Positions 1-64,000 of a stretch of 64,000 bases of DNA are shown piece by piece. The translations under genes and the position numbers were made by a program. The stretch's first letter is position 1; the number at the start of each line of letters is the position of its first letter. The stretch covers positions 62,001 through 126,000 of the forward strand of contig JAFKLL010000012.1 of NCBI GenBank assembly GCA_017304845.1, in the 5' to 3' direction. The stretch is from Solirubrobacterales bacterium. GTDB lineage: Bacteria; Actinomycetota; Thermoleophilia; Solirubrobacterales; 70-9. The notes beneath the pieces are model-generated. The model did no database searches. It saw nothing but the letters and a program-made list of their open reading frames with translations, and had not been told where the DNA came from.

Positions 1-531
1 TCCGGCAGCACCGTCCCGGTGTACGCGGACGCCTTCGACGTCTCCGACCCGATCGGCACCCCCAAGGGCCTCAACACCGCCAACCCGAACCTGCCGATCG
101 CCTTCGCCGACACGGTCAGCCAGTTCGTCACCGAGGGAATCCCCCTGACCGCGACCAGGCGCCAGTACCAGACGGTCACCCGGGCCGGGGTCAAGATCCC
201 GATCCACGGCGGCGACTACGAGCCGTTCGGTTCCTTCAACACGATCTGGGGCCCGTGGGTGCCGGGGCAGGGCATCACCGAGGTCTCGGATGGCTCCAGC
301 TTCATCCAGGCCGTCCACCTGACCGGCGCCAAGTGCCCGCAGGCCAGCATGATCCTCACCTACTCGCAGTCCGAGAACCCGAAGTCCAAGCACTACGCCG
401 ACCAGACCAAGCTCTTCTCGAAGAAGCGCTGGGTCACCGACCGTTTCTGCCCGAACCAGCAGAAGCGATCGCCCGGCCTGAAGGTCACCAGGTTCGGCGG
501 TGGCGCGAAGGCGGCGCGGCGCGGATTCTGA
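1..531 (+). CDS. Penicillin acylase family protein, C-terminal fragment
   Basis: The frame is open from the first base of the window, so this is the last 176 residues of a longer gene. The segment carries features I associate with the C-terminal end of the beta subunit of penicillin/acyl-homoserine-lactone acylases: a GSFNTIWGP stretch, a GSSFIQAV strand, then LTYSQSENPKSKHYADQT, followed by a lysine/arginine-rich finish after FCPNQQ. In this Ntn-hydrolase family the enzyme is exported, cleaves itself and hydrolyses amide bonds of N-acyl compounds. The catalytic serine and linker would lie upstream of the window, so activity cannot be judged. The GTG at 19 is internal and should not be taken as the start. 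Confidence 0.8.
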   Translation, partial: SGSTVPVYADAFDVSDPIGTPKGLNTANPNLPIAFADTVSQFVTEGIPLTATRRQYQTVTRAGVKIPIHGGDYEPFGSFNTIWGPWVPGQGITEVSDGSSFIQAVHLTGAKCPQASMILTYSQSENPKSKHYADQTKLFSKKRWVTDRFCPNQQKRSPGLKVTRFGGGAKAARRGF

Positions 532-583
532 GTCGATCCGGGCCCGTGGCATGGCCGCGGGCCCGGGGAGCTACCTTCTATAG

Positions 584-1195
584 GTGGATCGTGAAGGCCT
601 GATCGAGTTGCTCTCGGGCCGGATCGCCGACCGCAGGGTCATCGAGGCGATCGCGGCCGTGCCCAGGGAGTTGTTCGTGCCGGAACGGGAACGACGGCAC
701 GCCTGGGAGAACCGCCCGCTGCCGATCGGCGCCGGGCAGACCATCTCCCAGCCCGAGATCGTCGCCACGATGTGCCAGCTTCTTGCGCCCCGGGAGGAGG
801 ACGTCGTGCTCGACGTGGGCGGCGGGTCCGGCTACCACGCGGCCGTGCTGGCGCGGCTGGCGCGATGGGTCTTCTCGATCGAGCGTCACGCCACCCTGGT
901 CGAGGACGCCCGCCGCTCTCTGGCGGCGGCGTCGGTGGACAACGTCACCGTCATCTACGGCGACGGGTCGCGGGGCCTGCCGGAGCAGGCCCCCTTCGAT
1001 GCGATCAACGTCGCCGCCGCGGCCTCGGGCGAGGTTCCCGCGGCCCTCACCGCGCAGCTCGCCGAGGGTGGGCGGATGGTGGTTCCGGTCGGCAGGTTCG
1101 ATCAGTGGCTCGAACTCTGGCGCCGCGAGGACGGCGAGCTCGAGCGGGTCCGTCTCGTGCCGGTCTCGTTCGTGCCGCTGGTCGAGGAGGGTTGA
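584..1195 (+). CDS. pcm: Protein-L-isoaspartate O-methyltransferase
   Basis: This 203-residue protein is close to the usual PCMT length. It has the family hallmark RPLPIGAGQTISQPEIVATM at about residues 44-63, followed by the SAM-binding motif I VVLDVGGGSGY at 74-84. The enzyme methylates abnormal L-isoaspartyl residues so that damaged proteins can be repaired; it is cytosolic. The GTG start at 584 is chosen because the MDREGLIELL helix fits the family N-terminus. It lies 52 bases after the acylase gene and 30 bases before a second methyltransferase, so the two may be co-transcribed. A rhodanese-like or general class I methyltransferase is unlikely given the QTISQP motif. Confidence 0.9.
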   Translation: MDREGLIELLSGRIADRRVIEAIAAVPRELFVPERERRHAWENRPLPIGAGQTISQPEIVATMCQLLAPREEDVVLDVGGGSGYHAAVLARLARWVFSIERHATLVEDARRSLAAASVDNVTVIYGDGSRGLPEQAPFDAINVAAAASGEVPAALTAQLAEGGRMVVPVGRFDQWLELWRREDGELERVRLVPVSFVPLVEEG

Positions 1196-1225
1196 GGCCC
1201 GCCGCCAGGATCTAGGATCAGCGAC

Positions 1226-1903
1226 ATGGCGAAAGCGACCACCGTCTTCGATCAGCAGGCAGCGACCTACTCGGGTCCGAGGGAGAAGTTGATCCCGCAG
1301 CTGTCCCGGTTCTACGGCATGGTGCCGGAGGCCGTCGGGCTCGCCTCGCCGACCGACGGGCCGCCGCGGATCCTGGATCTGGGCGCCGGGACGGGCCTGC
1401 TCGCGGCCGCGGTCGCGGAGGCGTATCCCGAGGCGACGTTCACGCTGTTCGACTTCTCGCCGCGGATGCTGGAACAGGCGCGGGCGGCGCTGGGCGAACG
1501 GGCCGAGGTCGTGGTCGGCGACATGTACGAGAGCATCCCGGAAGGTCCCTGGGACGCGGTGATCTCGGCCCTCGCGATCCACCACATGACCGACGAGGGC
1601 AAGCGCCACGTCTACGAGTCCGCCTTCGCCCAGCTCCGGCCCGGCGGCGTCTTCGTCAATGCGGAGCACGTGCTGGGGGAGACCCCCGCGCTCCAGGACC
1701 ACTACGCCGAGTGGCATCGGCGGCAGGCCTTCGAGAAGGGCCTGACCGAGGCGGAGTGGGTAGACACCGTGGAGCGCATGAGCCACGACCACCTCACACC
1801 GCTCTCGACCCAGCTCGGTTGGCTCCGCGAGATCGGGTTCACGGACGTCGACTGCCTGCTCAAGGACCACGGCTTCGCGGTCCTCTTCGGGCGCCGTCCC
1901 TGA
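1226..1903 (+). CDS. Class I SAM-dependent methyltransferase
   Basis: The 225-residue product has a Rossmann methyltransferase core with ILDLGAGTGLLAAAVAE at residues 49-65 (motif I), a following acidic residue in FTLFDFSPRML, and a DAVISALAIHHM stretch typical of UbiE/COQ5-like and trans-aconitate-methyltransferase-like small-molecule enzymes. The substrate cannot be read from the sequence. The gene follows pcm on the same strand, and its 3' end lies four bases from the convergent hydrolase gene at 1908. No signal peptide or membrane segment is evident. Confidence 0.85.
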   Translation: MAKATTVFDQQAATYSGPREKLIPQLSRFYGMVPEAVGLASPTDGPPRILDLGAGTGLLAAAVAEAYPEATFTLFDFSPRMLEQARAALGERAEVVVGDMYESIPEGPWDAVISALAIHHMTDEGKRHVYESAFAQLRPGGVFVNAEHVLGETPALQDHYAEWHRRQAFEKGLTEAEWVDTVERMSHDHLTPLSTQLGWLREIGFTDVDCLLKDHGFAVLFGRRP

Positions 1904-1907
1904 GCGA

Positions 1908-2705
1908 TCAGATCAGCCGGGCGGTGCCGGCGATCAGCTCCGCGACCTCGAGCGGAACCTCGAGCTGCGGACAGTGGCCGACCCCGTCCAACTCGACGTA
2001 CTCGGCCCCGGGCAGCCACTCCTCGCGGTAGCGGACCGCGTAGGAGGGCCAGGGGAGCAGCCGGTCCTCGGTGCCCCAGACGAAGCGGACCGGGCAATCG
2101 ATCCGCGCCGCGTCGAGGTTGAATCCCTCGCGCCGGGCCAACTCGACCATCGGCAGCGCCGCCGGGCAACTGGCGGCGCCGAGGATCTGATGGGCGACCA
2201 GCTCCGGGGTGAGGAGCGAAGGGTCGGAGACGATGAAGCGGGTGGCCTGCCGGCGCCCCTCCGCCGTCGACGCGATCTGATCGGCGAAGGGCGCGGCCTT
2301 CGCCACCGCCTTCTGCTGGGGGATGAAGAAGTCGAGGGCGTGGAGCTCCTGGGCCTCGGCGGACCAACCGCCGGCCGGGGAGATCCCGGTCACGGTCAGG
2401 GCCCGGCCCCGGCTGGCGAGCTGGAAGGAGACGAAGCCGCCGAGCGAGTTGCCGACCAGGTGGGCGGCCTCGAACCCGGCTTCGTCCATCATCGTCTCGA
2501 CCCCGTCGGGGAGCGAGTCGACTGTGAGCTCGCCGAGTGGCGGGCCGCCGGCATGGCCGGGCATGGTCACGGCGAGCACGTCGAACCGCGCCTCGAGGCG
2601 GGGCAGCACCAGCTCCCAGGTTCGCCAGGTGTCGGTGAAGCCGTGGATCAGGACCAGGGGAGGCCCGGACCCGCCGCGATGGAAGGGTGTGAACGAGGAT
2701 TCCAC
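1908..2705 (-). CDS. Alpha/beta hydrolase
   Basis: The 265-residue protein has a complete alpha/beta-hydrolase triad: an oxyanion HGF at 21-23, nucleophile Ser87 in VGNSLGG, an acid in WGTEDRLLPW, and His244 in GVGHCPQ. It is a close relative of the hydrolase at 34165-34959: same length, same position of the serine, and the same GHCP ending. It is probably a carboxylesterase or C-C bond hydrolase; the substrate is unknown. It is divergent from the FadR-type regulator at 2741, and the 35-base gap holds a FadR-like half-operator, so it may be under that regulator's control. Confidence 0.85.
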   Translation of the reverse strand: MESSFTPFHRGGSGPPLVLIHGFTDTWRTWELVLPRLEARFDVLAVTMPGHAGGPPLGELTVDSLPDGVETMMDEAGFEAAHLVGNSLGGFVSFQLASRGRALTVTGISPAGGWSAEAQELHALDFFIPQQKAVAKAAPFADQIASTAEGRRQATRFIVSDPSLLTPELVAHQILGAASCPAALPMVELARREGFNLDAARIDCPVRFVWGTEDRLLPWPSYAVRYREEWLPGAEYVELDGVGHCPQLEVPLEVAELIAGTARLI

Positions 2706-2720
2706 GCGGCGCAGTCTTTC

Positions 2721-2737
2721 AACTGGTACAAACCGGG
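2721..2737. promoter_or_regulatory. Candidate FadR-type operator, one strong half
   Basis: The sequence AACTGGTACAAACCGGG has the left half AACTGGT identical to the perfect operator at 3546-3562, but a weak right half. It sits between the divergent hydrolase and the FadR-type regulator gene, where autoregulation would be expected. This is inference from the shared half-site. Confidence 0.4.
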
Positions 2738-2740
2738 GCC

Positions 2741-3424
2741 ATGAGTTCCGGTCGCTCCGCCACAGTCTCCCTGCGGGTCCACGACGCTCTGCGCCGTCAG
2801 ATCCTCGAGGGCGAGCTCGAACCGGGCAGTCCCGTCCCCTCGGAGAGGGTGCTGGCCGAGGAGTTCGGCGTGAACCGTCACGCGGTCCGCGAGGCGCTGA
2901 AGCGGCTCCAGCAGGCGAGCCTGGTCAGGATCACCCACGGTGGCGCCACCCGGGTGCTCGATTGGCGCGACACCGGCGGGCTGGAGGTTCTGCTCGATCT
3001 GGCCGGCGACGCGAACCCTCCGGCCGAGATCATCCGCTCGGTGCTGGAGATGCGGGCTTCGATCGGAGTGGACGCCGCCCGGCTCTGCGCCGAGCGGGCG
3101 ACCCAGAGCGAACGGGACCAGGTCGAGGCGCTGGCCGCCCGCGCGGCCGGGCTGATCGGCTCGGGCGACGACGAGTTGCTGGACCAGGCCTTCGCCGAGT
3201 TCTGGATGTCGATCGTGGTCGGCTCCGGCAACATCGCCTACCGGCTCTCCCTGAACTCGCTCCTGGCGGCGCTGCTCACCTTCGGCGACGTGGCCGACCG
3301 GATCCGCCCGGACGACCCCGAGATCATCGGGCGCCTGGGTAGGGCGATCGGCGCGGTCGACCCGGAGACGGCGGCCGAGGTGGCCGCCCACATGCTCCGA
3401 GCAGACGTCGAACGCGCGGCCTAA
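2741..3424 (+). CDS. FadR-type GntR family transcriptional regulator
   Basis: The 227-residue protein has an N-terminal GntR winged helix (about residues 10-75, with GSPVPSERVLAEEFGVNRHAV) and an all-helical C-terminal ligand domain. The wing and linker (ITHGGATRVLDWRDTGGL) resemble the region of Escherichia coli FadR that reads HGKPTKVNNFWETSGL, suggesting a true FadR_C relative rather than only an FCD-domain protein. Such regulators respond to acyl-CoA. A perfect FadR-style palindrome lies upstream of the next gene (sterol desaturase) and a half-site lies before this one, so self-control and control of its neighbours are likely. Confidence 0.85.
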   Translation: MSSGRSATVSLRVHDALRRQILEGELEPGSPVPSERVLAEEFGVNRHAVREALKRLQQASLVRITHGGATRVLDWRDTGGLEVLLDLAGDANPPAEIIRSVLEMRASIGVDAARLCAERATQSERDQVEALAARAAGLIGSGDDELLDQAFAEFWMSIVVGSGNIAYRLSLNSLLAALLTFGDVADRIRPDDPEIIGRLGRAIGAVDPETAAEVAAHMLRADVERAA

Positions 3425-3441
3425 CCAGGCCTCATCCCCAT

Positions 3442-3508
3442 CCCAGAGCCCGCGAGATGCAGATTGGGGGCGCTATGTGGCGTGGATATGCATCTCGCGG
3501 GCTCTGGG
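3442..3508. repeat. Perfect 20-bp inverted repeat with 27-base loop
   Basis: The left arm at 3442-3461 (CCCAGAGCCCGCGAGATGCA) is exactly complementary to the right arm at 3489-3508. There is no T-run after it, so it is not a classical terminator. It lies between the FadR-type regulator and the sterol-desaturase promoter. It may be a bidirectional stem-loop, an RNA structure or a repeat-family element. Confidence 0.85.
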
Positions 3509-3528
3509 GGAGTGGGAGGAGGTGCGGG

Positions 3529-3557
3529 TTGTGATCGTCTTCGACAACTGGTATAAC
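3529..3557 (+). promoter_or_regulatory. Promoter for sterol desaturase gene
   Basis: A -35-like TTGTGA at 3529-3534 and a -10 TATAAC at 3552-3557 are separated by 17 bases. The predicted start of transcription is only a few bases before the ATG at 3568, giving an almost leaderless message. The -10 box lies inside the FadR-type palindrome. Confidence 0.6.
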
Positions 3558-3562
3558 CAGTT
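3546..3562. promoter_or_regulatory. Perfect FadR-type operator
   Basis: AACTGGTATAACCAGTT is a perfect 7-3-7 palindrome and matches the known FadR core TGGTNNNACCA. It covers the -10 box of the sterol-desaturase promoter, so binding would block RNA polymerase. The FadR-type regulator is encoded immediately upstream. Confidence 0.75.
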
Positions 3563-3567
3563 ACGCA

Positions 3568-4509
3568 ATGAGTGATCTGATCCTTTACGCGATCCCGTTC
3601 TTCGTCCTCGCGATGGTTCTCGAGTACCTGACTCTCCGGCATGCCGCGCATGAGCATGGGGAGGAAGCCCCGATCGGCTTCGAGGCCAAGGACACCGGGA
3701 CCAGCCTGACCATGGGCATGGGCCACCTGGTGATCGCCGGCGCCTGGAAGCTGGTCGTGCTGGTCGTCTACGCGGCTATCTACTCGATCAGCCCGATCCA
3801 GCTATCGCCCTCCGACTGGTGGACCTGGGTCCTGCTCTTCTTCGCCGACGACCTCGCCTACTACTGCTTCCATCGCAGCCACCACCGCATCCGGCTCTTC
3901 TGGGCGATGCATGTGGTCCACCACTCCTCCGAGCACTACAACCTCTCCACCGCGCTCCGGCAGGACTGGTCGCCGTTCAGCTCGATCTTCTTCTGGATGC
4001 CGTCGGCACTCCTCTTCGAGCCGTGGATGATCTACCTCGCCCTCTCCTGGAGCCTGCTCTACCAATTCCTGCTCCACACCGAGGCGGTGCGCAAGCTGCC
4101 CCGGCCGATCGAGTTCATCTTCAACACGCCCAGCCACCACCGGGTCCACCACGGTTCGCAGGAGCAGTACCTGGACAAGAACTACGCCGGCATCCTGATC
4201 ATCTGGGACCGGATGTTCGGCACCTTCGAGCCCGAGCAGGAACGGGTCCGGTACGGCCTGACCAAGAACATCGACACCTTCCACCCGGTCAAGGTCGCCT
4301 ATGGCGAGTACGTAAACATCTGGCGGGACATCCGCGCCGCCGACCGCTGGCGGGACCGCGTCGGCTACGCCTTCAAGGGGCCGGGGTGGAAGCCGGCCGG
4401 CTCAGACCGCGTCGCGGCGGAAGCAGCCGACCAGGTGGGTGTTGACGATCCCGGCGGCTTCCATCAGCGCGTACATGTTGGTCGGGCCGACGAACTTGAA
4501 GCCCCTTGA
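3568..4509 (+). CDS. Sterol desaturase / fatty acid hydroxylase superfamily membrane protein
   Basis: The 313-residue protein has several hydrophobic helices (about 3-22, 52-75, 84-100, 137-168). It carries the histidine boxes of the di-iron fatty acid hydroxylase superfamily: HRSHH at 102-106, HVVHHSSEHYN from 115, and SHHRVHHG at 189-196. Members use a di-iron centre in the membrane to hydroxylate or desaturate lipids; the exact lipid is unknown. Control by a FadR-type regulator (operator at 3546) suggests a link to fatty-acid status. The last 36 residues overlap the convergent tag gene by about 108 bases, which is unusually long. The conserved domain ends before that overlap. Confidence 0.85.
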   Translation: MSDLILYAIPFFVLAMVLEYLTLRHAAHEHGEEAPIGFEAKDTGTSLTMGMGHLVIAGAWKLVVLVVYAAIYSISPIQLSPSDWWTWVLLFFADDLAYYCFHRSHHRIRLFWAMHVVHHSSEHYNLSTALRQDWSPFSSIFFWMPSALLFEPWMIYLALSWSLLYQFLLHTEAVRKLPRPIEFIFNTPSHHRVHHGSQEQYLDKNYAGILIIWDRMFGTFEPEQERVRYGLTKNIDTFHPVKVAYGEYVNIWRDIRAADRWRDRVGYAFKGPGWKPAGSDRVAAEAADQVGVDDPGGFHQRVHVGRADELEAP

Positions 4510-4974
4510 ACGGAGTTCCTTGGCCAGCGCCGTCGATTCCGGCGAGCTGGTCGGGACCCCCGACTGATCCTTCGGCGAGGGCGAGCGCTCCGGCGCGAAC
4601 GAGGCGATCAACGCCTCCAGGCCGCCGTCCTCCCGCAGGGCGATCGCCCGGGCGGCGTTGTTCCTGGTCGCCTCGATCTTGGCCCGGGCCCGGATGATCC
4701 CCTCGTTGCCCATCAGCTCCTCGACGTCGGCGTCGCTCAGGCCGGCGCAGTAGTCGAGGTCGAAGTCTCGGAACGCCTCGCGGAAGGCGGGCCGCTTGCG
4801 AAGGATCGTCGCCCAGCTCAGGCCGGCCTGGAAGGCCTCGAGCGAGAGGCGCTCGAACATCTCCCGCTCGCCCTCGATCGCGACTCCCCACTCCTCGTCG
4901 TGGTAGGCGCGCATCATCTCGCTGCCGTCGGCCCAGACGCAGCGGACCAGTCCATCCTGTTCGAGATCGGCCAT
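4402..4974 (-). CDS. tag: DNA-3-methyladenine glycosylase I
   Basis: The 190-residue product matches the Tag family in length and motifs. The zinc ligands are visible as Cys12 (RCVWA), His25 (AYHDEEWG) and the C-terminal pair in NTHLVGC. The catalytic glutamate lies in LEAFQAGLSW, and the RGFKFVGPTNMYALM stretch is characteristic. It removes 3-methyladenine from alkylated DNA as the first step of base excision repair. The ATG at 4974 is chosen because conserved sequence begins shortly after it; the open frame extends further upstream without family similarity. Its 3' end overlaps the convergent desaturase gene. Confidence 0.93.
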   Translation of the reverse strand: MADLEQDGLVRCVWADGSEMMRAYHDEEWGVAIEGEREMFERLSLEAFQAGLSWATILRKRPAFREAFRDFDLDYCAGLSDADVEELMGNEGIIRARAKIEATRNNAARAIALREDGGLEALIASFAPERSPSPKDQSGVPTSSPESTALAKELRSRGFKFVGPTNMYALMEAAGIVNTHLVGCFRRDAV

Positions 4975-5016
4975 CGTCCCATTCTCCCAACCGTCCCCCG
5001 GCGGTAGCGTGGAGGC

Positions 5017-5754
5017 ATGAGGATCACGGCCTCCAGCCTCGCTGTCCTCGCTCTGGCCCTGGCTCTGTTGGGCGGGTCCGCCTCGGCCGCCGAAAGGCAG
5101 CCGATCGGGCGTTCGGTCGACGGCCGACCGCTGGCGGCCTGGAGGCAGGGAGCGGCGCGGCCGGGCTTCCGGGTGCTGGTGGTCGGTTCGATCCACGGCG
5201 ACGAGCGTCAGGGGATGCGGGTCGTCTCGAGCCTGCGTCAGCGCCTCGCCGGCAGGCGAGGCCCGAAGGGGATCGGGCTGTGGACGATCCGCACGGTCAA
5301 CCCCGACGGCATCGCGAGGAGGCAACGCCAGAACGCGCGTGGGGTGGACCTGAACCGGAACTTCCCCTTCCGGTGGGACGGCAGCCTGACCGGCGGCTAC
5401 TACTCCGGGCCTCGTCCCGCGTCCGAACCCGAGACCAGGGCGGTGATGCGGCTCTCGCGGCGGGTCGGCTTCGACCTCGCGATCTGGTTCCACCAACCCT
5501 GGGGACGCACCCTGGCGCCCTGCAACGAGGATCGCCGCTGGGCCTTCCTCTACGCCAGGCTGTCAGGCCTGAGCGCCGGCGGAGGCTGCAACCGCGGCCA
5601 CTATCCGGGCAGCGCCGTGAGCTGGCAGCACCACACCACCCGCACGGTCTCCTTCGCGGTCGAGTTCGGGCCGGGGACGATCCGGCGGGCGGTGATCAAG
5701 CGCCACACCCGGGCGGTGGTCCGCCTCGCCAAGCGGATGCGGGTCGCGGGCTAG
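5017..5754 (+). CDS. Secreted M14-family zinc carboxypeptidase (MpaA/murein peptide amidase-like)
   Basis: The 245-residue protein begins with a clear signal peptide (MRITASSLAVLALALALLGG, then ASA-AE). The M14 zinc site is visible: His60 and Glu63 in IHGDERQ, a later histidine in IWFHQPWG, and the catalytic glutamate in FAVEFGPG. The substrate-binding arginine motif RGVDLNRNF is intact. Relatives cleave gamma-D-glutamyl-diaminopimelate bonds in peptidoglycan peptides or act as carboxypeptidases; the exported location fits cell-wall turnover. The stop codon overlaps that of the convergent FG-GAP gene. Confidence 0.87.
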   Translation: MRITASSLAVLALALALLGGSASAAERQPIGRSVDGRPLAAWRQGAARPGFRVLVVGSIHGDERQGMRVVSSLRQRLAGRRGPKGIGLWTIRTVNPDGIARRQRQNARGVDLNRNFPFRWDGSLTGGYYSGPRPASEPETRAVMRLSRRVGFDLAIWFHQPWGRTLAPCNEDRRWAFLYARLSGLSAGGGCNRGHYPGSAVSWQHHTTRTVSFAVEFGPGTIRRAVIKRHTRAVVRLAKRMRVAG

Positions 5755-7769
5755 CGCCGACGCTTGCTCAGGATCTTGACCTTCCCGGTCCGCTTGGAGG
5801 TCGTCCTGCCCTTGAAGGTGAGGCTCACTCTGGCCTGGAGCCTCCCCTTCGCGTTCCTCTTGACCGGGATCCGGAACTTGGCCACGGTCCTGCCCTTGCC
5901 GATCAGCGAGGAGGAACGGAAGGCCTTCGGCGTGATCCTCCCGGTGAGCTTCCGCGGCGCGGTCGCCTTGACGACGTAGGCGCCGGCACGGTCCGTGCCG
6001 AGGTTGGAGACGGTCGCGACCACCAGCAGCTTCTTCCCGGCCTTGATCTTCTTCGCCGACTTGATCTTCATGGTCAGCTTCGCGTTGCTGGGCGGATCCG
6101 GCGCTTCCAGCAGCGTCCCGAAGACGGGAACCTCGATCGGGCGCTCGGAGGCGTCGCTCGAGATCTCGATGGTCGCCTGGAAGAGGCCGGTGCGGGATGC
6201 GTTCTGGCGCATGGTCACCTCGAGGTTGCAGCTGGCCCCGACCGCGAGGGGGCCGGCCGGGCAGTCGCCACGGTCGACCGCGAACGGCTCCGGGTCGATG
6301 CCGCCGATCTCGAGCTTGGTCAGGTTCAGGGGCAGGTCGCCGGTCGAGCGGACTGTCACCTGCTGCGGGGCGATCAACTCGGCATCGGCAGGCACCTCGC
6401 CGAAATCGATCGACTCGGGAGCGATCGCGATTCCCGACGAAGCCTTGGAGAGCATGATCGCGACGCCCGGGGCTTGGCTGCTGGAACCCGAGTTGCCGCT
6501 GGCCGCGGCGAGGTCGAGTCGGCCGTCGCCGTTGGCGTCGAGGCTAGCGCTCTTCTGCGGGTAGAACTGGGTGGATCCGATCGACGGAATCGAGAAGGGC
6601 CCGGCCGCGTCGAGCGCGATGTGCCCTTCGCCGTCGCCGAGCGCCACCTGGAAACCGGCATCGCCGAACTGCGGCAGGGCCAGGTCCTCGTTGCCGTCAC
6701 CGTCGTAGTCGCCGATCGAGACCGGGCTGGCGCCGTAGACCGCGACCGAGGTGCGCTCCGCGCTCTGGATGACCGGCCCGCCCGGGCCGCCCAGCGCGGT
6801 CCGGGTCACGTCCTCGCCTTCGACGTTCCGCTCCTTGAAGACGATGTCGTCGTACTCGTCGCCGTTGAGGTCGATCTGCTGGACGTCGTAGAGATAGGCG
6901 CCGGCGGGAGGTTGGTAGAGGGTCACGGGGCTGCCGTACGTGCTCGCGCCGCTCGACTTCGCGTAGAGCAGCCGGTCGGGACTCGTGCTCTCCGGGTCGT
7001 ACTGGGGGTCGGAGATCATCACCAGGTCGTCGGCGTCGCCGGCCGTCGTTCCGTCGAAGTCGCCCATCGCGGTCGAGACGATTCCGTCGTAATCCTGGGC
7101 CGTTCCGACCGCGGGCACGGGGACGGTTCCGCTCGGGGTGCTGAAGGTGCCGCTGCCGTCGTTCTGCATGTAGACGTACTTGTTGCCGTAGAGGCCGAGG
7201 ACCATGTCGACCGACCCGTCTCCGTCCTTGTCCCCGAAGGAGGAGGAGAGGTAGTAGGCGGCGAGGTTCGAGCCGCCGAGATCCAAGGTCGAGCTCGGCA
7301 CGGTCCCGAACGACTCGTGCGGATTGGTGGTCGCGCCGTCGATCCTTCCGTTCAGGTAGGTCTCGATCCAGGTCGGCGTGAGCGAGTCGCCGACGATCAG
7401 GTCCTCGTCTCCGTCATCGTCGACATCGACGGCGTGGATGGTGAACCGGCTGTTGACATTGGGCGCGTTCGAGCCGATCGGGTTGCTGGCCGAGGGCGTC
7501 AACGTGCCGTCGGAGCTGCCGAGGTAGATGTAGATGTTTCGGTGGCCGTCGCTCGAGATGGCGAGGTCGTCATATCCGTCGCCGTCGAAGTCCGCGGCCG
7601 CGATGTCATACGGGACATACGAGACCGGAAGCACGGTCTGGTCGTCGACGCTCACCGGCGCCGCCACGAGGGGACTGTTCGGCCCAGGCTCGAACTTCAG
7701 GGCCGAGGCGGTGGTCGGCGATGCGATCAGGCCGAGCAGGACGGCCCCCAGCAGCATGTACTTGCGCAA
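5751..7769 (-). CDS. Secreted FG-GAP repeat / choice-of-anchor D protein
   Basis: The start is taken as TTG at 7769, five bases after GAGGGAG, giving 672 residues beginning MRKYMLLGAVLLGL with a signal peptide ending near TASA. The N-terminal two thirds carries repeated calcium-loop motifs such as DFDGDGYDDLA, DVDDDGDEDLI, DKDGDGSVDM and DYDGDGNEDLA, as in FG-GAP/VCBS beta-propellers. Next comes an Ig-like region (SIDFGEVPADAELIAPQQVTV) of the choice-of-anchor D type, then a very basic C-terminal domain rich in lysine and arginine. Relatives lie at 54253-56864 and 57405-60977. The protein is probably exposed at the cell surface; its role is unknown. Confidence 0.85.
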   Translation of the reverse strand: MRKYMLLGAVLLGLIASPTTASALKFEPGPNSPLVAAPVSVDDQTVLPVSYVPYDIAAADFDGDGYDDLAISSDGHRNIYIYLGSSDGTLTPSASNPIGSNAPNVNSRFTIHAVDVDDDGDEDLIVGDSLTPTWIETYLNGRIDGATTNPHESFGTVPSSTLDLGGSNLAAYYLSSSFGDKDGDGSVDMVLGLYGNKYVYMQNDGSGTFSTPSGTVPVPAVGTAQDYDGIVSTAMGDFDGTTAGDADDLVMISDPQYDPESTSPDRLLYAKSSGASTYGSPVTLYQPPAGAYLYDVQQIDLNGDEYDDIVFKERNVEGEDVTRTALGGPGGPVIQSAERTSVAVYGASPVSIGDYDGDGNEDLALPQFGDAGFQVALGDGEGHIALDAAGPFSIPSIGSTQFYPQKSASLDANGDGRLDLAAASGNSGSSSQAPGVAIMLSKASSGIAIAPESIDFGEVPADAELIAPQQVTVRSTGDLPLNLTKLEIGGIDPEPFAVDRGDCPAGPLAVGASCNLEVTMRQNASRTGLFQATIEISSDASERPIEVPVFGTLLEAPDPPSNAKLTMKIKSAKKIKAGKKLLVVATVSNLGTDRAGAYVVKATAPRKLTGRITPKAFRSSSLIGKGRTVAKFRIPVKRNAKGRLQARVSLTFKGRTTSKRTGKVKILSKRRR

Positions 7770-7804
7770 GATATCTCCCTCGGATGGACTTCGTTCCACA
7801 GTAC

Positions 7805-7818
7805 CGAACACCGTCCGG
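7805..7818. promoter_or_regulatory. Shared palindromic element upstream of FG-GAP gene
   Basis: CGAACACCGTCCGG lies 36 bases upstream of the FG-GAP start at 7769 and differs at one base from CGAACACCGTTCGG, found 40 bases upstream of the paralogue at 60977. The core CGAAC-ACC-GTTCG of the second copy is an inverted repeat. A shared activator or repressor site is inferred. Confidence 0.45.
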
Positions 7819-7861
7819 GAGGCCAAGCTGCGGGCCGTCTGAAATTCGTTCAACCGATCAG

Positions 7862-7890
7862 TTGACAATTTTCCCGGGCCCGGCTATGTT
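7862..7890 (+). promoter_or_regulatory. Promoter of the ArsR operon
   Basis: TTGACA at 7862-7867 and TATGTT at 7885-7890 are separated by 17 bases, a strong housekeeping-type promoter. The predicted first transcribed base falls at about 7897-7898, on the ATG of the ArsR gene, so the message would be leaderless. Confidence 0.7.
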
Positions 7891-7906
7891 CAACCACATG
7901 GTTGAA
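7889..7906. promoter_or_regulatory. ArsR-type operator overlapping -10 and start codon
   Basis: TTCAACCACATGGTTGAA is an almost perfect 18-base palindrome over the end of the -10 box and the first codons of the ArsR gene. A weaker related element, TTCAACCGATCAGTTGAC, lies at 7849-7866 across the -35 box. This arrangement suits autorepression. Confidence 0.7.
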
Positions 7907-8239
7907 GACTCTGAGAAGGTCGATCGCGTCTTCCACGCGCTCTCGAACCACACCCGCCGGGGCATGGTCCGGCAACTCTCGCGGGGCGAATGCTCGGTCG
8001 GGGATCTCGCCGGGCCGGCCGACATGTCCTTCGCCGCGGCCTCCAAGCACGTGAAGGTGCTGGAACGGGCCGGGCTCGTCAACCGGCGGGTCGCCGGGCG
8101 GCGGCACCTCTGCTCGCTTAGGAGTGAGCCGCTGCGGGAAGCAAGTGAGTGGCTGAGCTTCTACGAGAAGTTCTGGGCCGACAACCTCGACCGCCTCGCG
8201 GCGACCCTGGAAGCCGACATCGCAAAGGAGCAGGAATGA
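7898..8239 (+). CDS. ArsR family transcriptional regulator (SRPBCC-operon type)
   Basis: The 113-residue protein has a single ArsR winged helix: FHALSNHTRRGMVRQL, then the recognition segment SFAAASKHVKVLERAGLVNRR and wing VAGRRHLCSL. It lacks the CxC metal site of arsenic sensors, so it belongs to the subgroup paired with activator-of-Hsp90-like (SRPBCC) proteins. The ATG at 7898 is preferred over the in-frame ATG at 7886 because the promoter predicts a leaderless message. Its stop overlaps the next start (ATGA). It probably represses its own operon by way of the palindrome at 7889. Confidence 0.87.
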   Translation: MVEDSEKVDRVFHALSNHTRRGMVRQLSRGECSVGDLAGPADMSFAAASKHVKVLERAGLVNRRVAGRRHLCSLRSEPLREASEWLSFYEKFWADNLDRLAATLEADIAKEQE

Positions 8240-8703
8240 CCGCCACCGGAGACTCCGTCCACATCGTCAAGGAGGTCGGGGCCCCGGTCGACCGCGTCTA
8301 CCGCGCCTTCGTCGACCCGGAGCAGCTGGTCCGATGGATGCACCCGGACCAGTTTCAGGGGATCTCGGCCGAGAACGACCCCCGGGTCGGGGGCAGAGGC
8401 GAGCTCCGCCACTCCGAGAACGGGGTCGAGGTCGGAGGCTTCGACTGGGAGTACCTCGAGGTCGTCGAGAACAGCCGCCTCGTCATGGACTGGCAGTTCC
8501 GCGGCTTCGGGCAGGCCCCGGGCGGCAGGCGCTCCCGGATGACCATCGAGCTCCGCGCGATAGAGCCCGGGCGGACCGAGGTCAGCCTGACCCACGACCG
8601 CCTCGGCGAGGCGCCCCCCGGCGGTCACCTCGGAGTCAACACCGGCTGGACCCAGGCGCTCGACAGCCTGGCCCGATACGTCACGAGTCAAGGAGAGGAA
8701 TGA
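8236..8703 (+). CDS. SRPBCC (AHSA1-like) domain protein
   Basis: The 155-residue protein is one SRPBCC/START-like domain: an N-terminal strand HIVKEVGAPVDRVYRAFVDP, WMHP, a central EYLEVVENSRLVMDW and a C-terminal amphipathic helix (GWTQALDSLARYV). Such domains bind small hydrophobic ligands and are usually encoded next to an ArsR regulator, as here. It starts by ATGA overlap with the ArsR gene and ends by ATGA overlap with the DUF899 gene, indicating translational coupling. The ligand is unknown. Confidence 0.87.
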   Translation: MTATGDSVHIVKEVGAPVDRVYRAFVDPEQLVRWMHPDQFQGISAENDPRVGGRGELRHSENGVEVGGFDWEYLEVVENSRLVMDWQFRGFGQAPGGRRSRMTIELRAIEPGRTEVSLTHDRLGEAPPGGHLGVNTGWTQALDSLARYVTSQGEE

Positions 8704-9404
8704 GCATGGACACGCCAGAGATCGTCTCGGCCGACGAGTGGTCGGCCGCCCGCGAAGAACTGCTGATCAAGGAGAAGGAGCACACCCGGGCCCGCGACGC
8801 GCTCGCCGCCCAGCGACGCCGCATGCCCTGGACGGAGGTCGAGAAGGAGTACGAGTTCGAGGGCCCCGACGGCCGCCTCGGCCTGCGCGACATGTTCCAG
8901 GGCCGTCGCCAGCTCGTCGTCTACCGCTTCTTCTACGACCCCGACGTGAAGGGCTGGCCGGAGGTCGGTTGCCCCGGCTGTTCGATGCTGGCCGACCAGG
9001 TCGCCGACCCGGTCCACCTCAACGCGCGCGACACCACGCTCGCCTTCGTCTCCCGCGCCCCGCAGGAGAACCTGGCGGTCCTCAAGGAGCGGTTCGGCTG
9101 GGAGCACATCCCCTGGTTCACCCTGACCGACGGGTTCGACTCGGACTTCGGGGTCGGCGAGTGGCATGGCACCAACGCCTTCATCCAGGACGACGGCCGG
9201 ATCTACCGGACCTACTTCGTCGACGCTCGCGGAGACGAGGCGATGGGCAGCACCTGGGGCTACCTCGACATCACGGCGCTGGGCCGGCAGGAGGAGTGGG
9301 AGGACTCGCCCGAGGGCTACCCGCAGACGCCGCCCTACCAGTGGTGGCACCGCAACGACGAGTACCGGCCCGAGGACATCGCGGGAAGCGTGGGCGGATC
9401 ATGA
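8700..9404 (+). CDS. DUF899 (thioredoxin-like) family protein
   Basis: The 234-residue protein matches the DUF899 pattern: RRMPWTEVEKEYEFEGPDG near residues 40-60, LVVYRFFYDPD, VGCPGCSMLADQVA (a CxxC in a thioredoxin-like position), and the end QWWHRNDEY. DUF899 proteins have a thioredoxin-like fold; their reaction is not established. Start ATG 8700 overlaps the preceding stop and follows AGGAGAGGA. It is the third gene of the ArsR operon and ends by ATGA overlap with a micropeptide gene. Confidence 0.87.
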   Translation: MSMDTPEIVSADEWSAAREELLIKEKEHTRARDALAAQRRRMPWTEVEKEYEFEGPDGRLGLRDMFQGRRQLVVYRFFYDPDVKGWPEVGCPGCSMLADQVADPVHLNARDTTLAFVSRAPQENLAVLKERFGWEHIPWFTLTDGFDSDFGVGEWHGTNAFIQDDGRIYRTYFVDARGDEAMGSTWGYLDITALGRQEEWEDSPEGYPQTPPYQWWHRNDEYRPEDIAGSVGGS

Positions 9405-9511
9405 TCCTGGCCCACATCGGGCCGCTGCCGGTGGAGGAGCTGCTGGCCCTGGCGCCGGCGGTCGCCGGGGTGGGGCTGGCGGCGCGGGCCAGGTTCTTCC
9501 GGCGCCGCTAG
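9401..9511 (+). CDS. 36-residue micropeptide, last gene of the ArsR operon
   Basis: A short open frame starts at ATG 9401, overlapping the DUF899 stop as ATGA exactly like the two junctions before it. It encodes MILAHIGPLPVEELLALAPA followed by a valine/glycine/alanine stretch and ends ARARFFRRR. The middle is hydrophobic enough for one membrane segment with a basic cytoplasmic tail. I recall similar LAHxGGLPVEELL peptides in actinobacteria but cannot name a family. The three-step overlap pattern is the main evidence that it is translated. Confidence 0.6.
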   Translation: MILAHIGPLPVEELLALAPAVAGVGLAARARFFRRR

Positions 9512-10617
9512 ATCCCGTCGGCCAGCTGCTCGGCGTACTCCGCCAGCCGGGGGATGCCCTCGTCGAGGCTGGCGAAGAACGGGTCGTCGGTGGTGCCGGC
9601 CAGATGGCGCTTGCGGCTGCCCTCGAGCAGGATCGCCAGCTTCCAGATCGCCAGGCAGCGGTACCAGGGAAGCTGCTCCAGCGAACGGCCCGACCGCTCC
9701 GAGTACCGCTCCAGCAGCTCCTCGATCGGCGGGAAGTTGCGGCTGCCGGTGGCCAGGGAGAGGCCGAGCAGCAGGGAGGCGGGGCCGTCGTGCCCGAGCC
9801 ACATCGCGGCCAGGTAGCCGACGTCCGCCATCGGGTCGCCGAGGGTCGCCATCTCCCAGTCGAGCACCCCGGCCACGCGGGCGGGCGGGCCGGGATCGAA
9901 GATCACGTTGTCGAGCTTGAAGTCGCCGTGGACGATCGCCGGCGTGCCCGACTCGGGGATGCTGGTGGCGAGCCGGCCGCCGACCTGGACGATCGCCGGG
10001 ATCTCGCGGGTCTTGTTGACCTGCCACTGCCTCGACCAGAGATCGACCTGGCGCTTCAGATAGCCCGACGGGCGGCCCAGCTTCGAGAGCGGCCCCGCCG
10101 AGACGTCGACGGCATGCAGGCTGACCAGGGCGTCGACCAGCGCCTCGGCGGCGGCCCGCGCCTGCTCGGGCGTGTCCATCTCCGGCGGCAGCTCCCGCCG
10201 CACGACCAGCCCGTCGAGGCGTTCCATCAGATAGAAGGGCGCGCCGATCACCGACTCGTCGTGGCAGGCCATGACCGCCCGGGGCACCGGGACGCCGGTC
10301 TCGTACAGGGCCGAGATCAGCCGGTGCTCGCGCAGCACGTCATGGGCCTTCGGCGGGAAGGGCGGTCGCGGCGGCCGGCGCAGCACCCACCGTTCGCCGC
10401 CGCGGCTGACGAAGAAGGTCAGGTTCGAGTGGCCGGCCCGGACCCGTTCGATCTCGACCGGCCCGGCGCCCGGCAGGACCCGGCTGAGGCTCTCGCGGAT
10501 CAGCAGGGGCGGGATGTCCAGCCTGTCGGCCTGCTCCCTGGTCTCGACGATGTCGACGAGGTCTGTGGCGGTGGACTCCTGGGACACAGGGCCAGACTGA
10601 CCATCGAGAGCGGGCAA
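9508..10617 (-). CDS. Phosphotransferase (APH/lvaA-like) family protein
   Basis: The 369-residue protein has the kinase core of the aminoglycoside-phosphotransferase superfamily: an N-lobe with GHSNLTFFV and WVLRRPP, the catalytic loop VHGDFKLDN, and the metal-binding aspartate in LDWEMATLGDP. The LRRPP and DWEMATLGDP forms are typical of the ACAD11/LvaA group that phosphorylates hydroxyacyl-CoA, not antibiotics. The TTG start at 10617 is chosen because GGAGG lies eight bases before it. It is divergent from the dikinase-like gene at 10756 and is a paralogue of the gene at 20225. The substrate is not known. Confidence 0.83.
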   Translation of the reverse strand: MPALDGQSGPVSQESTATDLVDIVETREQADRLDIPPLLIRESLSRVLPGAGPVEIERVRAGHSNLTFFVSRGGERWVLRRPPRPPFPPKAHDVLREHRLISALYETGVPVPRAVMACHDESVIGAPFYLMERLDGLVVRRELPPEMDTPEQARAAAEALVDALVSLHAVDVSAGPLSKLGRPSGYLKRQVDLWSRQWQVNKTREIPAIVQVGGRLATSIPESGTPAIVHGDFKLDNVIFDPGPPARVAGVLDWEMATLGDPMADVGYLAAMWLGHDGPASLLLGLSLATGSRNFPPIEELLERYSERSGRSLEQLPWYRCLAIWKLAILLEGSRKRHLAGTTDDPFFASLDEGIPRLAEYAEQLADGI

Positions 10618-10692
10618 GTCGAAGGGCCTCCCCGCGAACGTTTGGAGGCAGTCACAAGAGGCGCCCCGGATCGGCCGCCCGAGTTTGGAGGA

Positions 10693-10752
10693 ATGGCCAA
10701 GACCAGCCCCGGCACGAACTGGCCCCGTCCGGGCGGAGCGTCGAGTATCTGA
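10693..10752 (+). other. Possible 19-residue leader ORF before the dikinase-like gene
   Basis: ATG at 10693 encodes MAKTSPGTNWPRPGGASSI and stops at 10752, three bases before the GTG of the dikinase-like gene. GGAGG lies immediately before the ATG, closer than is ideal. GTTTGGAGG occurs twice in this leader region (about 10639 and 10683). A coupling or attenuation role is only a suggestion. Confidence 0.25.
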
Positions 10753-10755
10753 GGC

Positions 10756-12630
10756 GTGACCACGACCAAGTTTGTCTACGAGTTTGGGTCAGGGACGGAG
10801 AGCCCCCGCATCCTGGGCGGCAAGGGAGCAAGCCTTGCCCGAATGACCAACCTTGGGCTGCCGATCCCGCCCGGCTTCGTGATCGGCACCGGCGCCTACC
10901 AGGCCTGGGCCGAGGCGGACGCCGACGCCGGCGAGATCCCGGCCGGCCTGCTGGACGAGATCGCCGAAGGCATCGACGGTCTGGAACGGGCGATCGGCCG
11001 CCGGCTCGGCGAGGTCGAGGATCCGCTGCTCGTCTCGGTCAGGTCGGGCGCCCCGGTCTCGATGCCGGGGATGATGGACACCCTGCTCAACGTCGGGCTG
11101 AACGACGAGACCATCGCGGCGCTGGCCGAGCGCACCGCCCCCGAGTTCGCCTGGGACATATACGTGAGGCTGCTCGCCACCTACGCCGAGGTGGTCCGCG
11201 GCATCAAGGTGAAGAAGCTCGGCGACGCGATCGACCCCGCGGCCCCCGCCCCGGAGCTGGCCGAGGCCTGGAAGCGGGTCATCGCCGAGCACGGCGAGCC
11301 GTTCCCGCAGTCGCCCCGCCGGCAGATCGAGGACGGCGTGATCGCGGTCTGGAAATCCTGGGACTCGCCCCGGGCGAAGCGGTACCGGCGCTTCGCCGGG
11401 ATCTCCGACTCGCTCGGGACCGGCGTGACCGTCCAGGCGATGGTCTTCGGCAACCGCGACGAGCGATCCGGCACCGGGGTCGTCTTCACCCGCGACCCCG
11501 GCACCGGCACCCCCGGCGCCTACGGGGACTTCCTGCTCCAAGCGCAGGGCGAAGACGTGGTCGCCGGCTCGCATGACCCCGAGCCGATCCAGGCGGCCGG
11601 CACCAGGCTCCCCGAGGCATTCGCCAAGCTCGAGGAGGCGCTGCCGGTGCTGGAGGCCAGCTACCGGGACATGTGCGACATCGAGTTCACGATCGAGACC
11701 GACAAGCTCTGGATCCTCCAGGCCCGGGTCGGGCAGCGGAGCGGCGCCGCCGCCGTGAGGATCGCGGTCGACCTGGTCGACCAGGGTCTGATCGACATCG
11801 AGACCGCGCTCGAACGGGTGCCGCTCTCGGCCCTCGAGGATCTCCAGCGGCCGGTCTTCGCCGCCGACCAGGAGTTCGACCTGCTCGGCTCCGGGGCGGC
11901 CGCCTCGCCCGGCGCGGCGATCGGCAAGGCGGTCTTCACCTCGCAGTTCGCCGAGGAGATGGCCGAGCAGGGCGAGGACGTGATCCTGGTCCGGCCCGAG
12001 ACCTCGCCGGCCGACATCGGCGGCATGATCGCCTCGAAGGGGATCGTCACCGCGCTCGGCGGGCGGGCCAGCCACGCGGCCGTGGTCGCCCGGGGGATCG
12101 GCCGCCCCGCGATCTGCGGCGTCAACGGGCTGGTCGTCGACGAGGAGGCCGGCACCGCCACCACCGCCGAGGGCCGGGTGATCCGCGAAGGCGACCTGCT
12201 CTCGGTCGACGGCCACGTCGGCCGGGTCATGGCCGGGGCGGTCGCGATGGCGCCCTCGCAGCCCGACCCGCGGCTGGCCCAGCTGCTCGCCTGGTGCGAG
12301 GAGCGTCGGCGGATCCCGATCCTGACCGAGGCCCCGGCCGGCCATGACGTGGTCGCCGACATGGGGGACACCGCCCGGGCCGGCAGCAAGGTCCTGGTCG
12401 ACCTGCCCTGGGAGGGCTCCGACTCGGCCAAGCTGCTGGAGCGGGTCGTCTCCGAGCTGAACGTCGACGCCGACCGCGAGCTGGTCCTGGCCCTGCCCGA
12501 ATCGCTCTGCGGAGTCGATCTGCGGCCCCCGGCCTCGGCCTGGTCGGCGATCGTCACGGCGGGGGACAACGAGTGGGCGGCCAGCCTGCTCAGCGCACGA
12601 ATCGAGTTGACCGAGGAGGGGCAGTCATGA
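10756..12630 (+). CDS. Pyruvate phosphate dikinase-like protein lacking the PEP/pyruvate barrel
   Basis: The 624-residue protein starts like pyruvate phosphate dikinase (GGKGASLARM and LPIPPGFVI near residues 20-45). It has an ATP-grasp nucleotide-binding region (VSVRSGAPVSMPGMMDT near 95-110, TGVVFTRDPGTG near 240) and a phosphohistidine swivel domain with His440 in GGRASHAAVVARGIG. Full PPDK is about 870 residues and ends in a TIM barrel that binds PEP/pyruvate. Here that barrel is missing, replaced by about 115 residues I do not recognise. It could phosphorylate its own histidine but needs another acceptor partner. The stop overlaps the start of the family X gene (ATGA), suggesting that partner. 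The GTG start follows GAGG. Confidence 0.85.
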   Translation: MTTTKFVYEFGSGTESPRILGGKGASLARMTNLGLPIPPGFVIGTGAYQAWAEADADAGEIPAGLLDEIAEGIDGLERAIGRRLGEVEDPLLVSVRSGAPVSMPGMMDTLLNVGLNDETIAALAERTAPEFAWDIYVRLLATYAEVVRGIKVKKLGDAIDPAAPAPELAEAWKRVIAEHGEPFPQSPRRQIEDGVIAVWKSWDSPRAKRYRRFAGISDSLGTGVTVQAMVFGNRDERSGTGVVFTRDPGTGTPGAYGDFLLQAQGEDVVAGSHDPEPIQAAGTRLPEAFAKLEEALPVLEASYRDMCDIEFTIETDKLWILQARVGQRSGAAAVRIAVDLVDQGLIDIETALERVPLSALEDLQRPVFAADQEFDLLGSGAAASPGAAIGKAVFTSQFAEEMAEQGEDVILVRPETSPADIGGMIASKGIVTALGGRASHAAVVARGIGRPAICGVNGLVVDEEAGTATTAEGRVIREGDLLSVDGHVGRVMAGAVAMAPSQPDPRLAQLLAWCEERRRIPILTEAPAGHDVVADMGDTARAGSKVLVDLPWEGSDSAKLLERVVSELNVDADRELVLALPESLCGVDLRPPASAWSAIVTAGDNEWAASLLSARIELTEEGQS

Positions 12631-14273
12631 GCTGGCGCATCACCGAAGAGCAGTTGCTGGACCTCAACTCGTTCCTGCAGCGCAGCGACGACGTGCTGGT
12701 CCACAACTGCCTGACCCGGACCGCCCAGGAATCGAAGCTCTTCCCGGTCCTGCCCTACCTGATGATGAGCATGATCGAGGGCTACTGGCGCTACCCGGAC
12801 CAGTTGCGCCGCTCGCTGGAGGTGATCTCCCCCGAGGACGTCGGCCACCGGGCCCGCAACGTCTCGACCCTGTTCTCCCGGCTCACCGCCTGGGGCATGG
12901 TCAACTACTACCTGAACGGCCGTTCGAACCTGATCCGCCTCGGCCTGATCGGACCGGCCGACAACCTCGAGGATCTCTGGCTGGTCTGCGACTGGTACAC
13001 CCGGTTCGCGAAGGCCTACAACCGGACCAGCGGGCACGTCAACGCGCTCGACGCCGGGGACATCTCCCCGACCCTCGAGGAACGCACCCTCCAGGTCTTC
13101 GAGGCGGACGCCTTCGCCTGCGACGCGGGGTTGAGCGCCGCCGCGGCCCGCTTCAACGCGATCGCCACCCAGTACAACTTCCTGGTCCACTGCGAGAGCC
13201 GCTCCGGCCTCCACTCGTCCGGCCCGTACCGGCTCGACGGCCGGCGCCTCATGCATGTGCGGGACTTCTTCAACCTGAGCGAGAGCACCCTGCCGTGGAT
13301 GGACGAGATCTCGGCCGAGATCCCTTTCAACAACCTCTCGCTGGTCGAGATCACCGACGGCGTCTCGATCGAGGTGACCGACTGGGCCACCGCCTACACG
13401 CAGCCCGAGTCGCATCAGGACCGGGTCATCGGGGTCGGCCTCTACACCTCCGACTTCCTGAGCGACCGCTACGTCCCGGTCGGGATGGGCTCCCGCCGGG
13501 AGCTGACCGACACGCTGAACGAGCTGACCGACCTGATGACCGAGGCGACCCGGGCGCTCTACCGGCGCTTCAGCGGGTACAGCATGGACCAGATGATCGA
13601 GGCCGGGATCCTGACCTACTACCAGGCCCCGGTCGACGTGCTGCGGATGGCCGGCCTGTACGAGCAGTCCGAGTGGGACACGATCGACCAGCGCACCCGC
13701 CGGCTCTGGACGCTCAACAACGAGGAGTACTCGCTGGACTCCTACATCGACCACTTCAACCTGGCGGCCGGCAAGCTCGGAGCGCAGAGCGAGTACTACC
13801 TGCATCCGATCTCCTACGGGGTGTGGCGTCGCGGCGGAGGCAGGGACGACCTGCCCCGGGCCGGTCGCACCCGCGAGTTCGTCCCGGCCGACGTGCTGGT
13901 CGACCACGACTACTCGCTGCGGGTCAACCCGGACGGGGTCGCCTCGGTCCAGGGCGATCGGAAGCTGCCGGAGAAGACCGCCGGGTTCGTCACCAGCCAG
14001 GGTCGGCTGACCCAGGACGAGATGAACCGGGCCGCCGCCGAGTGGTCGTCGCCGCTGCTTCGGCAGCCCTGGCGGAGCCTCGACGACGCCGCCGTCAAGT
14101 GGTCCTGGCAGGAGCCCGAGACAGCCGATCTGTACCGCTACACGCAGGAAGGATCGAGGCTGTTGGAGGGTCGTGGGGCGGGACTTCTCCGAAAGGACAT
14201 CGCGGAGATCCGCGAAGCGGCCGGCGAGCCCGCCTGGGCGAATGTTTCGTCCGCTGCGCCCGTCGCTGAATAG
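12627..14273 (+). CDS. Uncharacterised 'family X' protein, paralogue 1 (dikinase partner?)
   Basis: I do not recognise this 548-residue protein. It is a clear full-length paralogue of the 553-residue protein at 42772-44433, with many long identical stretches: HNCLTRTAQESKLFP (26-40), HCESR plus SGPYRL (188-203), VGLYTSDFL, DRYVPVGM, FNxA-type spacing, NEEYSLD, LTQDEMN and RYTQE. There is no signal peptide, membrane segment or obvious nucleotide-binding loop. It overlaps the dikinase-like gene by four bases, and the paralogue sits three bases from a gene for a free phosphohistidine domain. It may therefore be the acceptor-binding or catalytic subunit of a split dikinase; this is inference. The start ATG 12627 follows GAGGAGGGG. 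Confidence 0.75.
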   Translation: MSWRITEEQLLDLNSFLQRSDDVLVHNCLTRTAQESKLFPVLPYLMMSMIEGYWRYPDQLRRSLEVISPEDVGHRARNVSTLFSRLTAWGMVNYYLNGRSNLIRLGLIGPADNLEDLWLVCDWYTRFAKAYNRTSGHVNALDAGDISPTLEERTLQVFEADAFACDAGLSAAAARFNAIATQYNFLVHCESRSGLHSSGPYRLDGRRLMHVRDFFNLSESTLPWMDEISAEIPFNNLSLVEITDGVSIEVTDWATAYTQPESHQDRVIGVGLYTSDFLSDRYVPVGMGSRRELTDTLNELTDLMTEATRALYRRFSGYSMDQMIEAGILTYYQAPVDVLRMAGLYEQSEWDTIDQRTRRLWTLNNEEYSLDSYIDHFNLAAGKLGAQSEYYLHPISYGVWRRGGGRDDLPRAGRTREFVPADVLVDHDYSLRVNPDGVASVQGDRKLPEKTAGFVTSQGRLTQDEMNRAAAEWSSPLLRQPWRSLDDAAVKWSWQEPETADLYRYTQEGSRLLEGRGAGLLRKDIAEIREAAGEPAWANVSSAAPVAE

Positions 14274-14340
14274 CGCTTTGTAGAGCCAAAAACGCCGGGT
14301 ACTGTACGGCGTTGGAAAGTTCGACAAAGGAGTTTCGCGG

Positions 14341-14370
14341 ATGTCGGGCGACCCTCCGCAAAGAGCCTAA
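14341..14370 (+). other. Possible 9-residue leader ORF upstream of the ABC importer
   Basis: AAAGGAG followed eight bases later by ATG starts a frame MSGDPPQRA ending TAA at 14370. A small hairpin, GTGCC-GACAG-GGCAC, follows at 14388-14402 before the importer genes. The ribosome site is good, but the frame is so short that chance is possible. Confidence 0.25.
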
Positions 14371-14429
14371 TGTGACCTTCGAGGAGTGCCGACAGGGCAC
14401 CTGTGTTCCAAACGAGGAGAGGGTCGAGG

Positions 14430-15569
14430 ATGTCACGTTCACGAGCTTTACTGGCTGTGTTTGCAGCTTTGATGTTGTCCGCATTCGTGGTTGCCGGATG
14501 CGGGGGATCTGACGATTCCAGTTCAGGCGACAGCGGTTCCGGTTCCGGCAGCGGCAGCACCGAGAACGCACAGAAGATGGTCGACAAGCTGATGGACCCG
14601 GCCCAGGCCGAGTTCCCCAAGCCGACCGAGGCCTTCGATCCCGGCAAGGGCAAGGTCGCGGTCATCTCCTGCGGCAACGCGGGCATCAACTGCAAGGACG
14701 GCTCCGAGGACGCCACCGACGCCGCCAAGGCGATGGGCTGGACCTCCTCGCCGGTCTTCGACGGTGAGTTCAACCCGGCGAAGCAGTCCGGCTACGTCCG
14801 CCAGGCGATCCAGGAGAAGTACGACGCGATCGTGCTCGTCTCGATCGACGTGAACTCGATCAAGGCGGCCGTCCAGGCGGCGGCCGACGCGAAGATCCCG
14901 GTCACCTGCGTGATGTGCTCGAACCCCGGTCTCGAGGACATCGTCACCGACGTGACCACCGGCGGCACCGCCGACGGCCAGGCGATCGGCTACTGGACGG
15001 CGGCCGACTCGGGCGGCTCCGGCAAGGTGATCGCCTTCGACGACAAGTCGTTCCCGATCGTCGCCAAGCGCGTCGCCGCGGCGAAGCAGGTGCTGGCCGA
15101 CAACTGCCCCGACTGCGAGGTCGAGGAGAAGGAGATCGCCACCACCGAGCTGACCGAGCCCGGTCCCCCGACCTGGACCGCGACGCTGACCGCGAACCCT
15201 CCGGGCTCGTTCCAGTACGCCTGGGCCGCCTATGACCCGTTCGCGATCCCGATGGCGAAGACGGCGGAGCAGCAGGGCCGCGACGACATCAAGATCACCG
15301 GCTACGACGCCTCCCCGGACTACGTCCAGCTGATCAAGCAGGGCGGCGACGCCGCCGCGACCACCGCGGCTCCGTTCGAGTACGCGGCCTGGGGCGCCGT
15401 GGACGAGGCCGCCCGGGCGGCGGCCGGGGTCGACCAGTGGGACGGCACCAAGCTGCCGGTCATGTTGGTCACCAAGGACAACGCCGACGATCCAGCCCTC
15501 GAAGCCGGGTTCTTCAACCCGCCCTTCGATTTCAAGGCCGACTTCCAGAAGCTCTGGGGTCAGTCCTGA
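14430..15569 (+). CDS. ABC transporter sugar-type substrate-binding lipoprotein
   Basis: The 379-residue protein has a lipoprotein signal ending in VVAGCGG (lipid cysteine about residue 24), a Ser/Gly-rich linker, and a periplasmic-binding-protein fold of the ribose/galactose type (KVAVISCGNAGIN, YDAIVLVSIDVNSIKAAVQAA, KVIAFDD, ITGYDASPDYVQLI). It captures the solute outside the cell for the ATPase and permease that follow. The ligand cannot be read directly. The importer follows the dikinase-like and family X genes after 156 bases, so the imported compound may be their substrate. ATG 14430 is chosen over the upstream ATG at 14403, which would put extra charged residues before the signal. Confidence 0.88.
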   Translation: MSRSRALLAVFAALMLSAFVVAGCGGSDDSSSGDSGSGSGSGSTENAQKMVDKLMDPAQAEFPKPTEAFDPGKGKVAVISCGNAGINCKDGSEDATDAAKAMGWTSSPVFDGEFNPAKQSGYVRQAIQEKYDAIVLVSIDVNSIKAAVQAAADAKIPVTCVMCSNPGLEDIVTDVTTGGTADGQAIGYWTAADSGGSGKVIAFDDKSFPIVAKRVAAAKQVLADNCPDCEVEEKEIATTELTEPGPPTWTATLTANPPGSFQYAWAAYDPFAIPMAKTAEQQGRDDIKITGYDASPDYVQLIKQGGDAAATTAAPFEYAAWGAVDEAARAAAGVDQWDGTKLPVMLVTKDNADDPALEAGFFNPPFDFKADFQKLWGQS

Positions 15570-15633
15570 TCAGACGACGGAATGGGGCGGGCTCCGGCCC
15601 GCCCCGCTTCGTCACCGGATGCCAGGAGGAGAG

Positions 15634-17076
15634 ATGAGCAGCACACCGAGACTGACCGTCACCGGGTTGAAGAAGTCCTTCGGCTCGAACAGCGTCCTCC
15701 ACGGCATCGACCTGGCCTTCGAGCCGGGGCAGTTCATCGGGCTGATGGGCCCGAACGGGGCCGGCAAGTCCACCCTGATCAAGATTCTCGCCGGGCTGTA
15801 CTCGGCCGACGAGGGGACGATCAAGCTGGACGACGAGACGGTCCGCAATCTCGGTTCCCGCAGGGAGTGCGGGTTCATCCACCAGGATCTCGGCCTGATC
15901 GAGGACATGTCGATCTGCGAGAACCTGCGGCTCGGGCAGCAGCCGATGAAGCTGGTCGGCCCGATCCTGAACTTGAAGCGCGAGCGCGAGGCCGCCGCCG
16001 AGGCGATCGCCCGGGTCGGCTTGGACCGGGATGTCGACACCCCGGTCAGCGCGCTCTCGCCGGGGGAGAAGACCCTGGTCGCGGTCGCCCGGACCCTGGA
16101 TCGGGGCGCCCGGATCCTGTTCGTCGACGAGGCGACCTCGACCCTGCCGGCCGCCGATTCGCGCCGTCTCACGGACGCGCTGCGACGCACGGTCGACGAC
16201 GGCGCGACCGTGATCATGGTCAGCCACAAGCTTTCCGAGATCCTCGACGACACCGACCGCGTGGTGGTGATCCTCGACGGCGAGATCTCGACCGACGAGC
16301 CGACCGCCTCACTGGACCGCGAGGGCCTGGTCGAGCGGCTGGTCGCGAAGGAGTCGGAGATGGCGGTCGAGGGCGAGGCCGACGCCTGCGAGATCGGCGA
16401 GGAGCTGATCGCCCTGGAGGCGGCCTGCGGCGGCCGGGCGGGGCCGGTCGATCTGGTCCTCAGGGGCGGCGAGATCACCGGCCTGACCGGGCTGCCCGGC
16501 TCCGGCCTGCATGACATCGGCTTTCTGGTCCACGGTTCGATGCGGCCCGTGAGTGGCCGGGTCCGCGCGTCGCGCAAGATCAGGCGGGCGCTGGTCCCGC
16601 CGCATCGGGAGACCCAGGGCGGGATCCCGGTCAGCTCGATCCGCGAGAACCTGACGCTTTCCTCGCTGCCCCGCTGGCGTGGCTTCGGCCGGCTCCTCGC
16701 CCTGGGGCAGGAGGGCCGGGACGCTCAGGGGATGGCGGATGAGCTCAACGTGGTCCCCGGCGATGCCGAGGGTCCGTACGGAGTGCTTTCCGGCGGCAAC
16801 AAGCAGAAGGTGATCTTCGGCCGGGTGCTCCTGAAGGAGCCTCAGGTCTATGTGCTTTGCGAGCCGACCCGTGGGGTCGACATCGCGACCCGGATGGAGA
16901 TCTACCGGCTGATCCGCAAGCTGCGCTCGAAGGACGTGGCGGTGCTGGTGATCAGCTCCGATTCGGAGGACCTGTTCTCGGTCTGCGACCGGATCGGGGT
17001 GGTTGACGACGGGACGGTGGAGGAGCTGGTCCCGGCGGAAGAGATGAACACACAACAGTTGGAGGCATTGGTCTGA
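15634..17076 (+). CDS. Sugar ABC transporter ATP-binding protein, two ABC domains (RbsA/XylG-like)
   Basis: The 480-residue protein has two fused ABC domains. The first has an intact Walker A (GPNGAGKST) and a changed signature LSPGEKTLVA. The second has a degenerate Walker A (GLTGLPGSGLHD) but a good signature LSGGNKQKVIFGRVL followed by EPTRGVD. This asymmetry is normal for RbsA/XylG ATPases. The length is near the usual 490-510. The ATG at 15634 follows AGGAGGAG, and the stop overlaps the permease start (TGATG). It energises import of the solute bound by the upstream lipoprotein. Confidence 0.9.
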   Translation: MSSTPRLTVTGLKKSFGSNSVLHGIDLAFEPGQFIGLMGPNGAGKSTLIKILAGLYSADEGTIKLDDETVRNLGSRRECGFIHQDLGLIEDMSICENLRLGQQPMKLVGPILNLKREREAAAEAIARVGLDRDVDTPVSALSPGEKTLVAVARTLDRGARILFVDEATSTLPAADSRRLTDALRRTVDDGATVIMVSHKLSEILDDTDRVVVILDGEISTDEPTASLDREGLVERLVAKESEMAVEGEADACEIGEELIALEAACGGRAGPVDLVLRGGEITGLTGLPGSGLHDIGFLVHGSMRPVSGRVRASRKIRRALVPPHRETQGGIPVSSIRENLTLSSLPRWRGFGRLLALGQEGRDAQGMADELNVVPGDAEGPYGVLSGGNKQKVIFGRVLLKEPQVYVLCEPTRGVDIATRMEIYRLIRKLRSKDVAVLVISSDSEDLFSVCDRIGVVDDGTVEELVPAEEMNTQQLEALV

Positions 17077-18275
17077 TGAGCAGCGTGACGGCAGGGAAAG
17101 TCGCGGCCTCCGGGCCGTCGGCATTGAAGCGGTTCGCCACCTCCCCGACGATGCAGGGCTCGCTCACCACGATCGCCTTCCTGCTGCTCTTCGTCGGCTA
17201 CTGGATCTGGCTGGGGGACACCTTCGTCAACGTCGACGCGCGCCTGCTCGACGTCCATCAGAACGCGCCGATCCTGATCCTCGGCCTGGCGGTGATGGTG
17301 ACCTTGATCGCCGGCCAGTTCGACCTCTCGGTCGGCGGCATGTGCACCCTGACCACCTTCCTCTCGATCGGGTTGGTGGTGCAGAAGGACTGGGCCTTCT
17401 GGATGGTGCTGGTGGCCTGCGTCCTGGCCGGGCTGATCGGCGGCCTGATCAACGGGCTGCTGGTGGTGAAGCTGGGGGTCAACACGTTCATCGCGACGCT
17501 CGGCACGGGCGGCGTGTTCCTGGGGATTTCGAGCGTCCTCTTCGGCGGCACCCAGCTGGCGCCGACCGATACGAGCCCGCAGCTCCCCTCCTGGTTCTCG
17601 GGCGACGGCTCGCTCGGCTCGTTCGGCGAGAAGTTCCCCTCGGTGATCGTCTGGATCGGCCTGGCGGCCTGCGCCTACGGGCTGTTCCGCTGGATTCAGG
17701 CGAGAAAGCCCGAGGGTCGGACGGACACCTCGTGGACCGTGATCTCGGCCGCGATCGTGGTGGTGCTGGCGGCGATCCTCTTCGCCCTGAACCTGCCGGC
17801 CTGGGTGGACGGGGTGTCCCTGACGATCGGCGTGCTGCTGATCATCGGGCTGGTCCTGTGGGTGGTGCTCCGCTACACGACGTACGGGCGGTACCTGTAC
17901 GCGACCGGGGCGAACCCCGAGGCGGCGAGGCTGGCCGGCGTGAAGACGGACCGGGAGACGATCCTGGCGTTCGTGATCGGCGGTCTCCTGGCCGCGCTCG
18001 CCGGGGTGATCCTGGCCGCGAACCAGGGCGCGGCCTCACCGGACATCGGTACCGGCTTCCTCCTGCCCGCGTTCGCCGCCGCCTTCCTGGGCACGGTGAT
18101 CATGTCCACGGGCCGCTTCCACGTCTGGGGAACCCTGATCGGAGGCACCTTCCTGGTCTGGGTCACACAGGGCTTGATCGTCGGCGGAGTTCCGTTCACC
18201 TGGACGGACGTCATCAACGGCGTCGTTTTGGTTGCCGCCGTTGCCGTATCGACGATCTTCCGCCGCCGCGCCTGA
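17076..18275 (+). CDS. Sugar ABC transporter permease (XylH/RbsC-like)
   Basis: The 399-residue integral membrane protein has about ten hydrophobic helices and the permease hallmarks DLSVGGMCTLT, GLINGLLVVKLGVNTFIATLGT and YATGANPEAARLAGV. It is longer than RbsC and similar in length to XylH, because of an extra segment around residues 160-245 (including GDGSLGSFGEKFPS and a charged loop before another helix). It is translationally coupled to the ATPase and completes the importer. Confidence 0.9.
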   Translation: MSSVTAGKVAASGPSALKRFATSPTMQGSLTTIAFLLLFVGYWIWLGDTFVNVDARLLDVHQNAPILILGLAVMVTLIAGQFDLSVGGMCTLTTFLSIGLVVQKDWAFWMVLVACVLAGLIGGLINGLLVVKLGVNTFIATLGTGGVFLGISSVLFGGTQLAPTDTSPQLPSWFSGDGSLGSFGEKFPSVIVWIGLAACAYGLFRWIQARKPEGRTDTSWTVISAAIVVVLAAILFALNLPAWVDGVSLTIGVLLIIGLVLWVVLRYTTYGRYLYATGANPEAARLAGVKTDRETILAFVIGGLLAALAGVILAANQGAASPDIGTGFLLPAFAAAFLGTVIMSTGRFHVWGTLIGGTFLVWVTQGLIVGGVPFTWTDVINGVVLVAAVAVSTIFRRRA

Positions 18276-18325
18276 CCTTCCGGCGCATAAGGGTCGCCGC
18301 TTTACCTCCGTGGGCGGCAACCCGG

Positions 18326-18365
18326 GCCGGCCGCACATCTCTCTCCCCATACTCGTGCGGCCGGC
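18326..18365. terminator. Stem-loop after the ABC importer
   Basis: GCCGGCCGCAC at 18326-18336 pairs perfectly with GTGCGGCCGGC at 18355-18365 across an 18-base loop. There is no T-run. It lies between the convergent permease and secreted-protein genes, so it may stop or protect transcripts from either side. Confidence 0.45.
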
Positions 18366-18381
18366 TTGGCGGTGGGTTACG

Positions 18382-19260
18382 TCACCACGGGCGGTAGGTG
18401 AGGTCGGTGATCGAGAGCTGCGTGGAGCACGAAGTCCAAAGGGGGTAGCTCGTGCTCCACGGTCCGTAGGGCGGCGCTCCACCGGCTAGCGTGAAGCCCG
18501 TTCCCGACGAGAATGCGCAACCCGCCCTAGAGCCGGAGAGCCCGCCCGTCACGTCCATGTCGTTGTAGGTCCAGGTAGCGCTGAAGTCGGAGATGTTGTC
18601 CAAAGCCGGGTTGCACGGCGTGATCCCCCCGGGCCAACCGGCGAACATGTCACCGTCGAGATCTTGCGCTGCGGGCGGAGCGCCGGACCCGGAGGACGGC
18701 ATCGCGAAATGGCAGCTGCTCGAGCCGCCGAATATGCCCGTGATCTCGAGGTCGCCCTCCATGAACGGCGCCGGTCCCCCGCCGGCGCCGTAGAACAGGT
18801 CGGTGAAGGTCACCGTCTTGGAGCCGCAGCCGCCTGGGCTTCCGGTCAGGGTTCCGCTACCGCTCCAAAGGCCAAACGCCGTCTCGGCATCGTGCAGGGT
18901 GATGTCCGAAGCGGCCGTGTACGTGCAAGGCGATTTCTGGATTGAGAAGCCCGCTTCCAGGGTCATGTCGCCGTGGTCGTCGTGATCCGCGAAGGTCGCT
19001 TCGGTGGTGGAGAGCGAGAACTCGCCCGGATCGCAGCCCCGGTGAGAGGGACCGAATCTGGGCGACATCCAGGCTCCGTCGATCGTCTGGTCGTCTGGCG
19101 GCGGGCCGAGACCAGTCGAGGGGACTGTGAAGTCACAGGTGGGGGTAACGCCGGGCATGGAGATCGTGCCGCCGAAGTCTGCCGCGGCGGGCGCGACGCT
19201 CACGGTGGCGAAGCCGACGATCGCCGCCGCAGCCACCAAGATCATCCTGATCTTTCTCAT
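18382..19260 (-). CDS. Secreted protein with two tandem cysteine-containing domains
   Basis: The 292-residue product starts with a good signal peptide (MRKIRMILVAAAAIVGFATV, ending near APAAA). The mature part is a duplication of a domain of about 130 residues. CDFTVPSTGLGPPPDDQTIDG in the first half matches CHFAMPSSGSGAPPAAQDLDG in the second, each followed by a GCDP/PCNP step and ending in TFTDLFY or SITDLTY. Each half holds four or so cysteines that could form disulfides. I do not recognise the family. GAGGAGAAAC precedes the ATG, and a promoter is visible at 19376-19405. Confidence 0.7.
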   Translation of the reverse strand: MRKIRMILVAAAAIVGFATVSVAPAAADFGGTISMPGVTPTCDFTVPSTGLGPPPDDQTIDGAWMSPRFGPSHRGCDPGEFSLSTTEATFADHDDHGDMTLEAGFSIQKSPCTYTAASDITLHDAETAFGLWSGSGTLTGSPGGCGSKTVTFTDLFYGAGGGPAPFMEGDLEITGIFGGSSSCHFAMPSSGSGAPPAAQDLDGDMFAGWPGGITPCNPALDNISDFSATWTYNDMDVTGGLSGSRAGCAFSSGTGFTLAGGAPPYGPWSTSYPLWTSCSTQLSITDLTYRPW

Positions 19261-19375
19261 GTTTCTCCTCGTCTCCCGATCGGCCGGTCAGGAGATTGAC
19301 CGTCAGCCCCCCAGGCCCTGCTGGACCAACTGACTCATCTTTGCCGATCAGGCTCTCACTCGTTGAGCCATCTCC

Positions 19376-19405
19376 ATTAGAACGCCTCGCACCCCGACGT
19401 GTCAA
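19376..19405 (-). promoter_or_regulatory. Promoter for the secreted duplicated-domain protein
   Basis: Read on the minus strand, TTGACA (19405-19400) is followed after 18 bases by TCTAAT (19381-19376). The predicted leader is about 110 bases. Confidence 0.5.
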
Positions 19406-19437
19406 CCGTTCGAGCGCCGAATGCCGGTTGGCTGCCG

Positions 19438-20205
19438 TTAGAAGGCTGGCTGGCGTTTGGCGGCGAAGGCCTCGAGCCCCTCGGCAGCCTCATCATCCGC
19501 AAAAACACGATCAGCGAGCTCAAGCTCCTTCTCGAACGCCTCGTCGATCGGCAGGTCGATCCCCTCGCGCACCGAGGCCTTCACCCGCTGAACTGCCAGC
19601 GGTCCGTTGCGGGCGATTCGCTTCGCCATCGCCATCGCGGCCTCGTCCAGATCGTCCTTCGGCACGACGCGGTTGACCAGGCCGAGCTCGTAGGCGCGGT
19701 CGGCGTTGAAGAACTCGCCGCTCAGGAGGATCTCCATGGCTATCGCTCGGGGCACCTGCCTTGGCAGTCGCACCGTGCCGCCACCGGCGGGGAAGAGGCC
19801 CCAGTTGACTTCCGGTAGGCCGAAGCGGGCGTGGTCGGCGGTGATCCGGATGTCGGTGGCGAGCATCACCTCGAAGCCTCCGCCCATGCAGTCGCCGTTG
19901 ATGGCGGCGATGATGGGCTTGTCGATCGGGTCGATCTCGCCCTTGAGGTAGACCTCCTGGTTGTCGGCGGCGGTGAGCTGGCCGGCCTGGATCTTCGGGA
20001 CCAGCTTCTTCAGGTTCGCCCCGGCGCAGAAGGACTTGTCGCCCGCGCCGGTGATCACGGCCACCCGGAGCGAATCGTCGGTGGCGAAGCGGCGCCAGGC
20101 GGCGACCAGCTCCTCCATCGTCTCCGGGTCCATCGCGTTGCGGGAGGCCGGGTCGTCGAAGGTGACCCAGAGGATCTGCTCGTCCCTGACTTCGGTGCGA
20201 ATCAC
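19438..20205 (-). CDS. Enoyl-CoA hydratase/isomerase family protein
   Basis: The 255-residue crotonase has the CoA-binding/oxyanion strands SFCAGANLKKL and NGDCMGGGFEVM and the glutamate-bearing LPEVNWGLFPAGGG. It hydrates enoyl-CoA or acts on a related acyl-CoA. The GTG at 20205 is chosen because VIRTEVRD aligns with the first residues (MIRTEVRD) of the paralogue at 30402 and AAAGG precedes it. It lies 19 bases behind the APH-type kinase gene on the same strand, so they form an operon divergent from the acyl-CoA dehydrogenase operon. Confidence 0.88.
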   Translation of the reverse strand: MIRTEVRDEQILWVTFDDPASRNAMDPETMEELVAAWRRFATDDSLRVAVITGAGDKSFCAGANLKKLVPKIQAGQLTAADNQEVYLKGEIDPIDKPIIAAINGDCMGGGFEVMLATDIRITADHARFGLPEVNWGLFPAGGGTVRLPRQVPRAIAMEILLSGEFFNADRAYELGLVNRVVPKDDLDEAAMAMAKRIARNGPLAVQRVKASVREGIDLPIDEAFEKELELADRVFADDEAAEGLEAFAAKRQPAF

Positions 20206-20224
20206 TTGCTGCCTTTCGTTCGTT

Positions 20225-21238
20225 TCAATCGAGACCGGCGAAACCGGCCGCCTCTTCCAGCAGGGCGGGCACGTCATGCTCCAGCCGGACCGCGTACTCG
20301 GTGTCGAGCAGACCCGCCACGTACTGGGCGTAGGCCCCCTCGACGATCGCGGCGAGCTTCCAGAACGCCACCGCCATGTACCACTCGATGTGCTCGGTGG
20401 AACGGCCCGTCAGCTCGGTGTACCGGGCGGCCAGCTCGCGGCGGCTCGGGGTGAACGGCAGGCGAGAGACACCCTGCACCCTCGGCATCGCCATCTGCTT
20501 CGGCCGGTCAGGCCCCCAGAACGCCAGGCAGATGCCGAGATCGAAAAGGGGATCGCCGATCGTCGACATCTCCCAGTCGATGATCGCGCTCACCTTCACC
20601 TCGTCACCGAACGTGATCAGCGAGTTGTCGAGGTGGAAGTCGCCGTGCATGATCGCCGGGGGCTGCTCCGGCGGCAGGTTCGTCGACAGCCACTCCGCCA
20701 GCTGATGGAACCGGGGCAGGTTGCGCACCTGGATCCGGTCGTACTGCTTCGCCCAGCGCGGCACCTGCCGCTCCAGGAAACCCTCCGGGCGCCCGAAGTC
20801 CGAGAGCCCAGCCGCCTGCCAGTCGACCTGGTGGAGCTTCGCCAGAGCATCGATCAGGGCCGGGCCGATCCCGGCCGCTGCGACGTCCGGATCGACTCCC
20901 TCCGGCAGATGGTCGGTCAGCGCGAACCCGTCGACCGCCTCCATCACCAGGAACTGGCCGCCGTTCTCGTCGGTGCCCAGGCCGATCGCCGCCGGCGAAG
21001 GCACGTCCTGGTCGGTCAGCGCCTCGAGGATCCGGAACTCGCGCTCCATGCTGTGGGCGCTCGGGTCGATCGCATCGGCCGGGGGACGACGCAGGACGAA
21101 GCTGCCCTCGGCGTCGGTGAGCAGCAGGGTCTCGTTCGAGTTGCCGCCGCTCAGCGGGGTCAGCTCGAACGGGCCACGGCCGGGCAGGGCGTCGGCGAGC
21201 CACTCGCCCAGCCGGTCGGAAATGGTCAGCGTGCTCAT
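20225..21238 (-). CDS. Phosphotransferase family protein (LvaA/ACAD11 kinase-like)
   Basis: The 337-residue APH-fold kinase shows GGNSNETLLL, FVLRRPP, the catalytic loop MHGDFHLDNSL and the metal aspartate in IIDWEMSTIGDP. The LRRPP and DWEMSTIGDP forms match the kinase domain of human ACAD11 and bacterial LvaA, which phosphorylate 4-hydroxyacyl-CoA. Its divergent neighbour at 21362 is an ACAD11-type dehydrogenase, which strengthens that reading. It probably works in the cytosol on a hydroxyacyl-CoA; the chain length is unknown. Confidence 0.87.
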   Translation of the reverse strand: MSTLTISDRLGEWLADALPGRGPFELTPLSGGNSNETLLLTDAEGSFVLRRPPADAIDPSAHSMEREFRILEALTDQDVPSPAAIGLGTDENGGQFLVMEAVDGFALTDHLPEGVDPDVAAAGIGPALIDALAKLHQVDWQAAGLSDFGRPEGFLERQVPRWAKQYDRIQVRNLPRFHQLAEWLSTNLPPEQPPAIMHGDFHLDNSLITFGDEVKVSAIIDWEMSTIGDPLFDLGICLAFWGPDRPKQMAMPRVQGVSRLPFTPSRRELAARYTELTGRSTEHIEWYMAVAFWKLAAIVEGAYAQYVAGLLDTEYAVRLEHDVPALLEEAAGFAGLD

Positions 21239-21361
21239 GGGGAGATCATCGCGCGCCGCCGGCCCCGACCCGGCCGCTTCCCGGCCCTGCTTTGGAGAAC
21301 TCCCTAAGCAGAGCCGTTCAGGCCGGGGGCTGGTTGGTGGGCATCACATAGGTTGAATCGC

Positions 21362-22651
21362 ATGAGCTGGGACTTTGAGACCGAACCGGAATTCCAAGAG
21401 AAACTCGACTGGATGCGGGAGTTCGTGCGGGAGGAGATCTACCCGCTCGAGACGCTCGACATCGACTACCTCCAGTTCCGCGAGCTGATCAAGCCGCTGC
21501 AGCAGGAGGTCAAGGACCGGGAGCTCTGGGGCGTCCACCTCAGCCCCGAGCAGGGCGGCGCCGGCTACGGCCAGGTCAAGCTCGGGCTCATGCACGAGAT
21601 CCTCGGCGCCTCCGAGCTCGCCCCGCCGGTCTTCGGGGTCCACGCGCCCGACACCGGCAACTCCGAACTGATCGCTGTAGCCGGGGATGAGGAACAGGTC
21701 GAGAAATGGGGCAAGCCGGTGCTGAACGGCGAGCTGTGGAGCGCCTACTCGATGACCGAAGAAGGCCGCGGCTCCGACCCGACCATGCTCCAGACCTCGG
21801 CCGTCCTCGACGGTGACGAGTGGGTCGTCAACGGGGTCAAGTTCTGTGTCGGCAACGCCAACCGCTCCGACTTCCACATCGTGCTCTGCCGGACCGAGGA
21901 CGACGAGGGAACCGCGAAGCACAGGCGGCACTCGATGATCATCGTCCCGACCGATACCGAAGGCGTGATCAACCGGCAGATCGGGCTGATGCACGACCCC
22001 AACTCCGAGGGCCTGGTCCACACTCACTGCGAGGTCACCTACGACAACGTGCGGGTCCCGGCCGAGAACCTGCTCGGTGGCCGCGGCGAGGCCTTCGTGC
22101 TCGCCCAGAAGCGGCTCGGCCCCGGCCGCATCCATCACTGCATGCGCTGGATGGGCGTCTCCCGCCGCGCGCTTGACGCGCTCTGCGAACGGGCGGTGTC
22201 GAAGTCCGTCCACGGCGGTCTGCTGGCCGACAAGGAGATGGTCCAGGATTGGATCGCCACCTCGGCCGCGGAGATCGAAGCGGCCCGGCTGCTCACCCTC
22301 CAGGCCGCCTGGAAGATCGACCAGGTCGGGGCCTCCGGCGCCCGTCAGGAGATCGCGATGATCAAGTACCACGGGGCGAAGGTCATGCATGACGTGCTCG
22401 ACCGCGCGATTCAGATCCATGGCGCGCTCGGCTACTCGACCGACATGCCGCTCGAGGAGGCCTACCGCTGGTCCCGGGCCGCCCGGCTCTACGACGGGCC
22501 GGACGAGGTCCACAAGGTCTCGGTCGCCCGCCGCATCCTCAAGAACTACGAGCCACGCGACAAGCCGAGCGACCACATCCCGACCCGCCGGCAGGCGGCG
22601 ATGGAGAAGTGGGGCCCGGTCATCGAGCGGCTCGAGACCTCCAGCGTCTGA
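21362..22651 (+). CDS. Acyl-CoA dehydrogenase, ACAD10/11 (LvaC) type
   Basis: The 429-residue flavoprotein has the usual ACAD order: helical N-domain, beta-domain with YSMTEEGRGSDP, and C-domain. The stretch RLGPGRIHHCMRWMG, then IAMIKYHGAKV and YDGPDEVH, closely follow the ACAD10/ACAD11 C-domain as I know it. That group takes the phosphorylated 4-hydroxyacyl-CoA, eliminates phosphate and yields an enoyl-CoA. MSWDFETEPEF at ATG 21362 fits the family start better than TTG at 21353. The stop overlaps the HAD gene (TGATG). The neighbouring kinase at 20225 supports a joint pathway. Confidence 0.9.
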   Translation: MSWDFETEPEFQEKLDWMREFVREEIYPLETLDIDYLQFRELIKPLQQEVKDRELWGVHLSPEQGGAGYGQVKLGLMHEILGASELAPPVFGVHAPDTGNSELIAVAGDEEQVEKWGKPVLNGELWSAYSMTEEGRGSDPTMLQTSAVLDGDEWVVNGVKFCVGNANRSDFHIVLCRTEDDEGTAKHRRHSMIIVPTDTEGVINRQIGLMHDPNSEGLVHTHCEVTYDNVRVPAENLLGGRGEAFVLAQKRLGPGRIHHCMRWMGVSRRALDALCERAVSKSVHGGLLADKEMVQDWIATSAAEIEAARLLTLQAAWKIDQVGASGARQEIAMIKYHGAKVMHDVLDRAIQIHGALGYSTDMPLEEAYRWSRAARLYDGPDEVHKVSVARRILKNYEPRDKPSDHIPTRRQAAMEKWGPVIERLETSSV

Positions 22652-23298
22652 TGACCGAGGTCCGGCCGGCAAAGGCGCTGCTGATCGACTTCGGCGGGGT
22701 CCTCACCTCGAGCGTCTTCGACTCCTTCCGCGAGTACGCGGGCGGGGTCGGGCCGGACCCGTTGCTGATCGAGCAGCTCTTCCGTGAGGACGGTCCCTCG
22801 CAGGAGGCGCTGGTCGCGCATGAGACGGGGAAGGTGCCGCTGGAGGAGTTCGAGATCATCTTCGCCCAGCGGCTGGGCCACCACGGCGCCACGGTCGAGC
22901 CGGAAGGCCTCGTCTCGCAGCTCACCCAGAACCTCCGGCCGGACGAGGAGATGATCGAGGCGACCCGCCGGATCGGCGCCGCCGGCTTCCCGACCGTGCT
23001 GGTCTCGAACTCGCTCGGCTACGACGCCTACGACGGCTACGACCTCGAGGAGCTGCTCGACCACGTGATCCTCTCCGGGCATGTCGGGGTGCGGAAGCCG
23101 TCGCGGAAGATCTACGAGATGGGGGCGGAGGCGGCCGGGGTCGCGCCCGAGGACTGCGTGATGGTCGACGACCTCGCCCAGAACATCAGCGGGGCGGAAC
23201 GGCTCGGCATGCAGGGCGTGGTCCACCTCCACTCGAAGGACACCGTTGCGGTGCTCCAGGAAATGTTCGGCATCGACCTGGGAGGTTCGAATGAGTGA
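22651..23298 (+). CDS. HAD-superfamily protein, ACAD10 N-domain-like
   Basis: The 215-residue HAD protein begins KALLIDFGGVLTSS; later motifs are VLVSNSLGY (motif II), a lysine in RKPSRKIYEMG (motif III) and MVDDLAQNISGAERLG (motif IV). In motif I the second aspartate is replaced by glycine (DFGG instead of DxDG). This is also seen in the HAD domain of ACAD10 as I recall it, and it would remove the usual general acid. It may therefore be a weak phosphatase or a regulatory subunit. It is translationally coupled to the dehydrogenase and overlaps the following SDR gene by eight bases. Confidence 0.83.
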   Translation: MTEVRPAKALLIDFGGVLTSSVFDSFREYAGGVGPDPLLIEQLFREDGPSQEALVAHETGKVPLEEFEIIFAQRLGHHGATVEPEGLVSQLTQNLRPDEEMIEATRRIGAAGFPTVLVSNSLGYDAYDGYDLEELLDHVILSGHVGVRKPSRKIYEMGAEAAGVAPEDCVMVDDLAQNISGAERLGMQGVVHLHSKDTVAVLQEMFGIDLGGSNE

Positions 23299-24067
23299 TC
23301 GCACCGTGCTCGTGACCGGCGCCAGCCGGGGGATCGGCCGGGGCATAGCCCTCGCCTTCGCCGGGGAGGGGGACACCGTGGTGCTCTCCGCCCGCACGGC
23401 CTCCGGGCTGGAGGAGACCGCCGCCGCGGCCTGGGAACGCGGCGCCTCGGCGGTGGCCGCCGTCTCGGCCGACCTCTCCGACCCCGACGACTGCGAGAAG
23501 CTGATCGGCCGGGCCACCGAGGCCGTCGGGTCGTCCCCGCTGGTCGTGGTCCACTGCGCCGGGATCACCGAGAACGCCGCGGTCGACCAGATGAGCCTCG
23601 ACGGCTGGAACCGCGCCTTCCAGGTCAACGTCACCTCCGCTCTCCAGATCGCCGGCAAGGCGATCCCGGCGATGAAGGAGGCGGGCTGGGGAAGGTTCAT
23701 CGCGATCGGCTCGCTCTACTCGCGGATGGGTGTCTCCCACACCGCCGCCTACACCTCCTCCAAGCACGCCCTGCTCGGGCTGATCCGGGTGCTCTCGGCC
23801 GAGCTGGTCGGCAAGGGCGTCACCGCCAATGCGATCCTGCCCGGCTTCGTCGACACCGAGATGGTCCGTTCCGAAGCGGCCGCCGCCGCCGAGGCCCGGG
23901 ACCTGACGGTCGACGAGGTGATCAAGAAGTTCCTGCGGATCCAGCCGCTCGGACGGATGGTCACGACCGAGGAGGTCGGGGCGCTCGCCGTCTATCTCGC
24001 CAGCGATGCCGGCGCGCCGATCACCGGCCAGGGAATCAACATCGACGGCGGGGCGATGCAGCCATGA
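23291..24067 (+). CDS. Short-chain dehydrogenase/reductase
   Basis: The 258-residue SDR has the NAD(P) motif VTGASRGIGRG, the HCAGITENAA segment and the active-site YTSSK. The C-terminus GQGINIDGGAMQP is typical of FabG-like enzymes. It would oxidise or reduce a hydroxy/keto acyl intermediate. The ATG at 23291 lies inside the end of the HAD gene; its stop overlaps the CoA-transferase start (ATGA). It belongs to the four-gene operon with the ACAD11-type dehydrogenase. Confidence 0.88.
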   Translation: MSDRTVLVTGASRGIGRGIALAFAGEGDTVVLSARTASGLEETAAAAWERGASAVAAVSADLSDPDDCEKLIGRATEAVGSSPLVVVHCAGITENAAVDQMSLDGWNRAFQVNVTSALQIAGKAIPAMKEAGWGRFIAIGSLYSRMGVSHTAAYTSSKHALLGLIRVLSAELVGKGVTANAILPGFVDTEMVRSEAAAAAEARDLTVDEVIKKFLRIQPLGRMVTTEEVGALAVYLASDAGAPITGQGINIDGGAMQP

Positions 24068-25233
24068 GCAGGCCCGGCGAAGCCAAAGGTCCCCTGCAGG
24101 GAGTTCGCGTCCTCGATCTGACCCGACTGCTGCCGGGCGGCTTCGCCACCGCGATGCTGGCGGATCTCGGCGCCGAGGTGATCAAGGTCGAGCAGCCCGG
24201 CCAGGGCGACTACATGCGTTGGGACGACCCCAAGATCGGGGCCGAATCCGCCCACAACTGGACCAACGACCGCAACAAGAAATCGATCGCCCTCGACCTG
24301 AAGGATCCGCGCGCGGTCGAGGCGCTGAAGAAGCTGGCCGAGACCGCGGACGTGATCTTCGAAGGCTTCCGACCCGGGGTGGTCGACCGCCTCGGGGTCG
24401 GGTACGAGGCGATGAAGGAGGTCAACCCGAAGATCGTCTACTGCTCGCTGACCGGATACGGGCAGGACGGGCCGCTGGTCAAGGAGCCGGGCCATGACCT
24501 CAACTACGCGGCCCGGGCCGGCATCACCTCGATCACCGGGCCGGCCGATGGGGTGCCGACCCTGATCGGGGTGCAGATCGCCGATCTCGGCGGCGGCGCG
24601 CTGATATCGATCACCGGCATCCTGGCCGCCCTGTACCGCGCCGCGACCACCGGCGAGGGCGACTACGTCGACGTCGCGATGACCGACGGCGCCTTCGCCT
24701 GGACCTCGATCTGGATGGGCGACCACTTCGCGACCGGGGAGGTCCCGAAGGCCGGCGAGATGATGCTGAACGGAGCCAGCCCCTGCTACCAGGTGTACGA
24801 GTGCTCGGACGGCAAGTTCCTCACCGTGGCCGCCGTCGAGGAGCAGTTCTTCGCCGAGCTCTGCGAGGTGATCGGACGGCCCGAGCTCGCCTCGACCCAG
24901 TTCGAGACCGACCAGATCCCGATGTGGCGGGAGATCTTCCGCGAGAAGACCAGGGACGAGTGGCTGGAATTGTTCGTCGGCCACGACGTCTGCGTCGGCC
25001 CGGTCAACGACTTCGCCGAGGCGGCCGCCGACCCGCAGCTCAACCACCGCGAGATGATCGTCGAGCTGGAGCGGGAGGGGCACGGCACCTTCAAGCAGAT
25101 CGGCAACCCGATCAAGCTGCGAGAGCACCCGGCGGAGATCCGCACCGCCTCACCGAGGCTCGGCGAGCACACGGCCGAGATCCTCACCGAGGCCGGCCTC
25201 AGCCAAGACGAGATCACCTACCTGACACCCTGA
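24064..25233 (+). CDS. CaiB/BaiF family CoA-transferase or acyl-CoA racemase
   Basis: The 389-residue protein matches the family III CoA-transferase/alpha-methylacyl-CoA racemase group: VLDLTRLLPGGFATAMLADLGAEVIKVE near the N-terminus, NRNKKS-type NDRNKKSIALDLK, and the catalytic aspartate in EPGHDLNYAARAG. It could move CoA to a new acid or epimerise 2-methylacyl-CoA before beta-oxidation. The GHDLNYAA form is common in racemases. It is the last gene of the operon and is followed by a strong hairpin at 25251. Confidence 0.88.
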   Translation: MSRPGEAKGPLQGVRVLDLTRLLPGGFATAMLADLGAEVIKVEQPGQGDYMRWDDPKIGAESAHNWTNDRNKKSIALDLKDPRAVEALKKLAETADVIFEGFRPGVVDRLGVGYEAMKEVNPKIVYCSLTGYGQDGPLVKEPGHDLNYAARAGITSITGPADGVPTLIGVQIADLGGGALISITGILAALYRAATTGEGDYVDVAMTDGAFAWTSIWMGDHFATGEVPKAGEMMLNGASPCYQVYECSDGKFLTVAAVEEQFFAELCEVIGRPELASTQFETDQIPMWREIFREKTRDEWLELFVGHDVCVGPVNDFAEAAADPQLNHREMIVELEREGHGTFKQIGNPIKLREHPAEIRTASPRLGEHTAEILTEAGLSQDEITYLTP

Positions 25234-25250
25234 GCAGACCCCGCCGAGCG

Positions 25251-25299
25251 AAATCCTGCCCGGAAACATACGCCCGGCGTACGTTTCTGAACAGGATTT
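25251..25299 (+). terminator. Long imperfect hairpin after the acyl-CoA operon
   Basis: The arms 25251-25274 and 25276-25299 are complementary over 24 bases with four mismatches; the right side ends AGGATTTGTTTG. This is a plausible intrinsic terminator for the operon, though the T-run is short. Confidence 0.55.
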
Positions 25300-25363
25300 G
25301 TTTGGGGTGGGGATGGGCTGGGGTAGGTCCTCAGCGGAGGATGGTCATCGGTTGAGGAGGATC

Positions 25364-26749
25364 ATGGGTTCGGCAGGAAATCTCCGTTCGTTCGTGTCAT
25401 GTCTCGCCGTCGCATCGGTCGGCTTCCTGGGGCTGGCGTCAGGCGCCGCGGCCCAGAAGGTCGACGGGATCAAGGGCAAGGAGGCGACGGCGCCGATCAA
25501 TCTCCAGATGACCCCGGCCGACGCCTTCGTGCGGATCCGGGGCTGGTCGCTGCCGGCGCCGCTTCTGCCGCTGTCCGTGATGGGCGGCTGGGGCGGTCGC
25601 GGCACCGTCACCGGCGGCGGGGCGATCAACGTGCCCGTCGGCCAGATCTCCCAGCCCAGCTCGTTCGAGTTCCCGCGTGACATCAACGGCGAGCAGGAGA
25701 CGATGAAGGTCAGCCTCTACGCCCGCTCCGACTGGACCGGCCAGATCAACCCGTTGAACGGCGAGCTCGTGATGAGCATGCCGACGACCCTGAGGATCCA
25801 GGCCTCGCATGTGCGGATGGTCGATCTGCCCTGGCCGGCCGGCTGGATCTACGGGAACATCGACTGCACGGTGCCGCTCGACTTCGGCCCGATGACCACC
25901 TCGCACATGGAGCCTCCCGTCGCCGGTCTCGAGATCCCTCCGGTCACCGACGGCGAGGCCTACGACCCCAGCGACGGCACCGCCACGGTGATCAACAACT
26001 CGATGGCGATCGGCGGCTTCAGCTGCAGCCGCCCGGACATCGGCGCCGGCAAGGTCGAGGACGAGCTGAACGGCGCCGTCGCGATCCCCTCCGCGCCCGG
26101 CACCACCGACGCCAAGTTCAACCTCAGCTTCCTCGACGGCGGCGACGTGATCCGGCCCCGGCCCGCGATCCGGCCCGCCTTCGACTCGGCCCCCGCCGGC
26201 CCGGGCCTCGCCACGCTGAACCCGGCCGGGAGCTACGCCAAGGCCGGGGTCCTCCGCTACGTCTGGGACTTCAACGCCGACGGCAAGCCCGATCAGTCCA
26301 CCGCCGAACGCGAGATCCTCCATGACTTCGGAGGCCCCGGCGAGCATCAGGTCGGCATGCTGATCGTCGACAAGGACGGCGACATCTCCGGCTGGCGCAG
26401 GGCCACGGTCAAGACCAACGCGAAGCCGGCGCCGAACGTGAAGCGGGGGCTGGTGGTCAAGGCCCGCGGGCCGAAGAAGGCCCGGCCCGGGGCGACCGTG
26501 AAGCTGCGGGTCACCGTCGCGAACCGCAGCGCGAAAAGAGCCGCGAAGGTCGTCGTCTGTGCCGGCTTCCGTCAGCGCTCGATCGCGAAGCCCGGCTGCC
26601 GCAGGGTCGGCGCGATCCGTCCCGGCAAGGCGAAGAAGACTGTCCTCGCGGTGAAGCTCAGCCGATCGGCCCGAGGCGCGGTGACCCTGGGCGTCAGTGC
26701 GAAGGGCAAGGGCGTCGCGCCCGGATCGACCCGGGTCCGGTTCAACTGA
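25364..26749 (+). CDS. Secreted PKD-domain protein with basic C-terminal domain
   Basis: The 461-residue protein has a signal peptide (SFVSCLAVASVGFLGLASGAAA). It has a beta-rich middle with a short Cys pair (IDCTV, FSCSRPD), then a PKD-like segment: YVWDFNADGKPDQ, then EHQVGMLIVDKDGDISGWR. The last 100 residues (GPKKARPGATVKLRVTVANR onward) form the same kind of Lys/Arg-rich Ig-like tail seen in the FG-GAP proteins of this window. It is probably surface-associated; the function is unknown. The ATG at 25364 follows GAGGAGGATC. The end overlaps the convergent LLM gene by eight bases. Confidence 0.75.
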   Translation: MGSAGNLRSFVSCLAVASVGFLGLASGAAAQKVDGIKGKEATAPINLQMTPADAFVRIRGWSLPAPLLPLSVMGGWGGRGTVTGGGAINVPVGQISQPSSFEFPRDINGEQETMKVSLYARSDWTGQINPLNGELVMSMPTTLRIQASHVRMVDLPWPAGWIYGNIDCTVPLDFGPMTTSHMEPPVAGLEIPPVTDGEAYDPSDGTATVINNSMAIGGFSCSRPDIGAGKVEDELNGAVAIPSAPGTTDAKFNLSFLDGGDVIRPRPAIRPAFDSAPAGPGLATLNPAGSYAKAGVLRYVWDFNADGKPDQSTAEREILHDFGGPGEHQVGMLIVDKDGDISGWRRATVKTNAKPAPNVKRGLVVKARGPKKARPGATVKLRVTVANRSAKRAAKVVVCAGFRQRSIAKPGCRRVGAIRPGKAKKTVLAVKLSRSARGAVTLGVSAKGKGVAPGSTRVRFN

Positions 26750-27800
26750 GCCGCGGCAGTACCCGCTCCGACATCCGCCGGCACCAGGACTCGGGCGGGC
26801 CGGCCATCTGGAGGGTGACCTGGTCGACCCCGGCCTCCTTCATCGCCAGCAGCTCGGCGGTCACCTCTTCCGGCGATCCGATCGTGGCGATGGTCCGCAT
26901 CGTCTCCGGGTTCACGAACTCCTGCAGGTGGTCGGGGACGAAGACGAGGTAGCCCTCGTAGTTGTCGGTGTGGCGGGTCTCGTCGTCGAGCCCGGCGCGG
27001 TACTCCATGTAGGCGTCGAAGCCGGGCCGGAACGGCTCCGGCACCTCGGACGAATGCTCATGGTTGGCGGTCAGGTACCGCAGGCGGCTGACCACCAGCG
27101 GGCCGAGCGCGTCACGGGCCTCCTGGGTCTCCAGCTCGGCCTCGTCCTCGATCGGGTAGACGGCGAAGACCGTGCCGATCTGGATCTCGGACGGGTCACG
27201 CCCGACCTCGGCCGCGCCCTCGGCCAGTCGGCCTCGCACCGCCTCGATCGCCTCGGCGCCCTCCCAACGGACCAGCACCCCGTCCGCCTCGGCCCCGGAG
27301 CGGCGCTGCCCCTTCGGCCCGAAGGCGGACACCCACATCTCGACCTCGTTCTCGAGGCTGATCCAACGGCCGTCCGGATGGAGGAAGCGGATCGGCTTCT
27401 CGCGGTCGCCCTCGCGGTAGACGGTCGACTCGCCGGCCAGCAGCTCCCGGACGTTTCGCACGTGCTCGAACATCACGTCCTGGGTGGCGGGCTTCATCCC
27501 GATCGACCAGCGCGCCGAGTTGCCGATCCCGATCCCGAAGAAGGTCCGGCCCGGAGCGGCCTTGGCCAGGGTCGCCATGCCCTGCGCCGAGTTGAACGAG
27601 GGACGCGAGAGCGGCTGGGTCACGCCCGGGCCGATCTTGATCGTCTCCGTCGCGCGGGCCGCCTCCAGCATCGCCATGTAGACCTCGCCGAAGACCAGCG
27701 GGCTCTCATACACCCAGAGATGGGTGAAGCCGCTGTCCTCGAGCAGCTTGGCCTTCTCACCGATGCCCAGGTTGGCGTCCACGTATACCCCGACGTCCAT
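26742..27800 (-). CDS. LLM class flavin-dependent (probably F420) oxidoreductase
   Basis: The 352-residue protein has the bacterial-luciferase-like TIM barrel: VGVYVDANLGIGEKAKLLED, GFTHLWVYES, TIKIGPGVTQPLSRP, and RTFFGIGIGNSARWSIG. In actinobacteria most such enzymes use F420; a binding site cannot be confirmed by eye. The substrate is unknown. It lies one base after the alcohol dehydrogenase gene on the same strand and so probably belongs to the SDR-dehydrogenase-LLM operon running from 29576. Confidence 0.85.
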   Translation of the reverse strand: MDVGVYVDANLGIGEKAKLLEDSGFTHLWVYESPLVFGEVYMAMLEAARATETIKIGPGVTQPLSRPSFNSAQGMATLAKAAPGRTFFGIGIGNSARWSIGMKPATQDVMFEHVRNVRELLAGESTVYREGDREKPIRFLHPDGRWISLENEVEMWVSAFGPKGQRRSGAEADGVLVRWEGAEAIEAVRGRLAEGAAEVGRDPSEIQIGTVFAVYPIEDEAELETQEARDALGPLVVSRLRYLTANHEHSSEVPEPFRPGFDAYMEYRAGLDDETRHTDNYEGYLVFVPDHLQEFVNPETMRTIATIGSPEEVTAELLAMKEAGVDQVTLQMAGPPESWCRRMSERVLPRLS

Positions 27801-27801
27801 C

Positions 27802-28851
27802 TCAGCTCCTCTCCGGTTCGACCATGACCTTCAGCGAGACATCCTTGTCGAGCTGCGTGTGGAACGCTTCGAGCGTGTCCTCCAGGCCGAAGGTGTGGCT
27901 GACGAAGACGTCCTTGTCGATCTTGCCCTGCTCCATCAGATCGATCACGCGGCCGAACTCGTCCTTGTACGCGAAGGAGCCGTGGATCTCCAGTTCCTTC
28001 TCGACGAAGCGGTCGGGGCGGAGGGTGACGCGTTCCGGGTACATCGCCGCGACCGTGAGCCGGCCGCCGTGGCGGACCACCTTGAGCGCGTCGCCGAAGG
28101 CGGGCGCGGCGCCGGAGCACTCGACCACCAGGTCGGCGGCGGCGCCCATGTCGTATCCGCCCGGGCCGGTCACCTCGACCACCCGGGCGACCGTGTCCTC
28201 CTCGGCCGGGTTGATCGTCGTCTCCGCGCCTAGCTTCAGCGCGGCTTCACGCCGGACCCCGGAGAGGTCGACCGCCAGCACCCGCGCCCCGGAGAGGGCC
28301 AGCCAGCGAACCACCCCGAGCCCGATCATGCCGAGCCCGAAGACGACCGCGACCTCGCCGACCTGGGGCCGGGCCAGGGTCGCGGCGCGGAGCGAGACCG
28401 CGAGCGGCTCGACCATCGCGGCGGTCTGATCGTCGACCGAGTCCGGCAGCGGGAAGACCGTCATGCCGGGCAGCGCCTTCGGCACCAGCACCTGTTCGGC
28501 GAAGGCGCCCTGGGTGCCATAGCCGATGTTGAGCTCGGCGCCGGCCCCGCAGAGATGCCAGTCGCCGGCCAGGCAGCGCGGGCAGGCGAGGCAGGGGATG
28601 AGGGGGCGGACGGTGACCCGCTGTCCCTCGCTGATCCCCTCGACGTCGGAGGGGTCGATCACCCGTCCGGAGAACTCGTGGCCGAGCACCTGCCCGGGCT
28701 GGGCGGCGAAGCCTCGTTCGAAGCTGTGGAGGTCGGATCCGCAGACCCCGCAGGCGGCGATCTCGACCGTGATCTGACCGGGGCCGGCCTCGGGCTCGGG
28801 CCGATCGACCATCTCGATCACCTTCGGCTCCCTGTACTCGGCGACGCGCAT
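27802..28851 (-). CDS. Zinc-dependent alcohol dehydrogenase (MDR family)
   Basis: The 349-residue medium-chain dehydrogenase has catalytic zinc motifs CGVCGSDLHSF and GHEFSG and the structural zinc loop CLACPRCLAGDWHLC. The Rossmann segment is VVFGLGMIGLG, followed by AVDLSG. It would oxidise an alcohol or polyol with NAD(P). The ATG at 28851 overlaps the SDR stop (TGATG), giving a two-dehydrogenase operon. The C-terminus is followed at once by the LLM oxidoreductase. Confidence 0.9.
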   Translation of the reverse strand: MRVAEYREPKVIEMVDRPEPEAGPGQITVEIAACGVCGSDLHSFERGFAAQPGQVLGHEFSGRVIDPSDVEGISEGQRVTVRPLIPCLACPRCLAGDWHLCGAGAELNIGYGTQGAFAEQVLVPKALPGMTVFPLPDSVDDQTAAMVEPLAVSLRAATLARPQVGEVAVVFGLGMIGLGVVRWLALSGARVLAVDLSGVRREAALKLGAETTINPAEEDTVARVVEVTGPGGYDMGAAADLVVECSGAAPAFGDALKVVRHGGRLTVAAMYPERVTLRPDRFVEKELEIHGSFAYKDEFGRVIDLMEQGKIDKDVFVSHTFGLEDTLEAFHTQLDKDVSLKVMVEPERS

Positions 28852-29576
28852 CAGAGCCTCGCTCCCAGACCGCCGTCGACATGGACGACGGAGCCGGTCA
28901 TGTAGCGGCTGCCCGCCACCCACTCGACCACCTGGGCGACCTCGTCGGCCTCGGCCGGGCGGCGCAGCGGGATCCCGGAGATGATCTTCTCGCGGGCCCG
29001 TTCGTCCAACTCGCCGGTCATCTCGGTCTCGGTGAAGCCGGGCACGACCACGTTCGCGGTGATCCCATCCCGGGCCAGTTCGATCGCGAGGGAGCGGGTC
29101 AGGCCTTCCACGCCGGCCTTGGCGGAGCCGTAGGGGGTGTCGCCGGGGAAGCCGCGGCGGCCGACCACGGCGCCGATGTTGACGATCGCGCCGTCCTCTC
29201 CCATATGGGGCAGCACCGCCTGGCAGAGCCGGAACGGGGCGATCAGGCCGGCGTCGATCACCGCTTCGTAGTCGTCCGGGTCGAGCTTGCCGATCCGCCC
29301 GCCCCGGTGGAGGGCGGCGTTGTTGACCAGCACGTCGATCCCTTCTCCGAAGGCGGAGGCGGCGTCACGGGCGATCCGCGATGCCGCCCCGTCGGCGGTC
29401 AGGTCGGCCCGGATCGCCGATGCTTCGGCGCCCTCCGACTGGAGTTCCTTCGCGAGCGCCTCGACCGCCTCGCCCCGGGCGACCAGAACCACACGGTCGC
29501 CGCGGTTCACGGCTCGTCGGGCGATCGCGGCGCCGATGCCTCGCGACGCTCCGGTGATCAGCCAGGTCTTTGCCAC
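28851..29576 (-). CDS. Short-chain dehydrogenase/reductase (FabG-like)
   Basis: The 241-residue SDR has TWLITGASRGIGAAIA, NNAALHRGG, the catalytic YGSAK and the end VVHVDGGLGARL. GTG at 29576 is chosen because GGGAG lies a suitable distance before it and conserved sequence begins at once; ATG 29594 is an alternative. It is the first gene of the SDR-alcohol dehydrogenase-LLM operon and is divergent from the HAD phosphatase gene. The substrate is unknown. Confidence 0.88.
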   Translation of the reverse strand: MAKTWLITGASRGIGAAIARRAVNRGDRVVLVARGEAVEALAKELQSEGAEASAIRADLTADGAASRIARDAASAFGEGIDVLVNNAALHRGGRIGKLDPDDYEAVIDAGLIAPFRLCQAVLPHMGEDGAIVNIGAVVGRRGFPGDTPYGSAKAGVEGLTRSLAIELARDGITANVVVPGFTETEMTGELDERAREKIISGIPLRRPAEADEVAQVVEWVAGSRYMTGSVVHVDGGLGARL

Positions 29577-29699
29577 GGTTCGATACTCCCGCATCGCCGA
29601 TCGCCGCCCGGCGGCTTCGGTCCGAAAGCTTGTGGACCTCTCCAGCGGGGTGGGTGGCGGCCCTTCCACCGATCCCGGCGCCGCGACAGACTCTCTTCG

Positions 29700-30386
29700 A
29701 TGACCTCCACCGCCGACGCGCCCGCCGCCCGCCCCTTCGACGCCGTCATGTTCGACATGGACGGCACCCTGGTCAACTCCCAGGAGGCGATCCTCGCCTC
29801 GTACCACGACGCGACCACGCTCGTGCTGGGCGAGCCCTTCCCGGTAGAGCAGGCGGACATCGACATGATCATCCAGATGCGAGGGCAGGAATCGTTCCCG
29901 CTGATCGCCGGGGGCGACGAGGAGAAGGCGGAGCGGATCAAGGAGGAGTTCGGCAGGGCGTACCTGATCCACCAGACCCGCATCCCGCTCTTCCCCGAGG
30001 TCGACGTGATGCTGACCGCGCTGAAGGAGGCCGGCATCGGTCTCGGGATCGCCACCTCGAAGGCTCGCAGCCGTTTCGACGAGGACATGAAGCGGACCGG
30101 GATCGGCCACTACTTCGACGTCACCTTCACCGGCGACGACGTGGCGAACGCGAAGCCGGCGCCGGATCAGATCATCGCCGGCATCGAGCACTTCGGGATC
30201 GAGCCGGAACGGATGCTCTTCGTCGGGGACGGCGCCAACGACGTGATCGCCGCGCGCGAGGCCGGCGCCAAGCAGGTCGGGGTCGAGTTCGGCTTCCACC
30301 CGAAGGATGTCGCGGCCGAGAACCCGACCTACATGCTCGCCTCGTATCTCGACCTGATCCCGATCGTCCTGCCCGAGCGGGCCTGA
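29700..30386 (+). CDS. HAD family hydrolase, phosphoglycolate phosphatase-like
   Basis: The 228-residue protein has the complete HAD motifs: nucleophile and acid in MFDMDGTLVNS, motif II threonine in IGIATSKARS, lysine in ANAKPAPDQI and the acidic pair in FVGDGANDVIAA. An alpha-helical cap lies between motifs I and II. This is the subfamily of phosphoglycolate phosphatase and beta-phosphoglucomutase; the exact substrate is not clear. The gene is 15 bases before an enoyl-CoA hydratase gene, so the two may form an operon. Confidence 0.87.
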   Translation: MTSTADAPAARPFDAVMFDMDGTLVNSQEAILASYHDATTLVLGEPFPVEQADIDMIIQMRGQESFPLIAGGDEEKAERIKEEFGRAYLIHQTRIPLFPEVDVMLTALKEAGIGLGIATSKARSRFDEDMKRTGIGHYFDVTFTGDDVANAKPAPDQIIAGIEHFGIEPERMLFVGDGANDVIAAREAGAKQVGVEFGFHPKDVAAENPTYMLASYLDLIPIVLPERA

Positions 30387-30401
30387 GCGGGGGCCGGGGC
30401 G

Positions 30402-31178
30402 ATGATCCGGACCGAGGTGCGGGACGGCGCCTTCCTCTGGATCACGATCGACCAGCCCGATGCCCTGAACGCGATGGACCCGGAGTCGATGGCCGCGCTG
30501 GCCGAGACCTGGGACCGCTATCGCGACGACGACGAGCTGCTGGTCGCGGTGGTGACCGGGGCGGGGGAGCGGTCGTTCACGGTCGGTTCGAACCTCAAGA
30601 CCTTCGTCCCGCGCCTCCAGTCGGGGGAGATGGATCCCCGCGAGAACGAAGGGGCGTACATGAAGGGCGCGATCGGCCCGGTCTTCAAGCCGGTGCTCGC
30701 CGCGGTCAACGGTGATTGCCTGGGAGGCGGGACCGAGCTCCTGACCTGCACCGACATCCGGGTCGCCGTGCCGCATGCCCGGTTCGGCCTGCCGGAGGCA
30801 CGCTGGGCCGTCTTCCCGGGCGGGGGAGGGACGACCAGGCTGCCACGGCAGATCGGCTACGCCCGGGCGATGGACATCCTCCTCACCGGGCGCATGCTCG
30901 ACGCCGAGGAGGCGAAGGAGGTCGGCCTGATCAACGAGATAGTAGAGCCGGCGAGGCTCGAGGAGCGGGTCACCGAGATCGCCGAGGAGATCGCCGGCAA
31001 CGGCACCTTGGCGGTCCGCAAGATCAAGGAGTCGGCCTGGCGCCAGATGGATCTGCCGCTGGCGGAGGCGTACGAGCTCGAGTCCGAGCTCGGCCTCGAG
31101 GTCTTCCACCATGACCAGGCGAAGGAGGGTATGGCCGCCTTCGTTGAGCGCAGGGAGCCGTCTTTCCGGCGAGGATAG
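30402..31178 (+). CDS. Enoyl-CoA hydratase/isomerase family protein
   Basis: The 258-residue crotonase is a close paralogue of the protein at 19438: the same MIRTEVRD start, a DALNAMDPESM stretch, NGDCLGGGTELL and LPEARWAVFPGGGGTTRLPRQ. The usual SxxGxDL-type oxyanion strand reads SFTVGSNLKTF. It probably hydrates an enoyl-CoA; the specific chain is unknown. It may be co-transcribed with the upstream HAD gene. Confidence 0.88.
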   Translation: MIRTEVRDGAFLWITIDQPDALNAMDPESMAALAETWDRYRDDDELLVAVVTGAGERSFTVGSNLKTFVPRLQSGEMDPRENEGAYMKGAIGPVFKPVLAAVNGDCLGGGTELLTCTDIRVAVPHARFGLPEARWAVFPGGGGTTRLPRQIGYARAMDILLTGRMLDAEEAKEVGLINEIVEPARLEERVTEIAEEIAGNGTLAVRKIKESAWRQMDLPLAEAYELESELGLEVFHHDQAKEGMAAFVERREPSFRRG

Positions 31179-31301
31179 ATTCACCGGAACGCGCTTCCGG
31201 GTTCCCCTCGTCCTCTCGGTCCTCGCCCTCAGGCTGATCTCGAAGGCCGCCGTCGGGTCGTTATGCGTGCAGACGTGGCGAGAAATCCCGTCGTTTCTGG
31301 T

Positions 31302-32216
31302 CTAGCTGAACGCGATGTCGTGGACCACGCCGGCGCCGGCGCGATGGCCTTCGGCGATCGCGGCCGCGACCGAAGGGGCTCCGAGGGTGGCGATGTCCCC
31401 GGCGGCGGACAGGCCGGGGATGCTGGTGTGCTGGAGGTAGTCGACCTTGAGGGCGTCGATGATCATCGGGTTGGCGGTGCCGAGCTCTTCGGCCCCGAGC
31501 TGGGCGGCGAGGTCGGAGCGCTGGCGCATGGTGATCGGGACCATCACCGAGTCGGCCTCGAGCTCGCTGCCGTCGGTGAAGCGGATCGCCTCGAGCGAAC
31601 CGTCGACGACGACGAGTCGCTCGACCTCCTTCTCGACGACCGGGATCCTGGCGGCCTCCAGCCCCGCCGCCTGTTCGGCGTCCTCGATCTCGGAACCGTC
31701 GGTCAGGACGGTCACGCGATCGGTCCAGAGTTGGATGAGCCTCGTGCGCATCAGGTCCGCCGTACTCTGCGTGATCACGGCGATGTGGCCGTCGCGGGCC
31801 TCCCAGCCGTGGCAGAACGGGCAGTGAAAGGCGTCATGACCCCAGAGCTCGGGCAGGCCCGGCAGGTCGGGGTACTCGTATTTCATGCCGGTGGCGAGGA
31901 TCACGTTCGCGGCCCGTACCTCGTCCCCGGTCCCGGTGGTGAGGACGAAGCCGCCCTCGCGCCTCCCGGTGGCCACCGAGTCGTCGATCCGTTCGACGGT
32001 CGGGTGCTGATCTACCTCGGCGCCGGCCCGCTCGTAGAACTCGGCGGGCGGGGTGCCGTTGTTGCCCGTCAGGCCGCCGATTCCCTTGTCGGGCCGGTTG
32101 CTCTGCTGACCGGCGTCGATCACCAAGGTCTTTCGCCGCGCCCGGCCGAGGACCAGGGCGGCGCTCAGGCCGGCGGCCCCGCCACCGACGACTACGCATT
32201 CGAAATCTGTATCCAT
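31302..32216 (-). CDS. NAD(P)/FAD-dependent oxidoreductase, thioredoxin reductase-like
   Basis: The 304-residue flavoprotein has the FAD motif VVVGGGAAGLSAALVLGRA, an ATG motif (VILATGMKY) and a redox pair Cys132/Cys135 in FHCPFCHGWE. It ends with LSAAGDIATLGAPSVAAAIA. This is the two-domain thioredoxin-reductase-like group that often reduces thioredoxin-like or ferredoxin partners or forms disulfides in natural products. The ATG at 32216 is chosen because the FAD motif follows closely. It is divergent from the XRE-cupin regulator 49 bases away. Confidence 0.87.
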   Translation of the reverse strand: MDTDFECVVVGGGAAGLSAALVLGRARRKTLVIDAGQQSNRPDKGIGGLTGNNGTPPAEFYERAGAEVDQHPTVERIDDSVATGRREGGFVLTTGTGDEVRAANVILATGMKYEYPDLPGLPELWGHDAFHCPFCHGWEARDGHIAVITQSTADLMRTRLIQLWTDRVTVLTDGSEIEDAEQAAGLEAARIPVVEKEVERLVVVDGSLEAIRFTDGSELEADSVMVPITMRQRSDLAAQLGAEELGTANPMIIDALKVDYLQHTSIPGLSAAGDIATLGAPSVAAAIAEGHRAGAGVVHDIAFS

Positions 32217-32265
32217 GCTTCGAGGTTGCCAGAGCCTTCGCAATCTGTCAAAGTGAATTGCTGAA

Positions 32266-32841
32266 ATGGCAAAAGACGAGAACTTCGACGCATCGGTGAG
32301 GAGCCGCCTCCGCGAGCTGCGGCTCGACAAGGGACTGACCCTGGAGGAACTGGCGGCAAGGGCGAACATCGACACCTCGACGCTCAGCCGCCTCGAGTCG
32401 GGCAAACGCCGGCTCGCCCTCGACCATCTCCCGTCCCTGGCCGATGCCCTGGGCGTGCGGGTCGACGACCTGCTGCCTCGTCGCAGGGTGATCGACCCGC
32501 GGATCAAGCCGGTTGCCCGCGAGTTCGACGGCCTCACCGTCTGGCCGCTCTCCGGCAAGGGCGCCGCCGGCGGGTTGGAGGCGATGAAGATGAGGATCCA
32601 TCCCTCCAGGAACCAGCCCCCGGAGGGGGAGCTGCCGGTCCACGAGGGGCACCACTGGTTCTACGTCCTCGACGGGACGATGCGCCTCATCCTGGGTGAC
32701 GAGGACTTCGAGGTCAAGCCCGGCGAGGCGGTCGAGTTCAGCACCTGGACCCCGCACTGGTTCGGGACGGTCGACGGCCCGGTCGACCTGCTCGCCATCC
32801 TCGGCCCCGAAGGCGAGCGCATCCACTTCCACGAGACCTGA
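32266..32841 (+). CDS. XRE family regulator with cupin domain
   Basis: The 191-residue protein has an N-terminal XRE helix-turn-helix (RLRELRLDKGLTLEELAARANIDTSTLSRLESG, about 14-48). Its C-terminal cupin barrel has an HEGHHWFYVLDG metal motif and PGEAVEFSTWTPHWF. Such regulators sense small ligands through the cupin. The divergent thioredoxin-reductase-like gene is the likely target; GCAAT and ATTGC half-sites flank the gap around 32240-32262. Confidence 0.87.
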   Translation: MAKDENFDASVRSRLRELRLDKGLTLEELAARANIDTSTLSRLESGKRRLALDHLPSLADALGVRVDDLLPRRRVIDPRIKPVAREFDGLTVWPLSGKGAAGGLEAMKMRIHPSRNQPPEGELPVHEGHHWFYVLDGTMRLILGDEDFEVKPGEAVEFSTWTPHWFGTVDGPVDLLAILGPEGERIHFHET

Positions 32842-32864
32842 TCGTCGGCCGCCCGGGCCGGCAT

Positions 32865-32887
32865 GTAACGCTTTGGGGCGAGCGACC
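32865..32887 (+). promoter_or_regulatory. Candidate ECF-type promoter
   Basis: GTAAC at 32865-32869 and CGACC at 32883-32887, ten bases before the sigma-factor ATG, resemble the -35 AAC and -10 CG boxes of ECF promoters. The 13-base spacing is shorter than usual. Self-activation is an inference. Confidence 0.3.
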
Positions 32888-32897
32888 AAGTACCAGC

Positions 32898-33470
32898 ATG
32901 AGCAACCACGATGTGGCACGCATCGGTCATGACCCGGACGCGCTCGAATCCTTCTATCTCGACCACGTGGAAGAGATCGAGAGGTTCGTCGCCCGCCGGG
33001 TCTCGGACCCGTATCTCGCCGCCGATCTGACCGGGGACGTCTTCCTGGCCGCGATCGACGCCGCCGGCCACTACCGATCCCGGCGAGGGGTTCCGAGGGC
33101 CTGGCTCTTCGGGATCGCCCGCAACGTGATCCACAACGAGTTCCGGCGGGCCGGCCGGGAGCGGGACGCGGTCCGGCGAGTCCAGGGGCGGGCGTTCCTG
33201 GACGAGGACGACCTGTCGCGGATGCAGGAGCGCATCGACGCCGAGGCGGTGGCCCGCGAACTGTTCCGGGCGCTGGGGGACCTGCCCGACAGCGAACGCG
33301 AGGCCCTCGAGCTTCACGCGATTGACGAACTTTCCCCACGAGAAGTAGGCGAAGCGCTGGGAATCAGCCCAGTCACCGCGAGAGTGCGGCTCCATCGAGC
33401 GCGCCGGGCTCTGCGCCAAACCCTCGAGGACGAGACATCGACCCCGACGATCCGATCCATGGAGGCATGA
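32898..33470 (+). CDS. ECF RNA polymerase sigma factor
   Basis: The 190-residue protein contains only sigma regions 2 and 4. Region 2 is FYLDHVEEIERFVARRV through GVPRAWLFGIARNVIHNEFRRA; region 4 is LGDLPDSEREALELH and LSPREVGEALGISPVTARVRLHRAR. This is typical of ECF sigma factors that direct transcription of a stress or surface regulon. The next gene begins one base after its stop and encodes a single-span membrane protein, the usual place for an anti-sigma factor. Confidence 0.93.
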   Translation: MSNHDVARIGHDPDALESFYLDHVEEIERFVARRVSDPYLAADLTGDVFLAAIDAAGHYRSRRGVPRAWLFGIARNVIHNEFRRAGRERDAVRRVQGRAFLDEDDLSRMQERIDAEAVARELFRALGDLPDSEREALELHAIDELSPREVGEALGISPVTARVRLHRARRALRQTLEDETSTPTIRSMEA

Positions 33471-33471
33471 A

Positions 33472-34143
33472 ATGACTGGCAATGAGAACTTCGAATCCCG
33501 GCTGCTCAGCGAGCTGCGGCAGGTGGCGGCGGAGAACCCCGCTCCTTCGGCGCAGGCGGCGCGGCCGAAGCGTTACGGCAGGTTCGCCGCGGCCGGCGCG
33601 GGGCTCGCGGCGGTGGTCGCCGGGGTGGCGATCTACGCCGGCTCGGGAGACAACACGACCAGCGCCTACGCGGTCGAAAGCGAGCCCGACGGGATGGTCA
33701 CCGTCGAGATCAAGAGCCTGAAGGACGCGGGCGGGCTCGAACGAAGCCTGAACGAAGCCGGCGTCCCGGCCGAGGTCAACTACTCGCCCGTGATGGCGAC
33801 GATCTGTGCGATCGAGGCCGAGCCCGGCGATAACGCGAAGTCCGATGAGAAGGGCTTTTCCAAGACGAGTCCGCTGGTCGAGACGAGCGGCACCACCGAG
33901 ACCGCGGAGGCCACGGAGGCCCTCAAGACCCTCCCGGCCATGCCGGCCAAGGCGGGCGCGCTCTCGGAGACCCGGACCGACGCCGACGGCACGACCTTCT
34001 CGATCGACCCGGGAACGATCAAGAAGGGCGAGAAGCTCTACATCACCACCTCGGGTGGCGGACCCAAGGACGCGGAACTTGCCGCGGCGCCGACCTCGGT
34101 GGCGATCTCCGTCGGCGACAAGCCGGCCGACGAGGACTGCTGA
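33472..34143 (+). CDS. ECF-associated single-span membrane protein, possible anti-sigma factor
   Basis: The 223-residue protein has a short N-terminal cytoplasmic part (about 38 residues, FESRLLSELRQVAAEN), one membrane helix (FAAAGAGLAAVVAGVAIYAG), and an outer domain of about 160 residues rich in Thr, Glu and Ala. The topology and the tight junction with the ECF gene suggest a sigma-associated membrane protein. No zinc-type (HxxxCxxC) anti-sigma motif is seen, so the assignment is only positional. Confidence 0.7.
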   Translation: MTGNENFESRLLSELRQVAAENPAPSAQAARPKRYGRFAAAGAGLAAVVAGVAIYAGSGDNTTSAYAVESEPDGMVTVEIKSLKDAGGLERSLNEAGVPAEVNYSPVMATICAIEAEPGDNAKSDEKGFSKTSPLVETSGTTETAEATEALKTLPAMPAKAGALSETRTDADGTTFSIDPGTIKKGEKLYITTSGGGPKDAELAAAPTSVAISVGDKPADEDC

Positions 34144-34164
34144 CCTACTGACCGGCCGCTCGAA

Positions 34165-36299
<2,135 letters not shown>

Positions 36300-36303
36300 C
36301 TAT

Positions 36304-36395
36304 CGCTCCCTTCGCTGGTATGAGCCAGATCAGGTTCGTCGGGTCGACGCCAGTCAGCGTCCTCTCAGCCCCTCCAACGGGGACCCCCCGGGTTT
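36304..36395 (-). ncRNA. TPP riboswitch (THI element)
   Basis: Read on the minus strand, the leader contains GGGGCTGAGAGG, then CGACCCGACGAACCTGATCTGG and CTCATACCAGCGAAGGGAG. These are the conserved CUGAGA, ACCUGAUCUGG and CCAGCGnAGGGA parts of the thiamine pyrophosphate aptamer. It ends just before thiC and would turn the thiC-hydrolase operon off when TPP is plentiful. Confidence 0.93.
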
Positions 36396-36447
36396 TTCTG
36401 TGGCCTGAGCCTATCGGGCGTCCCCGGCGCCGCCGTAAGATCGCCCC

Positions 36448-36945
36448 GTGGCGACCACGATCGCGATCGTCTCCGACACCCACATGCCGAAGGGCCGGCG
36501 CGAGCTGCCGGAGAAGTGCGTCCGGATCTGCCGCGAGTCGGATCTGATCGTCCACGGCGGCGACTTCATGGAAGCCTCGATCCTCGAATTGTTCAAGAGC
36601 TTCGGCCCGCCGGTCGTAGCGGTTCACGGCAACGTCGATTCGAAGGACCTGCGTAACTGGCTACCGGAGACGACGACGATCGAGGTCGAATCGGTCCGGA
36701 TCGGCCTGATCCACGACTCAGGGTCGAAGCGGGGAAGGATCGAACGCATGCGAGCCCTCTTCCCCGATCACGACGCGGTCATCTTCGGCCACTCGCACCT
36801 GCCTCTCCACGAGGAAGAGGAGGGACTTCAGATCTTCAACCCGGGAAGCCCGACCGAGCGCAGGCGTTCGCCGTTCAAGTCGATGGGCGTGGCGAGGGTC
36901 GACGGAGGGAAACTCGACTTCGACCTGATCGACCTCGGCGTCTAA
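36448..36945 (+). CDS. YfcE/MJ0936-type metallophosphoesterase
   Basis: The 165-residue protein is a small calcineurin-like phosphoesterase: DTHMPKGRREL (Asp, His), HGGDF (Asp), VHGNVD (Asn) and GHSHLPL (two His). The IHDS step has an aspartate where many relatives have glycine. It hydrolyses phosphodiesters in vitro in relatives; the natural substrate is unknown. GTG 36448 is the start. The end overlaps the convergent LLM gene by four bases. Confidence 0.88.
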   Translation: MATTIAIVSDTHMPKGRRELPEKCVRICRESDLIVHGGDFMEASILELFKSFGPPVVAVHGNVDSKDLRNWLPETTTIEVESVRIGLIHDSGSKRGRIERMRALFPDHDAVIFGHSHLPLHEEEEGLQIFNPGSPTERRRSPFKSMGVARVDGGKLDFDLIDLGV

Positions 36946-37916
36946 CGAGGCGCGAGCGCCCGGATGGTGCGCTCGTAAGTCTCGCCGTCGCCCGGATCGA
37001 TGATCGGAACGAGCAGAGGAGTGACCCCGTCCGCGTTCATCTGGGCCATCTTCTCCCGGCACTCGTCCTCGGTTCCGACGAGGCCCATGTCATCAGCGAA
37101 GCCGTCCGGAAGCGCATCAGCCATCGCCTGGAGGGAGTCGTGCTTGAGGACATGGTCGACGACCTCCCCGAAGCCGAGTTCGCGCAGCGAGTTCTCGTAA
37201 ACGGGAACTCGCATGTAGGAGGCGGTCTCGCGTCGGAAACGGTGGATCTGCGCGTCGAGGTCATCGCCGACCGCGACCCGGATCGGAAGAACCAGCTCAT
37301 GGTCCGGTTTGTCAGCGGGTCGTTCCCGCTCAGCGAACCCGGACAAAGTTGAGCGAGGGGCGAAGTTGAGGATCAACCCGTCGGCATGTTCCCGAGTGAA
37401 CTCCCGCATCTTCGGACCGAGAGCCCCGATCACCCGCTGGGGAGGGGTGGAGGTCGGTTTCTCCAGTCGGAATCCGTGAGAAGAGAGAACGGACCCGTCG
37501 TAGTCGGTGGGTTCACCCGTCATCGCCTGATCGACGATCGAGAACAGATCCCGCACGGTAGGAAGCGCCTTCGGCAACTCCTGCCCATGCCAACCCTTGA
37601 TGATCGGCTCGGTCGAAAGCCCATACCCCACGATCGCCCGATCCCCAGCGATCGACCCAAGAGTCGAGTGCCCCATCGCATGAAGAGCCGGGGTCCGAGT
37701 AGTAAAAGGAACGATCGCGGTCCCAATCGTGATCCGCTCAGTCGCCGCCGCGATCGCACAGGCACCCGCGATCGCGTCATAGCTGGCCAGCTCACTGACC
37801 CAGACGGAGTCGTAGCCGAGGTTTTCTGACAGCTTCCCGAAGCGGAGGGCGTCGGCTCCGTCGAATCCGCGGAGAGGAAGACAGATCCCCGCTCCGTTCC
37901 ATTCTCGGTTCGGCAT
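36942..37916 (-). CDS. LLM class flavin-dependent oxidoreductase (F420-type)
   Basis: The 324-residue protein is a luciferase-like TIM-barrel enzyme: FGKLSENLGYDSVWVSE, TIGTAIVPFTTRTPALHAMG, and VGYGLSTEPIIKGWHG. Its C-terminal part has a GTEDECREKM segment, typical of F420-dependent members. Base use in the N-terminal half drifts towards A/T and many GATCGC words, at the edge of the less GC-rich patch that follows. The substrate is unknown. Confidence 0.85.
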   Translation of the reverse strand: MPNREWNGAGICLPLRGFDGADALRFGKLSENLGYDSVWVSELASYDAIAGACAIAAATERITIGTAIVPFTTRTPALHAMGHSTLGSIAGDRAIVGYGLSTEPIIKGWHGQELPKALPTVRDLFSIVDQAMTGEPTDYDGSVLSSHGFRLEKPTSTPPQRVIGALGPKMREFTREHADGLILNFAPRSTLSGFAERERPADKPDHELVLPIRVAVGDDLDAQIHRFRRETASYMRVPVYENSLRELGFGEVVDHVLKHDSLQAMADALPDGFADDMGLVGTEDECREKMAQMNADGVTPLLVPIIDPGDGETYERTIRALAPR

Positions 37917-37989
37917 GCCCCCAACTTAGGCGCAGCGAAGGGGCTTTTTGCAGCGGACCTAGGTCAGGCTGTCGAAAGCGACAATCCGT

Positions 37990-38793
37990 TCAGGCCGCGC
38001 TAGTTGAGGCGTGGGCGTAGTCGATTCTCCCTTGCATCTCCGACACTCGTTCTCCCCAGTTTCTAGATCCAGGCGGTCCCATGATCGAGCAAGAGATCGT
38101 GAGTCTTTCATCGCCGAGTAACTCCGTCAGCAGTTCTAGCCTCGATGGCGCCTTTACCCCGTTGATGATGTAGCGCAGCCGTTCGGCTGTGAGTTGATCA
38201 AACTTGCGCAGGAGCTCAAAGCGTTGGTTCCAAGCGGAACGACTATGAAACGAGGTCCAGTCCAACGAAACGACTTCAAGGTCGGCTTCTGAGTTGGCCC
38301 AAATCGCCCACCGCTCGACATCTCGTTCAACTTCCCAATCTACTCTCGGAATCACAGGAGCTCCAAACTGCGCCAGCTGCGATGAGACGATGAGCGAGCG
38401 CTTCGATTGGTAGAGGAACTCAGGACGTGGTCGAGGGTGCCACTTCGAGAATGAGGGACCCGTGATTGCGTCGTACTCGGATGTGCCCAGCTGAGGAAGC
38501 AAATTGGGCCCTTCGTACCAGACGCGTTCCAGCACTTCGTCACGACCGAACAAGAGAAGGACTATCTTGGTGCCTACCCCAAGGTTGAGTTCCCGCCGGA
38601 CCTGCTCGGCTGTAAGGGGCTTCCGTCGCTTTCCGATCGCTTGATCGGCAGTTATCGAAACGACATCAGGCTTACTCCTCTCAGTAGCAATGCTCGAGAG
38701 CATCCGCACTTGTGGGATCAGGGTCGGGAACTCGTAGTTTGCGGTGAGAGGAACTGACTCGGTCGAGTAATCGTCTCCATGAACAGAATCCAT
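37990..38793 (-). CDS. DUF4417-like protein, 5' end disrupted
   Basis: From ATG 38793 the product is 267 residues with LLLFGRDEVLERVWYEG, FLYQSKRSLIVSSQL and APVIPRVDW, which resemble DUF4417 proteins (often phage or mobile-element encoded). The same frame is open upstream to 39030 and encodes a cysteine-rich segment (LCGSCAFFPCG, then FACRKEW) that looks like part of the domain, but no ATG, GTG or TTG exists there. So either a frameshift has separated it from the upstream 120-residue frame or the true start is non-standard. Base composition is lower in GC than the neighbours, suggesting transfer. Family assignment is moderate. Confidence 0.6.
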   Translation of the reverse strand: MDSVHGDDYSTESVPLTANYEFPTLIPQVRMLSSIATERSKPDVVSITADQAIGKRRKPLTAEQVRRELNLGVGTKIVLLLFGRDEVLERVWYEGPNLLPQLGTSEYDAITGPSFSKWHPRPRPEFLYQSKRSLIVSSQLAQFGAPVIPRVDWEVERDVERWAIWANSEADLEVVSLDWTSFHSRSAWNQRFELLRKFDQLTAERLRYIINGVKAPSRLELLTELLGDERLTISCSIMGPPGSRNWGERVSEMQGRIDYAHASTSAA

Positions 38794-38972
38794 GTAGTCG
38801 GTGGTCAGACTAAACCGGGGGTCCAGCGTCTGATCTCCTCCAAGCGACCGAGTTCCCCATTCCTTACGGCAGGCGAACTCGGTTCGTTCCGCCCCGCAAG
38901 GGAAAAAGGCGCAACTCCCACAGAGCGGTCCAACCTCCCTTTCGAAGAGCGTGAGAGTCTCCCCGGTCGTAG

Positions 38973-39335
38973 TTATGCTCTCACTCCTCGGAGCCGGAGC
39001 TTTCCGGTTGAGTTCGAGTCGTCGAAGTCTTCAACGACTCCTCGCATCTCGAAGCCAATTTCGATACAAGCCAAGGCTGCCGCGCCATTTGCTTGGGCGA
39101 CACGACCAATGATTTCGTTGCGAATGCTTCTGACAAGAAGCTCAACTCCCGGGACGAGGGTTACAGCCAAACCTTTGAACACGAACTTCTCAGCGTCACC
39201 GGAGAAGGGGATCAGCATCTCTTGCTCACAGAAGCCGAGATCCTCGTCCTGCTCTGAGTGCGCTTCGCTCGAGCCTTTGAGGTCATATGGACCTCGCTTT
39301 CGTACGTCTAGGTTTTCTTTCGGTCCGCCGCCCAT
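38973..39335 (-). CDS. Hypothetical 120-residue protein upstream of the DUF4417-like gene
   Basis: ATG 39335 follows CGGAG at ten bases and opens a 120-residue frame with a mixed strand/helix pattern (FCEQEMLIPFSG, FVFKGLAVTLVPGVELLVRSI, ACIEIGFEMRGVV). It ends at 38973, inside the upstream open part of the DUF4417-like frame (overlap 38973-39030). A -1 shift in that overlap would fuse both into one protein. I do not recognise it. It could be a small adapter gene or the N-terminal half of a broken gene. Confidence 0.45.
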   Translation of the reverse strand: MGGGPKENLDVRKRGPYDLKGSSEAHSEQDEDLGFCEQEMLIPFSGDAEKFVFKGLAVTLVPGVELLVRSIRNEIIGRVAQANGAAALACIEIGFEMRGVVEDFDDSNSTGKLRLRGVRA

Positions 39336-39456
39336 AGATTCAGAACTCCGTCTGTTGTGGTGGAGGTGACCCGCCTTCTGGCTGGGTATCCCTAGTTCAA
39401 AACGTTGCAATGCATTTCCAACGTGTAGAAATCTTCCTCGCTCGTTCGGACGGAAA

Positions 39457-39948
39457 ATGCGGATTTCCGTTCAGATGGCGTCCGGAAGCGCAGATAGCCT
39501 CATTCCAATGGACCGGGGAAGCAGCATCGATGTGCTGGAAGAAGAACGCAGAATGATTGAACAACGCATCGATCAGGACGCGAAGCGACTAGCGGCGATC
39601 GAGGTGGTTGTTCGTAGCCTTCGAGAGCAGCTTGAACGGGACAGGAGAACGCTGCGGGAAATCGACTCCGTCCTCGGGCGCCTCCCTCAACTCGACCTTC
39701 GTGACCTCGATATCCGTCTTCGGGGACAGCACTTGGAGGAAGTCGCGCTAAAAGTTCTGGCCGAGAAGTTGGGTGATGAAGTAGAGGTTCACTACCGAGA
39801 CTGGTTCGCCTTGCTTGAAGGCCAGGGTCTCCTTGTTGCCGGGAAGGAGCCCCTCAACACCTTTTTGGCCCAGATCAATCGGTCTCCTCATGTGGAGCGA
39901 ATCGGCAAACGAACTGGGCGCTACCGGGTCACCGTCAAGGCAGCCTGA
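39457..39948 (+). CDS. Coiled-coil protein with HARE-HTH-like C-terminal domain
   Basis: The 163-residue protein has a strong heptad-type helix from about residues 24-72 (LEEERRMIEQRIDQDAKRLA onward). It then has a compact domain, LRGQHLEEVALKVLAEKLGD, WFALLEGQGLLVAGKEPLNT, and FLAQINRSPHVERIGKRTGRYRV. The last part resembles the HARE-HTH winged helix found in restriction and chromatin-linked proteins. The start could be ATG 39457 or ATG 39508. Codon use is less GC-biased than neighbouring genes. No partner restriction gene is present. Confidence 0.6.
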   Translation: MRISVQMASGSADSLIPMDRGSSIDVLEEERRMIEQRIDQDAKRLAAIEVVVRSLREQLERDRRTLREIDSVLGRLPQLDLRDLDIRLRGQHLEEVALKVLAEKLGDEVEVHYRDWFALLEGQGLLVAGKEPLNTFLAQINRSPHVERIGKRTGRYRVTVKAA

Positions 39949-40162
39949 GAATCTCTTACTGATGTAGCTCCGACAGGTTTGTCTCTCGAGCCGAAATAGC
40001 AAGGGCATCAAGGCTAGACGCTGGTCCCTTGTCGGGCGTGGAGTCGTCCACTTGACCGCCTTCCGGCGCTGTCGGCAAAATGCTGCTCCCCACGGAAAGA
40101 CGCTCCTGTCGCTCAGGTTGATCACTCCACACTCGTGACCTGCAAGCAGCCGGAGCAATCAG

Positions 40163-41224
40163 TCAATTTAGACCCACCTGGTCTTGGTCCGTATCGGCGC
40201 AGGCCTTGATATCCACCACAATCCGGCTGCCGCCGGTGTCGCCGGTGTGGACCCGGTCTAACCCCTTGCGCACGTCAGCCAGCGGGATCACGTCCCCGAC
40301 CACCTTCGGCAGGACCAGCTCCCCCGACGCCAACAGCTCGATGCTCCGGCGCACGTCGCTCGGCTCGTGTCCGTAGGAACCGACCAGCTCCCGCTCGCGG
40401 AGGACGAAGGTCATGATTCGGCCCGCGTTGGCTGGTTCGAAGCCGACTCCGGTGATCACGGCTCGGCCTCCGTCGTCTAGGGACCTCACGGCCTTTTCGA
40501 CCGTTTCGGCTCGGCCTACGAACTCGAGGGCTACGTCCACTCCGCCTTGCTCGGTGATCTTGGCGAAGCCTTCCTCTGGTTCATAGGCCGCGTCGGCCCC
40601 CGTGAGGAGTGCCCAGTCACGTGCTTCCTCGCGGGGGTCGACGGCGACCACTTGTTCGGCGCCCAGAGCCTTGGCGATGCCCACCGCCGAGAGTCCCAGG
40701 CCGCCGGTTCCCCAGACCGCGACCCGCATGCCCGGGCCGACCCGGCCCTGGGTCGCGACCGAGTGATGGGAAGTCGCTACGGAATCCGTGGCGACCGCGG
40801 CAAGGGTGTCGCTCAGGGAATCCGGGACCGGCACCACGTTCCGCGCCGGCACCGTCGTGAAATCGGCCCAACAACCCTCCGCGTCCGCTCCGATGCAGAG
40901 GCGCTGCTTGCAGAGCCTCGTCTTGCCGGACAGGCACCGATCGCACTCCATGCAGGTGATCAGGGGCAGGATCGCCACCCGATCGCCGACCTCGACCCCG
41001 GTCACGCCCTCGCCCAGACCGGCGACCCGGCCGTAGGGCTCATGGCCGAGCACGATCGGGGCATAGCTCGTCTTCGAGGACTTGTCGATCACGAAATGGA
41101 CATCCGAACCGCAGATCCCCACCTTCTCCAGGGCGACCAGCACCTCGCCGGCCTTCGGCTCCGGCTCCGGCCAGTCGTCACGGACCGTCAGCTCGCCCGA
41201 CTCGTCCAGCACGGCGGCGCGCAT
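40163..41224 (-). CDS. Zinc-dependent alcohol dehydrogenase (MDR family)
   Basis: The 353-residue enzyme shows catalytic zinc residues in KVGICGSDVHFV and LGHEPYG, and a structural zinc loop, CMECDRCLSGKTRLC. The NAD(P) segment is VAVWGTGGLGLSAVGIA. ATG 41224 overlaps the stop of the phosphotriesterase-family gene (TGATG), so it is the last gene of the family X operon. It would oxidise the alcohol released or processed by the upstream enzymes; the substrate is unknown. Confidence 0.88.
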   Translation of the reverse strand: MRAAVLDESGELTVRDDWPEPEPKAGEVLVALEKVGICGSDVHFVIDKSSKTSYAPIVLGHEPYGRVAGLGEGVTGVEVGDRVAILPLITCMECDRCLSGKTRLCKQRLCIGADAEGCWADFTTVPARNVVPVPDSLSDTLAAVATDSVATSHHSVATQGRVGPGMRVAVWGTGGLGLSAVGIAKALGAEQVVAVDPREEARDWALLTGADAAYEPEEGFAKITEQGGVDVALEFVGRAETVEKAVRSLDDGGRAVITGVGFEPANAGRIMTFVLRERELVGSYGHEPSDVRRSIELLASGELVLPKVVGDVIPLADVRKGLDRVHTGDTGGSRIVVDIKACADTDQDQVGLN

Positions 41225-42165
41225 CAGACGTCCTTCCAAGCGTAGAACGCCTTCGGGTTGTCGACCACCATCTTGCGGGTCGCGCTCTCCGGCACACCCA
41301 CCTGATGCAGCCACGGGATGAACCGCCACAAGATGTAGCTGTAGCCCGGGCCGCCCCCGTAGGCGGTCATGTAGCTGCGCCGGGCGATGTCCCCGGAGAG
41401 CATGATCTGGTCCTCATGCCCCTCCTCGACGAGGCGCTTGATGAACTCGATCCGCTGCGCCTCCGGCTGGTAGTGCTCCTTCGAGATGCAGTCGAAACCG
41501 AGCCGGTAGCCGGCCTTGGCGACCGCCAGGTGATCGTCCCAGTCGAGTCGACGATCGAGGTGGCCGATCATCGTGTGCTCGGGGTCGGCCCCGGCATCGT
41601 CGAAGATCCGCACCTGCTCCAGCGGGATCGTGCCCGCCGTGGTGTGGGTCTGGATCGGGGCGCCGGTCCGCTTCTGCGCCTCGACCCCGGCCCGGATCAT
41701 CTTGTCCTCCTCGGGCAGAACCTCGTCCTTCGAGGAGCCGAGCTTGATCACGCCGGCGCGGACACCGTCCGAGTCGGGGATCGCGTCGGTCAGGTCGGTC
41801 AGCATCTCGTCGAGCAGCGACTCCGGGGACCGACCGGCGATGTCCTCGACCCCGCGCCAGTAGCCCTCCATGATGTGCCCGGTCGAACAGATGATGTTCA
41901 CCCCGGTGTCACGCTGGAGGCCGGCGAGCTTGTCGGCGCCGCGGCCGTACTCGGTGGTGGTGCAGTCGACCACCGCCTGGCCGCCGGCCCGCTTGAAGAT
42001 CTCGAGCTCCTCGGCCGACTTCGCCATGTCCTCCAGGATCAGGTCGTCGCCGCCCATCTTCTCCAGCAGGTGCTGGCCGGGCATCGTGGCGAGATGCTCA
42101 TGGCAGTAGGTGACGCCGAGCTGGTCCGGGTCGATCTCGCCGCCGACCGTGTGTACCTTGCCCAT
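41224..42165 (-). CDS. Phosphotriesterase-family metal hydrolase (PTE/lactonase-like)
   Basis: The 313-residue amidohydrolase has the binuclear-metal residues of the PTE family: YCHEHL (HxH), a likely carboxylated lysine in AGVIKLGSS, a histidine in PIQTHTTAG, the GHLDR histidine and the metal aspartate in LSGDIARRS. Family members hydrolyse phosphotriesters, lactones or similar esters. In this operon it follows a phosphohistidine-domain protein and family X, so cleavage of a phosphorylated or lactone intermediate is conceivable. This is inference. Confidence 0.87.
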   Translation of the reverse strand: MGKVHTVGGEIDPDQLGVTYCHEHLATMPGQHLLEKMGGDDLILEDMAKSAEELEIFKRAGGQAVVDCTTTEYGRGADKLAGLQRDTGVNIICSTGHIMEGYWRGVEDIAGRSPESLLDEMLTDLTDAIPDSDGVRAGVIKLGSSKDEVLPEEDKMIRAGVEAQKRTGAPIQTHTTAGTIPLEQVRIFDDAGADPEHTMIGHLDRRLDWDDHLAVAKAGYRLGFDCISKEHYQPEAQRIEFIKRLVEEGHEDQIMLSGDIARRSYMTAYGGGPGYSYILWRFIPWLHQVGVPESATRKMVVDNPKAFYAWKDV

Positions 42166-42770
42166 CAGATCGACCCCTCCGCCTCGCGGGTCCGGCCAAG
42201 CGTGAGCAGGAAGTCCTCATGCGCCTCGAACCAGACCGTGTGGTAGCTGTCGACCGCGGGGGAGACCATGAACCGCGGGTCCTCCTCGACCTTGTCGAGG
42301 GCCTCGCTCAACCGTGCGCCGTAGCGGGCGAACCGGGGCGAGACCTCGCCGGCCCGGTCGAGCGAGTCGACCGCGTCCTCGTGGATCTCGTGGACCTCCT
42401 CGACCAGCTCGAAACGACCGGCGTCGTCGCTGACCGCCTGCCAGCGGGAGGCGATCTCCTTCACCGTCGAGTTGAGCGCGAGGAAGCCCTCGTAGGCGTC
42501 GGCGATCTCGGCCTTTGCCTCGTCGTCGACACCCTCCGCCAGCAGCTCCTCGTGGCGGGCCCGGCCGGCCGGGCTGAGCATCCAGCCGGGACGGCGACCG
42601 CCGGTCCGTTCCACCACCAGCTCCTCGTCGGCGAAACCGCTGAGCAGCTCGGCCGCCGCCCCGGGATCGCCGCCGATCGAGGCGGCGACCTCGTCGACGC
42701 TGGCCCGTCCCTTGATCTTCAGGACGTGGAGCGCGGTCAGGGTCAGGTCATTGCTCTGGGTCATCGTCAT
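42165..42770 (-). CDS. Uncharacterised protein with winged-helix-like N-domain, family X operon
   Basis: The 201-residue protein begins with a segment resembling a winged helix (LTALHVLKIKGRASVDEVAA, then FADEELVVERTGGRRPGW and LSPAGRARHEELL). It continues as an acidic helical domain ending DSYHTVWFEAHEDFLLTLGR. It is one base downstream of the family X gene and overlaps the PTE-like gene by one base, so it is a fixed member of the operon. It could be a regulator or a dikinase accessory subunit; the helical part is more like an enzyme subunit than a DNA-binding regulator. I do not recognise the family. Confidence 0.7.
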   Translation of the reverse strand: MTMTQSNDLTLTALHVLKIKGRASVDEVAASIGGDPGAAAELLSGFADEELVVERTGGRRPGWMLSPAGRARHEELLAEGVDDEAKAEIADAYEGFLALNSTVKEIASRWQAVSDDAGRFELVEEVHEIHEDAVDSLDRAGEVSPRFARYGARLSEALDKVEEDPRFMVSPAVDSYHTVWFEAHEDFLLTLGRTREAEGSI

Positions 42771-42771
42771 C

Positions 42772-44433
42772 TCATGCCTCCGCCGGAACCGGCTTGGCGG
42801 CCCCGGTCTCGATGTCGCTCCAGGCGTTCTCGCCGGCAGCCCTGCGGATCTCCTCGATGTCCGCCCGGACCAGGGACGAGCCCTTGTCCTTCAGCAGACG
42901 CGAGCTCTCCTGGGTGTAGCGGTACATCGCCTGGACGTCTTCGTCCTCGTGGTTCCACTTGACGTGCTGCTCGTCGAAGTTCCGCCACGGGCTCTCCAAG
43001 AGCGGCGAGTTGAACTCGCGCGCCGCCTGGTTCATCTCGTCCTGGGTCAGCTTGCCCTGGACGAACGTGTACGGGGTCGACTTCTCCGGCAGCCTCGAGC
43101 TGCCCTTCGAGTCCGACAGCCCGTTCGGGTTGACCCGGCGCGGGTAGTCGTGGCCGTCGAGGATGTGGGCCGGGATCAGGTTCGCGTTCCGGCCCGGAGG
43201 CGGGACGTCGCCCTGGCCGCCGCTCTTCCGCCACACCGAGTACGAGACGGGGTGGAGGTAGTAGTCGTTCTGGGCGGCGAGATGGCCGTCCATCGCGGCG
43301 AAGTGGCTGACGTACTCGTCGAGCGAGTACTCCTCGTTGTGGATCTCCCAGAACCGGGCGGATCGCTCGTCGATGTACTCCCACTCGCGCTGCTCGTAGA
43401 CCCCGGCCAGACGGGCGATGTCGGAGGCGCACTGGAAGTACGTGTAGATCCCCGCCTCGATCATCTGGTTCATGGTCATCTCGGAGAAGCGGCGGTACAG
43501 CTTCTTCGTCGCCTCCTTCATCTGCTCCGACATCTCGTTCAGCGTGTCGATCAGGTCCTGGCGAGAGTCCATGCCGACCGGGACGTAGCGGTCGGTCAGG
43601 AAATCCGAGGTGTAGAGGCCGACCCCGGTGATCCGCGGCTGGTAATTCTCGGGCTGGGTGTAGGCCGTGCCCCAGTCGGTGATCTCCATGGTCACCTCGT
43701 CGGTGAGGACGACCAGGGTGAGGTTGTTGTGGTCGACCGTGTCACCGACCCCGTCCATCCAGGAGAACCCGCACTCCGACATGTTCGTGAAGTCACGGGT
43801 GTGCATGAGCCGCTTGCCGCCGAGGCGGTAGGGGCCGGAGCACTGGAGCCCGACCCGGCTCTCGCAATGGATCAGGAAGTTGTACTGCGTGCCGAGCGCG
43901 GTGAACTTGGCCGCCGCGTCGCGCAGCTCCTGGTTCGCCTCGAAGGCGTCCGCCTCGAAGACCTGGAGGACCCGCTCGTCATGCTCCTGCGCGATGTCAT
44001 TCGAGTCGAGCACCCACTGGTGGGCGGCGTTGCGGTGGAAGGCCGCGTTGAACCGCTTGTGCCAGTCGACCATCGTCCAGAGGTCCTCGACGTTGTCTTC
44101 CGGCTTGAGCATCCCCGCCTTGAGCAGGTTGGTGCGGCCGTTGAGGTAGAAGTTCAGCGTTCCCCACGAGGTGACCTTGCCCATGTTCAGGCTCGAGTTC
44201 CGGGCCCGGTGGCCCATCTCCTCGGGCGACATGACCGCGGTCGCCTTCCGGATCAGATCGGGCATCCGGTAGTACTGGTCGTAGAAGATCATCTGCAGGT
44301 ACGGCATGATCGGGAACAGCTTCGATTCCTGGGCCGTCCGGGTCAGGCAGTTGTGGATCAGGACGTCGTCGGTCCGCTGCAGATACGTGTTGAGTTCGAG
44401 CAGCTGCTGCTCGTCGATGCTCCATTCGCTCAT
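42772..44433 (-). CDS. Uncharacterised 'family X' protein, paralogue 2
   Basis: The 553-residue protein aligns end to end with the protein at 12627, sharing by eye about half its residues. Blocks include HNCLTRTAQESKLFP (27-41), HCESR plus SGPYRL, VGLYTSDFLTDRYVPVGM, TDWGTAYTQPE, EEYSLDEY and RYTQESSRLL. It has no signal peptide or membrane helix. It starts three bases after a gene for a free phosphohistidine swivel domain, while paralogue 1 overlaps a gene containing the same kind of domain. This repeated pairing is the main clue. A catalytic or acceptor-binding subunit of a histidine-phosphate transfer enzyme is proposed. Confidence 0.78.
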   Translation of the reverse strand: MSEWSIDEQQLLELNTYLQRTDDVLIHNCLTRTAQESKLFPIMPYLQMIFYDQYYRMPDLIRKATAVMSPEEMGHRARNSSLNMGKVTSWGTLNFYLNGRTNLLKAGMLKPEDNVEDLWTMVDWHKRFNAAFHRNAAHQWVLDSNDIAQEHDERVLQVFEADAFEANQELRDAAAKFTALGTQYNFLIHCESRVGLQCSGPYRLGGKRLMHTRDFTNMSECGFSWMDGVGDTVDHNNLTLVVLTDEVTMEITDWGTAYTQPENYQPRITGVGLYTSDFLTDRYVPVGMDSRQDLIDTLNEMSEQMKEATKKLYRRFSEMTMNQMIEAGIYTYFQCASDIARLAGVYEQREWEYIDERSARFWEIHNEEYSLDEYVSHFAAMDGHLAAQNDYYLHPVSYSVWRKSGGQGDVPPPGRNANLIPAHILDGHDYPRRVNPNGLSDSKGSSRLPEKSTPYTFVQGKLTQDEMNQAAREFNSPLLESPWRNFDEQHVKWNHEDEDVQAMYRYTQESSRLLKDKGSSLVRADIEEIRRAAGENAWSDIETGAAKPVPAEA

Positions 44434-44436
44434 CGC

Positions 44437-45156
44437 TCAGCCCTCGGGAATGATCTGGGCGCGCTCGTTGAGGTCCTCACCGAAGTAGGCCTCCACGTTC
44501 TGCGCGACCGTCGAGTACTTGACCGTGACCTTCTCGCCGTCGACGAGGTGACGGGCGAGCCGCACGTTCATCAGGGTCGGCACGCCGAACTCGCGGGCGA
44601 TGATCGCCAGGTGCGAGCGGACCGTGCCGGCCAGGCAGATCACTGCTTCGAAGTCGGGGAGGATCGGGGCGGTCATGGTGCCGCCGGCGTCGTCGATCAC
44701 GCCGATCACGCCCTCCGGGACGCCCTCGGTGATCAGCCGGTCGACCTCGGAGACCTCGCGGACGATCATGATCTCGCCGGTCACGTCCTCGGCCTGGAAG
44801 GCGTTGTCGCCGTCACCGACCACGCCCTCCGGGAAGTCGTCGGGGGAGAGGATCGTCGCCTCCTCGGAGCGTGAGACGTAGAGGTCAGGGTGCTCGATCA
44901 CCGCGATCTCGCAGCCGGCGTAGAAGGGGCGCCCTTCCTCTTCCTTGAAGCGCTTGAAGATGTCCTGGGCGAGCTCGTCGCCGTCGGCCTTGCTGAACAA
45001 CTCGTCCCAGCGATCGGAGACGACGTCGGACCACTTCGCGTCACCGAGCTTCTCGGCGTTGGCGACCACGCGGTCGAAAACCTCTTCGCGGGTCATGCGG
45101 GCCAACGCGGTCCCCTCGGGAAGGGTCCACTTGGGGTTGGCTGTGGGGTGCTTCAC
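44437..45156 (-). CDS. Free-standing PEP-utiliser mobile (phosphohistidine) domain protein
   Basis: The 239-residue protein has about 110 helical residues, then a swivel domain with the catalytic-type His182 in GTVRSHLAIIAREFGVPTL, preceded by GVIDDAGGTMTAP. This matches the phosphohistidine domain of PEP synthase, PPDK and phenylphosphate synthase, but there is no ATP-grasp domain and no PEP barrel. It must therefore receive phosphate from elsewhere, possibly from the ATP-grasp protein at 10756. The GTG start follows GAGGAGAGCAGCAA. It is the first gene of the operon with family X. Confidence 0.83.
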   Translation of the reverse strand: MKHPTANPKWTLPEGTALARMTREEVFDRVVANAEKLGDAKWSDVVSDRWDELFSKADGDELAQDIFKRFKEEEGRPFYAGCEIAVIEHPDLYVSRSEEATILSPDDFPEGVVGDGDNAFQAEDVTGEIMIVREVSEVDRLITEGVPEGVIGVIDDAGGTMTAPILPDFEAVICLAGTVRSHLAIIAREFGVPTLMNVRLARHLVDGEKVTVKYSTVAQNVEAYFGEDLNERAQIIPEG

Positions 45157-45240
45157 TTGCTGCTCTCCTCTCTTCTCCGACGAACCTGCGACGCGGGGAG
45201 TCCGGCACAGGGGCGCTGATCAGAGAGTGTCAGCTTCGAC

Positions 45241-45265
45241 AAAACCGGCCGTTAAGAAATGGCCG
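45241..45265 (-). terminator. Weak intrinsic terminator after the acyl-CoA ligase gene
   Basis: Read on the minus strand, CGGCC and GGCCG (45265-45246) form a five-pair stem with a ten-base loop, followed by GGTTTT. It would separate ligase transcription from the family X operon, though only weakly. Confidence 0.4.
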
Positions 45266-45273
45266 TGGGTTGG

Positions 45274-45287
45274 CGGTTCTTACAAGG
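45274..45287. promoter_or_regulatory. Shared element upstream of the family X operon
   Basis: CGGTTCTTACAAGG is a 12-of-14 match to GGGTTCCTACAAGG at 48921-48934, upstream of the PucR-type regulator gene. It lies about 118 bases before the GTG at 45156 and overlaps the ligase stop. It may be the regulator's binding site, or chance. Confidence 0.3.
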
Positions 45288-46848
45288 CTGCGGCGGCCCG
45301 GTGCCGCTCCGCGGCCCAGGGGCGGATGTCGCGCTTGAGGAGCTTGCCGGAGGGGTTTCGGGGCAGGGGCTCGGTGCGGACGTAGATCGCGCGGGGGCAC
45401 TTGAAGGTGGCGAGGTGGGTGCGGCAGAGGGTGTCGATCTCTCCGGTGTCGACCGCTTCGACCTGTTCGGCGACGATCACCGCGACCGCGGCCTCGCCCC
45501 ACTTCTCGTCCTCGACCCCGACCACGGCGACCTCGCGGACCGACTCGACCCGGTGGATCACGTCCTCGATCTCCCGCGGGTAGATGTTGAGGCCGCCGGA
45601 GATGATCATGTCCTTCTTGCGGCCGGTCACGGTCAGGTAGCCGTCCTCGTCGATGATGCCGAGATCCCCGGTGTGGAGCCAGCCGTCGCGGAGGGTCTCC
45701 TCGTTCGCGTCGGGCCGGTTCAGGTAGCCCTTCATCGTGGCCGGGCTGCGCAGGATGATCTCGCCCTCGCCGTGCTCGACGATCTCGCCCTCCATGGTGC
45801 GGATCGCCATCGTGGTGATGGTCAGGGGCCGGCCGGCCTTGCCGACGTGGGTGATCCCCTCCTCCGGCCGCAGCATCGTCGCCATGGTCGGGAACTCGGA
45901 CAGGCCGTAGCCCTGGAGCACGCCGCAATCCGGCAGCTCCTTCTGCAGGGTCTCGATGATCGCCTTCGGCACCGGCTCGGACCCGGTCACGATCCAGCGG
46001 ACCTTCGAGGCGCGCATCTGCTCCAGCAGCTCGGGGGAGATCGAGAGCTGCTTCAGCAGGGTCGGCACCAGGAAGGTGTGGGTCACGTCCTGCTCGACCG
46101 CGGTCTTCACGATGTTGTCGACCCCGGTCTCGCCGGTCGGCATCAGGACCGAGCGGCCGCCGATCATGATCAGGGCGAGGACCACGTCGTGGAAGCCCGC
46201 CGCCCAGGAGAGCGACGGCACGCAGAGGTAGACGTCCCGGTCGGTCAGGTTGAAATCGCCGATCTGGGTGAACGAGTTCCAGAGCACGCCGTCATGGGTG
46301 TGGACCGCCGCCTTCGGCAGCCCGGTGGTGCCGGACGTGTAGTAGTGGATGAAGGTGTCGGTCGGGGCGGGTCCGGGGTCGGGCAGGACCGGCTCGATGC
46401 CGGCCGAGGCGTCTTCCAGGGCGACGGCGTTGCAGCCCTCGGGGACCGTGACCTCGCCGACCGTCATCACCTTCGGCGGCATCTGGTCCAGCTCGGACAG
46501 GGCCCGTTCGGCGGCATGGTCGGCGATCAGCAGCGAGACGTCGCTGTCGTCCACCACATGCCGCACCTCCGGCCCGCGCAGCAGTACGTTGACCGGCACG
46601 CAGATCGCGCCGAGCGCGGCCAGGCCGAAGAAGACCTCGGGCCACTCGTGCCGGTTGCTCATCAGCACCGCGACCCGGGTGCCGTGTCCGACCCCCTCGG
46701 CGGCGAGCGCGCCGGCGGTGATCAGGGAACGGTCATGGAGCTCACGGTAGGTCCTCGCCTCGCCCTTGTAGACGAGTGCCGCCTCGTCCCGCTGGGGCGA
46801 GTGGACACGACGGGTTAGGAGATCGAAGACGGTGTAGTTGAGGTCCAT
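45280..46848 (-). CDS. AMP-forming acyl-CoA ligase
   Basis: The 522-residue enzyme has the adenylate-forming signature YYTSGTTGLPKAAVHTHDG, the GYGLSE motif, the hinge region GRKKDMIISGGLNIYP and the C-terminal lysine in NPSGKLLKRD. It activates a carboxylic acid as acyl-AMP and then acyl-CoA. Its position between the PucR-type regulator and the family X operon suggests it activates the acid at the end of that pathway; the substrate is unknown. A hairpin at 45241-45265 follows. Confidence 0.9.
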   Translation of the reverse strand: MDLNYTVFDLLTRRVHSPQRDEAALVYKGEARTYRELHDRSLITAGALAAEGVGHGTRVAVLMSNRHEWPEVFFGLAALGAICVPVNVLLRGPEVRHVVDDSDVSLLIADHAAERALSELDQMPPKVMTVGEVTVPEGCNAVALEDASAGIEPVLPDPGPAPTDTFIHYYTSGTTGLPKAAVHTHDGVLWNSFTQIGDFNLTDRDVYLCVPSLSWAAGFHDVVLALIMIGGRSVLMPTGETGVDNIVKTAVEQDVTHTFLVPTLLKQLSISPELLEQMRASKVRWIVTGSEPVPKAIIETLQKELPDCGVLQGYGLSEFPTMATMLRPEEGITHVGKAGRPLTITTMAIRTMEGEIVEHGEGEIILRSPATMKGYLNRPDANEETLRDGWLHTGDLGIIDEDGYLTVTGRKKDMIISGGLNIYPREIEDVIHRVESVREVAVVGVEDEKWGEAAVAVIVAEQVEAVDTGEIDTLCRTHLATFKCPRAIYVRTEPLPRNPSGKLLKRDIRPWAAERHRAAAAL

Positions 46849-46905
46849 GCGGTGATCATGGACCGCCTCCGGGGGATCGTCCGGACGCGGCCCCGCTCGC
46901 TTTGT

Positions 46906-48819
46906 CTAAGCCTCCAGCGTGACCGGCTCCGCCGCCTCGTCCGGGACTTCCTCGGCGGAGGGCATGCGTCCCTGGAGCCGGAGCACCAGCAAGGCCATCT
47001 GACCGGAGAGCTGATCGTCCGAGTTCGAGGCGAGGTCGAGCCCGGTGATCTCCTCGATCCGACCGAGCCGGTAGCGGATCGTGTTCTCGTGGACGTCGAG
47101 GCTGGCGGCCGACTGGCGGATGCTGCGCGCATGCTCGTAGAAGGCGCTCATCGTGGCCAGCAGGGTGACCATGGCCGGGTCCGAGGCGTCGACCAGCGGG
47201 CCGAGCGTGTCGTCGGCGAAGCGCCTGGTCTCCTCGCCGTCGGGGGCGGCCAGGAGCAGACGGCCGGCGCCGAGGTCGTCGGCGGCCAGCACCGGGGAGT
47301 CGCCCGAGGACAGCTCGGTCGCGCACTTGAAGACCTGCCGGGCCTGCTCGTAGGCGCCGCCGAAGGATTCGACCCCACGGCAGACCGTCGAGATCGAGAT
47401 CGTGACCCCGCCGGAACCGGACTCGTCCGCGGCCCGCGTGAGCCGGTCCTTGGCGGAGGCGACCATCTGCCGGGTCGCGGCGTCGCCGGGAACCTCGACC
47501 ACCGCTGCGACCCCGTCCTTGACGCTCGAGACGCAGGACTGGAGGCTGGGGTCCATGTCGCGCAGGGCGAGGGCGAGGCGCCGGGCCGAAGGGGGACGGC
47601 GGCGGCCGGTCGAGCCACGGGTGATCAGCGCGACCACATGTGGCCGGTCGAAGTCCATGCCGTGGAAGTGGGCCCGCTTGGTCAGCGAGGCCCCGCTGTC
47701 GGTGCCGAAGATCAGGTCGCGGGCGAGGGCGCCGCGGGAGTGGACCTCGGCGTCGGCGGCCCGCTGCTCGGCGGTCAGCTCGAGCGCGATGATCGTCGAG
47801 GCGCGCCGGGCGACGATCGTGTCCATCTGGTTGAACTGGCTGGTCTGCGCGGTGATCACCACGTAGCCCCAGTTGTCGTCGTGGAGGGTGATCGGGATGA
47901 CCATGAAGCGGTGGGGGAGGCCGGCCGAGGTGAGCGGCCCGATCACGCTGGGCTGCTTCGCTTCCAGGCCGGAGATCGCCTTCGCGACCTCGGGCCGGCG
48001 CCGGCGGTCCTCGTCGAAGACCTGGGCCGGGGTTCCTTCGCCCTCCGGGGTCTCCATCGCGAGCCGGTTGTACTTGTTGTCGTAGATCGCGCAGGGCTTG
48101 CTGGTCAGGCTGGCGACCGTCGAGGCGATCTCGCCCAGGCCGGCGCCGTCGAGCACCAGGTTGGTCAGTCGATCCTCGATCGCGGAGCTCCGCCTGAGCA
48201 GCTTGTTCTGCCGGGCCACCGTCTTGAAGCTGGAGGCGAGCCGGGCGGTGCGCTGGCTCTGGGCGACCGCGATCGCCGCCAGGTTGGCGAAGGTCGCCGC
48301 CATCTCCTGCTCGGAGTCCGTGTAGTCGTGATGCTCGTCCGCGTTGTCGAGGAAGAGCAGGCCGATCACGTCGTGGTTGTGGACCATCGGCACGCCCAGC
48401 ATCGACTTGACGTCCCACTCGCGCATCGTGGAACGGACCGGGCGCGGATCCGACTTCGCGTTGCGGATCAGCACCGGCTCCTTGCGGGCCAGGATCTCGC
48501 GGGTGAAGCCATCGGACTCCACGCCGGCGGTGAGCCGCTTGATCGCGGCGTCGACCTTGCGGCCGGTCTCGGCGACCTGCCCGTGGAACAGGTCGGTCTC
48601 GGGATCCTTCAGGTAGACCGAGCAGCGCCGGATCGAAAGCAGCGAGCAGATCTTCGCCGCGATCAGGTGCAGCAGGTCGTCGGGATCGGTTTCGTCGCTG
48701 ATCGCCCCGGCCACCTGCCGGAACGCCTCGAGAACTTCGCGGTAGTCGGTCGCTCCGTCGCCGCCGCCTTGGAAAGCCGCCCCGTCTGCCGCCGGAGCCT
48801 GCTCTAGCAGTTCAGCCAT
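46906..48819 (-). CDS. PucR/CdaR family transcriptional regulator with GAF domain
   Basis: The 637-residue protein has an N-terminal GAF sensor (about 45-190, DLLHLIAAKICSLLSIRRCS through MLGVPMVHNHDVIGLLFLDN). A central region (about 200-540) resembles the CdaR GGDEF-like domain. A PucR-type helix-turn-helix follows near the C-terminus (ARSIRQSAASLDVHENTIRYRLGRIEEITG). Such regulators sense small aromatic or organic acids and activate nearby catabolic genes. It is upstream of the ligase and the family X operon on the same strand, so those are its likely targets. Confidence 0.88.
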   Translation of the reverse strand: MAELLEQAPAADGAAFQGGGDGATDYREVLEAFRQVAGAISDETDPDDLLHLIAAKICSLLSIRRCSVYLKDPETDLFHGQVAETGRKVDAAIKRLTAGVESDGFTREILARKEPVLIRNAKSDPRPVRSTMREWDVKSMLGVPMVHNHDVIGLLFLDNADEHHDYTDSEQEMAATFANLAAIAVAQSQRTARLASSFKTVARQNKLLRRSSAIEDRLTNLVLDGAGLGEIASTVASLTSKPCAIYDNKYNRLAMETPEGEGTPAQVFDEDRRRRPEVAKAISGLEAKQPSVIGPLTSAGLPHRFMVIPITLHDDNWGYVVITAQTSQFNQMDTIVARRASTIIALELTAEQRAADAEVHSRGALARDLIFGTDSGASLTKRAHFHGMDFDRPHVVALITRGSTGRRRPPSARRLALALRDMDPSLQSCVSSVKDGVAAVVEVPGDAATRQMVASAKDRLTRAADESGSGGVTISISTVCRGVESFGGAYEQARQVFKCATELSSGDSPVLAADDLGAGRLLLAAPDGEETRRFADDTLGPLVDASDPAMVTLLATMSAFYEHARSIRQSAASLDVHENTIRYRLGRIEEITGLDLASNSDDQLSGQMALLVLRLQGRMPSAEEVPDEAAEPVTLEA

Positions 48820-48876
48820 GCGTGAGTACCCTCTTCTCCTCGTCCCGGCACCACGCCGGGAACAAGACGAAGGTTA

Positions 48877-48888
48877 GTCGGTACCGAC
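48877..48888. promoter_or_regulatory. Palindrome upstream of the PucR-type regulator
   Basis: GTCGGTACCGAC is a perfect 12-base palindrome about 60 bases before the regulator's start codon, in the gap behind the enoyl-CoA hydratase gene. An operator is possible. Confidence 0.35.
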
Positions 48889-48920
48889 AAACACTCCGTA
48901 CGCGAACGGGCCTCTTTTGT

Positions 48921-48934
48921 GGGTTCCTACAAGG
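48921..48934. promoter_or_regulatory. Shared element upstream of the PucR-type regulator
   Basis: GGGTTCCTACAAGG lies about 100 bases upstream of the regulator start and matches 12 of 14 bases with the element at 45274-45287. Both lie just behind the stop of a minus-strand gene. Confidence 0.3.
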
Positions 48935-48937
48935 GGC

Positions 48938-49744
48938 TCAGCGGTACCGGAACCGGGCCGCCCGCTTCTCCTTGAAGGCCGCGACCGCCTCGGACATGTC
49001 CTCGGTCCGGGTGGCGAGCACCTGGGTGCGGTTCTCCATCTCCACCGCCGCTTCGATCGAGGGCGCGTCGACCGAGAGGGCGAGCACCTCCTTCGTCATC
49101 CGCACCCCGAACGGCGAGTTGCGGGTGATGTCGGCGCCGAACTCGAGCGCGGCCTCCACGACGTCGCCCTCCACCCGGCTGACCAGCCCGATCCGCTGGG
49201 CCTGCTCGGCGTCGACCAGATTGCCGGTCAGCATGATCTCGGAGGCGGCGCCGTGGCCGACGATGCGCGGCAGCATGTAGGAGACGCCGACGTCGCAGGC
49301 CGAGATCCCGATCCGCACGAAGGCGGCGCTGAACTTCGCCTCGGGTGAGCAGATGCGGATGTCGGCGGCCAGCGCCAGCGCGAAGCCGGCGCCGGTCGCG
49401 GGCCCGTTCACGGCGGCGATCACCGGGATCGGCAGCTTGCGCAGCTTGACCGCGAGGTTCGCGACCAGCTCCTGGCGTTCGAGCACGGTGAGGATTCCGT
49501 CGTCCCCGCCGAGCGGGTCGCCGCGCATGATGTCGAGGCCGCTGCAGAACCCGCGGCCGGCCCCGGTCAGGACCAGCAGCCGGATCGAGTCGTCGGCCCG
49601 GACCTCGTCCAGCGCCGCATGCAGCTCATGCATCAGCTCCCAGGTGAGAGCGTTGAGGCGCTCGGGCCGGTTCAGGGTGAGGATCGCGACCTCGCCCTTC
49701 CGTTCGAGGCTGTACTGATCCTTGACCGACTCGGATTCGCTCAT
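48938..49744 (-). CDS. Enoyl-CoA hydratase/isomerase
   Basis: The 268-residue crotonase begins EVAILTLNRPERLNALTWEL and has the oxyanion strands RGFCSGLDIMRGD and NGPATGAGFALALAADIRI. The usual catalytic glutamate in the ISACDVGVSYMLPR region is not evident (aspartate or cysteine sit there), so isomerase or other acyl-CoA chemistry is as likely as hydration. ATG 49744 is chosen over longer frames because family similarity begins there. It is divergent from the 3-hydroxyacyl-CoA dehydrogenase operon and part of the same beta-oxidation block. Confidence 0.87.
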   Translation of the reverse strand: MSESESVKDQYSLERKGEVAILTLNRPERLNALTWELMHELHAALDEVRADDSIRLLVLTGAGRGFCSGLDIMRGDPLGGDDGILTVLERQELVANLAVKLRKLPIPVIAAVNGPATGAGFALALAADIRICSPEAKFSAAFVRIGISACDVGVSYMLPRIVGHGAASEIMLTGNLVDAEQAQRIGLVSRVEGDVVEAALEFGADITRNSPFGVRMTKEVLALSVDAPSIEAAVEMENRTQVLATRTEDMSEAVAAFKEKRAARFRYR

Positions 49745-49868
49745 GAGGCGAGGGTAGGGCGGGATTCCCCCCGTTGTTCGGGATTCGGTTCCCCTGGTTG
49801 TGGGGTTCACCATCGGTTCGCCTTCGCCGAGCTTGGCTCGCACCCCCGGTCTGCGGGAGGGTGGAGGC

Positions 49869-50741
49869 ATGAGCGAACAGATTGCGAATGTCGCCGTGGT
49901 CGGCGGTGGATTCATGGGTTCAGGGATTGCCGAGTCGACCGCGACCTCCGGCCTGCCGGTCACCGTCTACGAGGCCGACCCGGAACGGCGCCCCGGCGTA
50001 ACCGACCGGATCGGCAAGTCGCTGGCCCGGGCGGTCAAGGGCGGCAAGATGGAACAGGACGCGGCCGACCGCGCACTCGGGCTGATCACGATCGCCGAGG
50101 ACCTGGGCGAGATCGCCGACGCGGACCTGGTGATCGAGGTCGTGCCGGAGGATCTGGACCTCAAGCTGGACGTGATGGGCAGGATCGAGAAGATCGTCTC
50201 GGCGGAGACGATCATCGCCTCGAACACCTCCTCGATCCCGATCGCCGAGCTGGCCGGCTCGCTCGACCATCCCGAGCGGGTCTGCGGGCTCCACTTCTTC
50301 GCCCCGGTGCCGGTCATGAAGCTGGTCGAGGTGGTGGTCGCGCTCGACTCCTCCGAAGAGACGATCACACGGGCCCGGGATTTCTCCGAGCGGATCGGCA
50401 AACGCCCGATCGAGACCAAGGACCGTTCCGGCTTCGTGGTCAACATGCTGCTGGTGCCCTACCTGATGGCCGGGGTGCGGATGTACGAGGAGGAGTTCGC
50501 CACGCCGGAGGACATCGACGAGGGCATGCGGCTCGGCTGCGGCCACCCGATGGGCCCGCTCGAGCTCTGCGACTTCATCGGGCTCGACGTGCTCTACAAC
50601 GTCTGCGACTCGCTCTACGAGGAGTTCAAGCGGGACGAGTACGCGCCGCCGCCGATCCTCAAGCGGATGGTCGCCTCCGGCCGCTACGGGCGGAAGACCG
50701 GCCGCGGCTTCTACGAGTACGAGAACGGGGCGAAGGCGTGA
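49869..50741 (+). CDS. 3-hydroxyacyl-CoA dehydrogenase (PaaH/FadB2-like)
   Basis: The 290-residue enzyme has the NAD motif VAVVGGGFMGSGIAE, IASNTSSIPI, the catalytic histidine in GLHFFAPVPVMKLVEVV and the end GRKTGRGFYEYE. It oxidises 3-hydroxyacyl-CoA to 3-ketoacyl-CoA in beta-oxidation. ATG 49869 follows GGGTGGAGG. Its stop overlaps the SDR start (GTGA). Confidence 0.93.
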   Translation: MSEQIANVAVVGGGFMGSGIAESTATSGLPVTVYEADPERRPGVTDRIGKSLARAVKGGKMEQDAADRALGLITIAEDLGEIADADLVIEVVPEDLDLKLDVMGRIEKIVSAETIIASNTSSIPIAELAGSLDHPERVCGLHFFAPVPVMKLVEVVVALDSSEETITRARDFSERIGKRPIETKDRSGFVVNMLLVPYLMAGVRMYEEEFATPEDIDEGMRLGCGHPMGPLELCDFIGLDVLYNVCDSLYEEFKRDEYAPPPILKRMVASGRYGRKTGRGFYEYENGAKA

Positions 50742-51484
50742 GAGTCGACGGCGCGGTCGCGCTGATCGGCGGCGGGGCCTCCGGCCTCGGCCGCGCCACC
50801 GCCGAGCTGCTCCGTGAGCGCGGGGCGGAGGTGGTGATCCTCGACCTGCCGGCCGCCGAGGAGAAGGCTGAGGGCTTCGCCTTCGCCGGCGCCGACGTCC
50901 GGGATCCGGATCAGGTCGGTGCCGCGGTCGAGCTGGCCAAGTCCCTGGGCGAGCTGCGGATCTGCGTGAACTGCGCCGGGATCGGCGATCCGCAGCGGGT
51001 GGTCCGCAAGGGCGAGCCGCATGATCTGGAGCGTTTCCGCCGCGTGGTGGAAGTGAACCTGATCGGCACCTTCAACCTGATGCGTCTCGCCGCGGCGGCG
51101 ATGGTCGCGAACGAGCCGCTGGACGAGGGCGGCCGTGGGGTGATCGTCAACACCGCCTCGGTCGCGGCCTTCGACGGCCAAGTCGGGCAGGCCTCCTACG
51201 CGGCCTCGAAGGGAGGGATCGTCGGTCTCACCCTGCCGGCCGCCCGCGATCTCTCCGACAGCCTGATCCGGGTGGCGACGATCGCGCCCGGCATCTTCGA
51301 CACCCCGCTGTTGGGCGAGCTGCCCCAGACGGTGCGGGATTCGCTCGGGGCGATGGTCCCTCACCCGTCCCGGCTCGGCCGTCCCGAGGAGTTTGCCGCG
51401 ATGGCCTTGGCGATCGTCGAGAACGAGTACCTGAACGGCGAGGTGATCCGCCTCGACGGCGCGATCCGCATGGCGCCCCGCTGA
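50738..51484 (+). CDS. SDR, type II 3-hydroxyacyl-CoA dehydrogenase-like (HSD17B10-like)
   Basis: The 248-residue SDR has ALIGGGASGLGRATAELL, the NCAGIGDPQRVV segment, the active-site YAASK and the end NGEVIRLDGAIRM. The GGASGLG form and the VNTASVAAFDGQVGQ stretch are typical of HSD17B10-like enzymes that oxidise 3-hydroxyacyl-CoA. GTG 50738 is chosen by the overlap with the previous gene. It stands between a 3-hydroxyacyl-CoA dehydrogenase and a thiolase. Confidence 0.9.
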   Translation: MRVDGAVALIGGGASGLGRATAELLRERGAEVVILDLPAAEEKAEGFAFAGADVRDPDQVGAAVELAKSLGELRICVNCAGIGDPQRVVRKGEPHDLERFRRVVEVNLIGTFNLMRLAAAAMVANEPLDEGGRGVIVNTASVAAFDGQVGQASYAASKGGIVGLTLPAARDLSDSLIRVATIAPGIFDTPLLGELPQTVRDSLGAMVPHPSRLGRPEEFAAMALAIVENEYLNGEVIRLDGAIRMAPR

Positions 51485-51512
51485 TCCCTTCGACCCGAAC
51501 CGAGAGGAAACC

Positions 51513-52688
51513 TTGAGCAGAGAACCAGCCCCCACAGACACCGTCATCGTCGAAGCCGTACGCACCGCGATCGGCCGCGGCCACCCGGCCAAGGGAGACT
51601 TCCGCGACGTCCATGCCGCGAAGCTCCTCGGCACCGTCTACGCCGAGGTGATCGAGCGGGCGGGCATCGATGCCGCCGACGTGGACGAGGCGATCGCGGG
51701 CTGTGTCCAGCAGTTCGGCGAGCAGATGCTGAACGTGGGGCGGACCGCCTGGCTGCAGGAGGGACTGCCGCTGGAGACCGCCGGGACCACGGTCGACTTC
51801 CAGTGCGGCTCGTCCCAGCAGGCGCTGAACCTCGCCTCCGGCCTGGTCGCCTCCGGCGCCCGTGAGTTTGTGATCGGGGCCGGCCTCGAGCACATGGGTC
51901 ACATCCCGATCAGCATCGGCCTGAAGTGGACCGACGAGGTCGGCCAGCCCTTCACCGAGGAGCTTTTCGAGCGCTACCAGCTGACCAATCAGGGTGTGGC
52001 GGCCGAACGGGTCGCGGACAAGTGGGGCCTGACCCGCGAGGAGCTGGACGAGTGGGCTCTGAAGTCGCATCAGAATGCGGCTCGCGCCCAGGACGAGGGC
52101 CGCTTCGACCGCGAGATCGTAGGCGTGGAGACGCCCCAGGGCGTCGTGAACGTGGATCAGGGCGTGAGGCGCGAGACCACGATGGAGGCGCTCGGCGGGC
52201 TCAAGGCCGCCTTCGAGGAGGGCGGCAAGATCACGGCCGGCAACGCCTCTCAGATCTCGGATGGCGCCTCGGCGATCCTGGTCGGCCGCGCCGACCGCGT
52301 CGCGGAGCGCGGCCTGAAGGCCCGGGCCAGGATCGTCGACCACTGCGTGATCGGGGTCGACCCGGTCCTGATGCTGACCGGCCCGATCGAGGCCACCCGC
52401 CTGATCCTCGAGAGAACCGGGATGACCCTCGACGAGATCGACCTCTACGAGGTCAACGAGGCCTTCGCCCCGGTGGTCGGGGCCTGGGTCAAGGAGCTCG
52501 ACGCCGACCCGGGCCGGGTCAACGTCAACGGAGGGGCGATGGCCCTCGGCCACCCCCTCGGCTGCTCGGGAACCCGCCTCATCACCACGGTTCTCCACGA
52601 ACTGGAGCGCACCGAGCAGCGGTACGGCCTGGTCACCATGTGCTGCGCCGGCGGCCTCGGCACCGCCACCCTGATCGAGAGGGTCTGA
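51513..52688 (+). CDS. Acetyl-CoA C-acyltransferase (thiolase)
   Basis: The 391-residue thiolase has the nucleophilic cysteine in VDFQCGSSQQALN, the catalytic histidine in ALGHPLGCSGTR, and the second cysteine in TMCCAGGLGTA. It cleaves 3-ketoacyl-CoA to acetyl-CoA and a shorter acyl-CoA. The TTG start at 51513 follows GAGAGGAAACC. It completes the beta-oxidation cluster and meets the convergent TetR gene end to end. Confidence 0.95.
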   Translation: MSREPAPTDTVIVEAVRTAIGRGHPAKGDFRDVHAAKLLGTVYAEVIERAGIDAADVDEAIAGCVQQFGEQMLNVGRTAWLQEGLPLETAGTTVDFQCGSSQQALNLASGLVASGAREFVIGAGLEHMGHIPISIGLKWTDEVGQPFTEELFERYQLTNQGVAAERVADKWGLTREELDEWALKSHQNAARAQDEGRFDREIVGVETPQGVVNVDQGVRRETTMEALGGLKAAFEEGGKITAGNASQISDGASAILVGRADRVAERGLKARARIVDHCVIGVDPVLMLTGPIEATRLILERTGMTLDEIDLYEVNEAFAPVVGAWVKELDADPGRVNVNGGAMALGHPLGCSGTRLITTVLHELERTEQRYGLVTMCCAGGLGTATLIERV

Positions 52689-53300
52689 TCAGGGCCTGAG
52701 GCCCTCCGTGAGCGCGAGGAGGGTTTCGGCTGCTTCCGACTTGGCCCGCTCCTGATCGTCGGCTCGGGCGATCATCAGGATCGCTTCGCTCAGGGCGGCC
52801 ATCAGTAGGTAGGCGAGAGGATCGGTGGGGAGCGGCTTTATCGAGCCCGCCTCGCGGGCGGCGCCCAGCAGCGCCTTGACCACGGAGAGGCTGTGGTCGT
52901 CGGCGATCTCGCGCCAGCGGGTCCAGCCGAGGACGGAGGGCGAGTCGATCAGGACTATCTGCTGGAGCTCCGGGTCGAGGCTTGCGTCCAGGGTCGCGGC
53001 GATGGCCGCTTCCATGACGGACAGCGGATCGGCGTCGGCCTCGCCCAGGGAGGGCAGCACCTGATCGGCGATGCCTTGGGTGAACTCGGCCTCGACCTGC
53101 TCGTACACGGCCTCCATCAGGTCCCGTTTGCCCCCGGGGAAGTGGTGATAGAGCGCGCCCTTGGTCACGCCGGAGGCGTCGACTACCTGGGCCAGCGAGA
53201 CCTCGGCGTAGCTGCTTGATCCGAACAGCCGACGAGCCGACTGGATCAGGGTGAGGCGGGTCGCGTCGGAGCGCTCGGTTCGGCTTTTCCCCTCTTCCAT
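52689..53300 (-). CDS. TetR family transcriptional regulator
   Basis: The 203-residue protein has a TetR helix-turn-helix (LTLIQSARRLFGSSSYAEVS, then VVDASGVTKGALYHHFPGGK) and a helical ligand domain. Two identical palindromes lie across its start codon and upstream, so it almost certainly represses itself and the divergent hydrolase at 53367. Its other possible target is the thiolase operon beside it. Confidence 0.92.
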   Translation of the reverse strand: MEEGKSRTERSDATRLTLIQSARRLFGSSSYAEVSLAQVVDASGVTKGALYHHFPGGKRDLMEAVYEQVEAEFTQGIADQVLPSLGEADADPLSVMEAAIAATLDASLDPELQQIVLIDSPSVLGWTRWREIADDHSLSVVKALLGAAREAGSIKPLPTDPLAYLLMAALSEAILMIARADDQERAKSEAAETLLALTEGLRP

Positions 53301-53312
53301 ACCGACGGTATG
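53298..53312. promoter_or_regulatory. TetR operator 1
   Basis: CATACCGACGGTATG is a perfect 15-base palindrome overlapping the start codon of the TetR gene. An identical copy lies 32 bases away. Confidence 0.85.
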
Positions 53313-53329
53313 TTATCTTGCGGGAAATA

Positions 53330-53344
53330 CATACCGACGGTATG
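53330..53344. promoter_or_regulatory. TetR operator 2
   Basis: This is the second copy of CATACCGACGGTATG, 32 bases centre-to-centre from the first (about three helical turns). The pair occupies the whole divergent promoter region between the TetR and hydrolase genes. Confidence 0.85.
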
Positions 53345-53366
53345 TGAAATCGAGAGGAAGGCTTCG

Positions 53367-54218
53367 ATGAGCCAAGAGACAGTTGAACTGCCGCAGGGGA
53401 CCGTCGCCTACCGGGACGAGGGCGAAGGTCCGGTCCTCCTCTTCTCGCACGGGATATTCGTGGACTCTTCTCTCTGGGACGGGCTGGTCGAACGCCTGGC
53501 GCCGGCCGGCTTCCGGTGCGTCCGTCCCGAGACCCCGATGGGCGCCCACCGGATCCCCCTCAATCCCGACACGGAGCTCTCGCCGCCGAAGGTGGCGGAC
53601 CTGCTCGCCGACTTCATCGATGCGTTGGACCTCGGTCCGGTGACGGTGGTCGGCAGCGATTCCGGTGGCGCGGTCGCCCAGATGCTCGCCGCGCAGCACC
53701 CGGAGAAGGTGGCCGCGATCGTCCTGAACAACTGCGACGCCCTCGACGTCTATCCGCCCTTCCCCTACAACGCCCTGCCCCCGCTGGCCCGGGTGCCCGG
53801 CAGCATCGCCACGCTCGGGCTGCTGTCGAAGCTAAAGCCGATCCGCTGGGCCACCTACAGGGCGTTGACGGCCGATCCGATCCCGGACCGGCAGCTCAAG
53901 AAATGGCTGGAGCCGACGGGCAGCGACCCGGCGATCCGAAGGGACGCGAAGAAGGTGATCGGCGGGCTGGAGAAGAACCAGGCGATCGAGGCTGCGGAGA
54001 AGCTGCGCCACTTCGAGAAGCCGGTGCTGCTCGCCTGGGGAACAGGCGACAGGTTCTTCAAGCTGGAGTTGGCCGAGCGGCTTGCGGCGATGATCCCGAA
54101 TGCCCGGATCGCCGAGATCGAGGGCGGGAAGACATTCGTCGCGCTCGACAACCCCGACGAGGTGGCGGACCTGATCACCGACTTCGCCCGGAACACGGCC
54201 GGGATTCTCATCCAATAG
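53367..54218 (+). CDS. Alpha/beta hydrolase lacking the usual catalytic histidine
   Basis: The 283-residue protein has the hydrolase fold: LLFSHGIFVDSSLW (oxyanion), a nucleophile serine in VGSDSGGAVAQ and an acid in WGTGDRFF. Where the catalytic histidine is normal (IEGAGHF-type) it reads IEGGKTFVALDNP. I recall a group of actinobacterial homologues with a TFV...D.P ending, so this may be a subfamily feature and not decay. ATG 53367 follows GAGAGGAAGG. It is repressed, by inference, by the divergent TetR protein through the twin operators. Confidence 0.82.
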   Translation: MSQETVELPQGTVAYRDEGEGPVLLFSHGIFVDSSLWDGLVERLAPAGFRCVRPETPMGAHRIPLNPDTELSPPKVADLLADFIDALDLGPVTVVGSDSGGAVAQMLAAQHPEKVAAIVLNNCDALDVYPPFPYNALPPLARVPGSIATLGLLSKLKPIRWATYRALTADPIPDRQLKKWLEPTGSDPAIRRDAKKVIGGLEKNQAIEAAEKLRHFEKPVLLAWGTGDRFFKLELAERLAAMIPNARIAEIEGGKTFVALDNPDEVADLITDFARNTAGILIQ

Positions 54219-54252
54219 GCACGAGAATCCCGGCCGCGCTCCGCTCTCCGAG

Positions 54253-56394
54253 CTAGCGGAGCTTGACGCGCTTGGTGGCGGCTCGCTTGACGCTGCCCGA
54301 GGCCGCCGTGACCTTGACCTTGAGGTTCTTGGGGCGCTTGCCCTTGAACCTCTTGGTCTTGATCCGGAGCTTCCTGGTGACCTGCCTGCCGGGGGCGAGG
54401 TTGGCCACCTTGATCGCGCGAGGGCTCCTGGCCAGCCTGGCCGGGGCGGTGGCGCGGATCACCAGGGGCTTCGCGGCGCCGTTGCCGACGTTCCCGACCG
54501 TGGCGGTGAGGACCAGGACCTTGCCTCGCTTGACCTTGCGGGCGGACTTCAGCTTCAGGGTCAGTTTCGGCTTGGTCTCCGGTGGCGGGGGGATCGGATC
54601 GGTGATCGCCTTGCCGGTCAGCGCGACCTGGGTGGGGCCGGGGTGGGTGCTGCTGAAGGCGTCGATGTCGAGGCTGGCGGTGCGGGTGCCGGCCGAACCG
54701 GACTTCGGATCGAAGGCCACGCTGATCGAGCAGGTGCCGGTGTTCGCCGGGATCATCGGGGTGCAGTCGTTGGACTTGATCACGAACGAATCAGCGTCGG
54801 GCCCGTTCAGCGCAGCACCCGTGAACGGCACCTGGGCGGGCCCGCTCGAGGTCAGGGTGAACGTCTGCGAGGCCCTCCCGATCGAGGAGCCGATCTTCGC
54901 CTCGCCGAAGTCGAACGGGCTCGGCTGGACCGTGAACTCGGCCCGGCGGGCGTAGCCGCTGAGCGGGATCTCCTGGTCGAAGTCCGGGTCGTTGTTGGAG
55001 AGGAAGGTCAGGCTCGCCTCGCGGAGGCCGCCCGTGTCGGCGGCCGGGCTGAACGTGATGTCCAGGGAGCAGTGGTTGCCGAACTCGATCGGGTTCAGGC
55101 AGGCGGTCGGGTCGTCGATGCTGAAGTCAGCGGCGTCCGGGCCGGTCAGCTGCGGCGCACCGAGCTGGAGCGGTGCGCCACCGCCCGAGTAGATCACCAC
55201 GGTCTCGGTCTTCGCGGCGGGCGCGTACCCGGAGGTCACCTCGCCGAACTCGAGGCCGTCCGGGGGCACGAAGTCCATGTAGGGAGGCGTGTGGCCGGTC
55301 AGGTAGACCGAGGTGGTTCCGACTCCGGAGACATCGATGTCGAGGCTCGCGGTGGGGGTCGGGTACGAGGTGGGGGAGAAGGTCACCGCGATCGAGCACT
55401 CCTCGCCCGAGCCGAGCAGCGACAGGCAGTCGTTGCTCTCCACGTTGAACTGATCCGGATTGGTTCCGGACTTGGTGACCGAGCTCACGAGGACCGACGG
55501 GCCGCCCGTGTTCTTGACGGTGACGACCTGCTGGGCAGAGGTCTGGTTGATCCGCGTGGTCGGAAAGTCGAGCGAGGCCGGGGAGACGCCGACATCAGGC
55601 TGGTTGATCAGCACGTCGATGCCGCGGGCCTGGTTGGTGTCACCGCCGTGCGTGCTGGTGGAGGCCAGGTCCGGGGCGCCGTCTCCGTTGAAGTCGCCCG
55701 TCGTGAGGGTGTTGGCGGCGAAGTCCTTGCCGTTCACCTTGGGCAGCGGGAAGGGCGAGCCCTCGAACGCGGAGAGGCTCCCGGTCCCGTCGCTCGCCAT
55801 CGTCGCGACGCTCCGGCTCCCGCCGCGGTTGGCGATCGCCAGGTCCTGCCACCCGTCGAGGTTCAGATCGCCGACCGCGAGCGCATACGGGTAGTCGCCG
55901 GGGAGCGGAACGGTGCCGCCCGCTGCGGGGTTGTCGACCAGGCCGGTGGCGCTGCCGACCGAGGTGAACACGGAGTTCGCGTTGGGGACGTCGACGGCGA
56001 GGTCGTCGTACGCGTCCCCGTTGAGGTCGATCGCCCGGAGGGAGGACGGCCACTGGTACTGGTCGAGCAGGCGGGCCGGGGTGCCGGTTGAGGTGAACGC
56101 GCCGGTCCCGTCTCCCTCCGCGGTGAACACGGCGGGGGCCGAGTTGGTGTTGTCGTCGAGGCCGAGAGCCACGTCGGGATTGCCGTCGCCGTCGAAATCG
56201 CCGATCGCGGAGGTGGTGAAGCTTCCGCTGGGATTGACGATCGAAGGCGGCACCAGGAACGGGCTGCCGGGGGCGTCGGTGAACTGACCCGTCGAGCTGC
56301 CCAGGGCGACCATGAACGTGCGGCGGGTCATTCCCGCCACGACGTCCGGCCAGCCGTCGCCGTTCACATCACCGACGCTGCCGACGCTGATCAC
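54253..56394 (-). CDS. FG-GAP / choice-of-anchor D surface protein, downstream part of a frameshifted gene
   Basis: From GTG 56394 this is 713 residues: FG-GAP-type calcium loops (VGDVNGDGWPDVVAG, DFDGDGNPDVALG, DLNGDAYDDLA, DFNGDGAPDLA), then three Ig-like choice-of-anchor D domains (SLDFPTTRINQ, LEFGEVTSGY, PFDFGEAKIGS), then a basic C-terminal domain of about 110 residues. It has no signal peptide of its own. The frame at 56391-56864 carries the signal and first repeats and joins in another frame with a four-base overlap. Comparison with the paralogue at 57405 shows the two were one protein. Confidence 0.8.
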   Translation of the reverse strand: MISVGSVGDVNGDGWPDVVAGMTRRTFMVALGSSTGQFTDAPGSPFLVPPSIVNPSGSFTTSAIGDFDGDGNPDVALGLDDNTNSAPAVFTAEGDGTGAFTSTGTPARLLDQYQWPSSLRAIDLNGDAYDDLAVDVPNANSVFTSVGSATGLVDNPAAGGTVPLPGDYPYALAVGDLNLDGWQDLAIANRGGSRSVATMASDGTGSLSAFEGSPFPLPKVNGKDFAANTLTTGDFNGDGAPDLASTSTHGGDTNQARGIDVLINQPDVGVSPASLDFPTTRINQTSAQQVVTVKNTGGPSVLVSSVTKSGTNPDQFNVESNDCLSLLGSGEECSIAVTFSPTSYPTPTASLDIDVSGVGTTSVYLTGHTPPYMDFVPPDGLEFGEVTSGYAPAAKTETVVIYSGGGAPLQLGAPQLTGPDAADFSIDDPTACLNPIEFGNHCSLDITFSPAADTGGLREASLTFLSNNDPDFDQEIPLSGYARRAEFTVQPSPFDFGEAKIGSSIGRASQTFTLTSSGPAQVPFTGAALNGPDADSFVIKSNDCTPMIPANTGTCSISVAFDPKSGSAGTRTASLDIDAFSSTHPGPTQVALTGKAITDPIPPPPETKPKLTLKLKSARKVKRGKVLVLTATVGNVGNGAAKPLVIRATAPARLARSPRAIKVANLAPGRQVTRKLRIKTKRFKGKRPKNLKVKVTAASGSVKRAATKRVKLR

Positions 56395-56864
56395 GGTCGG
56401 GTGTTGGGCCCGGGCTGCGGCGCGGTGTAGGTGAAGTCAGGATCCGTGGCGAAGGTGCCGTCGCCGTGGCCGAGGAAGGTGTCGAAAGTGCGCGGGTAGG
56501 TGTCGTTCATGACCAGCAGGTCGGTCGCGCTGTCTCCGCCGAACTGGCCGGTGAACACGCTGATCCGCCCGTTTCCGGCGCTCCCCGTCCCGAACGGGCT
56601 TCCCGGCGCCTGGGTGAATCCGGTTCCCTCGTTGTTCGCGAGGAAGACATAGACCCCCATCGAGTTGCCGACGCTGACGATGTCGTCGTTGCCGTTGCCG
56701 TCGAGATCGGCCGTGGCGGCATCGTTGACCTGATCGTTCGGTGACGGGATCGTGATCGGGCTTGCGGCCGAAGGCTGGAACGAAAGCGCCGATGCCGCCT
56801 GGGGCATCAGACCGAGGCCTGCGATCGCGAGGACAGCCAACGACGTGAGTCGCTTGGTAGACAT
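56391..56864 (-). CDS. FG-GAP surface protein, signal peptide and first repeats (frameshifted 5' part)
   Basis: ATG 56864 follows AGGAG by seven bases and encodes 157 residues: a signal peptide (LTSLAVLAIAGLGLMPQAASA), the family start ALSFQPSAASPIT, and the first FG-GAP loops (DLDGNGNDDIV). It ends ...GPNTRP at TGA 56391, just where the paralogue at 57405 continues into VIADVDDDGDQDIVAG. The continuation is found in the next frame (VISVGSVGDVNG). A natural frameshift or a one-base sequence error is likely, needing a -1 shift. Confidence 0.75.
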   Translation of the reverse strand: MSTKRLTSLAVLAIAGLGLMPQAASALSFQPSAASPITIPSPNDQVNDAATADLDGNGNDDIVSVGNSMGVYVFLANNEGTGFTQAPGSPFGTGSAGNGRISVFTGQFGGDSATDLLVMNDTYPRTFDTFLGHGDGTFATDPDFTYTAPQPGPNTRP

Positions 56865-56992
56865 TTCTATGCTCCTGGGGTTCGACGACGAGATGCCCAA
56901 CCGTGGCTGTGAAGCTTCCAGTTCCCGGCCCCTGCGAGTTGGCGCCGGGGAATATTGACAGACGGCTCCCCCGATACCCTGATGCGTCAGGT

Positions 56993-57412
56993 ATGAGCCC
57001 AGAGACCACTCACAGCTTCCGTGTCCGTTACAACGAGTGCGATCAGGTTGGGATCGTCTTCAACGCGAACTTCCTGATCTATGCGGATGTGGCGGCGAAC
57101 GAGTTTTGGCGGGAGCACCTCGGCGGGTACTCGACGCTGAAGGATCTCGGTCTGGACGTGGTGCTGGCCGAGGCGAACATCCGGTTCCGCCGGCCGCTGC
57201 ATTTCGACGAGGACTTCGAGGTCCGGGTCGGCGTCGGCACCATCACCAGCCGGTCGATGGAGATGGAGTTCGGGTTCACCCGTGACGGCGAGGCGGTCGC
57301 CGACATCACCATCGCCTACGTCTGCATCGACACCTCGAGCCAGGAACCCCGGCCGATCCCGGAGGGCATCCGGTCCGTGCTGGAGGGCCAGGGCTCCGAG
57401 TCGGCTATCTGA
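56993..57412 (+). CDS. Acyl-CoA thioesterase, hotdog 4HBT/YbgC family
   Basis: The 139-residue protein has the 4-hydroxybenzoyl-CoA thioesterase signature RYNECDQVGIVFNANFLIY with the catalytic aspartate, and a central helix ADVAANEFWRE. It hydrolyses acyl-CoA thioesters in the cytosol. ATG 56993 is selected because the domain starts 12 residues later. TTGACA lies upstream at about 56955. Its end overlaps the convergent FG-GAP gene by eight bases. Confidence 0.9.
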   Translation: MSPETTHSFRVRYNECDQVGIVFNANFLIYADVAANEFWREHLGGYSTLKDLGLDVVLAEANIRFRRPLHFDEDFEVRVGVGTITSRSMEMEFGFTRDGEAVADITIAYVCIDTSSQEPRPIPEGIRSVLEGQGSESAI

Positions 57413-60400
57413 TCCGCGTCACCCGGGCCGCGGCCGCGGGCTTCACGCCCTTGGCCGCGGCGGTGACCTTCACCCTCAGCTTCTTGCCCTTCTTGGCGGT
57501 CTTCTTGACGCGGACCTTGATCTTCCGGGTCACCTTCTTGCCGGCGGCGACGCTCGGGATCCGGATCGGCTTCACGGTCTTTGCGAGCTTCTTCGGCAGC
57601 TTCGCCCTCAGGACCACCCCGGTGGCGGCCACCTGACCGCTGTTGGCGATCTTCGCGGTGAGGACCAGAACCTTGCCTCGCTTGACCTTCTTCGGGCCGG
57701 AGAGCTTCAGGGACAGCTTCGCCGGGTTCAGGCCGCGGGCCGATCCGCTCAGGGGGATGGTCTGGGTCTCGAGGTTGCCCGCGACCTTGAGGTCGGCGTG
57801 GTGCGTCCCAGCCGAGGTCGGCCTGTAGGTCACGGTGAACTCGCACTCCTCGCCCCGGACGAGGCCGGAACAGCCGCCGTCCTGGGCCTTGACCGAGAAC
57901 GCCGAGGCGTCGGCCCCCTCGACGGTCAGCGAGCCGAGGGTGAACGGGGCGTCCCCGTTCGAGATCAGCGAGCTCGTCTGTGAGATCTCGGTTCCGACGA
58001 CCGTCTCCCCGAAGGCGATCTCGCTCGGAGCGTTCACGTAGGCCGCTATGCCGCGGCCGGCAAGAGCCACATTGGCCGAGCCGAAGTTTCCGGAGAGGGT
58101 CAGCCAGGCCTGCTTGCCCGCAATCGCGCTGGGCGTGAACTCGACCGTGACCTCGCAGGTCTGGTCCTCGGTCAGGCCGGTGCAGCTCGCGGGCTGATCG
58201 ACCGAGAACATGTCCGCGTCGGGACCGTTGATCGCCGGGGCGTCCAGCTTGAGCGGGGCGGTCCCGGTCGAGGTCACGGTCACCGTGGCGGAGCCGGTCT
58301 GGCCGACCTCGACATCGCCGAGGTCGACGCTTTCCGTGCTCACGGAGGCTCCGCCCCGGGTGAGGGTGGCGCTGAGCGGCACATCGACCGAGTTGCCGTT
58401 GGTGAGCACGTGGAGCGTCTCGGTGTTGGCGCCCCAGGCCGCGTTCGACGGGTCGAAGGTGACGGTCAGGTCACAGCTCTCGCCGGGCGAGGTCGTCACC
58501 GGGTCCTCCTGGGTGCCCATGCAGGCGGCGCCGTTCACCGAGAACGGTCCCGAGGTGAAGTTCGGAGGGCCTTCCAGGTCGCCGAAGTAGCCGGCCGCGA
58601 TCATGTCGGCGGTGCCATCGGACTCGAGCTCCAGGGTCTGAGCGGGGGGCGTCCCGTCGTAGGGATCGACCTCGCCGAACTGGATGCTGGTCGGGTGCGG
58701 CGTCACATGTGCCGCGGTCGCCGTTCCGGTGAGAGGGATGACCAGCTCGTTGTCGTCTCTCGTGTTGTTCTCGATCACGAGCTCCGCGCTCCGGGCGCCG
58801 GAAGCGCCGCTCTCAGGTGCGAAACGCACCTCCACCGGGCAGGAGTTCCCGGGAGTGACGACGCTGCATGACGGGGAGCCGACGAAGGTGAAGTCGTCGC
58901 TGTCGTCGCCCTCGATCGAGATCGGGAACGCGCTCAGGTTGGTGGTTCCGGTCGAGCTGATCGTGAAGGTCTTGGTCTTCGGGGTCCCGTACATCCCCAT
59001 CTCCACCGAGCCGAAGTCATGGCTGGTGGGGGTGACCGAGATCCCGGGGTCGATGCCGACCCCGTCGACCCCGAAGGCCTGGGTGCCGCCGCCGGCGGGG
59101 TCGCTGCTCGGAATCATGATCGACGTGCCCTTGAAGCCGACCGTGGTCGGGGTGAAGTGGATGTCGAGGGTGCATGTCGCGTCCGGGGCGATCGTCTCGC
59201 CCGCGCACTCGTCGTTGACGATCGAGAAGAACTCGGACTGGCCCGGGTTGTTGAAAACGGAGGGGGTGCCGATCGTCACCGGGCCGGTCCCGGTCGACTC
59301 GAGCGTGATCCTGACCGACGAGGTGTCGCCCTTGAACGTCGTGCCGAGATGGGTCAGGCCGGAGGGGACGGTCAACTCCGGCTCACCGCCCTTGCCGGTC
59401 AGCGGGACGGCGATGTCCGCCTGGTTCGACATCGCGTACCGGAGGGTGGCGCTCTTGTCGCCGCCGGAGGTGGGGGAGAAGGTCACGGCCTGGATGCAGC
59501 TGTCGTTGCCGGGGATCTGCCCGCCGCCGCAGGTGGTGGCCCCGAGCGAGAACTGGTCGGCGTCGGCTCCGGTGATCGTGATGTTCTGGGCCGGGATCGC
59601 GGGCGCCGCGCCGGCGTTGGCGATCGTCACGGACTGCGGGGACGAGGACTGGCCGGGAACCACCATGCCGAAGTCGACGCTCGACGGGCTGGGGGAGGCG
59701 TCCGGCTGGCTGATCAGGATGTCGATGCCGCGGGCCTGGGTGGCCTGCCCCGAGTGCGAGGAGTCCGCCGCGATGTCGGCGACCCCGTCGCCGTTGAAGT
59801 CGCCGCCGTAGATCGCGTTGACGGCGAAGTTGTTGCCGTCGATCGTGGGCAGGACGAAGGGCGAACCGGCGAAGGGCGCGATCGTGCCGTCGCCGACGTT
59901 CTTGATCGCCGTCGCCTTGCCGCTGCCGCGGACACCGACCAGCACGTCGGTCCGGCTGTCGTGGTCGAGGTCGGCCAGGCCCACCTGGTACGGCCCGTAG
60001 CCGGCGTTCAGCGAGCCGCCCGAGGCGCTGTTCTCGACCAGGCCCGAGGCGCTGCCGAGCAGGGTGAAGACATTGTCCGCGGACCCGCCGCTGTTGTCGC
60101 TCATCCCGACGATCAGATCGTCACGGGAGTCGGCGTCGAGCCGGATCGTCGCGATCGACTGGGGCGCCATGGGTCCGCTCAGGAGCGGCGCCCCGCCGTC
60201 GGGCGTGAAGGTGCCGTCGCCGTTGCCCTCGGCCACGTAGACGCCGGTCGGGGCGACGACCCCGCCGTCCCGGCGCATCGCCAGGGCCAGGTCGACGTTG
60301 CCGTCGCCGTCCCAGTCGCCGACGGCGACGCTGCCGAAGGCATCGAACTGGCCTCTAGTCGCCTGGTCGGCGAAATAGGTGATGGGTTGCGGGGCGAAGT

Positions 60401-60977
60401 TCCCGTCGCCGTCGTTGAGGATCACGTCGAAGGCGAAGTCGTACATGCCGGCCACGATGTCCTGATCGCCATCGTCATCGACGTCGGCGATCACGTTGGG
60501 GTAGGGCGCTGCCGGCTGCATGAAGCGGGGAGCTTCGGTGTAGGGGACGGCGAACGTCGAGTCCGGATCGGCGCCGAACTGCCCCGAGCCGTCACCCAGG
60601 TAGAGCTGCCAGTTGCGGTTGCTCACGGTCACGAGCACGTCGAGGTCGCCGTCGTCGTTGACATCGGCGATGTAGACCGCGCTGACCGACCCCGCGTTCG
60701 GCCCGGTGCCGAAGGCCAGCCCGCCGGGGTGGGCGTCGGTGAAGGTGCCGTTCGCCTGCGCGAGCTTCACCTTGAAGCCGTTCACGCCGCTGACCCCGAA
60801 GGCGATGTCGTCTCGACCGTCTTCGTTGAGATCGCCGGCCGCGCTCATGCTGATCGGATTGCCGCTGTCGGTGATCGGGCTGCCGGTGGCCGGCGTGAAC
60901 TTGAGCGCGCTCGCACCCTGCGGAGCCACCATCAAGACAGCGGCGACCAGCGCCAGCAGAGATCCCCTCACGAACAT
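57405..60977 (-). CDS. Very large secreted FG-GAP / multi-domain choice-of-anchor D protein
   Basis: The 1190-residue protein begins with a signal peptide (SLLALVAAVLMVAPQGASA) and the family start ALKFTPATGSPIT. Residues about 40-400 hold FG-GAP calcium loops (DLNEDGRDDIAFG, DVNDDGDLDVLV, DVDDDGDQDIVAG, DWDGDGNVDLALA, DLDHDSRTDVLVG, DFNGDGVADIA). About six Ig-like choice-of-anchor D domains follow (SVDFGMVVPGQ, SHDFGSVEMGM, SIQFGEVDPYD, SVDLGDVEVGQ, EIAFGETVVGT). A Lys/Arg-rich C-terminal domain of about 110 residues closes it. It is probably anchored at or near the envelope; no sortase or membrane anchor is seen. It shares an upstream element with the gene at 5751. Confidence 0.88.
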   Translation of the reverse strand: MFVRGSLLALVAAVLMVAPQGASALKFTPATGSPITDSGNPISMSAAGDLNEDGRDDIAFGVSGVNGFKVKLAQANGTFTDAHPGGLAFGTGPNAGSVSAVYIADVNDDGDLDVLVTVSNRNWQLYLGDGSGQFGADPDSTFAVPYTEAPRFMQPAAPYPNVIADVDDDGDQDIVAGMYDFAFDVILNDGDGNFAPQPITYFADQATRGQFDAFGSVAVGDWDGDGNVDLALAMRRDGGVVAPTGVYVAEGNGDGTFTPDGGAPLLSGPMAPQSIATIRLDADSRDDLIVGMSDNSGGSADNVFTLLGSASGLVENSASGGSLNAGYGPYQVGLADLDHDSRTDVLVGVRGSGKATAIKNVGDGTIAPFAGSPFVLPTIDGNNFAVNAIYGGDFNGDGVADIAADSSHSGQATQARGIDILISQPDASPSPSSVDFGMVVPGQSSSPQSVTIANAGAAPAIPAQNITITGADADQFSLGATTCGGGQIPGNDSCIQAVTFSPTSGGDKSATLRYAMSNQADIAVPLTGKGGEPELTVPSGLTHLGTTFKGDTSSVRITLESTGTGPVTIGTPSVFNNPGQSEFFSIVNDECAGETIAPDATCTLDIHFTPTTVGFKGTSIMIPSSDPAGGGTQAFGVDGVGIDPGISVTPTSHDFGSVEMGMYGTPKTKTFTISSTGTTNLSAFPISIEGDDSDDFTFVGSPSCSVVTPGNSCPVEVRFAPESGASGARSAELVIENNTRDDNELVIPLTGTATAAHVTPHPTSIQFGEVDPYDGTPPAQTLELESDGTADMIAAGYFGDLEGPPNFTSGPFSVNGAACMGTQEDPVTTSPGESCDLTVTFDPSNAAWGANTETLHVLTNGNSVDVPLSATLTRGGASVSTESVDLGDVEVGQTGSATVTVTSTGTAPLKLDAPAINGPDADMFSVDQPASCTGLTEDQTCEVTVEFTPSAIAGKQAWLTLSGNFGSANVALAGRGIAAYVNAPSEIAFGETVVGTEISQTSSLISNGDAPFTLGSLTVEGADASAFSVKAQDGGCSGLVRGEECEFTVTYRPTSAGTHHADLKVAGNLETQTIPLSGSARGLNPAKLSLKLSGPKKVKRGKVLVLTAKIANSGQVAATGVVLRAKLPKKLAKTVKPIRIPSVAAGKKVTRKIKVRVKKTAKKGKKLRVKVTAAAKGVKPAAAARVTRIR

Positions 60978-61016
60978 ACGACCGACCTTTCCGAAAAATT
61001 GACGATGCCAGTATTA

Positions 61017-61030
61017 CGAACACCGTTCGG
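61017..61030. promoter_or_regulatory. Shared palindromic element upstream of the large FG-GAP gene
   Basis: CGAACACCGTTCGG, with core CGAAC-ACC-GTTCG as an inverted repeat, lies 40 bases upstream of the start at 60977. It differs at one base from the element at 7805-7818. Confidence 0.45.
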
Positions 61031-61065
61031 AAAGGGAAGTCTCGGGGCCGGGCCCCGGAAGGCGA

Positions 61066-64000
61066 TCAGGCCGTCGCCGGCTCGCCCTCCGACTCGGTCG
61101 CGCCCTCGGCGGGGTCGGCCTCCGGGGGGTTGGCCGAGCGATCGGATTCGGCGATGACCTCGTCCGGGGCCTCTCCCTTGGGGATGAAGCCGGACTTCAT
61201 GCCGAAGTAGACCGCCTGGGGGTGGTGGGCGATGATCGCGACCGTGGACTGCTCGGGCATCACCGCGTAGCCGCCCGAGAGGTACATGCCGATCTTGTCC
61301 AGCTCGAGCAGCTCCCAGACCTTCTCGTGCTCGGACTGGTCCGGGCAGGCCGGGTAGCCCCAGGAGTAACGGCGGCCCTGGCTCGACTTGATGCCCAGGT
61401 CGTGGCGCGCCTTGGCATGGAGCCACTCGGCCAGGCCCTCGGCCGACTGGACGCCGAGACCGTGGGTGTAGAGCTGCTCGGCGAACTCGCCGTCCTTCTC
61501 GAGCTGCTCCATCAGGTCGGTGACCTCGGGGCCGACGGTGACGCCCTGGAGGGCGACCACGTCGCGGATCCCCTCGTCGTTCAGCGGACGGTAGAAGTCG
61601 GTCAGGCAGATCCGGTCGTGCTTGGGCTGACGGGGGAAGACGAGGCGGTTGATCTCCTTGTCCTGATCCTCCGGGTCGAAGATGACCAGCTCGTTGCCGT
61701 CCGCGTTGCAGGGGAAGTAGCCGAGCCGGGCCCTCGGGTGGAGGTAGTCCTGCTCCCGCCACATCTGCTCCAGCTTCGGCCGGAAGGTCTCGCTGACCAG
61801 CTTGTCCCACTCGTCGCCCTTGATGCCCTTGCCGCCCCAGTGGAGCTTGAACAGGACATGCAGGTCGAGGTGGTCGAAGATCTCGTCGATGTCGACCGGG
61901 ACCTCGCGCACGCCCCAGTAGGGCGGTTCCGGGATCGGCGCATCGGTGCTGGCGGATGAACGGACCGAGTCGTCGTCGAGCGGCGGCAGGTTCTCGATGA
62001 TCTGCGGCTTGTTGCGGTAGTCCTCCGCCTCCTGCTTGAGCCGGGAGATCAGCGCGCCGCGGGCCTCGTCGTCGATCAGGGCGTCCATCGTGTCCAGCCC
62101 CTGGAAGGCGTCCTTGCAGTAGATGACGCCGGGCTCGTAGACCTCGTCCGACTCCTTGCCATGCGGGTAGAGCGTCCGGCGGCCGAAGTCGCGGTTGATC
62201 GCGGCGCCGCCGATCAGGACCGGGTAGTCGAGGCCGCGCGAGTGGAGCTCCTGGACGGCGATCGGCATCTGCTTCGAGGTCGAGACCAGCAGGGCCGAGA
62301 GGCCGATCGCGTCGGCGTCATGCTCGATCGCGGCGTCGATGATCGTGTCGACGGGGACCTGCTTGCCGAGGTCGACCACCGTGTACCCGTTGTTGGTCAG
62401 GATCGTGTTGACCAGCGACTTGCCGATGTCGTGGACGTCACCGAACACGGTCGCGATCACGACCTTGCCCTTGGTGTGCCCGTCGATCCGGTCAAGGTAG
62501 TTCTCGAGCTGGGCGACGGCCTTCTTCATCACCTCGGCCGACTGCAGCACGAAGGGCAGGATCAGCTCGCCGGCGCCGAACTTGTCGCCGACCTCCTTCA
62601 TCGCCGGCAGCAGCACGTCGTTCAGGGTCGGGACGGCGCCGATCTTCTCGACCGACTTGTCGATCCAGTCCTCGACGCCCTCCTTCTTGCGGCGCAGGAT
62701 CATGAAGTGGAGCGCTTCCTCCGGCTCCATGCCCTCGGTCGCGTCCTCGGCCTCCTCCTCGGCCTCTTCGCCCTTCGACTCGAAGTGGGCGATGAACCGC
62801 TCGAGCGCATCCTCGCGCCGGTTGAAGACCAGGTCGTTGGTCAGCTCCCGCTCTTCCTCGGGGATCTCGCCGTACGGCTTGATGTGGTTCGGGTTGACCA
62901 TCGCCAGGTCGAGGCCGGCCTCGACGCAGTGATGGAGGAAGACCGAGTTCAGCACCGCGCGCGCGGGCTGGCTGACGCCGAAGCTGACGTTGGAGACGCC
63001 GAGCGAGGTCTTGACCCCGGGGATCTCCTCCTTGATCCGGCGGATGCCCTCGATCGTCTCGATCGCGCTGGGCCGCCACTCCTCGTCACCCGTGGTCAGG
63101 GTGAAGGTGAGGTCGTCGAAGATCAGCGCCTCACGGTCCATGCCGTGCTCGTCGCAGACCATCTCGGTGATCCGCTTGGCGATCTCGACCTTGCGGTCGG
63201 CGGTCTTGCCCATGCCGACCTCGTCGATGGTCAGGGCGATCAGGCAGGCGCCATGCGCCTTGGCCAGGGGCACCACCTTGTCGAGCTTGTCGCGGCCGGC
63301 CTCTAGGTTGACCGAGTTGACGATCGCCCGGCCGGGGATCTGCTCCAGGGCCGTCTTGATCACGTCCGGCTCGGTCGAGTCGACCTGGATCGGGGCGGGC
63401 TGGGTCAGCGAGATCCGCTTCACCACCTGCCGCATCTGCTCGTCCTCGTCCTGGCGCTCGGTCAGGGCGACGCAGACGTCGAGCACATGGGCGCCGCCCT
63501 CGACCTGATCCTCGGCGATCTGGGTGATCGTCTCGTAGTCGTCGGCCAGCAGCAGTTCCTTCGCGCGGCGCGAACCCTGCGAGTTGACCCGCTCGCCGAC
63601 CAGGGTCGGGCTCGGCTCCTGCACCAGCGGGGTGGAGGTCATCATCGAGGAGACCCGGATCTCGCCCGGCTCCGGGCGCGGGCCCGGCTTGATCCCCTTG
63701 ACCCGCTCGGCGATCGCCTTGATGTGCTCGGGGGTGGTGCCGCAGCAGCCACCGACCACGCCGACCCCGTACTTCTCGACGAACTCGCCCAGCGTCGCGG
63801 CCAGCGGCCCGGGCTTCTCCGGGAAGATCGTCTCGCCGTCCGGGCCCTGCAGGGGCAGTCCGGCATTGGGGATGCAGTGGACGGGGACCGTGCTGTTCTC
63901 ACCGAGGTAGCGGATCGCGTCGCGCATGTCCTCGGGGCCGGTCGAGCAGTTCAGGCCGATCACGTCGACCTTCAGGGCCTCGAGCGTGGTCAGGACCGCC
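61066..64000 (-). CDS. metH: Cobalamin-dependent methionine synthase, 5' end beyond the window
   Basis: The frame is open to the right edge, so only the last 978 or so residues are seen. In order: end of the homocysteine domain with zinc cysteines VGGCCGTTPEH, the pterin domain (LVGERVNSQGSR, VDSTEPDVI, NPNHIKPYG), the B12 domain (VFGDVHDIGKSLV, IGLSALLVSTSKQM) and the reactivation domain (RYSWGYPACPDQSEH, GGYAVMPEQSTVAIIAHHP). The enzyme methylates homocysteine from methyltetrahydrofolate. An acidic insert (KGEEAEEEAEDATEGMEPEE) lies before the B12 cap. The tail is also acidic. The start is outside the window. Confidence 0.95.
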   Translation of the reverse strand, partial: AVLTTLEALKVDVIGLNCSTGPEDMRDAIRYLGENSTVPVHCIPNAGLPLQGPDGETIFPEKPGPLAATLGEFVEKYGVGVVGGCCGTTPEHIKAIAERVKGIKPGPRPEPGEIRVSSMMTSTPLVQEPSPTLVGERVNSQGSRRAKELLLADDYETITQIAEDQVEGGAHVLDVCVALTERQDEDEQMRQVVKRISLTQPAPIQVDSTEPDVIKTALEQIPGRAIVNSVNLEAGRDKLDKVVPLAKAHGACLIALTIDEVGMGKTADRKVEIAKRITEMVCDEHGMDREALIFDDLTFTLTTGDEEWRPSAIETIEGIRRIKEEIPGVKTSLGVSNVSFGVSQPARAVLNSVFLHHCVEAGLDLAMVNPNHIKPYGEIPEEERELTNDLVFNRREDALERFIAHFESKGEEAEEEAEDATEGMEPEEALHFMILRRKKEGVEDWIDKSVEKIGAVPTLNDVLLPAMKEVGDKFGAGELILPFVLQSAEVMKKAVAQLENYLDRIDGHTKGKVVIATVFGDVHDIGKSLVNTILTNNGYTVVDLGKQVPVDTIIDAAIEHDADAIGLSALLVSTSKQMPIAVQELHSRGLDYPVLIGGAAINRDFGRRTLYPHGKESDEVYEPGVIYCKDAFQGLDTMDALIDDEARGALISRLKQEAEDYRNKPQIIENLPPLDDDSVRSSASTDAPIPEPPYWGVREVPVDIDEIFDHLDLHVLFKLHWGGKGIKGDEWDKLVSETFRPKLEQMWREQDYLHPRARLGYFPCNADGNELVIFDPEDQDKEINRLVFPRQPKHDRICLTDFYRPLNDEGIRDVVALQGVTVGPEVTDLMEQLEKDGEFAEQLYTHGLGVQSAEGLAEWLHAKARHDLGIKSSQGRRYSWGYPACPDQSEHEKVWELLELDKIGMYLSGGYAVMPEQSTVAIIAHHPQAVYFGMKSGFIPKGEAPDEVIAESDRSANPPEADPAEGATESEGEPATA

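What the first reader, a model, noticed from the sequence alone, without database searches (positions are those of the whole stretch)
10756..14273. Barrel-less dikinase overlapped with an unknown 'family X' protein: a possible split phosphotransferase
Seen: a PPDK-like ATP-grasp plus phosphohistidine protein (His440) without the C-terminal PEP/pyruvate barrel overlaps by ATGA a 548-residue protein I cannot place. Known: in PPDK, PEP synthase and phenylphosphate synthase the swivel histidine hands phosphate to an acceptor bound in another domain or subunit. Inference: family X replaces the barrel and binds a new acceptor. The downstream ABC importer would supply that acceptor. This could be an undescribed substrate-activation system.
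Basis: partly seen in the sequence, partly recalled or inferred. Interest (0 to 1): 0.85.

Follow-up and report, generated by a model that had tools for sequence, protein, structure and literature searches.

The report
Split dikinase with new acceptor family
Many soil and water bacteria carry an undescribed set of partner proteins that probably moves phosphate from ATP through histidines onto a still unknown small molecule, so that it can be broken down; its ATP-using part is a relative of VadK, a tuberculosis virulence kinase.

Summary
In detail: a barrel-less PPDK-type protein (10756-12630, His440) overlaps by ATGA a 548-residue protein X (12627-14273) that matches no Pfam or NCBIfam family. 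The pair is a fragment of a larger system. A second X (42772-44433, 56% identical), a stand-alone phosphohistidine protein PHS (44437-45156, His182) and a 201-aa partner, here HTH (42165-42770), lie 30 kb away. In 80 relatives' loci PHS lies by X in 73, and in the 6 other genomes tested it lies elsewhere. The dikinase is in 56 of 80 loci, HTH in 61, a CoA ligase in 66 and a pyruvate-carboxylase-type carboxyltransferase in 54. PHS and X are fused in 10 ORFs, X and HTH in 2, all three in 2. Best reading: a multi-component small-molecule dikinase, ATP to dikinase-His to PHS-His to an acceptor held by X, feeding (outside the window's clade) carboxylation, CoA ligation and thiolysis. It works like HpeHI/CreHI/PpsAB, but X is not detectably HpeH-like in sequence. 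The dikinase is VadK-type and HTH appears to be the Rv1126c family. The acceptor is unknown. The importer link is local. New variant of a known kind.

The parts
10756..12630 (+). DIK: barrel-less PPDK/VadK-type dikinase, ATP-grasp plus phosphohistidine domain
   Evidence: ATP-site residues K23, R96, D308, E310, R324 invariant where aligned (55 or 56 of 60 sequences, the rest gaps; Q322 in 55 of 56)
12073..12075 (+). codon of catalytic His440 of DIK (GGRASHAAVVARG)
   Evidence: His in all 55 of 60 aligned DIK sequences that cover the column
12627..14273 (+). X1: family X protein, 548 aa, overlaps DIK by ATGA
44437..45156 (-). PHS: stand-alone phosphohistidine protein, 239 aa
   Evidence: Pfam PEP-utilizers E 3.5e-10, over cut-off; 3 bp between its stop and the start of X2
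44611..44613 (-). codon of PHS His182 (GTVRSHLAII)
   Evidence: His in 99 of 99 aligned PHS sequences
42772..44433 (-). X2: second family X protein, 553 aa, 56% identical to X1
42165..42770 (-). HTH: 201-aa partner, same family as the gene beside VadK-type dikinases
   Evidence: next to DIK in 55 adjacencies in the 80 loci
41224..42165 (-). phosphotriesterase-family protein; clade-specific neighbour
   Evidence: Pfam PTE E 1.5e-63; after HTH in L021, L022, L025, L035, L037, L038
40163..41224 (-). zinc-dependent alcohol dehydrogenase (the ORF runs to 41329; start placed at the internal ATG)
   Evidence: Pfam ADH_N E 1.4e-26; after PTE in L021, L022, L025, L035, L038
45280..46848 (-). AMP-forming acyl-CoA ligase upstream of PHS
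   Evidence: Pfam AMP-binding E 7.9e-76; a ligase is present in 66 of 80 loci
46906..48819 (-). PucR-type GAF/HTH_30 regulator heading the cluster
   Evidence: a protein of similar length stands at the same place in L021 and L038 (by position)
14430..15569 (+). ABC importer substrate-binding protein (Peripla_BP_4)
15634..17076 (+). ABC importer ATPase
17076..18275 (+). ABC importer permease
   Evidence: homologue beside PHS-X in two Patulibacter MAGs

Best explanation
DIK, PHS, X and HTH form a multi-component small-molecule dikinase. DIK's ATP-grasp site phosphorylates its own His440 (expected from PPDK and VadK chemistry), the phosphate passes to His182 of PHS, and PHS docks on X, which holds and activates the acceptor. 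HTH is a structural partner of DIK. In most bacteria that have the set, the phosphorylated product is then carboxylated by a biotin-dependent, pyruvate-carboxylase-type enzyme, made a CoA ester and cleaved by thiolase: the order of the acetovanillone (Hpe) pathway. The likeliest acceptors there are ketones or phenolic ketones. In the window's clade the set sits with a phosphotriesterase-family protein, an alcohol dehydrogenase and, at times, a sugar-type importer, so its acceptor is probably different. Shown here: domain content, conserved catalytic residues, co-occurrence, operon order, gene fusions. Inferred: phosphate flow, X as acceptor site, direction, substrate.
For: PHS beside X in 73 of 80 loci, DIK 56, HTH 61; in the 48 loci with long flanks PHS 45, HTH 43, DIK 40, ligase 46, CT 42, BCCP 40, BC 37, thiolase 32. 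The 3 of those 48 without PHS (L089, L105, L112) have PHS-HTH-DIK further along the same cluster. Fusions: PHS-X 10, X-HTH 2, PHS-X-HTH in L031 and L032. Twelve of 80 loci carry more than one PHS, as PHS-X pairs, with one DIK wherever DIK is in the stretch, as expected of a shared donor with several acceptor modules. Both histidines are invariant where aligned (99 of 99; 55 of 55). Across 93 X sequences the fully invariant residues include five Arg: R31, R99, R133, R192, R212, as expected of a phosphate or anion site. Relatives' order HTH-DIK-PHS-X on one strand in L023, L027, L028. Known parallel: HpeHI feeds the biotin-dependent carboxylase HpeCBA (PMC9618137). VadK autophosphorylates (abstract); its catalytic His422 is the residue mutated there (passages; PMC13400623).
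Against: No biochemistry. No sequence link of X to any acceptor domain. Two serial histidines are unusual: DIK might phosphorylate PHS directly from its ATP-grasp site. HTH occurs without DIK in 16 of 27 fetched HTH loci of the phylum survey, so it is not only a DIK partner. VadK-type DIK-HTH pairs occur without X and without a full PHS nearby (10 loci) and VadK is described as regulating proteins. DIK was not seen in 24 of 80 loci, many but not all of them cut short (8 of the 48 long ones). The carboxylase genes are absent from the window.
Confidence: 0.6

Rival explanations
1. Regulatory phosphorelay: DIK is a VadK-like histidine kinase that signals energy state through PHS to X, a protein target or enzyme regulator, with no small-molecule phosphorylation.
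For: VadK is reported as an autophosphorylating histidine kinase that interacts with methylcitrate cycle enzymes (PMC13400623); DIK-HTH pairs exist without X.
Against: PHS-X modules are multiplied (12 of 80 loci), fused and sit in catabolic operons with carboxylase, ligase and thiolase, as substrate-activating enzymes do.
Confidence: 0.2
2. X is itself the catalytic unit of another step (for example enolisation or carboxyl transfer), and PHS only delivers phosphate to it as a covalent intermediate or switch.
For: X is next to or within carboxylase operons and in some it stands first, before BCCP-BC-CT with PHS further off (L089, L105, L112).
Against: A complete CT of PYC/OADA type is already present in those operons; X lacks any family match.
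Confidence: 0.12
3. One reading: X alone replaces the PPDK barrel and takes phosphate directly from DIK His440; PHS is a separate or redundant protein.
For: ATGA overlap of DIK and X1 in the window; no PHS gene beside X1.
Against: DIK-to-X adjacency on one strand occurs in none of 80 loci; PHS is the constant neighbour and fusion partner; the window does hold a PHS.
Confidence: 0.08

Closest known systems
HpeHI (hydroxyphenylethanone dikinase), with CreHI and phenylphosphate synthase PpsAB
   Same: Separate proteins share ATP-grasp, swivel histidine and acceptor functions; a small molecule is phosphorylated; HpeHI feeds a biotin-dependent carboxylase, as the X operons may (PMC12167813, PMC9618137).
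   Different: HpeI is ATP-grasp only, whereas DIK carries its own phosphohistidine; HpeH joins acceptor and swivel domains in one chain, whereas here they are usually split; X shows no sequence relation to the HpeH-like family.
VadK (Rv1127c) with operonic partner Rv1126c
   Different: No PHS or X was detected beside it in L160, L164, L165; published role is regulation of the methylcitrate cycle (PMC13400623).
Rifampin phosphotransferase (RPH)
   Same: ATP-grasp, swivel histidine and acceptor domain handing phosphate to a small molecule (PMC4844700, start of abstract in search listing).
   Different: Single chain; X gave no NCBIfam RPH hit.
PEP:sugar phosphotransferase system
   Same: Serial phosphohistidines and, in 12 of 80 loci, several acceptor-side modules with at most one donor seen (analogy, recalled).
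   Different: Donor side is ATP-grasp (ATP), not the PEP barrel; no PTS family match over cut-off in DIK or PHS.

Membership tests
VadK / barrel-less PPDK (NCBIfam PRK05878) | score over the curated cut-off | tested here: met
   DIK 477 bits against 456; a Rhodococcus plasmid homologue 768 bits
VadK / barrel-less PPDK (NCBIfam PRK05878) | ATP-grasp and phosphohistidine domains, no PEP/pyruvate barrel | tested here: met
   most homologues 567-601 aa from model start to stop
VadK / barrel-less PPDK (NCBIfam PRK05878) | ATP-dependent autophosphorylation on the swivel His | not testable with these tools
   needs protein
Full-length PPDK (TIGR01828) | C-terminal PEP/pyruvate domain and score over cut-off | tested here: not met
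   586 bits against 843; model matched 2-542 of 865
Two-component phenolic dikinase (HpeHI/CreHI/PpsAB) | acceptor-swivel subunit of the HpeH-like family (PRK08296; that CreH/HpeH belong to PRK08296 is my inference) | tested here: not met
   no PRK08296 hit for X1 or X2; X profile finds no HpeH-like protein; hhalign probability 0.3%
Two-component phenolic dikinase (HpeHI/CreHI/PpsAB) | ATP-grasp subunit without its own phosphohistidine domain | tested here: not met
   DIK has PEP-utilizers domain and His440
Two-component phenolic dikinase (HpeHI/CreHI/PpsAB) | acceptor domain with the RIF-binding fold | tested here: inconclusive
   models with pLDDT 92.2; fold searches give no usable match either way
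Two-component phenolic dikinase (HpeHI/CreHI/PpsAB) | phosphorylates a phenol | not testable with these tools
   needs assay
Rv1126c family (for HTH) | operonic partner of VadK, about 200 aa (length recalled) | tested here: inconclusive

The most novel reading that the evidence does not exclude
An ATP-driven, PTS-like two-histidine phosphorelay: one PPDK-derived donor (DIK with HTH) charges several interchangeable PHS-X modules, each with its own acceptor, and X is a new class of acceptor domain. It replaces acetone- or acetophenone-type carboxylases by phosphorylating ketones or enols before biotin-dependent carboxylation, and VadK of mycobacteria is the surviving donor half of such a relay.
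Probability: 0.3. Interest if true: 0.92.

Novelty: new variant of a known kind. Interest (0 to 1): 0.75.

Why it matters
It puts a function-level hypothesis on proteins that the records call 'hypothetical protein' and 'PEP-utilizing enzyme' in operons of Actinomycetota, Proteobacteria and a Bacillus. It predicts a catabolic route (phosphorylate, carboxylate, CoA-ligate, thiolyse) with an unknown entry substrate that can be found by induction. It also gives VadK a comparative context: homologues of it sit beside a second phosphohistidine protein and X, so 'what does VadK hand its phosphate to?' becomes directly testable.

Tried and rejected
Chance adjacency of an orphan gene: rejected by the survey. 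X as a diverged HpeH/CreH acceptor domain: no match with an X profile in full-sensitivity mode, hhalign probability 0.3% over 29 columns; the same profile does find the most distant X proteins at E 7.7e-42 or better (positive control, though those are not independent of the family). X as a known solved protein: no phmmer hit up to E 1; profile best E 1.9 to a thioredoxin-related protein. Weak Pfam hits of X2 (FA_desaturase_2 E 0.0056, BAG E 0.22) are below their cut-offs and were not supported by X1.

Fold searches: full X model, pLDDT 92.2, pTM 0.92: Foldseek best E 1.4, none at 0.001 or better; VIA-align none at Z 2 or more of 265 chains. Core model, residues 1-357: Foldseek PDB best E 0.53, viral library best E 0.10, VIA-align best Z 2.2 (rmsd 5.5 over 115, a bilin reductase). 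Rifampin phosphotransferase is not among the listed rows. START-like chains recur low in the lists but without usable scores. The C-terminal 190 residues of X were not searched alone. None of this shows that the fold is new.

Rv2047c-like epimerase-PHis protein (name recalled) as a mycobacterial counterpart of X: no X match among the long ORFs of the 6 loci L185-L190 (9 ORFs; best E 2, negative score). First genome-contig scan with the single protein found nothing.
Full report
Observation. The two genes are as described: 10756-12630 encodes 624 residues with Pfam PPDK_N and PEP-utilizers domains and no barrel, over the NCBIfam cut-off for PRK05878. It aligns with solved PPDK over its residues 7-539 and PPDK residues 4-554 of 874. 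12627-14273 encodes X, 548 residues, with no Pfam or NCBIfam family. The overlap is ATGA at 12627-12630. An ABC importer of the sugar type follows.

The window holds more of it. A search of the window's own genome gave two X genes, both inside the window, 56% identical, and one dikinase. The second X (42772-44433, minus strand) is preceded, 3 bp away, by a 239-aa protein (PHS) whose only Pfam domain is PEP-utilizers, E 3.5e-10, and followed by a 201-aa protein (HTH), a phosphotriesterase-family protein and a zinc alcohol dehydrogenase; an acyl-CoA ligase and a PucR-type regulator lie upstream. The name HTH is my label, from reading the sequence; no family match supports it.

Survey in the class. 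X occurs in 8 of 299 genomes. Among the loci fetched, all 8 genomes have PHS beside an X and 7 of 8 have the dikinase; the eighth (G268) is seen only on short or truncated stretches (the window's own set). In G212 and G280 the order is ligase-PHS-X-X'-HTH-PTE-ADH, the window's cluster with a second X in place (L021, L022). X1 of the window is nearest the second of these in L021 (62% against 57%) and X2 the first (66% against 58%). So the window's DIK-X1 pair looks like a rearranged copy. In L023, L027 and L028 the order is HTH-DIK-PHS-X on one strand.

Wider survey. A scan of one genome per species with the X profile gave 166 stretches, 133 relatives, of which the tool kept the best 80; the counts below cover those 80, not the 53 dropped. 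By record title they come from Actinomycetota, alpha-, beta- and gammaproteobacteria and one Bacillus; some MAG titles are plainly wrong. PHS 73, ligase 66, HTH 61, DIK 56, CT 54, BCCP 52, BC 46, thiolase 44, tyrosine-phosphatase 12, PTE 3, ADH 2 of 80; in the 48 loci with at least 3 kb before and 5.5 kb after X: PHS 45, ligase 46, HTH 43, CT 42, DIK 40, BCCP 40, BC 37, thiolase 32. Seven loci lacked PHS (L089, L090, L091, L097, L103, L105, L112). One search searched seven genomes: those of six of these (all but L090) plus that of L073, which has PHS 7 kb off; all seven have PHS. Stretches fetched from five of the six show PHS-HTH-DIK beside each other, in L199-L201 in the same cluster as the carboxylase genes; the sixth (L203) ends 165 bp after PHS. 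Of the 8 long loci without DIK, L089, L105 and L112 are thereby explained; L035, L038, L073, L096, L100 are not.

A random draw of the phylum gave X in 6 of 396 genomes and HTH in 31 of 392; all six X genomes are among the 31.

Fusions. Ten ORFs fuse PHS and a shorter X (same clusters also carry the split form), two fuse X and HTH (L066, L107), and two in the class survey, L031 and L032, read PHS-X-HTH in one chain. Twelve of 80 loci have more than one PHS. This is the main evidence that PHS and X are one functional unit.

Residues. PHS His182 is invariant in 99 of 99, DIK His440 in 55 of 55 covered (5 gaps), and the ATP-grasp residues in 55 or 56 of the covered sequences with one exception at Q322. 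X has fully invariant R31, R99, R133, R192, R212 in 93 sequences.

Partner HTH and VadK. In L160, L164 and L165 a P0005 homologue lies beside a barrel-less dikinase with the motif GGAASHAAVVSREL; in L160 and L164 it is printed in full: 201 aa, with a start that overlaps the dikinase's end by 4 bp. [quoted passage not shown] I read the outline, passages, the distribution section and the discussion). Against a strict pairing: of 27 HTH loci in that set only 11 have the dikinase in the stretch.

Pathway context. The Rhodococcus pyridinivorans P23 plasmid pA has, in order, PEP-utilizing enzyme (PHS), hypothetical protein (X), AMP-binding, hypothetical protein (HTH), pyruvate phosphate dikinase, biotin/lipoyl protein, biotin carboxylase, carboxyltransferase, OB-fold protein, thiolase, tyrosine-protein phosphatase, SRPBCC; R. 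oxybenzonivorans pRB98 has the same. The carboxyltransferase is PYC_OADA type and the thiolase is of the lipid-transfer/BbsB kind. HpeHI with HpeCBA, HpeD, HpeE, HpeF has the same logic for acetovanillone (PMC9618137, passages and section 5). That is why I propose ketones or phenolic ketones as acceptors in that clade. The window has no carboxylase genes, though it has a thiolase at 51513-52688; whether the rest of the genome has them was not searched. With PTE, ADH and, in the window and two Patulibacter MAGs, a sugar-type importer, its acceptor may be another alcohol or polyol.

How it works like, and is not, HpeHI. HpeI is an ATP-grasp protein and HpeH joins acceptor and swivel domains (PMC12167813: outline, structure section and discussion read). 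Here X + PHS would play HpeH, and DIK would play HpeI, but DIK brings a histidine of its own, so phosphate probably passes two histidines. X is not detectably related to HpeH-like proteins. Hence 'new variant of a known kind'.

Verdict. Observation confirmed; interpretation partly supported; the system is wider than the pair. Main weakness: no biochemistry, no acceptor, and no structural template for X.

Noticed in passing
window 9508-10617 (-), 20225-21238 (-), 21353-22651 (+): Two APH-like kinase genes and an acyl-CoA dehydrogenase-like gene flank the region, as in 4-hydroxyacyl-CoA (levulinate-type) catabolism; identified by reading the sequence and recalled motifs only, no family search run.
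   Followed up: no
window 38001-40000: GC drops to 0.556 against about 0.69 elsewhere, around a DUF4417-like ORF (below cut-off) and a coiled ORF at 39457-39948; looks like a recent insertion at the edge of the PHS-X cluster.
   Followed up: partly
L156, L157, L161, L162, L166: The HTH family occurs near acyl-CoA ligases with no dikinase, PHS or X in the stretch fetched; its role there is unexplained.
   Followed up: no
L169, L174, L180, L181, L183: HTH homologues lie beside or near partial dikinase/PHis proteins that match only the swivel region or fragments of the ATP-grasp part, suggesting other HTH-associated dikinase kinds.
   Followed up: no
L132 5908-7314, L134 6349-6879: The Rhodococcus plasmid clusters carry an HpaB-type flavin hydroxylase (L132) or a flavin reductase (L134) near the extra PHS-X pairs, hinting at phenolic substrates.
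   Followed up: partly
L039, L045, L055, L059, L079: MAG records titled Bifidobacterium breve or Klebsiella pneumoniae hold loci of this system that resemble Actinomycetota or gammaproteobacterial relatives; the titles look wrong.
   Followed up: no
window 36942-37916 (-); L038 2466-3542; L021 1789-2856: A luciferase-like (F420-type, by reading) protein stands at the far end of the same cluster in relatives and near it in the window.
   Followed up: no

Follow-up and report, generated by a model that had tools for sequence, protein, structure and literature searches.

The window analyzed here, a 64-kb stretch of DNA, most likely carries a 4-hydroxyacyl-CoA module that, by analogy with known systems, would bring 4-hydroxy acids into β-oxidation, with a free-standing HAD protein as a probable trans-acting partner. 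Judged by its nearest named homologues, the DNA probably comes from an uncultured member of Actinomycetota. The case is built on gene identities, diagnostic residues, gene overlaps, and a conserved pairing of the HAD with the kinase. The initial annotation had described an APH kinase, an acyl-CoA dehydrogenase, and a HAD as separate neighboring genes, with an SDR, a CaiB-type protein, and an enoyl-CoA hydratase alongside; all six genes were found at the positions first given, and coordinates and Pfam matches bore out each of them (Table 1). The kinase and hydratase genes lie on the opposite strand, a point absent from that annotation. They diverge from the plus-strand genes, with start codons 123 bp apart, and the gap is presumed to hold the promoters of both gene groups. 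On the plus strand, the dehydrogenase and HAD genes overlap in TGATG, the HAD and SDR genes by 8 nt, and the SDR and CaiB genes in ATGA; thus, these four genes look translationally coupled. The SDR start is most likely the one listed, which is preceded by GGGAGG, and the hydratase probably begins with a GTG at 20205. A tRNA scan of the window was empty.

Table 1. Features of the candidate 4-hydroxyacyl-CoA module and its surroundings in the 64-kb window
Feature	Position	Strand	Evidence
APH kinase, LvaA/ACAD11-like, predicted 4-hydroxyacyl-CoA kinase	20225-21238	minus	APH PF01636, E=4.8e-51
HCMR-type acyl-CoA dehydrogenase (ACAD10/11/LvaC superfamily), predicted phosphate elimination from 4-phosphoacyl-CoA	21362-22651	plus	Acyl-CoA_dh_1, E=5e-37
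Free-standing HAD-IA protein, kinase-linked clade	22651-23298 (ATG at 22651)	plus	PF00702, E=1.8e-12; TIGR02247-related
Short-chain dehydrogenase (SDR)	23291-24067	plus	PF13561, E=1.5e-50
Family III CoA-transferase (CaiB-type)	24064-25233	plus	PF02515, E=3.2e-111
Enoyl-CoA hydratase, EchA19-like, same direction as kinase	19438-20205 (probable)	minus	PF00378, E=8e-64
Divergent intergenic region	21239-21361		Gap between kinase and dehydrogenase genes
Sugar-type ABC transporter (binding protein, ATPase, permease)	14403-18275	plus	Peripla_BP_4, ABC_tran, BPD_transp_2

According to two studies, ACAD10/11 and LvaA/LvaC (a kinase and a dehydrogenase with a gene each in the Pseudomonas putida lva operon) phosphorylate 4-hydroxyacyl-CoA and then eliminate the phosphate (PMC12440821, PMC11342911). 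From this published chemistry we infer that a hydroxy acid would be converted to its CoA thioester, perhaps via the CoA-transferase, that the kinase would phosphorylate the 4-hydroxyl of the 4-hydroxyacyl-CoA, and that the HCMR-type dehydrogenase, using FAD transiently, would expel the phosphate to give 2-enoyl-CoA. The hydratase and SDR would carry on β-oxidation, or else the SDR would feed in 4-oxo acids in the manner of LvaD, presumably the SDR of the lva operon. The HAD, as putative counterpart of the ACAD10 HAD domain, would limit the phospho-intermediate by restraining the kinase or by stripping misplaced phosphate; we rate such a role at the kinase step at roughly even chances, and our assignments of the substrate and of the CoA activation step are likewise conjectural.

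Because LvaA and LvaC represent a known bacterial state, separate kinase and dehydrogenase genes are ordinary. The initial description of an ACAD10/11 module laid out as separate genes was confirmed as an observation and partly supported as an interpretation; the kinase-dehydrogenase split is usual in bacteria, and the one unusual and new element is the associated HAD. Like the lva operon, the window has a separate APH kinase and HCMR-type dehydrogenase, the residues shared by LvaC and ACAD10/11, and an SDR in the cluster. It differs from the described P. putida operon in having a HAD; moreover, its kinase is divergent, a CoA-transferase takes the place of an LvaE-type ligase, and no LvaB or LvaR was recognized. 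Mammalian ACAD10 has the same three domain types (HAD, APH, and ACAD), and its HAD likewise has a single motif-I Asp, but it joins them in one HAD-APH-ACAD polypeptide, whereas the window has separate genes in the order kinase, then dehydrogenase-HAD across the divergent gap. In three Nocardioides loci, a HAD-kinase-dehydrogenase gene order on one strand matches the ACAD10 domain order. Mammalian ACAD11 (APH plus ACAD) shares the active-site residues of both domains, but it has no HAD, and the window proteins fall in other sub-clades. No fusion of HAD, kinase, or dehydrogenase was found in 237 loci, a 971-aa frame at L241 having been rejected as a kinase with a spurious second match. A search of the open-access literature by titles and abstract openings, with subscription papers mostly outside its range, turned up no report of such a HAD-kinase pair in bacteria; the only relevant items were the ACAD10/11 studies PMC12440821 and PMC11342911.

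In these sources, the ACAD10 HAD is said to have no homology to any lva protein (PMC12440821) and, with one Asp in its motif, to have negligible phosphatase activity; its mutation raised ACAD10 kinase activity, and the domain is reported to restrain the kinase (PMC11342911). The window HAD reads D-F-G-G at motif I, with the second Asp missing and the other HAD motif residues retained. D-x-G is found in all 16 members of its clade, with Gly two residues past the nucleophile and no DxD. All or almost all members also retain the Asp of motif I, the Ser/Thr-Asn of motif II, the Lys of motif III, and the Asp-Asp of motif IV. The second Asp is also missing from HADs unlinked to a kinase or dehydrogenase and from YihX; thus, the feature is not specific, and we rejected D-x-G as proof of an inactive HAD. 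The HAD scores 83 bits against TIGR02247 (epoxide hydrolase N-terminal domain-like phosphatase), whose curated cut-off is 125.4, and is hence related to that family, not a member. Its AlphaFold2 model (pLDDT 88) is closest among solved folds to two HAD-IA proteins, the N-terminal phosphatase domain of sEH and YihX, with sequence identities near 20-22% across the structural matches; we know of no link of either protein to a 4-hydroxyacyl-CoA pathway. This kinship bears on a serious contender, which we place somewhat short of even: the HAD may be an active corrective phosphatase that frees stalled intermediate by acting on 4-phospho acids or 4-phosphoacyl-CoA escaping the dehydrogenase, rather than a non-catalytic regulator of the ACAD10 type. 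Retention of the catalytic residues across the clade would be unusual for a dead scaffold, and E. coli YihX, an annotated phosphatase, combines D-L-G with a transition-state-analogue structure (8pno). Nonetheless, the invariant Gly likens the clade to the nearly inactive single-Asp domain described for ACAD10 (PMC11342911), and a phosphatase acting on a pathway intermediate would waste ATP.

The accessory genes bear on what the module may consume. The SDR is hydroxybutyrate dehydrogenase-like in a PDB search and is predicted to be a 4-oxo/4-hydroxy or 3-hydroxyacyl-CoA dehydrogenase. For the CaiB-type protein, first labeled a transferase/racemase, SUGCT (250 bits) and formyl-CoA transferase (241 bits) score above the racemases (about 197-212 bits), favoring the first half of that label; this CoA-transferase may activate the hydroxy acid with CoA. 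The hydratase scores 271 bits against the EchA19 model, under the cut-off of 400. No acyl-CoA ligase or thiolase gene adjoins the module, and none of the 26 window proteins scanned with Pfam matched AMP-binding, which indicates no LvaE-type CoA ligase in the operon. The proposal of a likely 4-hydroxy-acid route gains from the dehydrogenase, the kinase family, and the HAD association, while a complete route, which we can only infer, would need activation by the CoA-transferase and a thiolase from elsewhere. In G320, a relative within the window HAD's sub-clade, the HAD is clustered with a PTE-family lactonase homologue, an acyl-CoA ligase, the kinase, and the dehydrogenase (4if2, "Phosphotriesterase homology protein", is presumably the M. 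tuberculosis enzyme PPH). This cluster fits a path from lactone to 4-hydroxy acid to 4-hydroxyacyl-CoA, and such clusters suggest the use of gamma-lactones and 4-hydroxy acids by these bacteria. It is rather unlikely that the module instead serves a special hydroxyacyl-CoA, for example, one derived from a lactone or polar hydroxy acid that the neighboring sugar-type ABC transporter would import, rather than a simple 4-hydroxy fatty acid. The EchA19-like hydratase speaks for such a substrate, as do related transporter components near the module's relatives on the same-genome contig C14 (ATPase and binding protein) and in G249 (all three), but these are the sole transporter cases among 196 loci; furthermore, the binding protein resembles ribose-binding proteins only weakly (59 bits), with no ligand readable from its sequence. 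The transporter was accordingly rejected as a regular module part and is weakly linked to it as a possible uptake system.

The association of the HAD with the kinase recurs among relatives. In 40 related genomes, all 13 close HAD homologues (bounded by a score gap, 116 versus 79 bits) have an LvaA-like kinase gene as immediate neighbor; the pairs come from three families of a single order and occur in both relative orientations. Counting kinases at E<=1e-35 and dehydrogenases at E<=1e-70, with weaker ones outside the counts, 23 of the 36 LvaA-like kinases in these genomes have an HCMR-type dehydrogenase at most 1.2 kb away, and 30 adjoin such a dehydrogenase or a close HAD. At the dehydrogenase loci of the named genome collection, an LvaA-like kinase was found within 5 kb in 44/80 (33/57 among loci with full 5-kb flanks). 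Kinase-dehydrogenase pairing at these frequencies is not chance. No HCMR-type dehydrogenase lies within 1.2 kb of seven of the 13 kinases that adjoin a HAD, nor anywhere in the 16-kb regions examined for two of the seven. A phylum-wide survey (E<=1e-25; four genomes, G018, G028, G034, and G037, common to the relatives' set) placed 24 of 36 close HADs in linkage with a kinase or dehydrogenase, compared with 0/16 for a distant HAD paralogue; of the 12 that are not strongly linked, some reach a contig edge (L188, L197, and L191 being near contig ends). On the HAD tree, linked and unlinked labels change 7 times versus 21.6 when shuffled, with none of 500 shuffles as low; the "linked" label of L191 rests on a 77-bit ACAD 6.7 kb away, and excluding L191 gives 38/49. 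In Pseudomonadota, a HAD match (E<=1e-25) occurs in 19/299 genomes, and none of 20 HAD loci (18 from this survey plus L206 and L207) has a kinase within 1.5 kb. These HADs form a separate group in a second, quick tree with SH-aLRT support only, and a kinase-linked HAD universal in bacteria was rejected on these grounds. Given 13/13 and 24/36 linked versus none for the paralogue or in Pseudomonadota, we regard the HAD as a probable partner acting in trans at the kinase step, whether by regulation or as a corrective phosphatase.

All 17 same-genus genomes lack a close HAD, though the kinase and the dehydrogenase are each present in 14 of them; hence, the pathway does not depend on the HAD. Together with the unlinked homologues in the phylum and in Pseudomonadota, this lends something to the idea of the HAD as a passenger whose role is unrelated and which operon shuffling placed there. 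We consider that improbable in view of the pairing across three families in both orientations, the long branch that sets the linked clade apart on the HAD tree, and the overlap of the HAD and dehydrogenase genes in the window. As for the trans-acting partner that we favor, its separate gene means that it can be added, omitted, or deleted independently. Such HADs thus offer a simple system for asking what the domain does in ACAD10, where phosphatase activity is reportedly negligible and yet mutation raises kinase activity (PMC11342911); the survey supplies many natural HAD-kinase pairs, and the genus with kinase and dehydrogenase but no close HAD is a built-in comparison. Tentatively, actinobacteria may possess an unfused ACAD10 system with a free HAD in trans, in which HAD and kinase form a conserved unit independent of kinase-dehydrogenase fusion and the HAD serves to control phospho-hydroxyacyl-CoA levels in general.

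Score, diagnostic residues, and tree support the assignment of the dehydrogenase to the ACAD10/11/LvaC superfamily. It contains RLGPGRIHHCMR, the phosphate-clamp stretch, in which R254, H262, and R265 (numbered on frame P0002, starting at 21353) correspond to R626, H634, and R637 of ACAD11, and R259 aligns to R631. The equivalent of the catalytic Asp D753 is D381 within YDGPDEVH, replacing Glu; two ordinary ACADs of the same genome carry YEG instead. By this alignment, the dehydrogenase has the full set of five active-site residues that PMC12440821 discusses for ACAD11, of which four are specific to ACAD10/11/LvaC. The best PDB match is ACAD11, with 264 bits versus 147 for the best ordinary ACAD. 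In a quick ACAD tree (SH-aLRT only; rows under 300 aa, L003, L006, and L009, left out), the dehydrogenase and 118 others form a single 119-row clade with ACAD11 (SH-aLRT 100), and ordinary ACADs lie outside. The kinase is supported as one of the LvaA/ACAD11 kind: D200, N205, and R157 align to ACAD11 D220 (the catalytic Asp), N225, and R176. Its R66 adjoins the alpha-C Glu; the published number of the Arg next to that Glu, R86, does not match the position of the Arg aligned in the ACAD11 chain. An ordinary acyl-CoA dehydrogenase beside a kinase with a different substrate is a very improbable reading: promiscuity of the APH fold and the divergence of the window kinase from its relatives speak for it, but the catalytic Asp and full phosphate-binding set are present and ACAD11 is about 117 bits closer than any ordinary ACAD of known structure.

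The label "ACAD10/11-like", applied initially to the module, holds at the level of the wider families, but neither the kinase nor the dehydrogenase falls within the sub-clade of mouse ACAD11. PDB matches of the kinase are 9o56 (203 bits), 3dxp (164 bits), and ACAD11 (148 bits). On a quick kinase tree (SH-aLRT only; matches of <=110 bits or <230 aa left out), the ACAD11 kinase groups with 3dxp and L041 and the window kinase is placed elsewhere, which lowers its orthology to ACAD11, not its kinship to the wider family. It is 34-41% identical to the other kinases found in relatives and does not group with the HAD-adjacent ones on that tree; a second window kinase, at 9508-10617, does.

The initial annotation had described a module in which the three parts fused in ACAD10 are encoded separately, and gene calls bore out its coordinates and gene kinds for all six genes (19438-25233). 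These form two divergent groups whose start codons are separated by 123 bp, and the plus-strand genes, from the dehydrogenase through the HAD and SDR to the CoA-transferase, overlap successively by TGATG, 8 nt, and ATGA. The source genome is a 2.49-Mb draft, 74.7% complete, and to judge by the closest named homologues it probably belongs to Actinomycetota. The module is predicted to phosphorylate 4-hydroxyacyl-CoA and then eliminate the phosphate; its functions are throughout ones that we infer.

Features of the window and of two comparison clusters
Feature	Position	Strand
Enoyl-CoA hydratase	19438 to about 20205	minus
APH kinase	20225-21238	minus
Acyl-CoA dehydrogenase	21362-22651	plus
HAD	22651-23298	plus
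SDR	23291-24067	plus
Family III CoA-transferase	24064-25233	plus
Second LvaA-like kinase	9508-10617	minus
Protein with PPDK_N and PEP-utiliser mobile domains; its gene overlaps that of a 566-aa protein	10756-14273	plus
Low-G+C segment	36001-40000	
L186 cluster (genome G320): Zn-dehydrogenases, HAD, PTE-family lactonase homologue, acyl-CoA (AMP-binding) ligase, TetR, APH kinase, HCMR dehydrogenase, SDR	L186:4728-15121	
L185 cluster (genome G165): thiolase, HAD, ligase, TetR, hydratase, dehydrogenase, SDR		

Among solved structures, the dehydrogenase best matches ACAD11 (264 bits), followed by 4hr3 (RLGPGRVHHAMR; 240 bits), a second structure of this ACAD10/11/LvaC (HCMR) type, with the top ordinary ACAD at 147 bits. 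The excerpted text of PMC12440821 states that in mouse ACAD11 R626, H634, and R637 hold the 4-phosphate, that D753 is the catalytic base, and that these four residues are ACAD10/11- and LvaC-specific. Their aligned counterparts in the window are R254, H262, R265, and D381; R259 aligns to R631, a general ACAD residue. In a 125-row tree, the 119 HCMR-type dehydrogenases formed a single clade (SH-aLRT, 100) separate from six ordinary ones. The window protein lies outside the ACAD11 sub-clade, neighbors a Solirubrobacterales homologue (L020; 72% identity), and is adjoined by the RLGGGR..AMR group, with the genome's own second copy (54%) placed nearby. Both own copies fall outside the clade of copies from the same genus (17 genomes compared), which suggests horizontal gain or a binning problem. 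Elsewhere in the survey, a record titled Klebsiella pneumoniae MAG, with a 42% identical dehydrogenase, matches a Gammaproteobacteria MAG almost exactly in this region (L065 and L068), and its label looks wrong.

The module kinase matched 9o56 (203 bits), 3dxp (164), and the ACAD11 kinase domain (148) best. It keeps the catalytic D200, the supporting N205, and the CoA-contacting R157 (ACAD11 R176); an Arg, R66, also adjoins the alpha-C Glu, although the published position, R86, and the Arg aligned in the chain do not quite coincide. Judged by sequence, the kinase and dehydrogenase belong to the known LvaA/LvaC kind.

As read from gene neighborhoods and trees, the new element is the HAD, a free-standing protein whose pairing with the kinase extends over one order and a large part of the phylum survey, and in this the module differs from the known LvaA/LvaC kind. 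Among 40 related genomes, an HCMR-type dehydrogenase (E<=1e-70) was present in 35 and kinases (E<=1e-35; 36 in all) in 34. A close HAD (116 to 168 bits; next best, 79) occurred in 13, and in 13 of 13 a kinase lay within 300 bp of it. A dehydrogenase stood within 1.2 kb of 23 of the 36 kinases; 13 kinases were HAD-adjacent, 6 beside both partners, and 6 beside neither. Four same-family genomes share the order dehydrogenase, opposite-strand kinase, HAD, and at 16 of 16 loci of the 40 relatives' distant HAD paralogue no kinase occurred within 1.5 kb. A survey of 296 phylum genomes (HAD at E<=1e-25) found the HAD in 36, the window's own included, at 37 places; of the 36 non-window places, 20 were kinase-adjacent, 4 more clustered with an HCMR-type dehydrogenase, and 12 had no strong link. 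In the HAD tree, a branch of 0.71 (96/98) divides a clade of 49 HADs, 39 of them linked, from 18 unlinked ones, and the link labels required 7 changes, compared with 21.6 after shuffling, a value that 0 of 500 shuffles reached; the evidence for one of the linked rows is weak. The window HAD groups with L184, L185, L186, and L074 (100/100), all four with a dehydrogenase in the HAD's cluster. The nearest Pseudomonadota HADs form a separate group in which 0 of 20 adjoin a kinase, and none of 237 loci held a fused gene.

Three observations speak against this view of the module. The close HAD is absent from 17 of 17 same-genus genomes, although the kinase persists in 14 of them and the dehydrogenase in 14; for seven of the HAD-adjacent kinases, no HCMR-type dehydrogenase lies within 1.2 kb; and the HAD-adjacent kinases do not group with the diverged module kinase (34 to 41% identity to others in its own genome and the 40 relatives). 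The window's other LvaA-like kinase does group with them; it shares 39% identity with the module kinase and 56% with that of L163, and no HAD adjoins it.

The HAD itself scored 83 bits against TIGR02247, under the cut-off of 125.4, and its five-sequence AlphaFold2 model (pLDDT, 88) is nearest to the sEH phosphatase domain and YihX. Motif I reads D-x-G-G in 16 of 16 aligned relatives and thus lacks the second Asp of DxD; the other HAD residues are kept. In the excerpted account of PMC11342911, the ACAD10 HAD likewise has just one of the two motif Asp residues, its phosphatase activity was negligible, and kinase activity rose when it was mutated. The missing Asp does not prove the HAD inactive, since D-L-G is also found in E. 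coli YihX, which carries a phosphatase annotation.

Beside the HAD of L186 lies a PTE-family protein scoring 419 bits to 4if2 and 269 to aryldialkylphosphatase 2vc5, the Sulfolobus lactonase SsoPox. PTE-like lactonases hydrolyze gamma-lactones (PMC3468530, in excerpt), giving 4-hydroxy acids; this cluster is a candidate gamma-lactone pathway. The window has a CoA-transferase, nearest to SUGCT, in place of the ligase of L186 and L185. A sugar-type ABC transporter lies immediately upstream of the module, and relatives of its parts occurred at the genome's second locus on contig C14 (2 of 3) and in a G249 cluster (3 of 3) but at no other of 196 loci. The C14 locus (L018) carries the second dehydrogenase copy with a thiolase and SDR and, on the opposite strand, an IclR-type regulator, hydratases, ordinary dehydrogenases, a kinase, and sugar-type transporter parts. 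Elsewhere in the window, the 566-aa protein had no match in Pfam, and G+C falls to 0.598 (0.67 to 0.71 elsewhere), with coding GC3 also lower, in a segment that was possibly acquired recently.

What the first reader, a model, noticed from the sequence alone, without database searches (positions are those of the whole stretch)
40163..45156. Second family X locus: free phosphohistidine domain, family X, winged-helix-like protein, phosphotriesterase-like hydrolase and alcohol dehydrogenase
Seen: five minus-strand genes with junctions of 3 bases or less or overlapping, starting with a 239-residue protein whose only recognisable domain is the swivel histidine domain (His182), followed by the paralogue of the 12627 protein. 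No ATP-grasp domain is present here. Inference: phosphate could come in trans from the dikinase-like protein at 10756, then family X would act on a substrate that the hydrolase and dehydrogenase process further.
Basis: partly seen in the sequence, partly recalled or inferred. Interest (0 to 1): 0.85.

Follow-up and report, generated by a model that had tools for sequence, protein, structure and literature searches.

The report
Split phosphohistidine-relay kinase of unknown substrate
These genes look like one half of an undescribed four-part enzyme that probably passes phosphate from ATP over two histidines to a small molecule; the other half, including the ATP-using part, lies 27 kb away in the same window, and the same four parts sit together in dozens of other bacteria.

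Summary
In detail: five minus-strand genes, joined by 3- and 1-base gaps and two 1-base overlaps, encode a free swivel (phosphohistidine) domain with His182, family X, a 201-aa protein (WH), a PTE-family hydrolase and a Zn-alcohol dehydrogenase, with no ATP-grasp among them.

The 10756 protein is the only PPDK-type ATP-grasp in the held, 75% complete assembly, which has only two swivel domains in all. In 38 of 38 distant X loci with full flanks, X, the free swivel, WH and a 10756-type kinase occur together. In Patulibacter relatives, two contigs per genome imply the order kinase - ABC transporter - swivel - X - X'. So the two window loci are halves of one system, and the trans-phosphate idea is supported.

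WH is a kinase partner, not a regulator: it is fused to X or to the kinase elsewhere, and appears to belong to the family of Rv1126c, which needed 2 M NaCl to be washed off M. tuberculosis VadK. X has no Pfam, NCBIfam or PDB relative and a confident AlphaFold model without a match. Both swivel histidines are invariant (99/99, 63/63).

Best reading: a modular small-molecule dikinase with two phosphohistidine carriers. Substrate and chemistry are untested.

The parts
44437..45156 (-). HIS: free swivel (phosphohistidine) domain protein, 239 aa, His182
   Evidence: PF00391; His invariant in 99/99 family members; immediately upstream of X in nearly all loci
42772..44433 (-). X2: family X, 553 aa, presumed acceptor/substrate subunit
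   Evidence: no Pfam, NCBIfam or PDB relative worth trusting; AF2 pLDDT 92.8, no PDB fold match; invariant R193 GPY200-202 R213 W225 P261
42165..42770 (-). WH: 201-aa partner protein, winged helix plus conserved helical half (Rv1126c-type family)
   Evidence: AF2 pLDDT 95.4; residues 1-82 MarR-like wHTH; invariant F96 N100 W110 Q111 S175 H177 W180 H184 E185 R195; fused to X or to the kinase elsewhere
41224..42165 (-). PTE-family hydrolase, 313 aa
   Evidence: PF02126 215 bits; conserved position in L031, L032, L033
40163..41224 (-). Zn-dependent alcohol dehydrogenase (ATG 41224)
   Evidence: PF08240, PF00107; conserved after PTE in L031 and L033
45280..46848 (-). acyl-CoA ligase (AMP-forming), same run
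   Evidence: PF00501; conserved directly before HIS in L031 and L033
46906..48819 (-). PucR-type regulator with GAF domain
   Evidence: PF01590, PF13556; conserved before the ligase in L031 and L033
10756..12630 (+). PPDK1: ATP-grasp plus swivel (His440), 624 aa, no PEP/pyruvate barrel; presumed phosphate donor
   Evidence: PF01326 and PF00391 only; NF004531 477 bits over its cut-off of 456; only PF01326 protein in the assembly; K23, R96, D308, E310, Q322, R324, H440 invariant
12627..14273 (+). X1: tandem-type paralogue of X2 (56% identical)
   Evidence: X and X' are adjacent in L031, L033 and L034
14403..15569 (+). ABC transporter substrate-binding protein (Peripla_BP_4)
   Evidence: PF13407; follows PPDK1 orthologue in L123, L124 and L127
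15619..17076 (+). ABC transporter ATPase (double)
   Evidence: PF00005 twice; L123, L127
17076..18275 (+). ABC transporter permease (sugar/ribose type)
   Evidence: PF02653; precedes HIS-X in Patulibacter L034 and L036
26745..27800 (-). Luciferase-like (LLM) oxidoreductase, probable pathway member
   Evidence: PF00296; orthologues of about 490 bits lie between X and WH in L032, before PucR in L031 and beside PPDK in L125

Best explanation
The locus is half of a split, four-part small-molecule dikinase. PPDK1 (10756) uses ATP to phosphorylate its own swivel His440. The phosphate passes, directly or through His182 of the free swivel protein, to a small molecule bound on X1/X2. WH binds the kinase and holds the parts together. 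The substrate, probably imported by the adjoining ABC transporter, is then worked on by the PTE-family hydrolase, the alcohol dehydrogenase, the LLM oxidoreductase and the CoA ligase under a PucR regulator. Shown here: the parts, their conservation, linkage, fusions and invariant histidines. Shown by others for relatives: ATP-dependent His phosphorylation of VadK, and tight association of Rv1126c with VadK. Inferred: relay order, X as acceptor site, substrate, downstream order.
For: 38/38 full-flank loci hold X with HIS, WH and PPDK. HIS-X-WH is one polypeptide in R. opacus B4 and G440, and WH is fused to the kinase C-terminus in G517. In each of two Patulibacter genomes PPDK-SBP(-ABC) lies on one contig and ABC permease-HIS-X(-X') on another. 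Only one PPDK_N and two PF00391 proteins exist in the assembly. Both swivel His are invariant, as are the ATP-grasp residues. VadK, a same-family kinase, autophosphorylates at His422 and needed 2 M NaCl to shed Rv1126c (PMC13400623); a mycobacterial Rv1126c-type protein is matched by the WH model (171 bits) beside a VadK-type kinase. Two-part dikinases of similar logic are proven (HpeHI, PMC12167813).
Against: No biochemistry exists for X, HIS or WH as a set. X shows no detectable homology to the HpeH-like substrate domains, so X as substrate site rests on linkage and conserved residues only. The assembly is 75% complete, so a further donor could be missing. WH has a DNA-binding-like half. Why two swivels are needed is unexplained. 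Neighbouring pathway genes differ between clades.
Confidence: 0.68

Rival explanations
1. A regulatory phosphorelay: PPDK1 and HIS phosphorylate proteins (as proposed for VadK and the methylcitrate cycle), and X or WH senses or controls a catabolic regulon rather than making a phosphorylated metabolite.
For: VadK is reported to act on methylcitrate-cycle enzymes and not as a metabolic PPDK (PMC13400623). WH has a winged-helix half. A PucR regulator adjoins.
Against: X systems are embedded in catabolic operons with CoA ligase, biotin carboxylase and thiolase (38/38 with BC, CT and BCCP), as in the proven HpeHI pathway. WH invariant residues lie in the helical half, not in the wHTH. A separate PucR regulator is already present.
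Confidence: 0.15
2. Two independent kinases: PPDK1 serves X1 with its own swivel, while HIS-X2 gets phosphate from a donor not in the assembly.
For: X1 lies next to PPDK1 and X2 next to HIS in the window. The assembly is 75% complete.
Against: X and X' are adjacent behind a single HIS in L031, L033 and L034. PPDK and HIS-X share one inferred operon in Patulibacter. HIS and PPDK occur together in all 38 full-flank loci.
Confidence: 0.1
3. Ketone/enol kinase: X phosphorylates the enol of a ketone (as PPDK does with pyruvate), and the product is carboxylated in the canonical clusters or otherwise processed in the window type. This is a special case of the best explanation with a definite chemistry.
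For: The kinase is PPDK-type (586 bits to TIGR01828). The cluster CT is pyruvate-carboxylase-subunit-B type, with CoA ligase and thiolase downstream.
Against: In the comparable Hpe pathway the phosphate goes on a phenol hydroxyl and carboxylation is separate (PMC9618137). The window assembly and four of six window-type genomes lack this CT.
Confidence: 0.25

Closest known systems
HpeHI (hydroxyphenylethanone kinase), CreHI, phenylphosphate synthase PpsAB
   Same: ATP-grasp, swivel His and substrate domain spread over separate proteins; start of catabolic pathways; Hpe likewise sits with biotin carboxylase and CoA ligase genes (PMC12167813, PMC9618137)
   Different: There ATP-grasp stands alone and the only swivel is fused to an RPH-like substrate domain; here the kinase has its own swivel, a second swivel is free, X shows no detectable homology to HpeH-like proteins, and WH is an extra part
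M. tuberculosis VadK (Rv1127c) with Rv1126c
   Same: Truncated PPDK (ATP-grasp + swivel) of NCBIfam NF004531 with a WH-type partner; partner association shown by others (PMC13400623)
   Different: No X or free HIS next to the mycobacterial pair examined (L174); proposed role is protein regulation
Rifampin phosphotransferase (RPH), PigC/RedH
   Same: ATP-grasp/swivel phosphotransfer to a small molecule
   Different: Single polypeptide with another substrate domain; not among Foldseek matches of the X model
Pyruvate phosphate dikinase
   Same: PPDK1 keeps the ATP-grasp and swivel with catalytic residues
   Different: The PEP/pyruvate barrel is absent
PTS enzyme I and HPr
   Same: Two successive phosphohistidine carriers would be the same logic
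   Different: Donor is ATP not PEP; no PTS domains

Membership tests
VadK / NF004531 truncated PPDK (10756 protein) | NF004531 score at or above 456 bits | tested here: met
   477.3 bits; mycobacterial L174 kinase 886 bits
VadK / NF004531 truncated PPDK (10756 protein) | Paired with an Rv1126c-type (WH) protein | tested here: met
   WH family model matches the 201-aa neighbour of the VadK-type kinase in L174 (171 bits). Rv1126c identity rests on gene order recalled from memory; in the window WH is 30 kb from the kinase
Pyruvate phosphate dikinase | C-terminal PEP/pyruvate barrel | tested here: not met
   Only PF01326 and PF00391 found in 624 aa
Two-component phenol dikinase (HpeHI/CreHI/PpsAB) | Substrate subunit homologous to HpeH / RPH substrate domain | tested here: inconclusive
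   hhalign of X against PRK08296 (HpeH-like) and RedH-like proteins: probability about 0.1%, but the target alignments held 2 sequences; no RPH among Foldseek hits
Two-component phenol dikinase (HpeHI/CreHI/PpsAB) | ATP-grasp subunit without its own swivel | tested here: not met
   PPDK1 carries PF00391 with invariant His440
Two-component phenol dikinase (HpeHI/CreHI/PpsAB) | ATP-dependent phosphorylation of a phenolic substrate | not testable with these tools
   needs enzyme assay
Phosphotriesterase family (41224-42165) | PF02126 above gathering score | tested here: met
   215.5 bits against 22.4; no NCBIfam equivalog reached its cut-off
MarR-type transcriptional regulator (WH) | wHTH as conserved functional core | tested here: not met
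   N-terminal fold is MarR-like (Z 12-13.7), but all ten invariant residues lie in the C-terminal half, and WH is fused to kinase or X parts

The most novel reading that the evidence does not exclude
A modular, ATP-driven phosphohistidine relay with two obligatory swivel carriers and a new acceptor fold (X), in which a VadK-Rv1126c-type pair is a general phosphate donor for interchangeable acceptor proteins. In mycobacteria, by elimination, the acceptor would be the Rv2047c-type protein.
Probability: 0.35. Interest if true: 0.87.

Novelty: new variant of a known kind. Interest (0 to 1): 0.72.

Why it matters
It joins two protein families without any curated model or solved structure (X, WH) to a well-understood phosphotransfer logic, in at least three phyla and often beside an undescribed carboxylation-type pathway. 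It gives a concrete test for an open question: what receives the phosphate of the M. tuberculosis virulence kinase VadK, and what Rv1126c does. It also shows how PPDK was taken apart and reused with new substrate subunits.

Tried and rejected
A single-protein scan of genome contigs with X found nothing; broad alignments A1 and A3 were too divergent for pattern search; A2 worked. Weak FA_desaturase_2 hit of X (E 0.0056, one of 104 members) rejected as chance. WH as transcription regulator considered and rejected (fusions, position of invariant residues). X as a relative of the HpeH/RPH substrate domain: no support, but a weak test. Foldseek and VIA-align gave no usable match for X (only residues 166-310 effectively tested by VIA). 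The Rv2047c-type protein of Nocardia (L128) carries no X by HMM. Rv1126c was first sought in L166/L167, which lack an adjoining kinase and were dropped. A biotin carboxylase pathway for the window itself was considered: the canonical CT is absent from the held assembly and from four of six window-type genomes. Literature searches for the canonical cluster gave no description.
Full report
Observation. The five genes are present as described. Gaps and overlaps are 3, 1, -1 and -1 bases. Only the first gene has a swivel domain (PF00391, His182), and none has an ATP-grasp domain. X and WH have no Pfam or NCBIfam family. X2 and X1 (12627) are 56% identical. The window lies in a 2.49 Mb assembly, 75% complete, in 59 contigs.

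One system in two pieces. PF01326 and PF00391 searches of the whole held assembly find one ATP-grasp of the PPDK type (10756) and two swivels (10756 and 44437). In relatives L031 (Solirubrobacterales) and L033 (Conexibacter) the order is PucR - ligase - HIS - X - X' - WH - PTE - ADH on one strand. In Patulibacter (L034/L127 of one genome, L036/L124 of another) PPDK - substrate-binding protein (- ABC ATPase) lies on one contig, and ABC permease - HIS - X (- X') on another, which implies a single run. The contig joins are inferred, not seen. PPDK1 orthologues of about 56-57% identity precede the same ABC genes in L123, L124 and L127. The window has the same parts, divided: PPDK - X1 - ABC transporter, and PucR - ligase - HIS - X2 - WH - PTE - ADH. 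An LLM oxidoreductase (26745) also belongs to the set by linkage in L032, L031 and L125.

How general it is. A genome-collection scan gave 137 relatives, of which 80 were kept, in Actinomycetota, Pseudomonadota and one Bacillus. Of 38 loci with at least 9 kb on both sides, all 38 hold HIS, WH, a PPDK-type kinase, biotin carboxylase, carboxyltransferase and biotin carrier; 37 hold an AMP-forming ligase, 26 a thiolase and 15 a tyrosine-phosphatase-like protein. The loci were chosen by similarity to X alone. Some are close relatives, so 38 is not 38 independent events, but they span distinct families and phyla. The tree puts window-type X, including both paralogues, in one clade (support 99) next to the canonical clade (support 99). 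Seventeen other genomes of the same genus lack X, so the system is patchy in this lineage.

The kinase. PPDK1 keeps the ATP-grasp and swivel residues (K23, R96, MPG 103-105, D308, E310, Q322, R324, H440 invariant) and lacks the PEP/pyruvate barrel. It passes the cut-off of NF004531 (477 against 456), the model that also recognises the mycobacterial kinase of L174 (886 bits). L174 carries, in order, a VadK-type kinase, a 201-aa WH protein, and genes resembling Rv1125, ephC and zwf. The identification with Rv1127c/Rv1126c rests on that order, recalled from memory, and on a PE-family-like neighbour. VadK autophosphorylates on its swivel His, and Rv1126c improves its solubility and was washed off with 2 M NaCl (PMC13400623).

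WH. The model is confident (pLDDT 95.4). Residues 1-82 are a MarR-like winged helix (Z up to 13.7, rmsd 1.3 A over 77 residues). The invariant residues F96, N100, W110, Q111, S175, H177, W180, H184, E185 and R195 are all in the helical half. WH is fused behind HIS-X in R. opacus B4 and G440, is fused to the C-terminus of the kinase in G517 (L150, L171), and occurs beside PPDK-type kinases without X in many Mycobacteriales. Hence WH is a partner of the kinase. Scaffold or docking is inferred.

X. 104 members give no Pfam match worth trusting and no PDB relative by profile. The AlphaFold model is confident (pLDDT 92.8, pTM 0.92), but Foldseek finds nothing (best E 0.64). Invariant R193, G200-P201-Y202, R213, W225 and P261, with near-invariant R32, S37 and R100, suit a phosphoryl-acceptor site; that is inference. 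Profile comparison with HpeH-like and RedH-like proteins shows no relation, although those alignments are thin.

Two carriers. The swivel His is present in 99 of 99 HIS sequences and 63 of 63 PPDK sequences. A single-swivel scheme would not need both, so a relay His440 -> His182 -> substrate is the simplest reading; parallel use of the two carriers is not excluded.

What it is used for. In the canonical clusters the carboxyltransferase is of the pyruvate-carboxylase-B type, and a ligase and thiolase follow. This parallels the Hpe pathway: phosphorylate, carboxylate, dephosphorylate, activate (PMC9618137). That points to a ketone- or phenol-type substrate there. In the window type the carboxyltransferase is missing from the held assembly and from four of six relatives' genomes, and PTE, ADH, LLM and a ribose-type ABC importer take its place. 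The substrate is then probably a polar, imported hydroxy or keto compound. This is inference.

Novelty. The logic (ATP-grasp, swivel His, small-molecule acceptor) is known from PPDK, RPH and HpeHI. The four-part make-up, the second carrier, X and WH were not found described in the literature searched. I rate it a new variant of a known kind.

Noticed in passing
L174 7527-9694; L181; L182: WH belongs to the family of the Rv1126c-type partner of VadK. Two mycobacterial genomes each hold exactly three PF00391 proteins: a VadK type, an Rv2047c type and one more, in G537 a PEP synthase by model (G521's resembles one). By elimination the Rv2047c type is a candidate phosphate acceptor of VadK.
   Followed up: partly
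L037-L110 (e.g. L086 Pseudonocardia dioxanivorans, L078 Pseudooceanicola, L099 Rhodococcus koreensis): A conserved HIS-X-ligase-WH-PPDK-BCCP-BC-CT-thiolase cluster looks like an undescribed phosphorylation-carboxylation pathway, with a pyruvate-carboxylase-B-type carboxyltransferase.
   Followed up: partly
L012, L013, L062, L066, L067, L094, L099: Many Actinomycete clusters carry three X genes: a short X with its own short HIS, an HIS-X fusion, and the long X with long HIS.
   Followed up: no
L017 11695-22635 (Methylibium petroleiphilum PM1 plasmid): Distant X, HIS and WH genes sit next to B12-binding protein, AMP ligase, MeaB and mutase genes, which resemble the 2-hydroxyisobutyryl-CoA mutase set; function unknown.
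   Followed up: no
L150, L171 8497-11157 (G517): WH is fused to the C-terminus of the PPDK-type kinase in one 887-aa reading frame.
   Followed up: partly
window 36945-40158: A lower-GC stretch (0.60 against about 0.68) with weak coding signal, a DUF4417-like gene and a luciferase-like gene lies right beside the ADH end of the locus, possibly a remnant of insertion.
   Followed up: partly
window 9508-10617 and 20228-21238: Two APH-type phosphotransferases flank the first half; an orthologue of the second follows the ABC permease in L123, and APH-like genes also occur near X in L014 and L016.
   Followed up: partly
L035, L041, L049, L069, L085: Metagenome bins titled Bifidobacterium breve or Klebsiella pneumoniae carry this system and are probably mislabelled.
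   Followed up: no
window 61069-63999: B12-dependent methionine synthase running off the window end.
   Followed up: no
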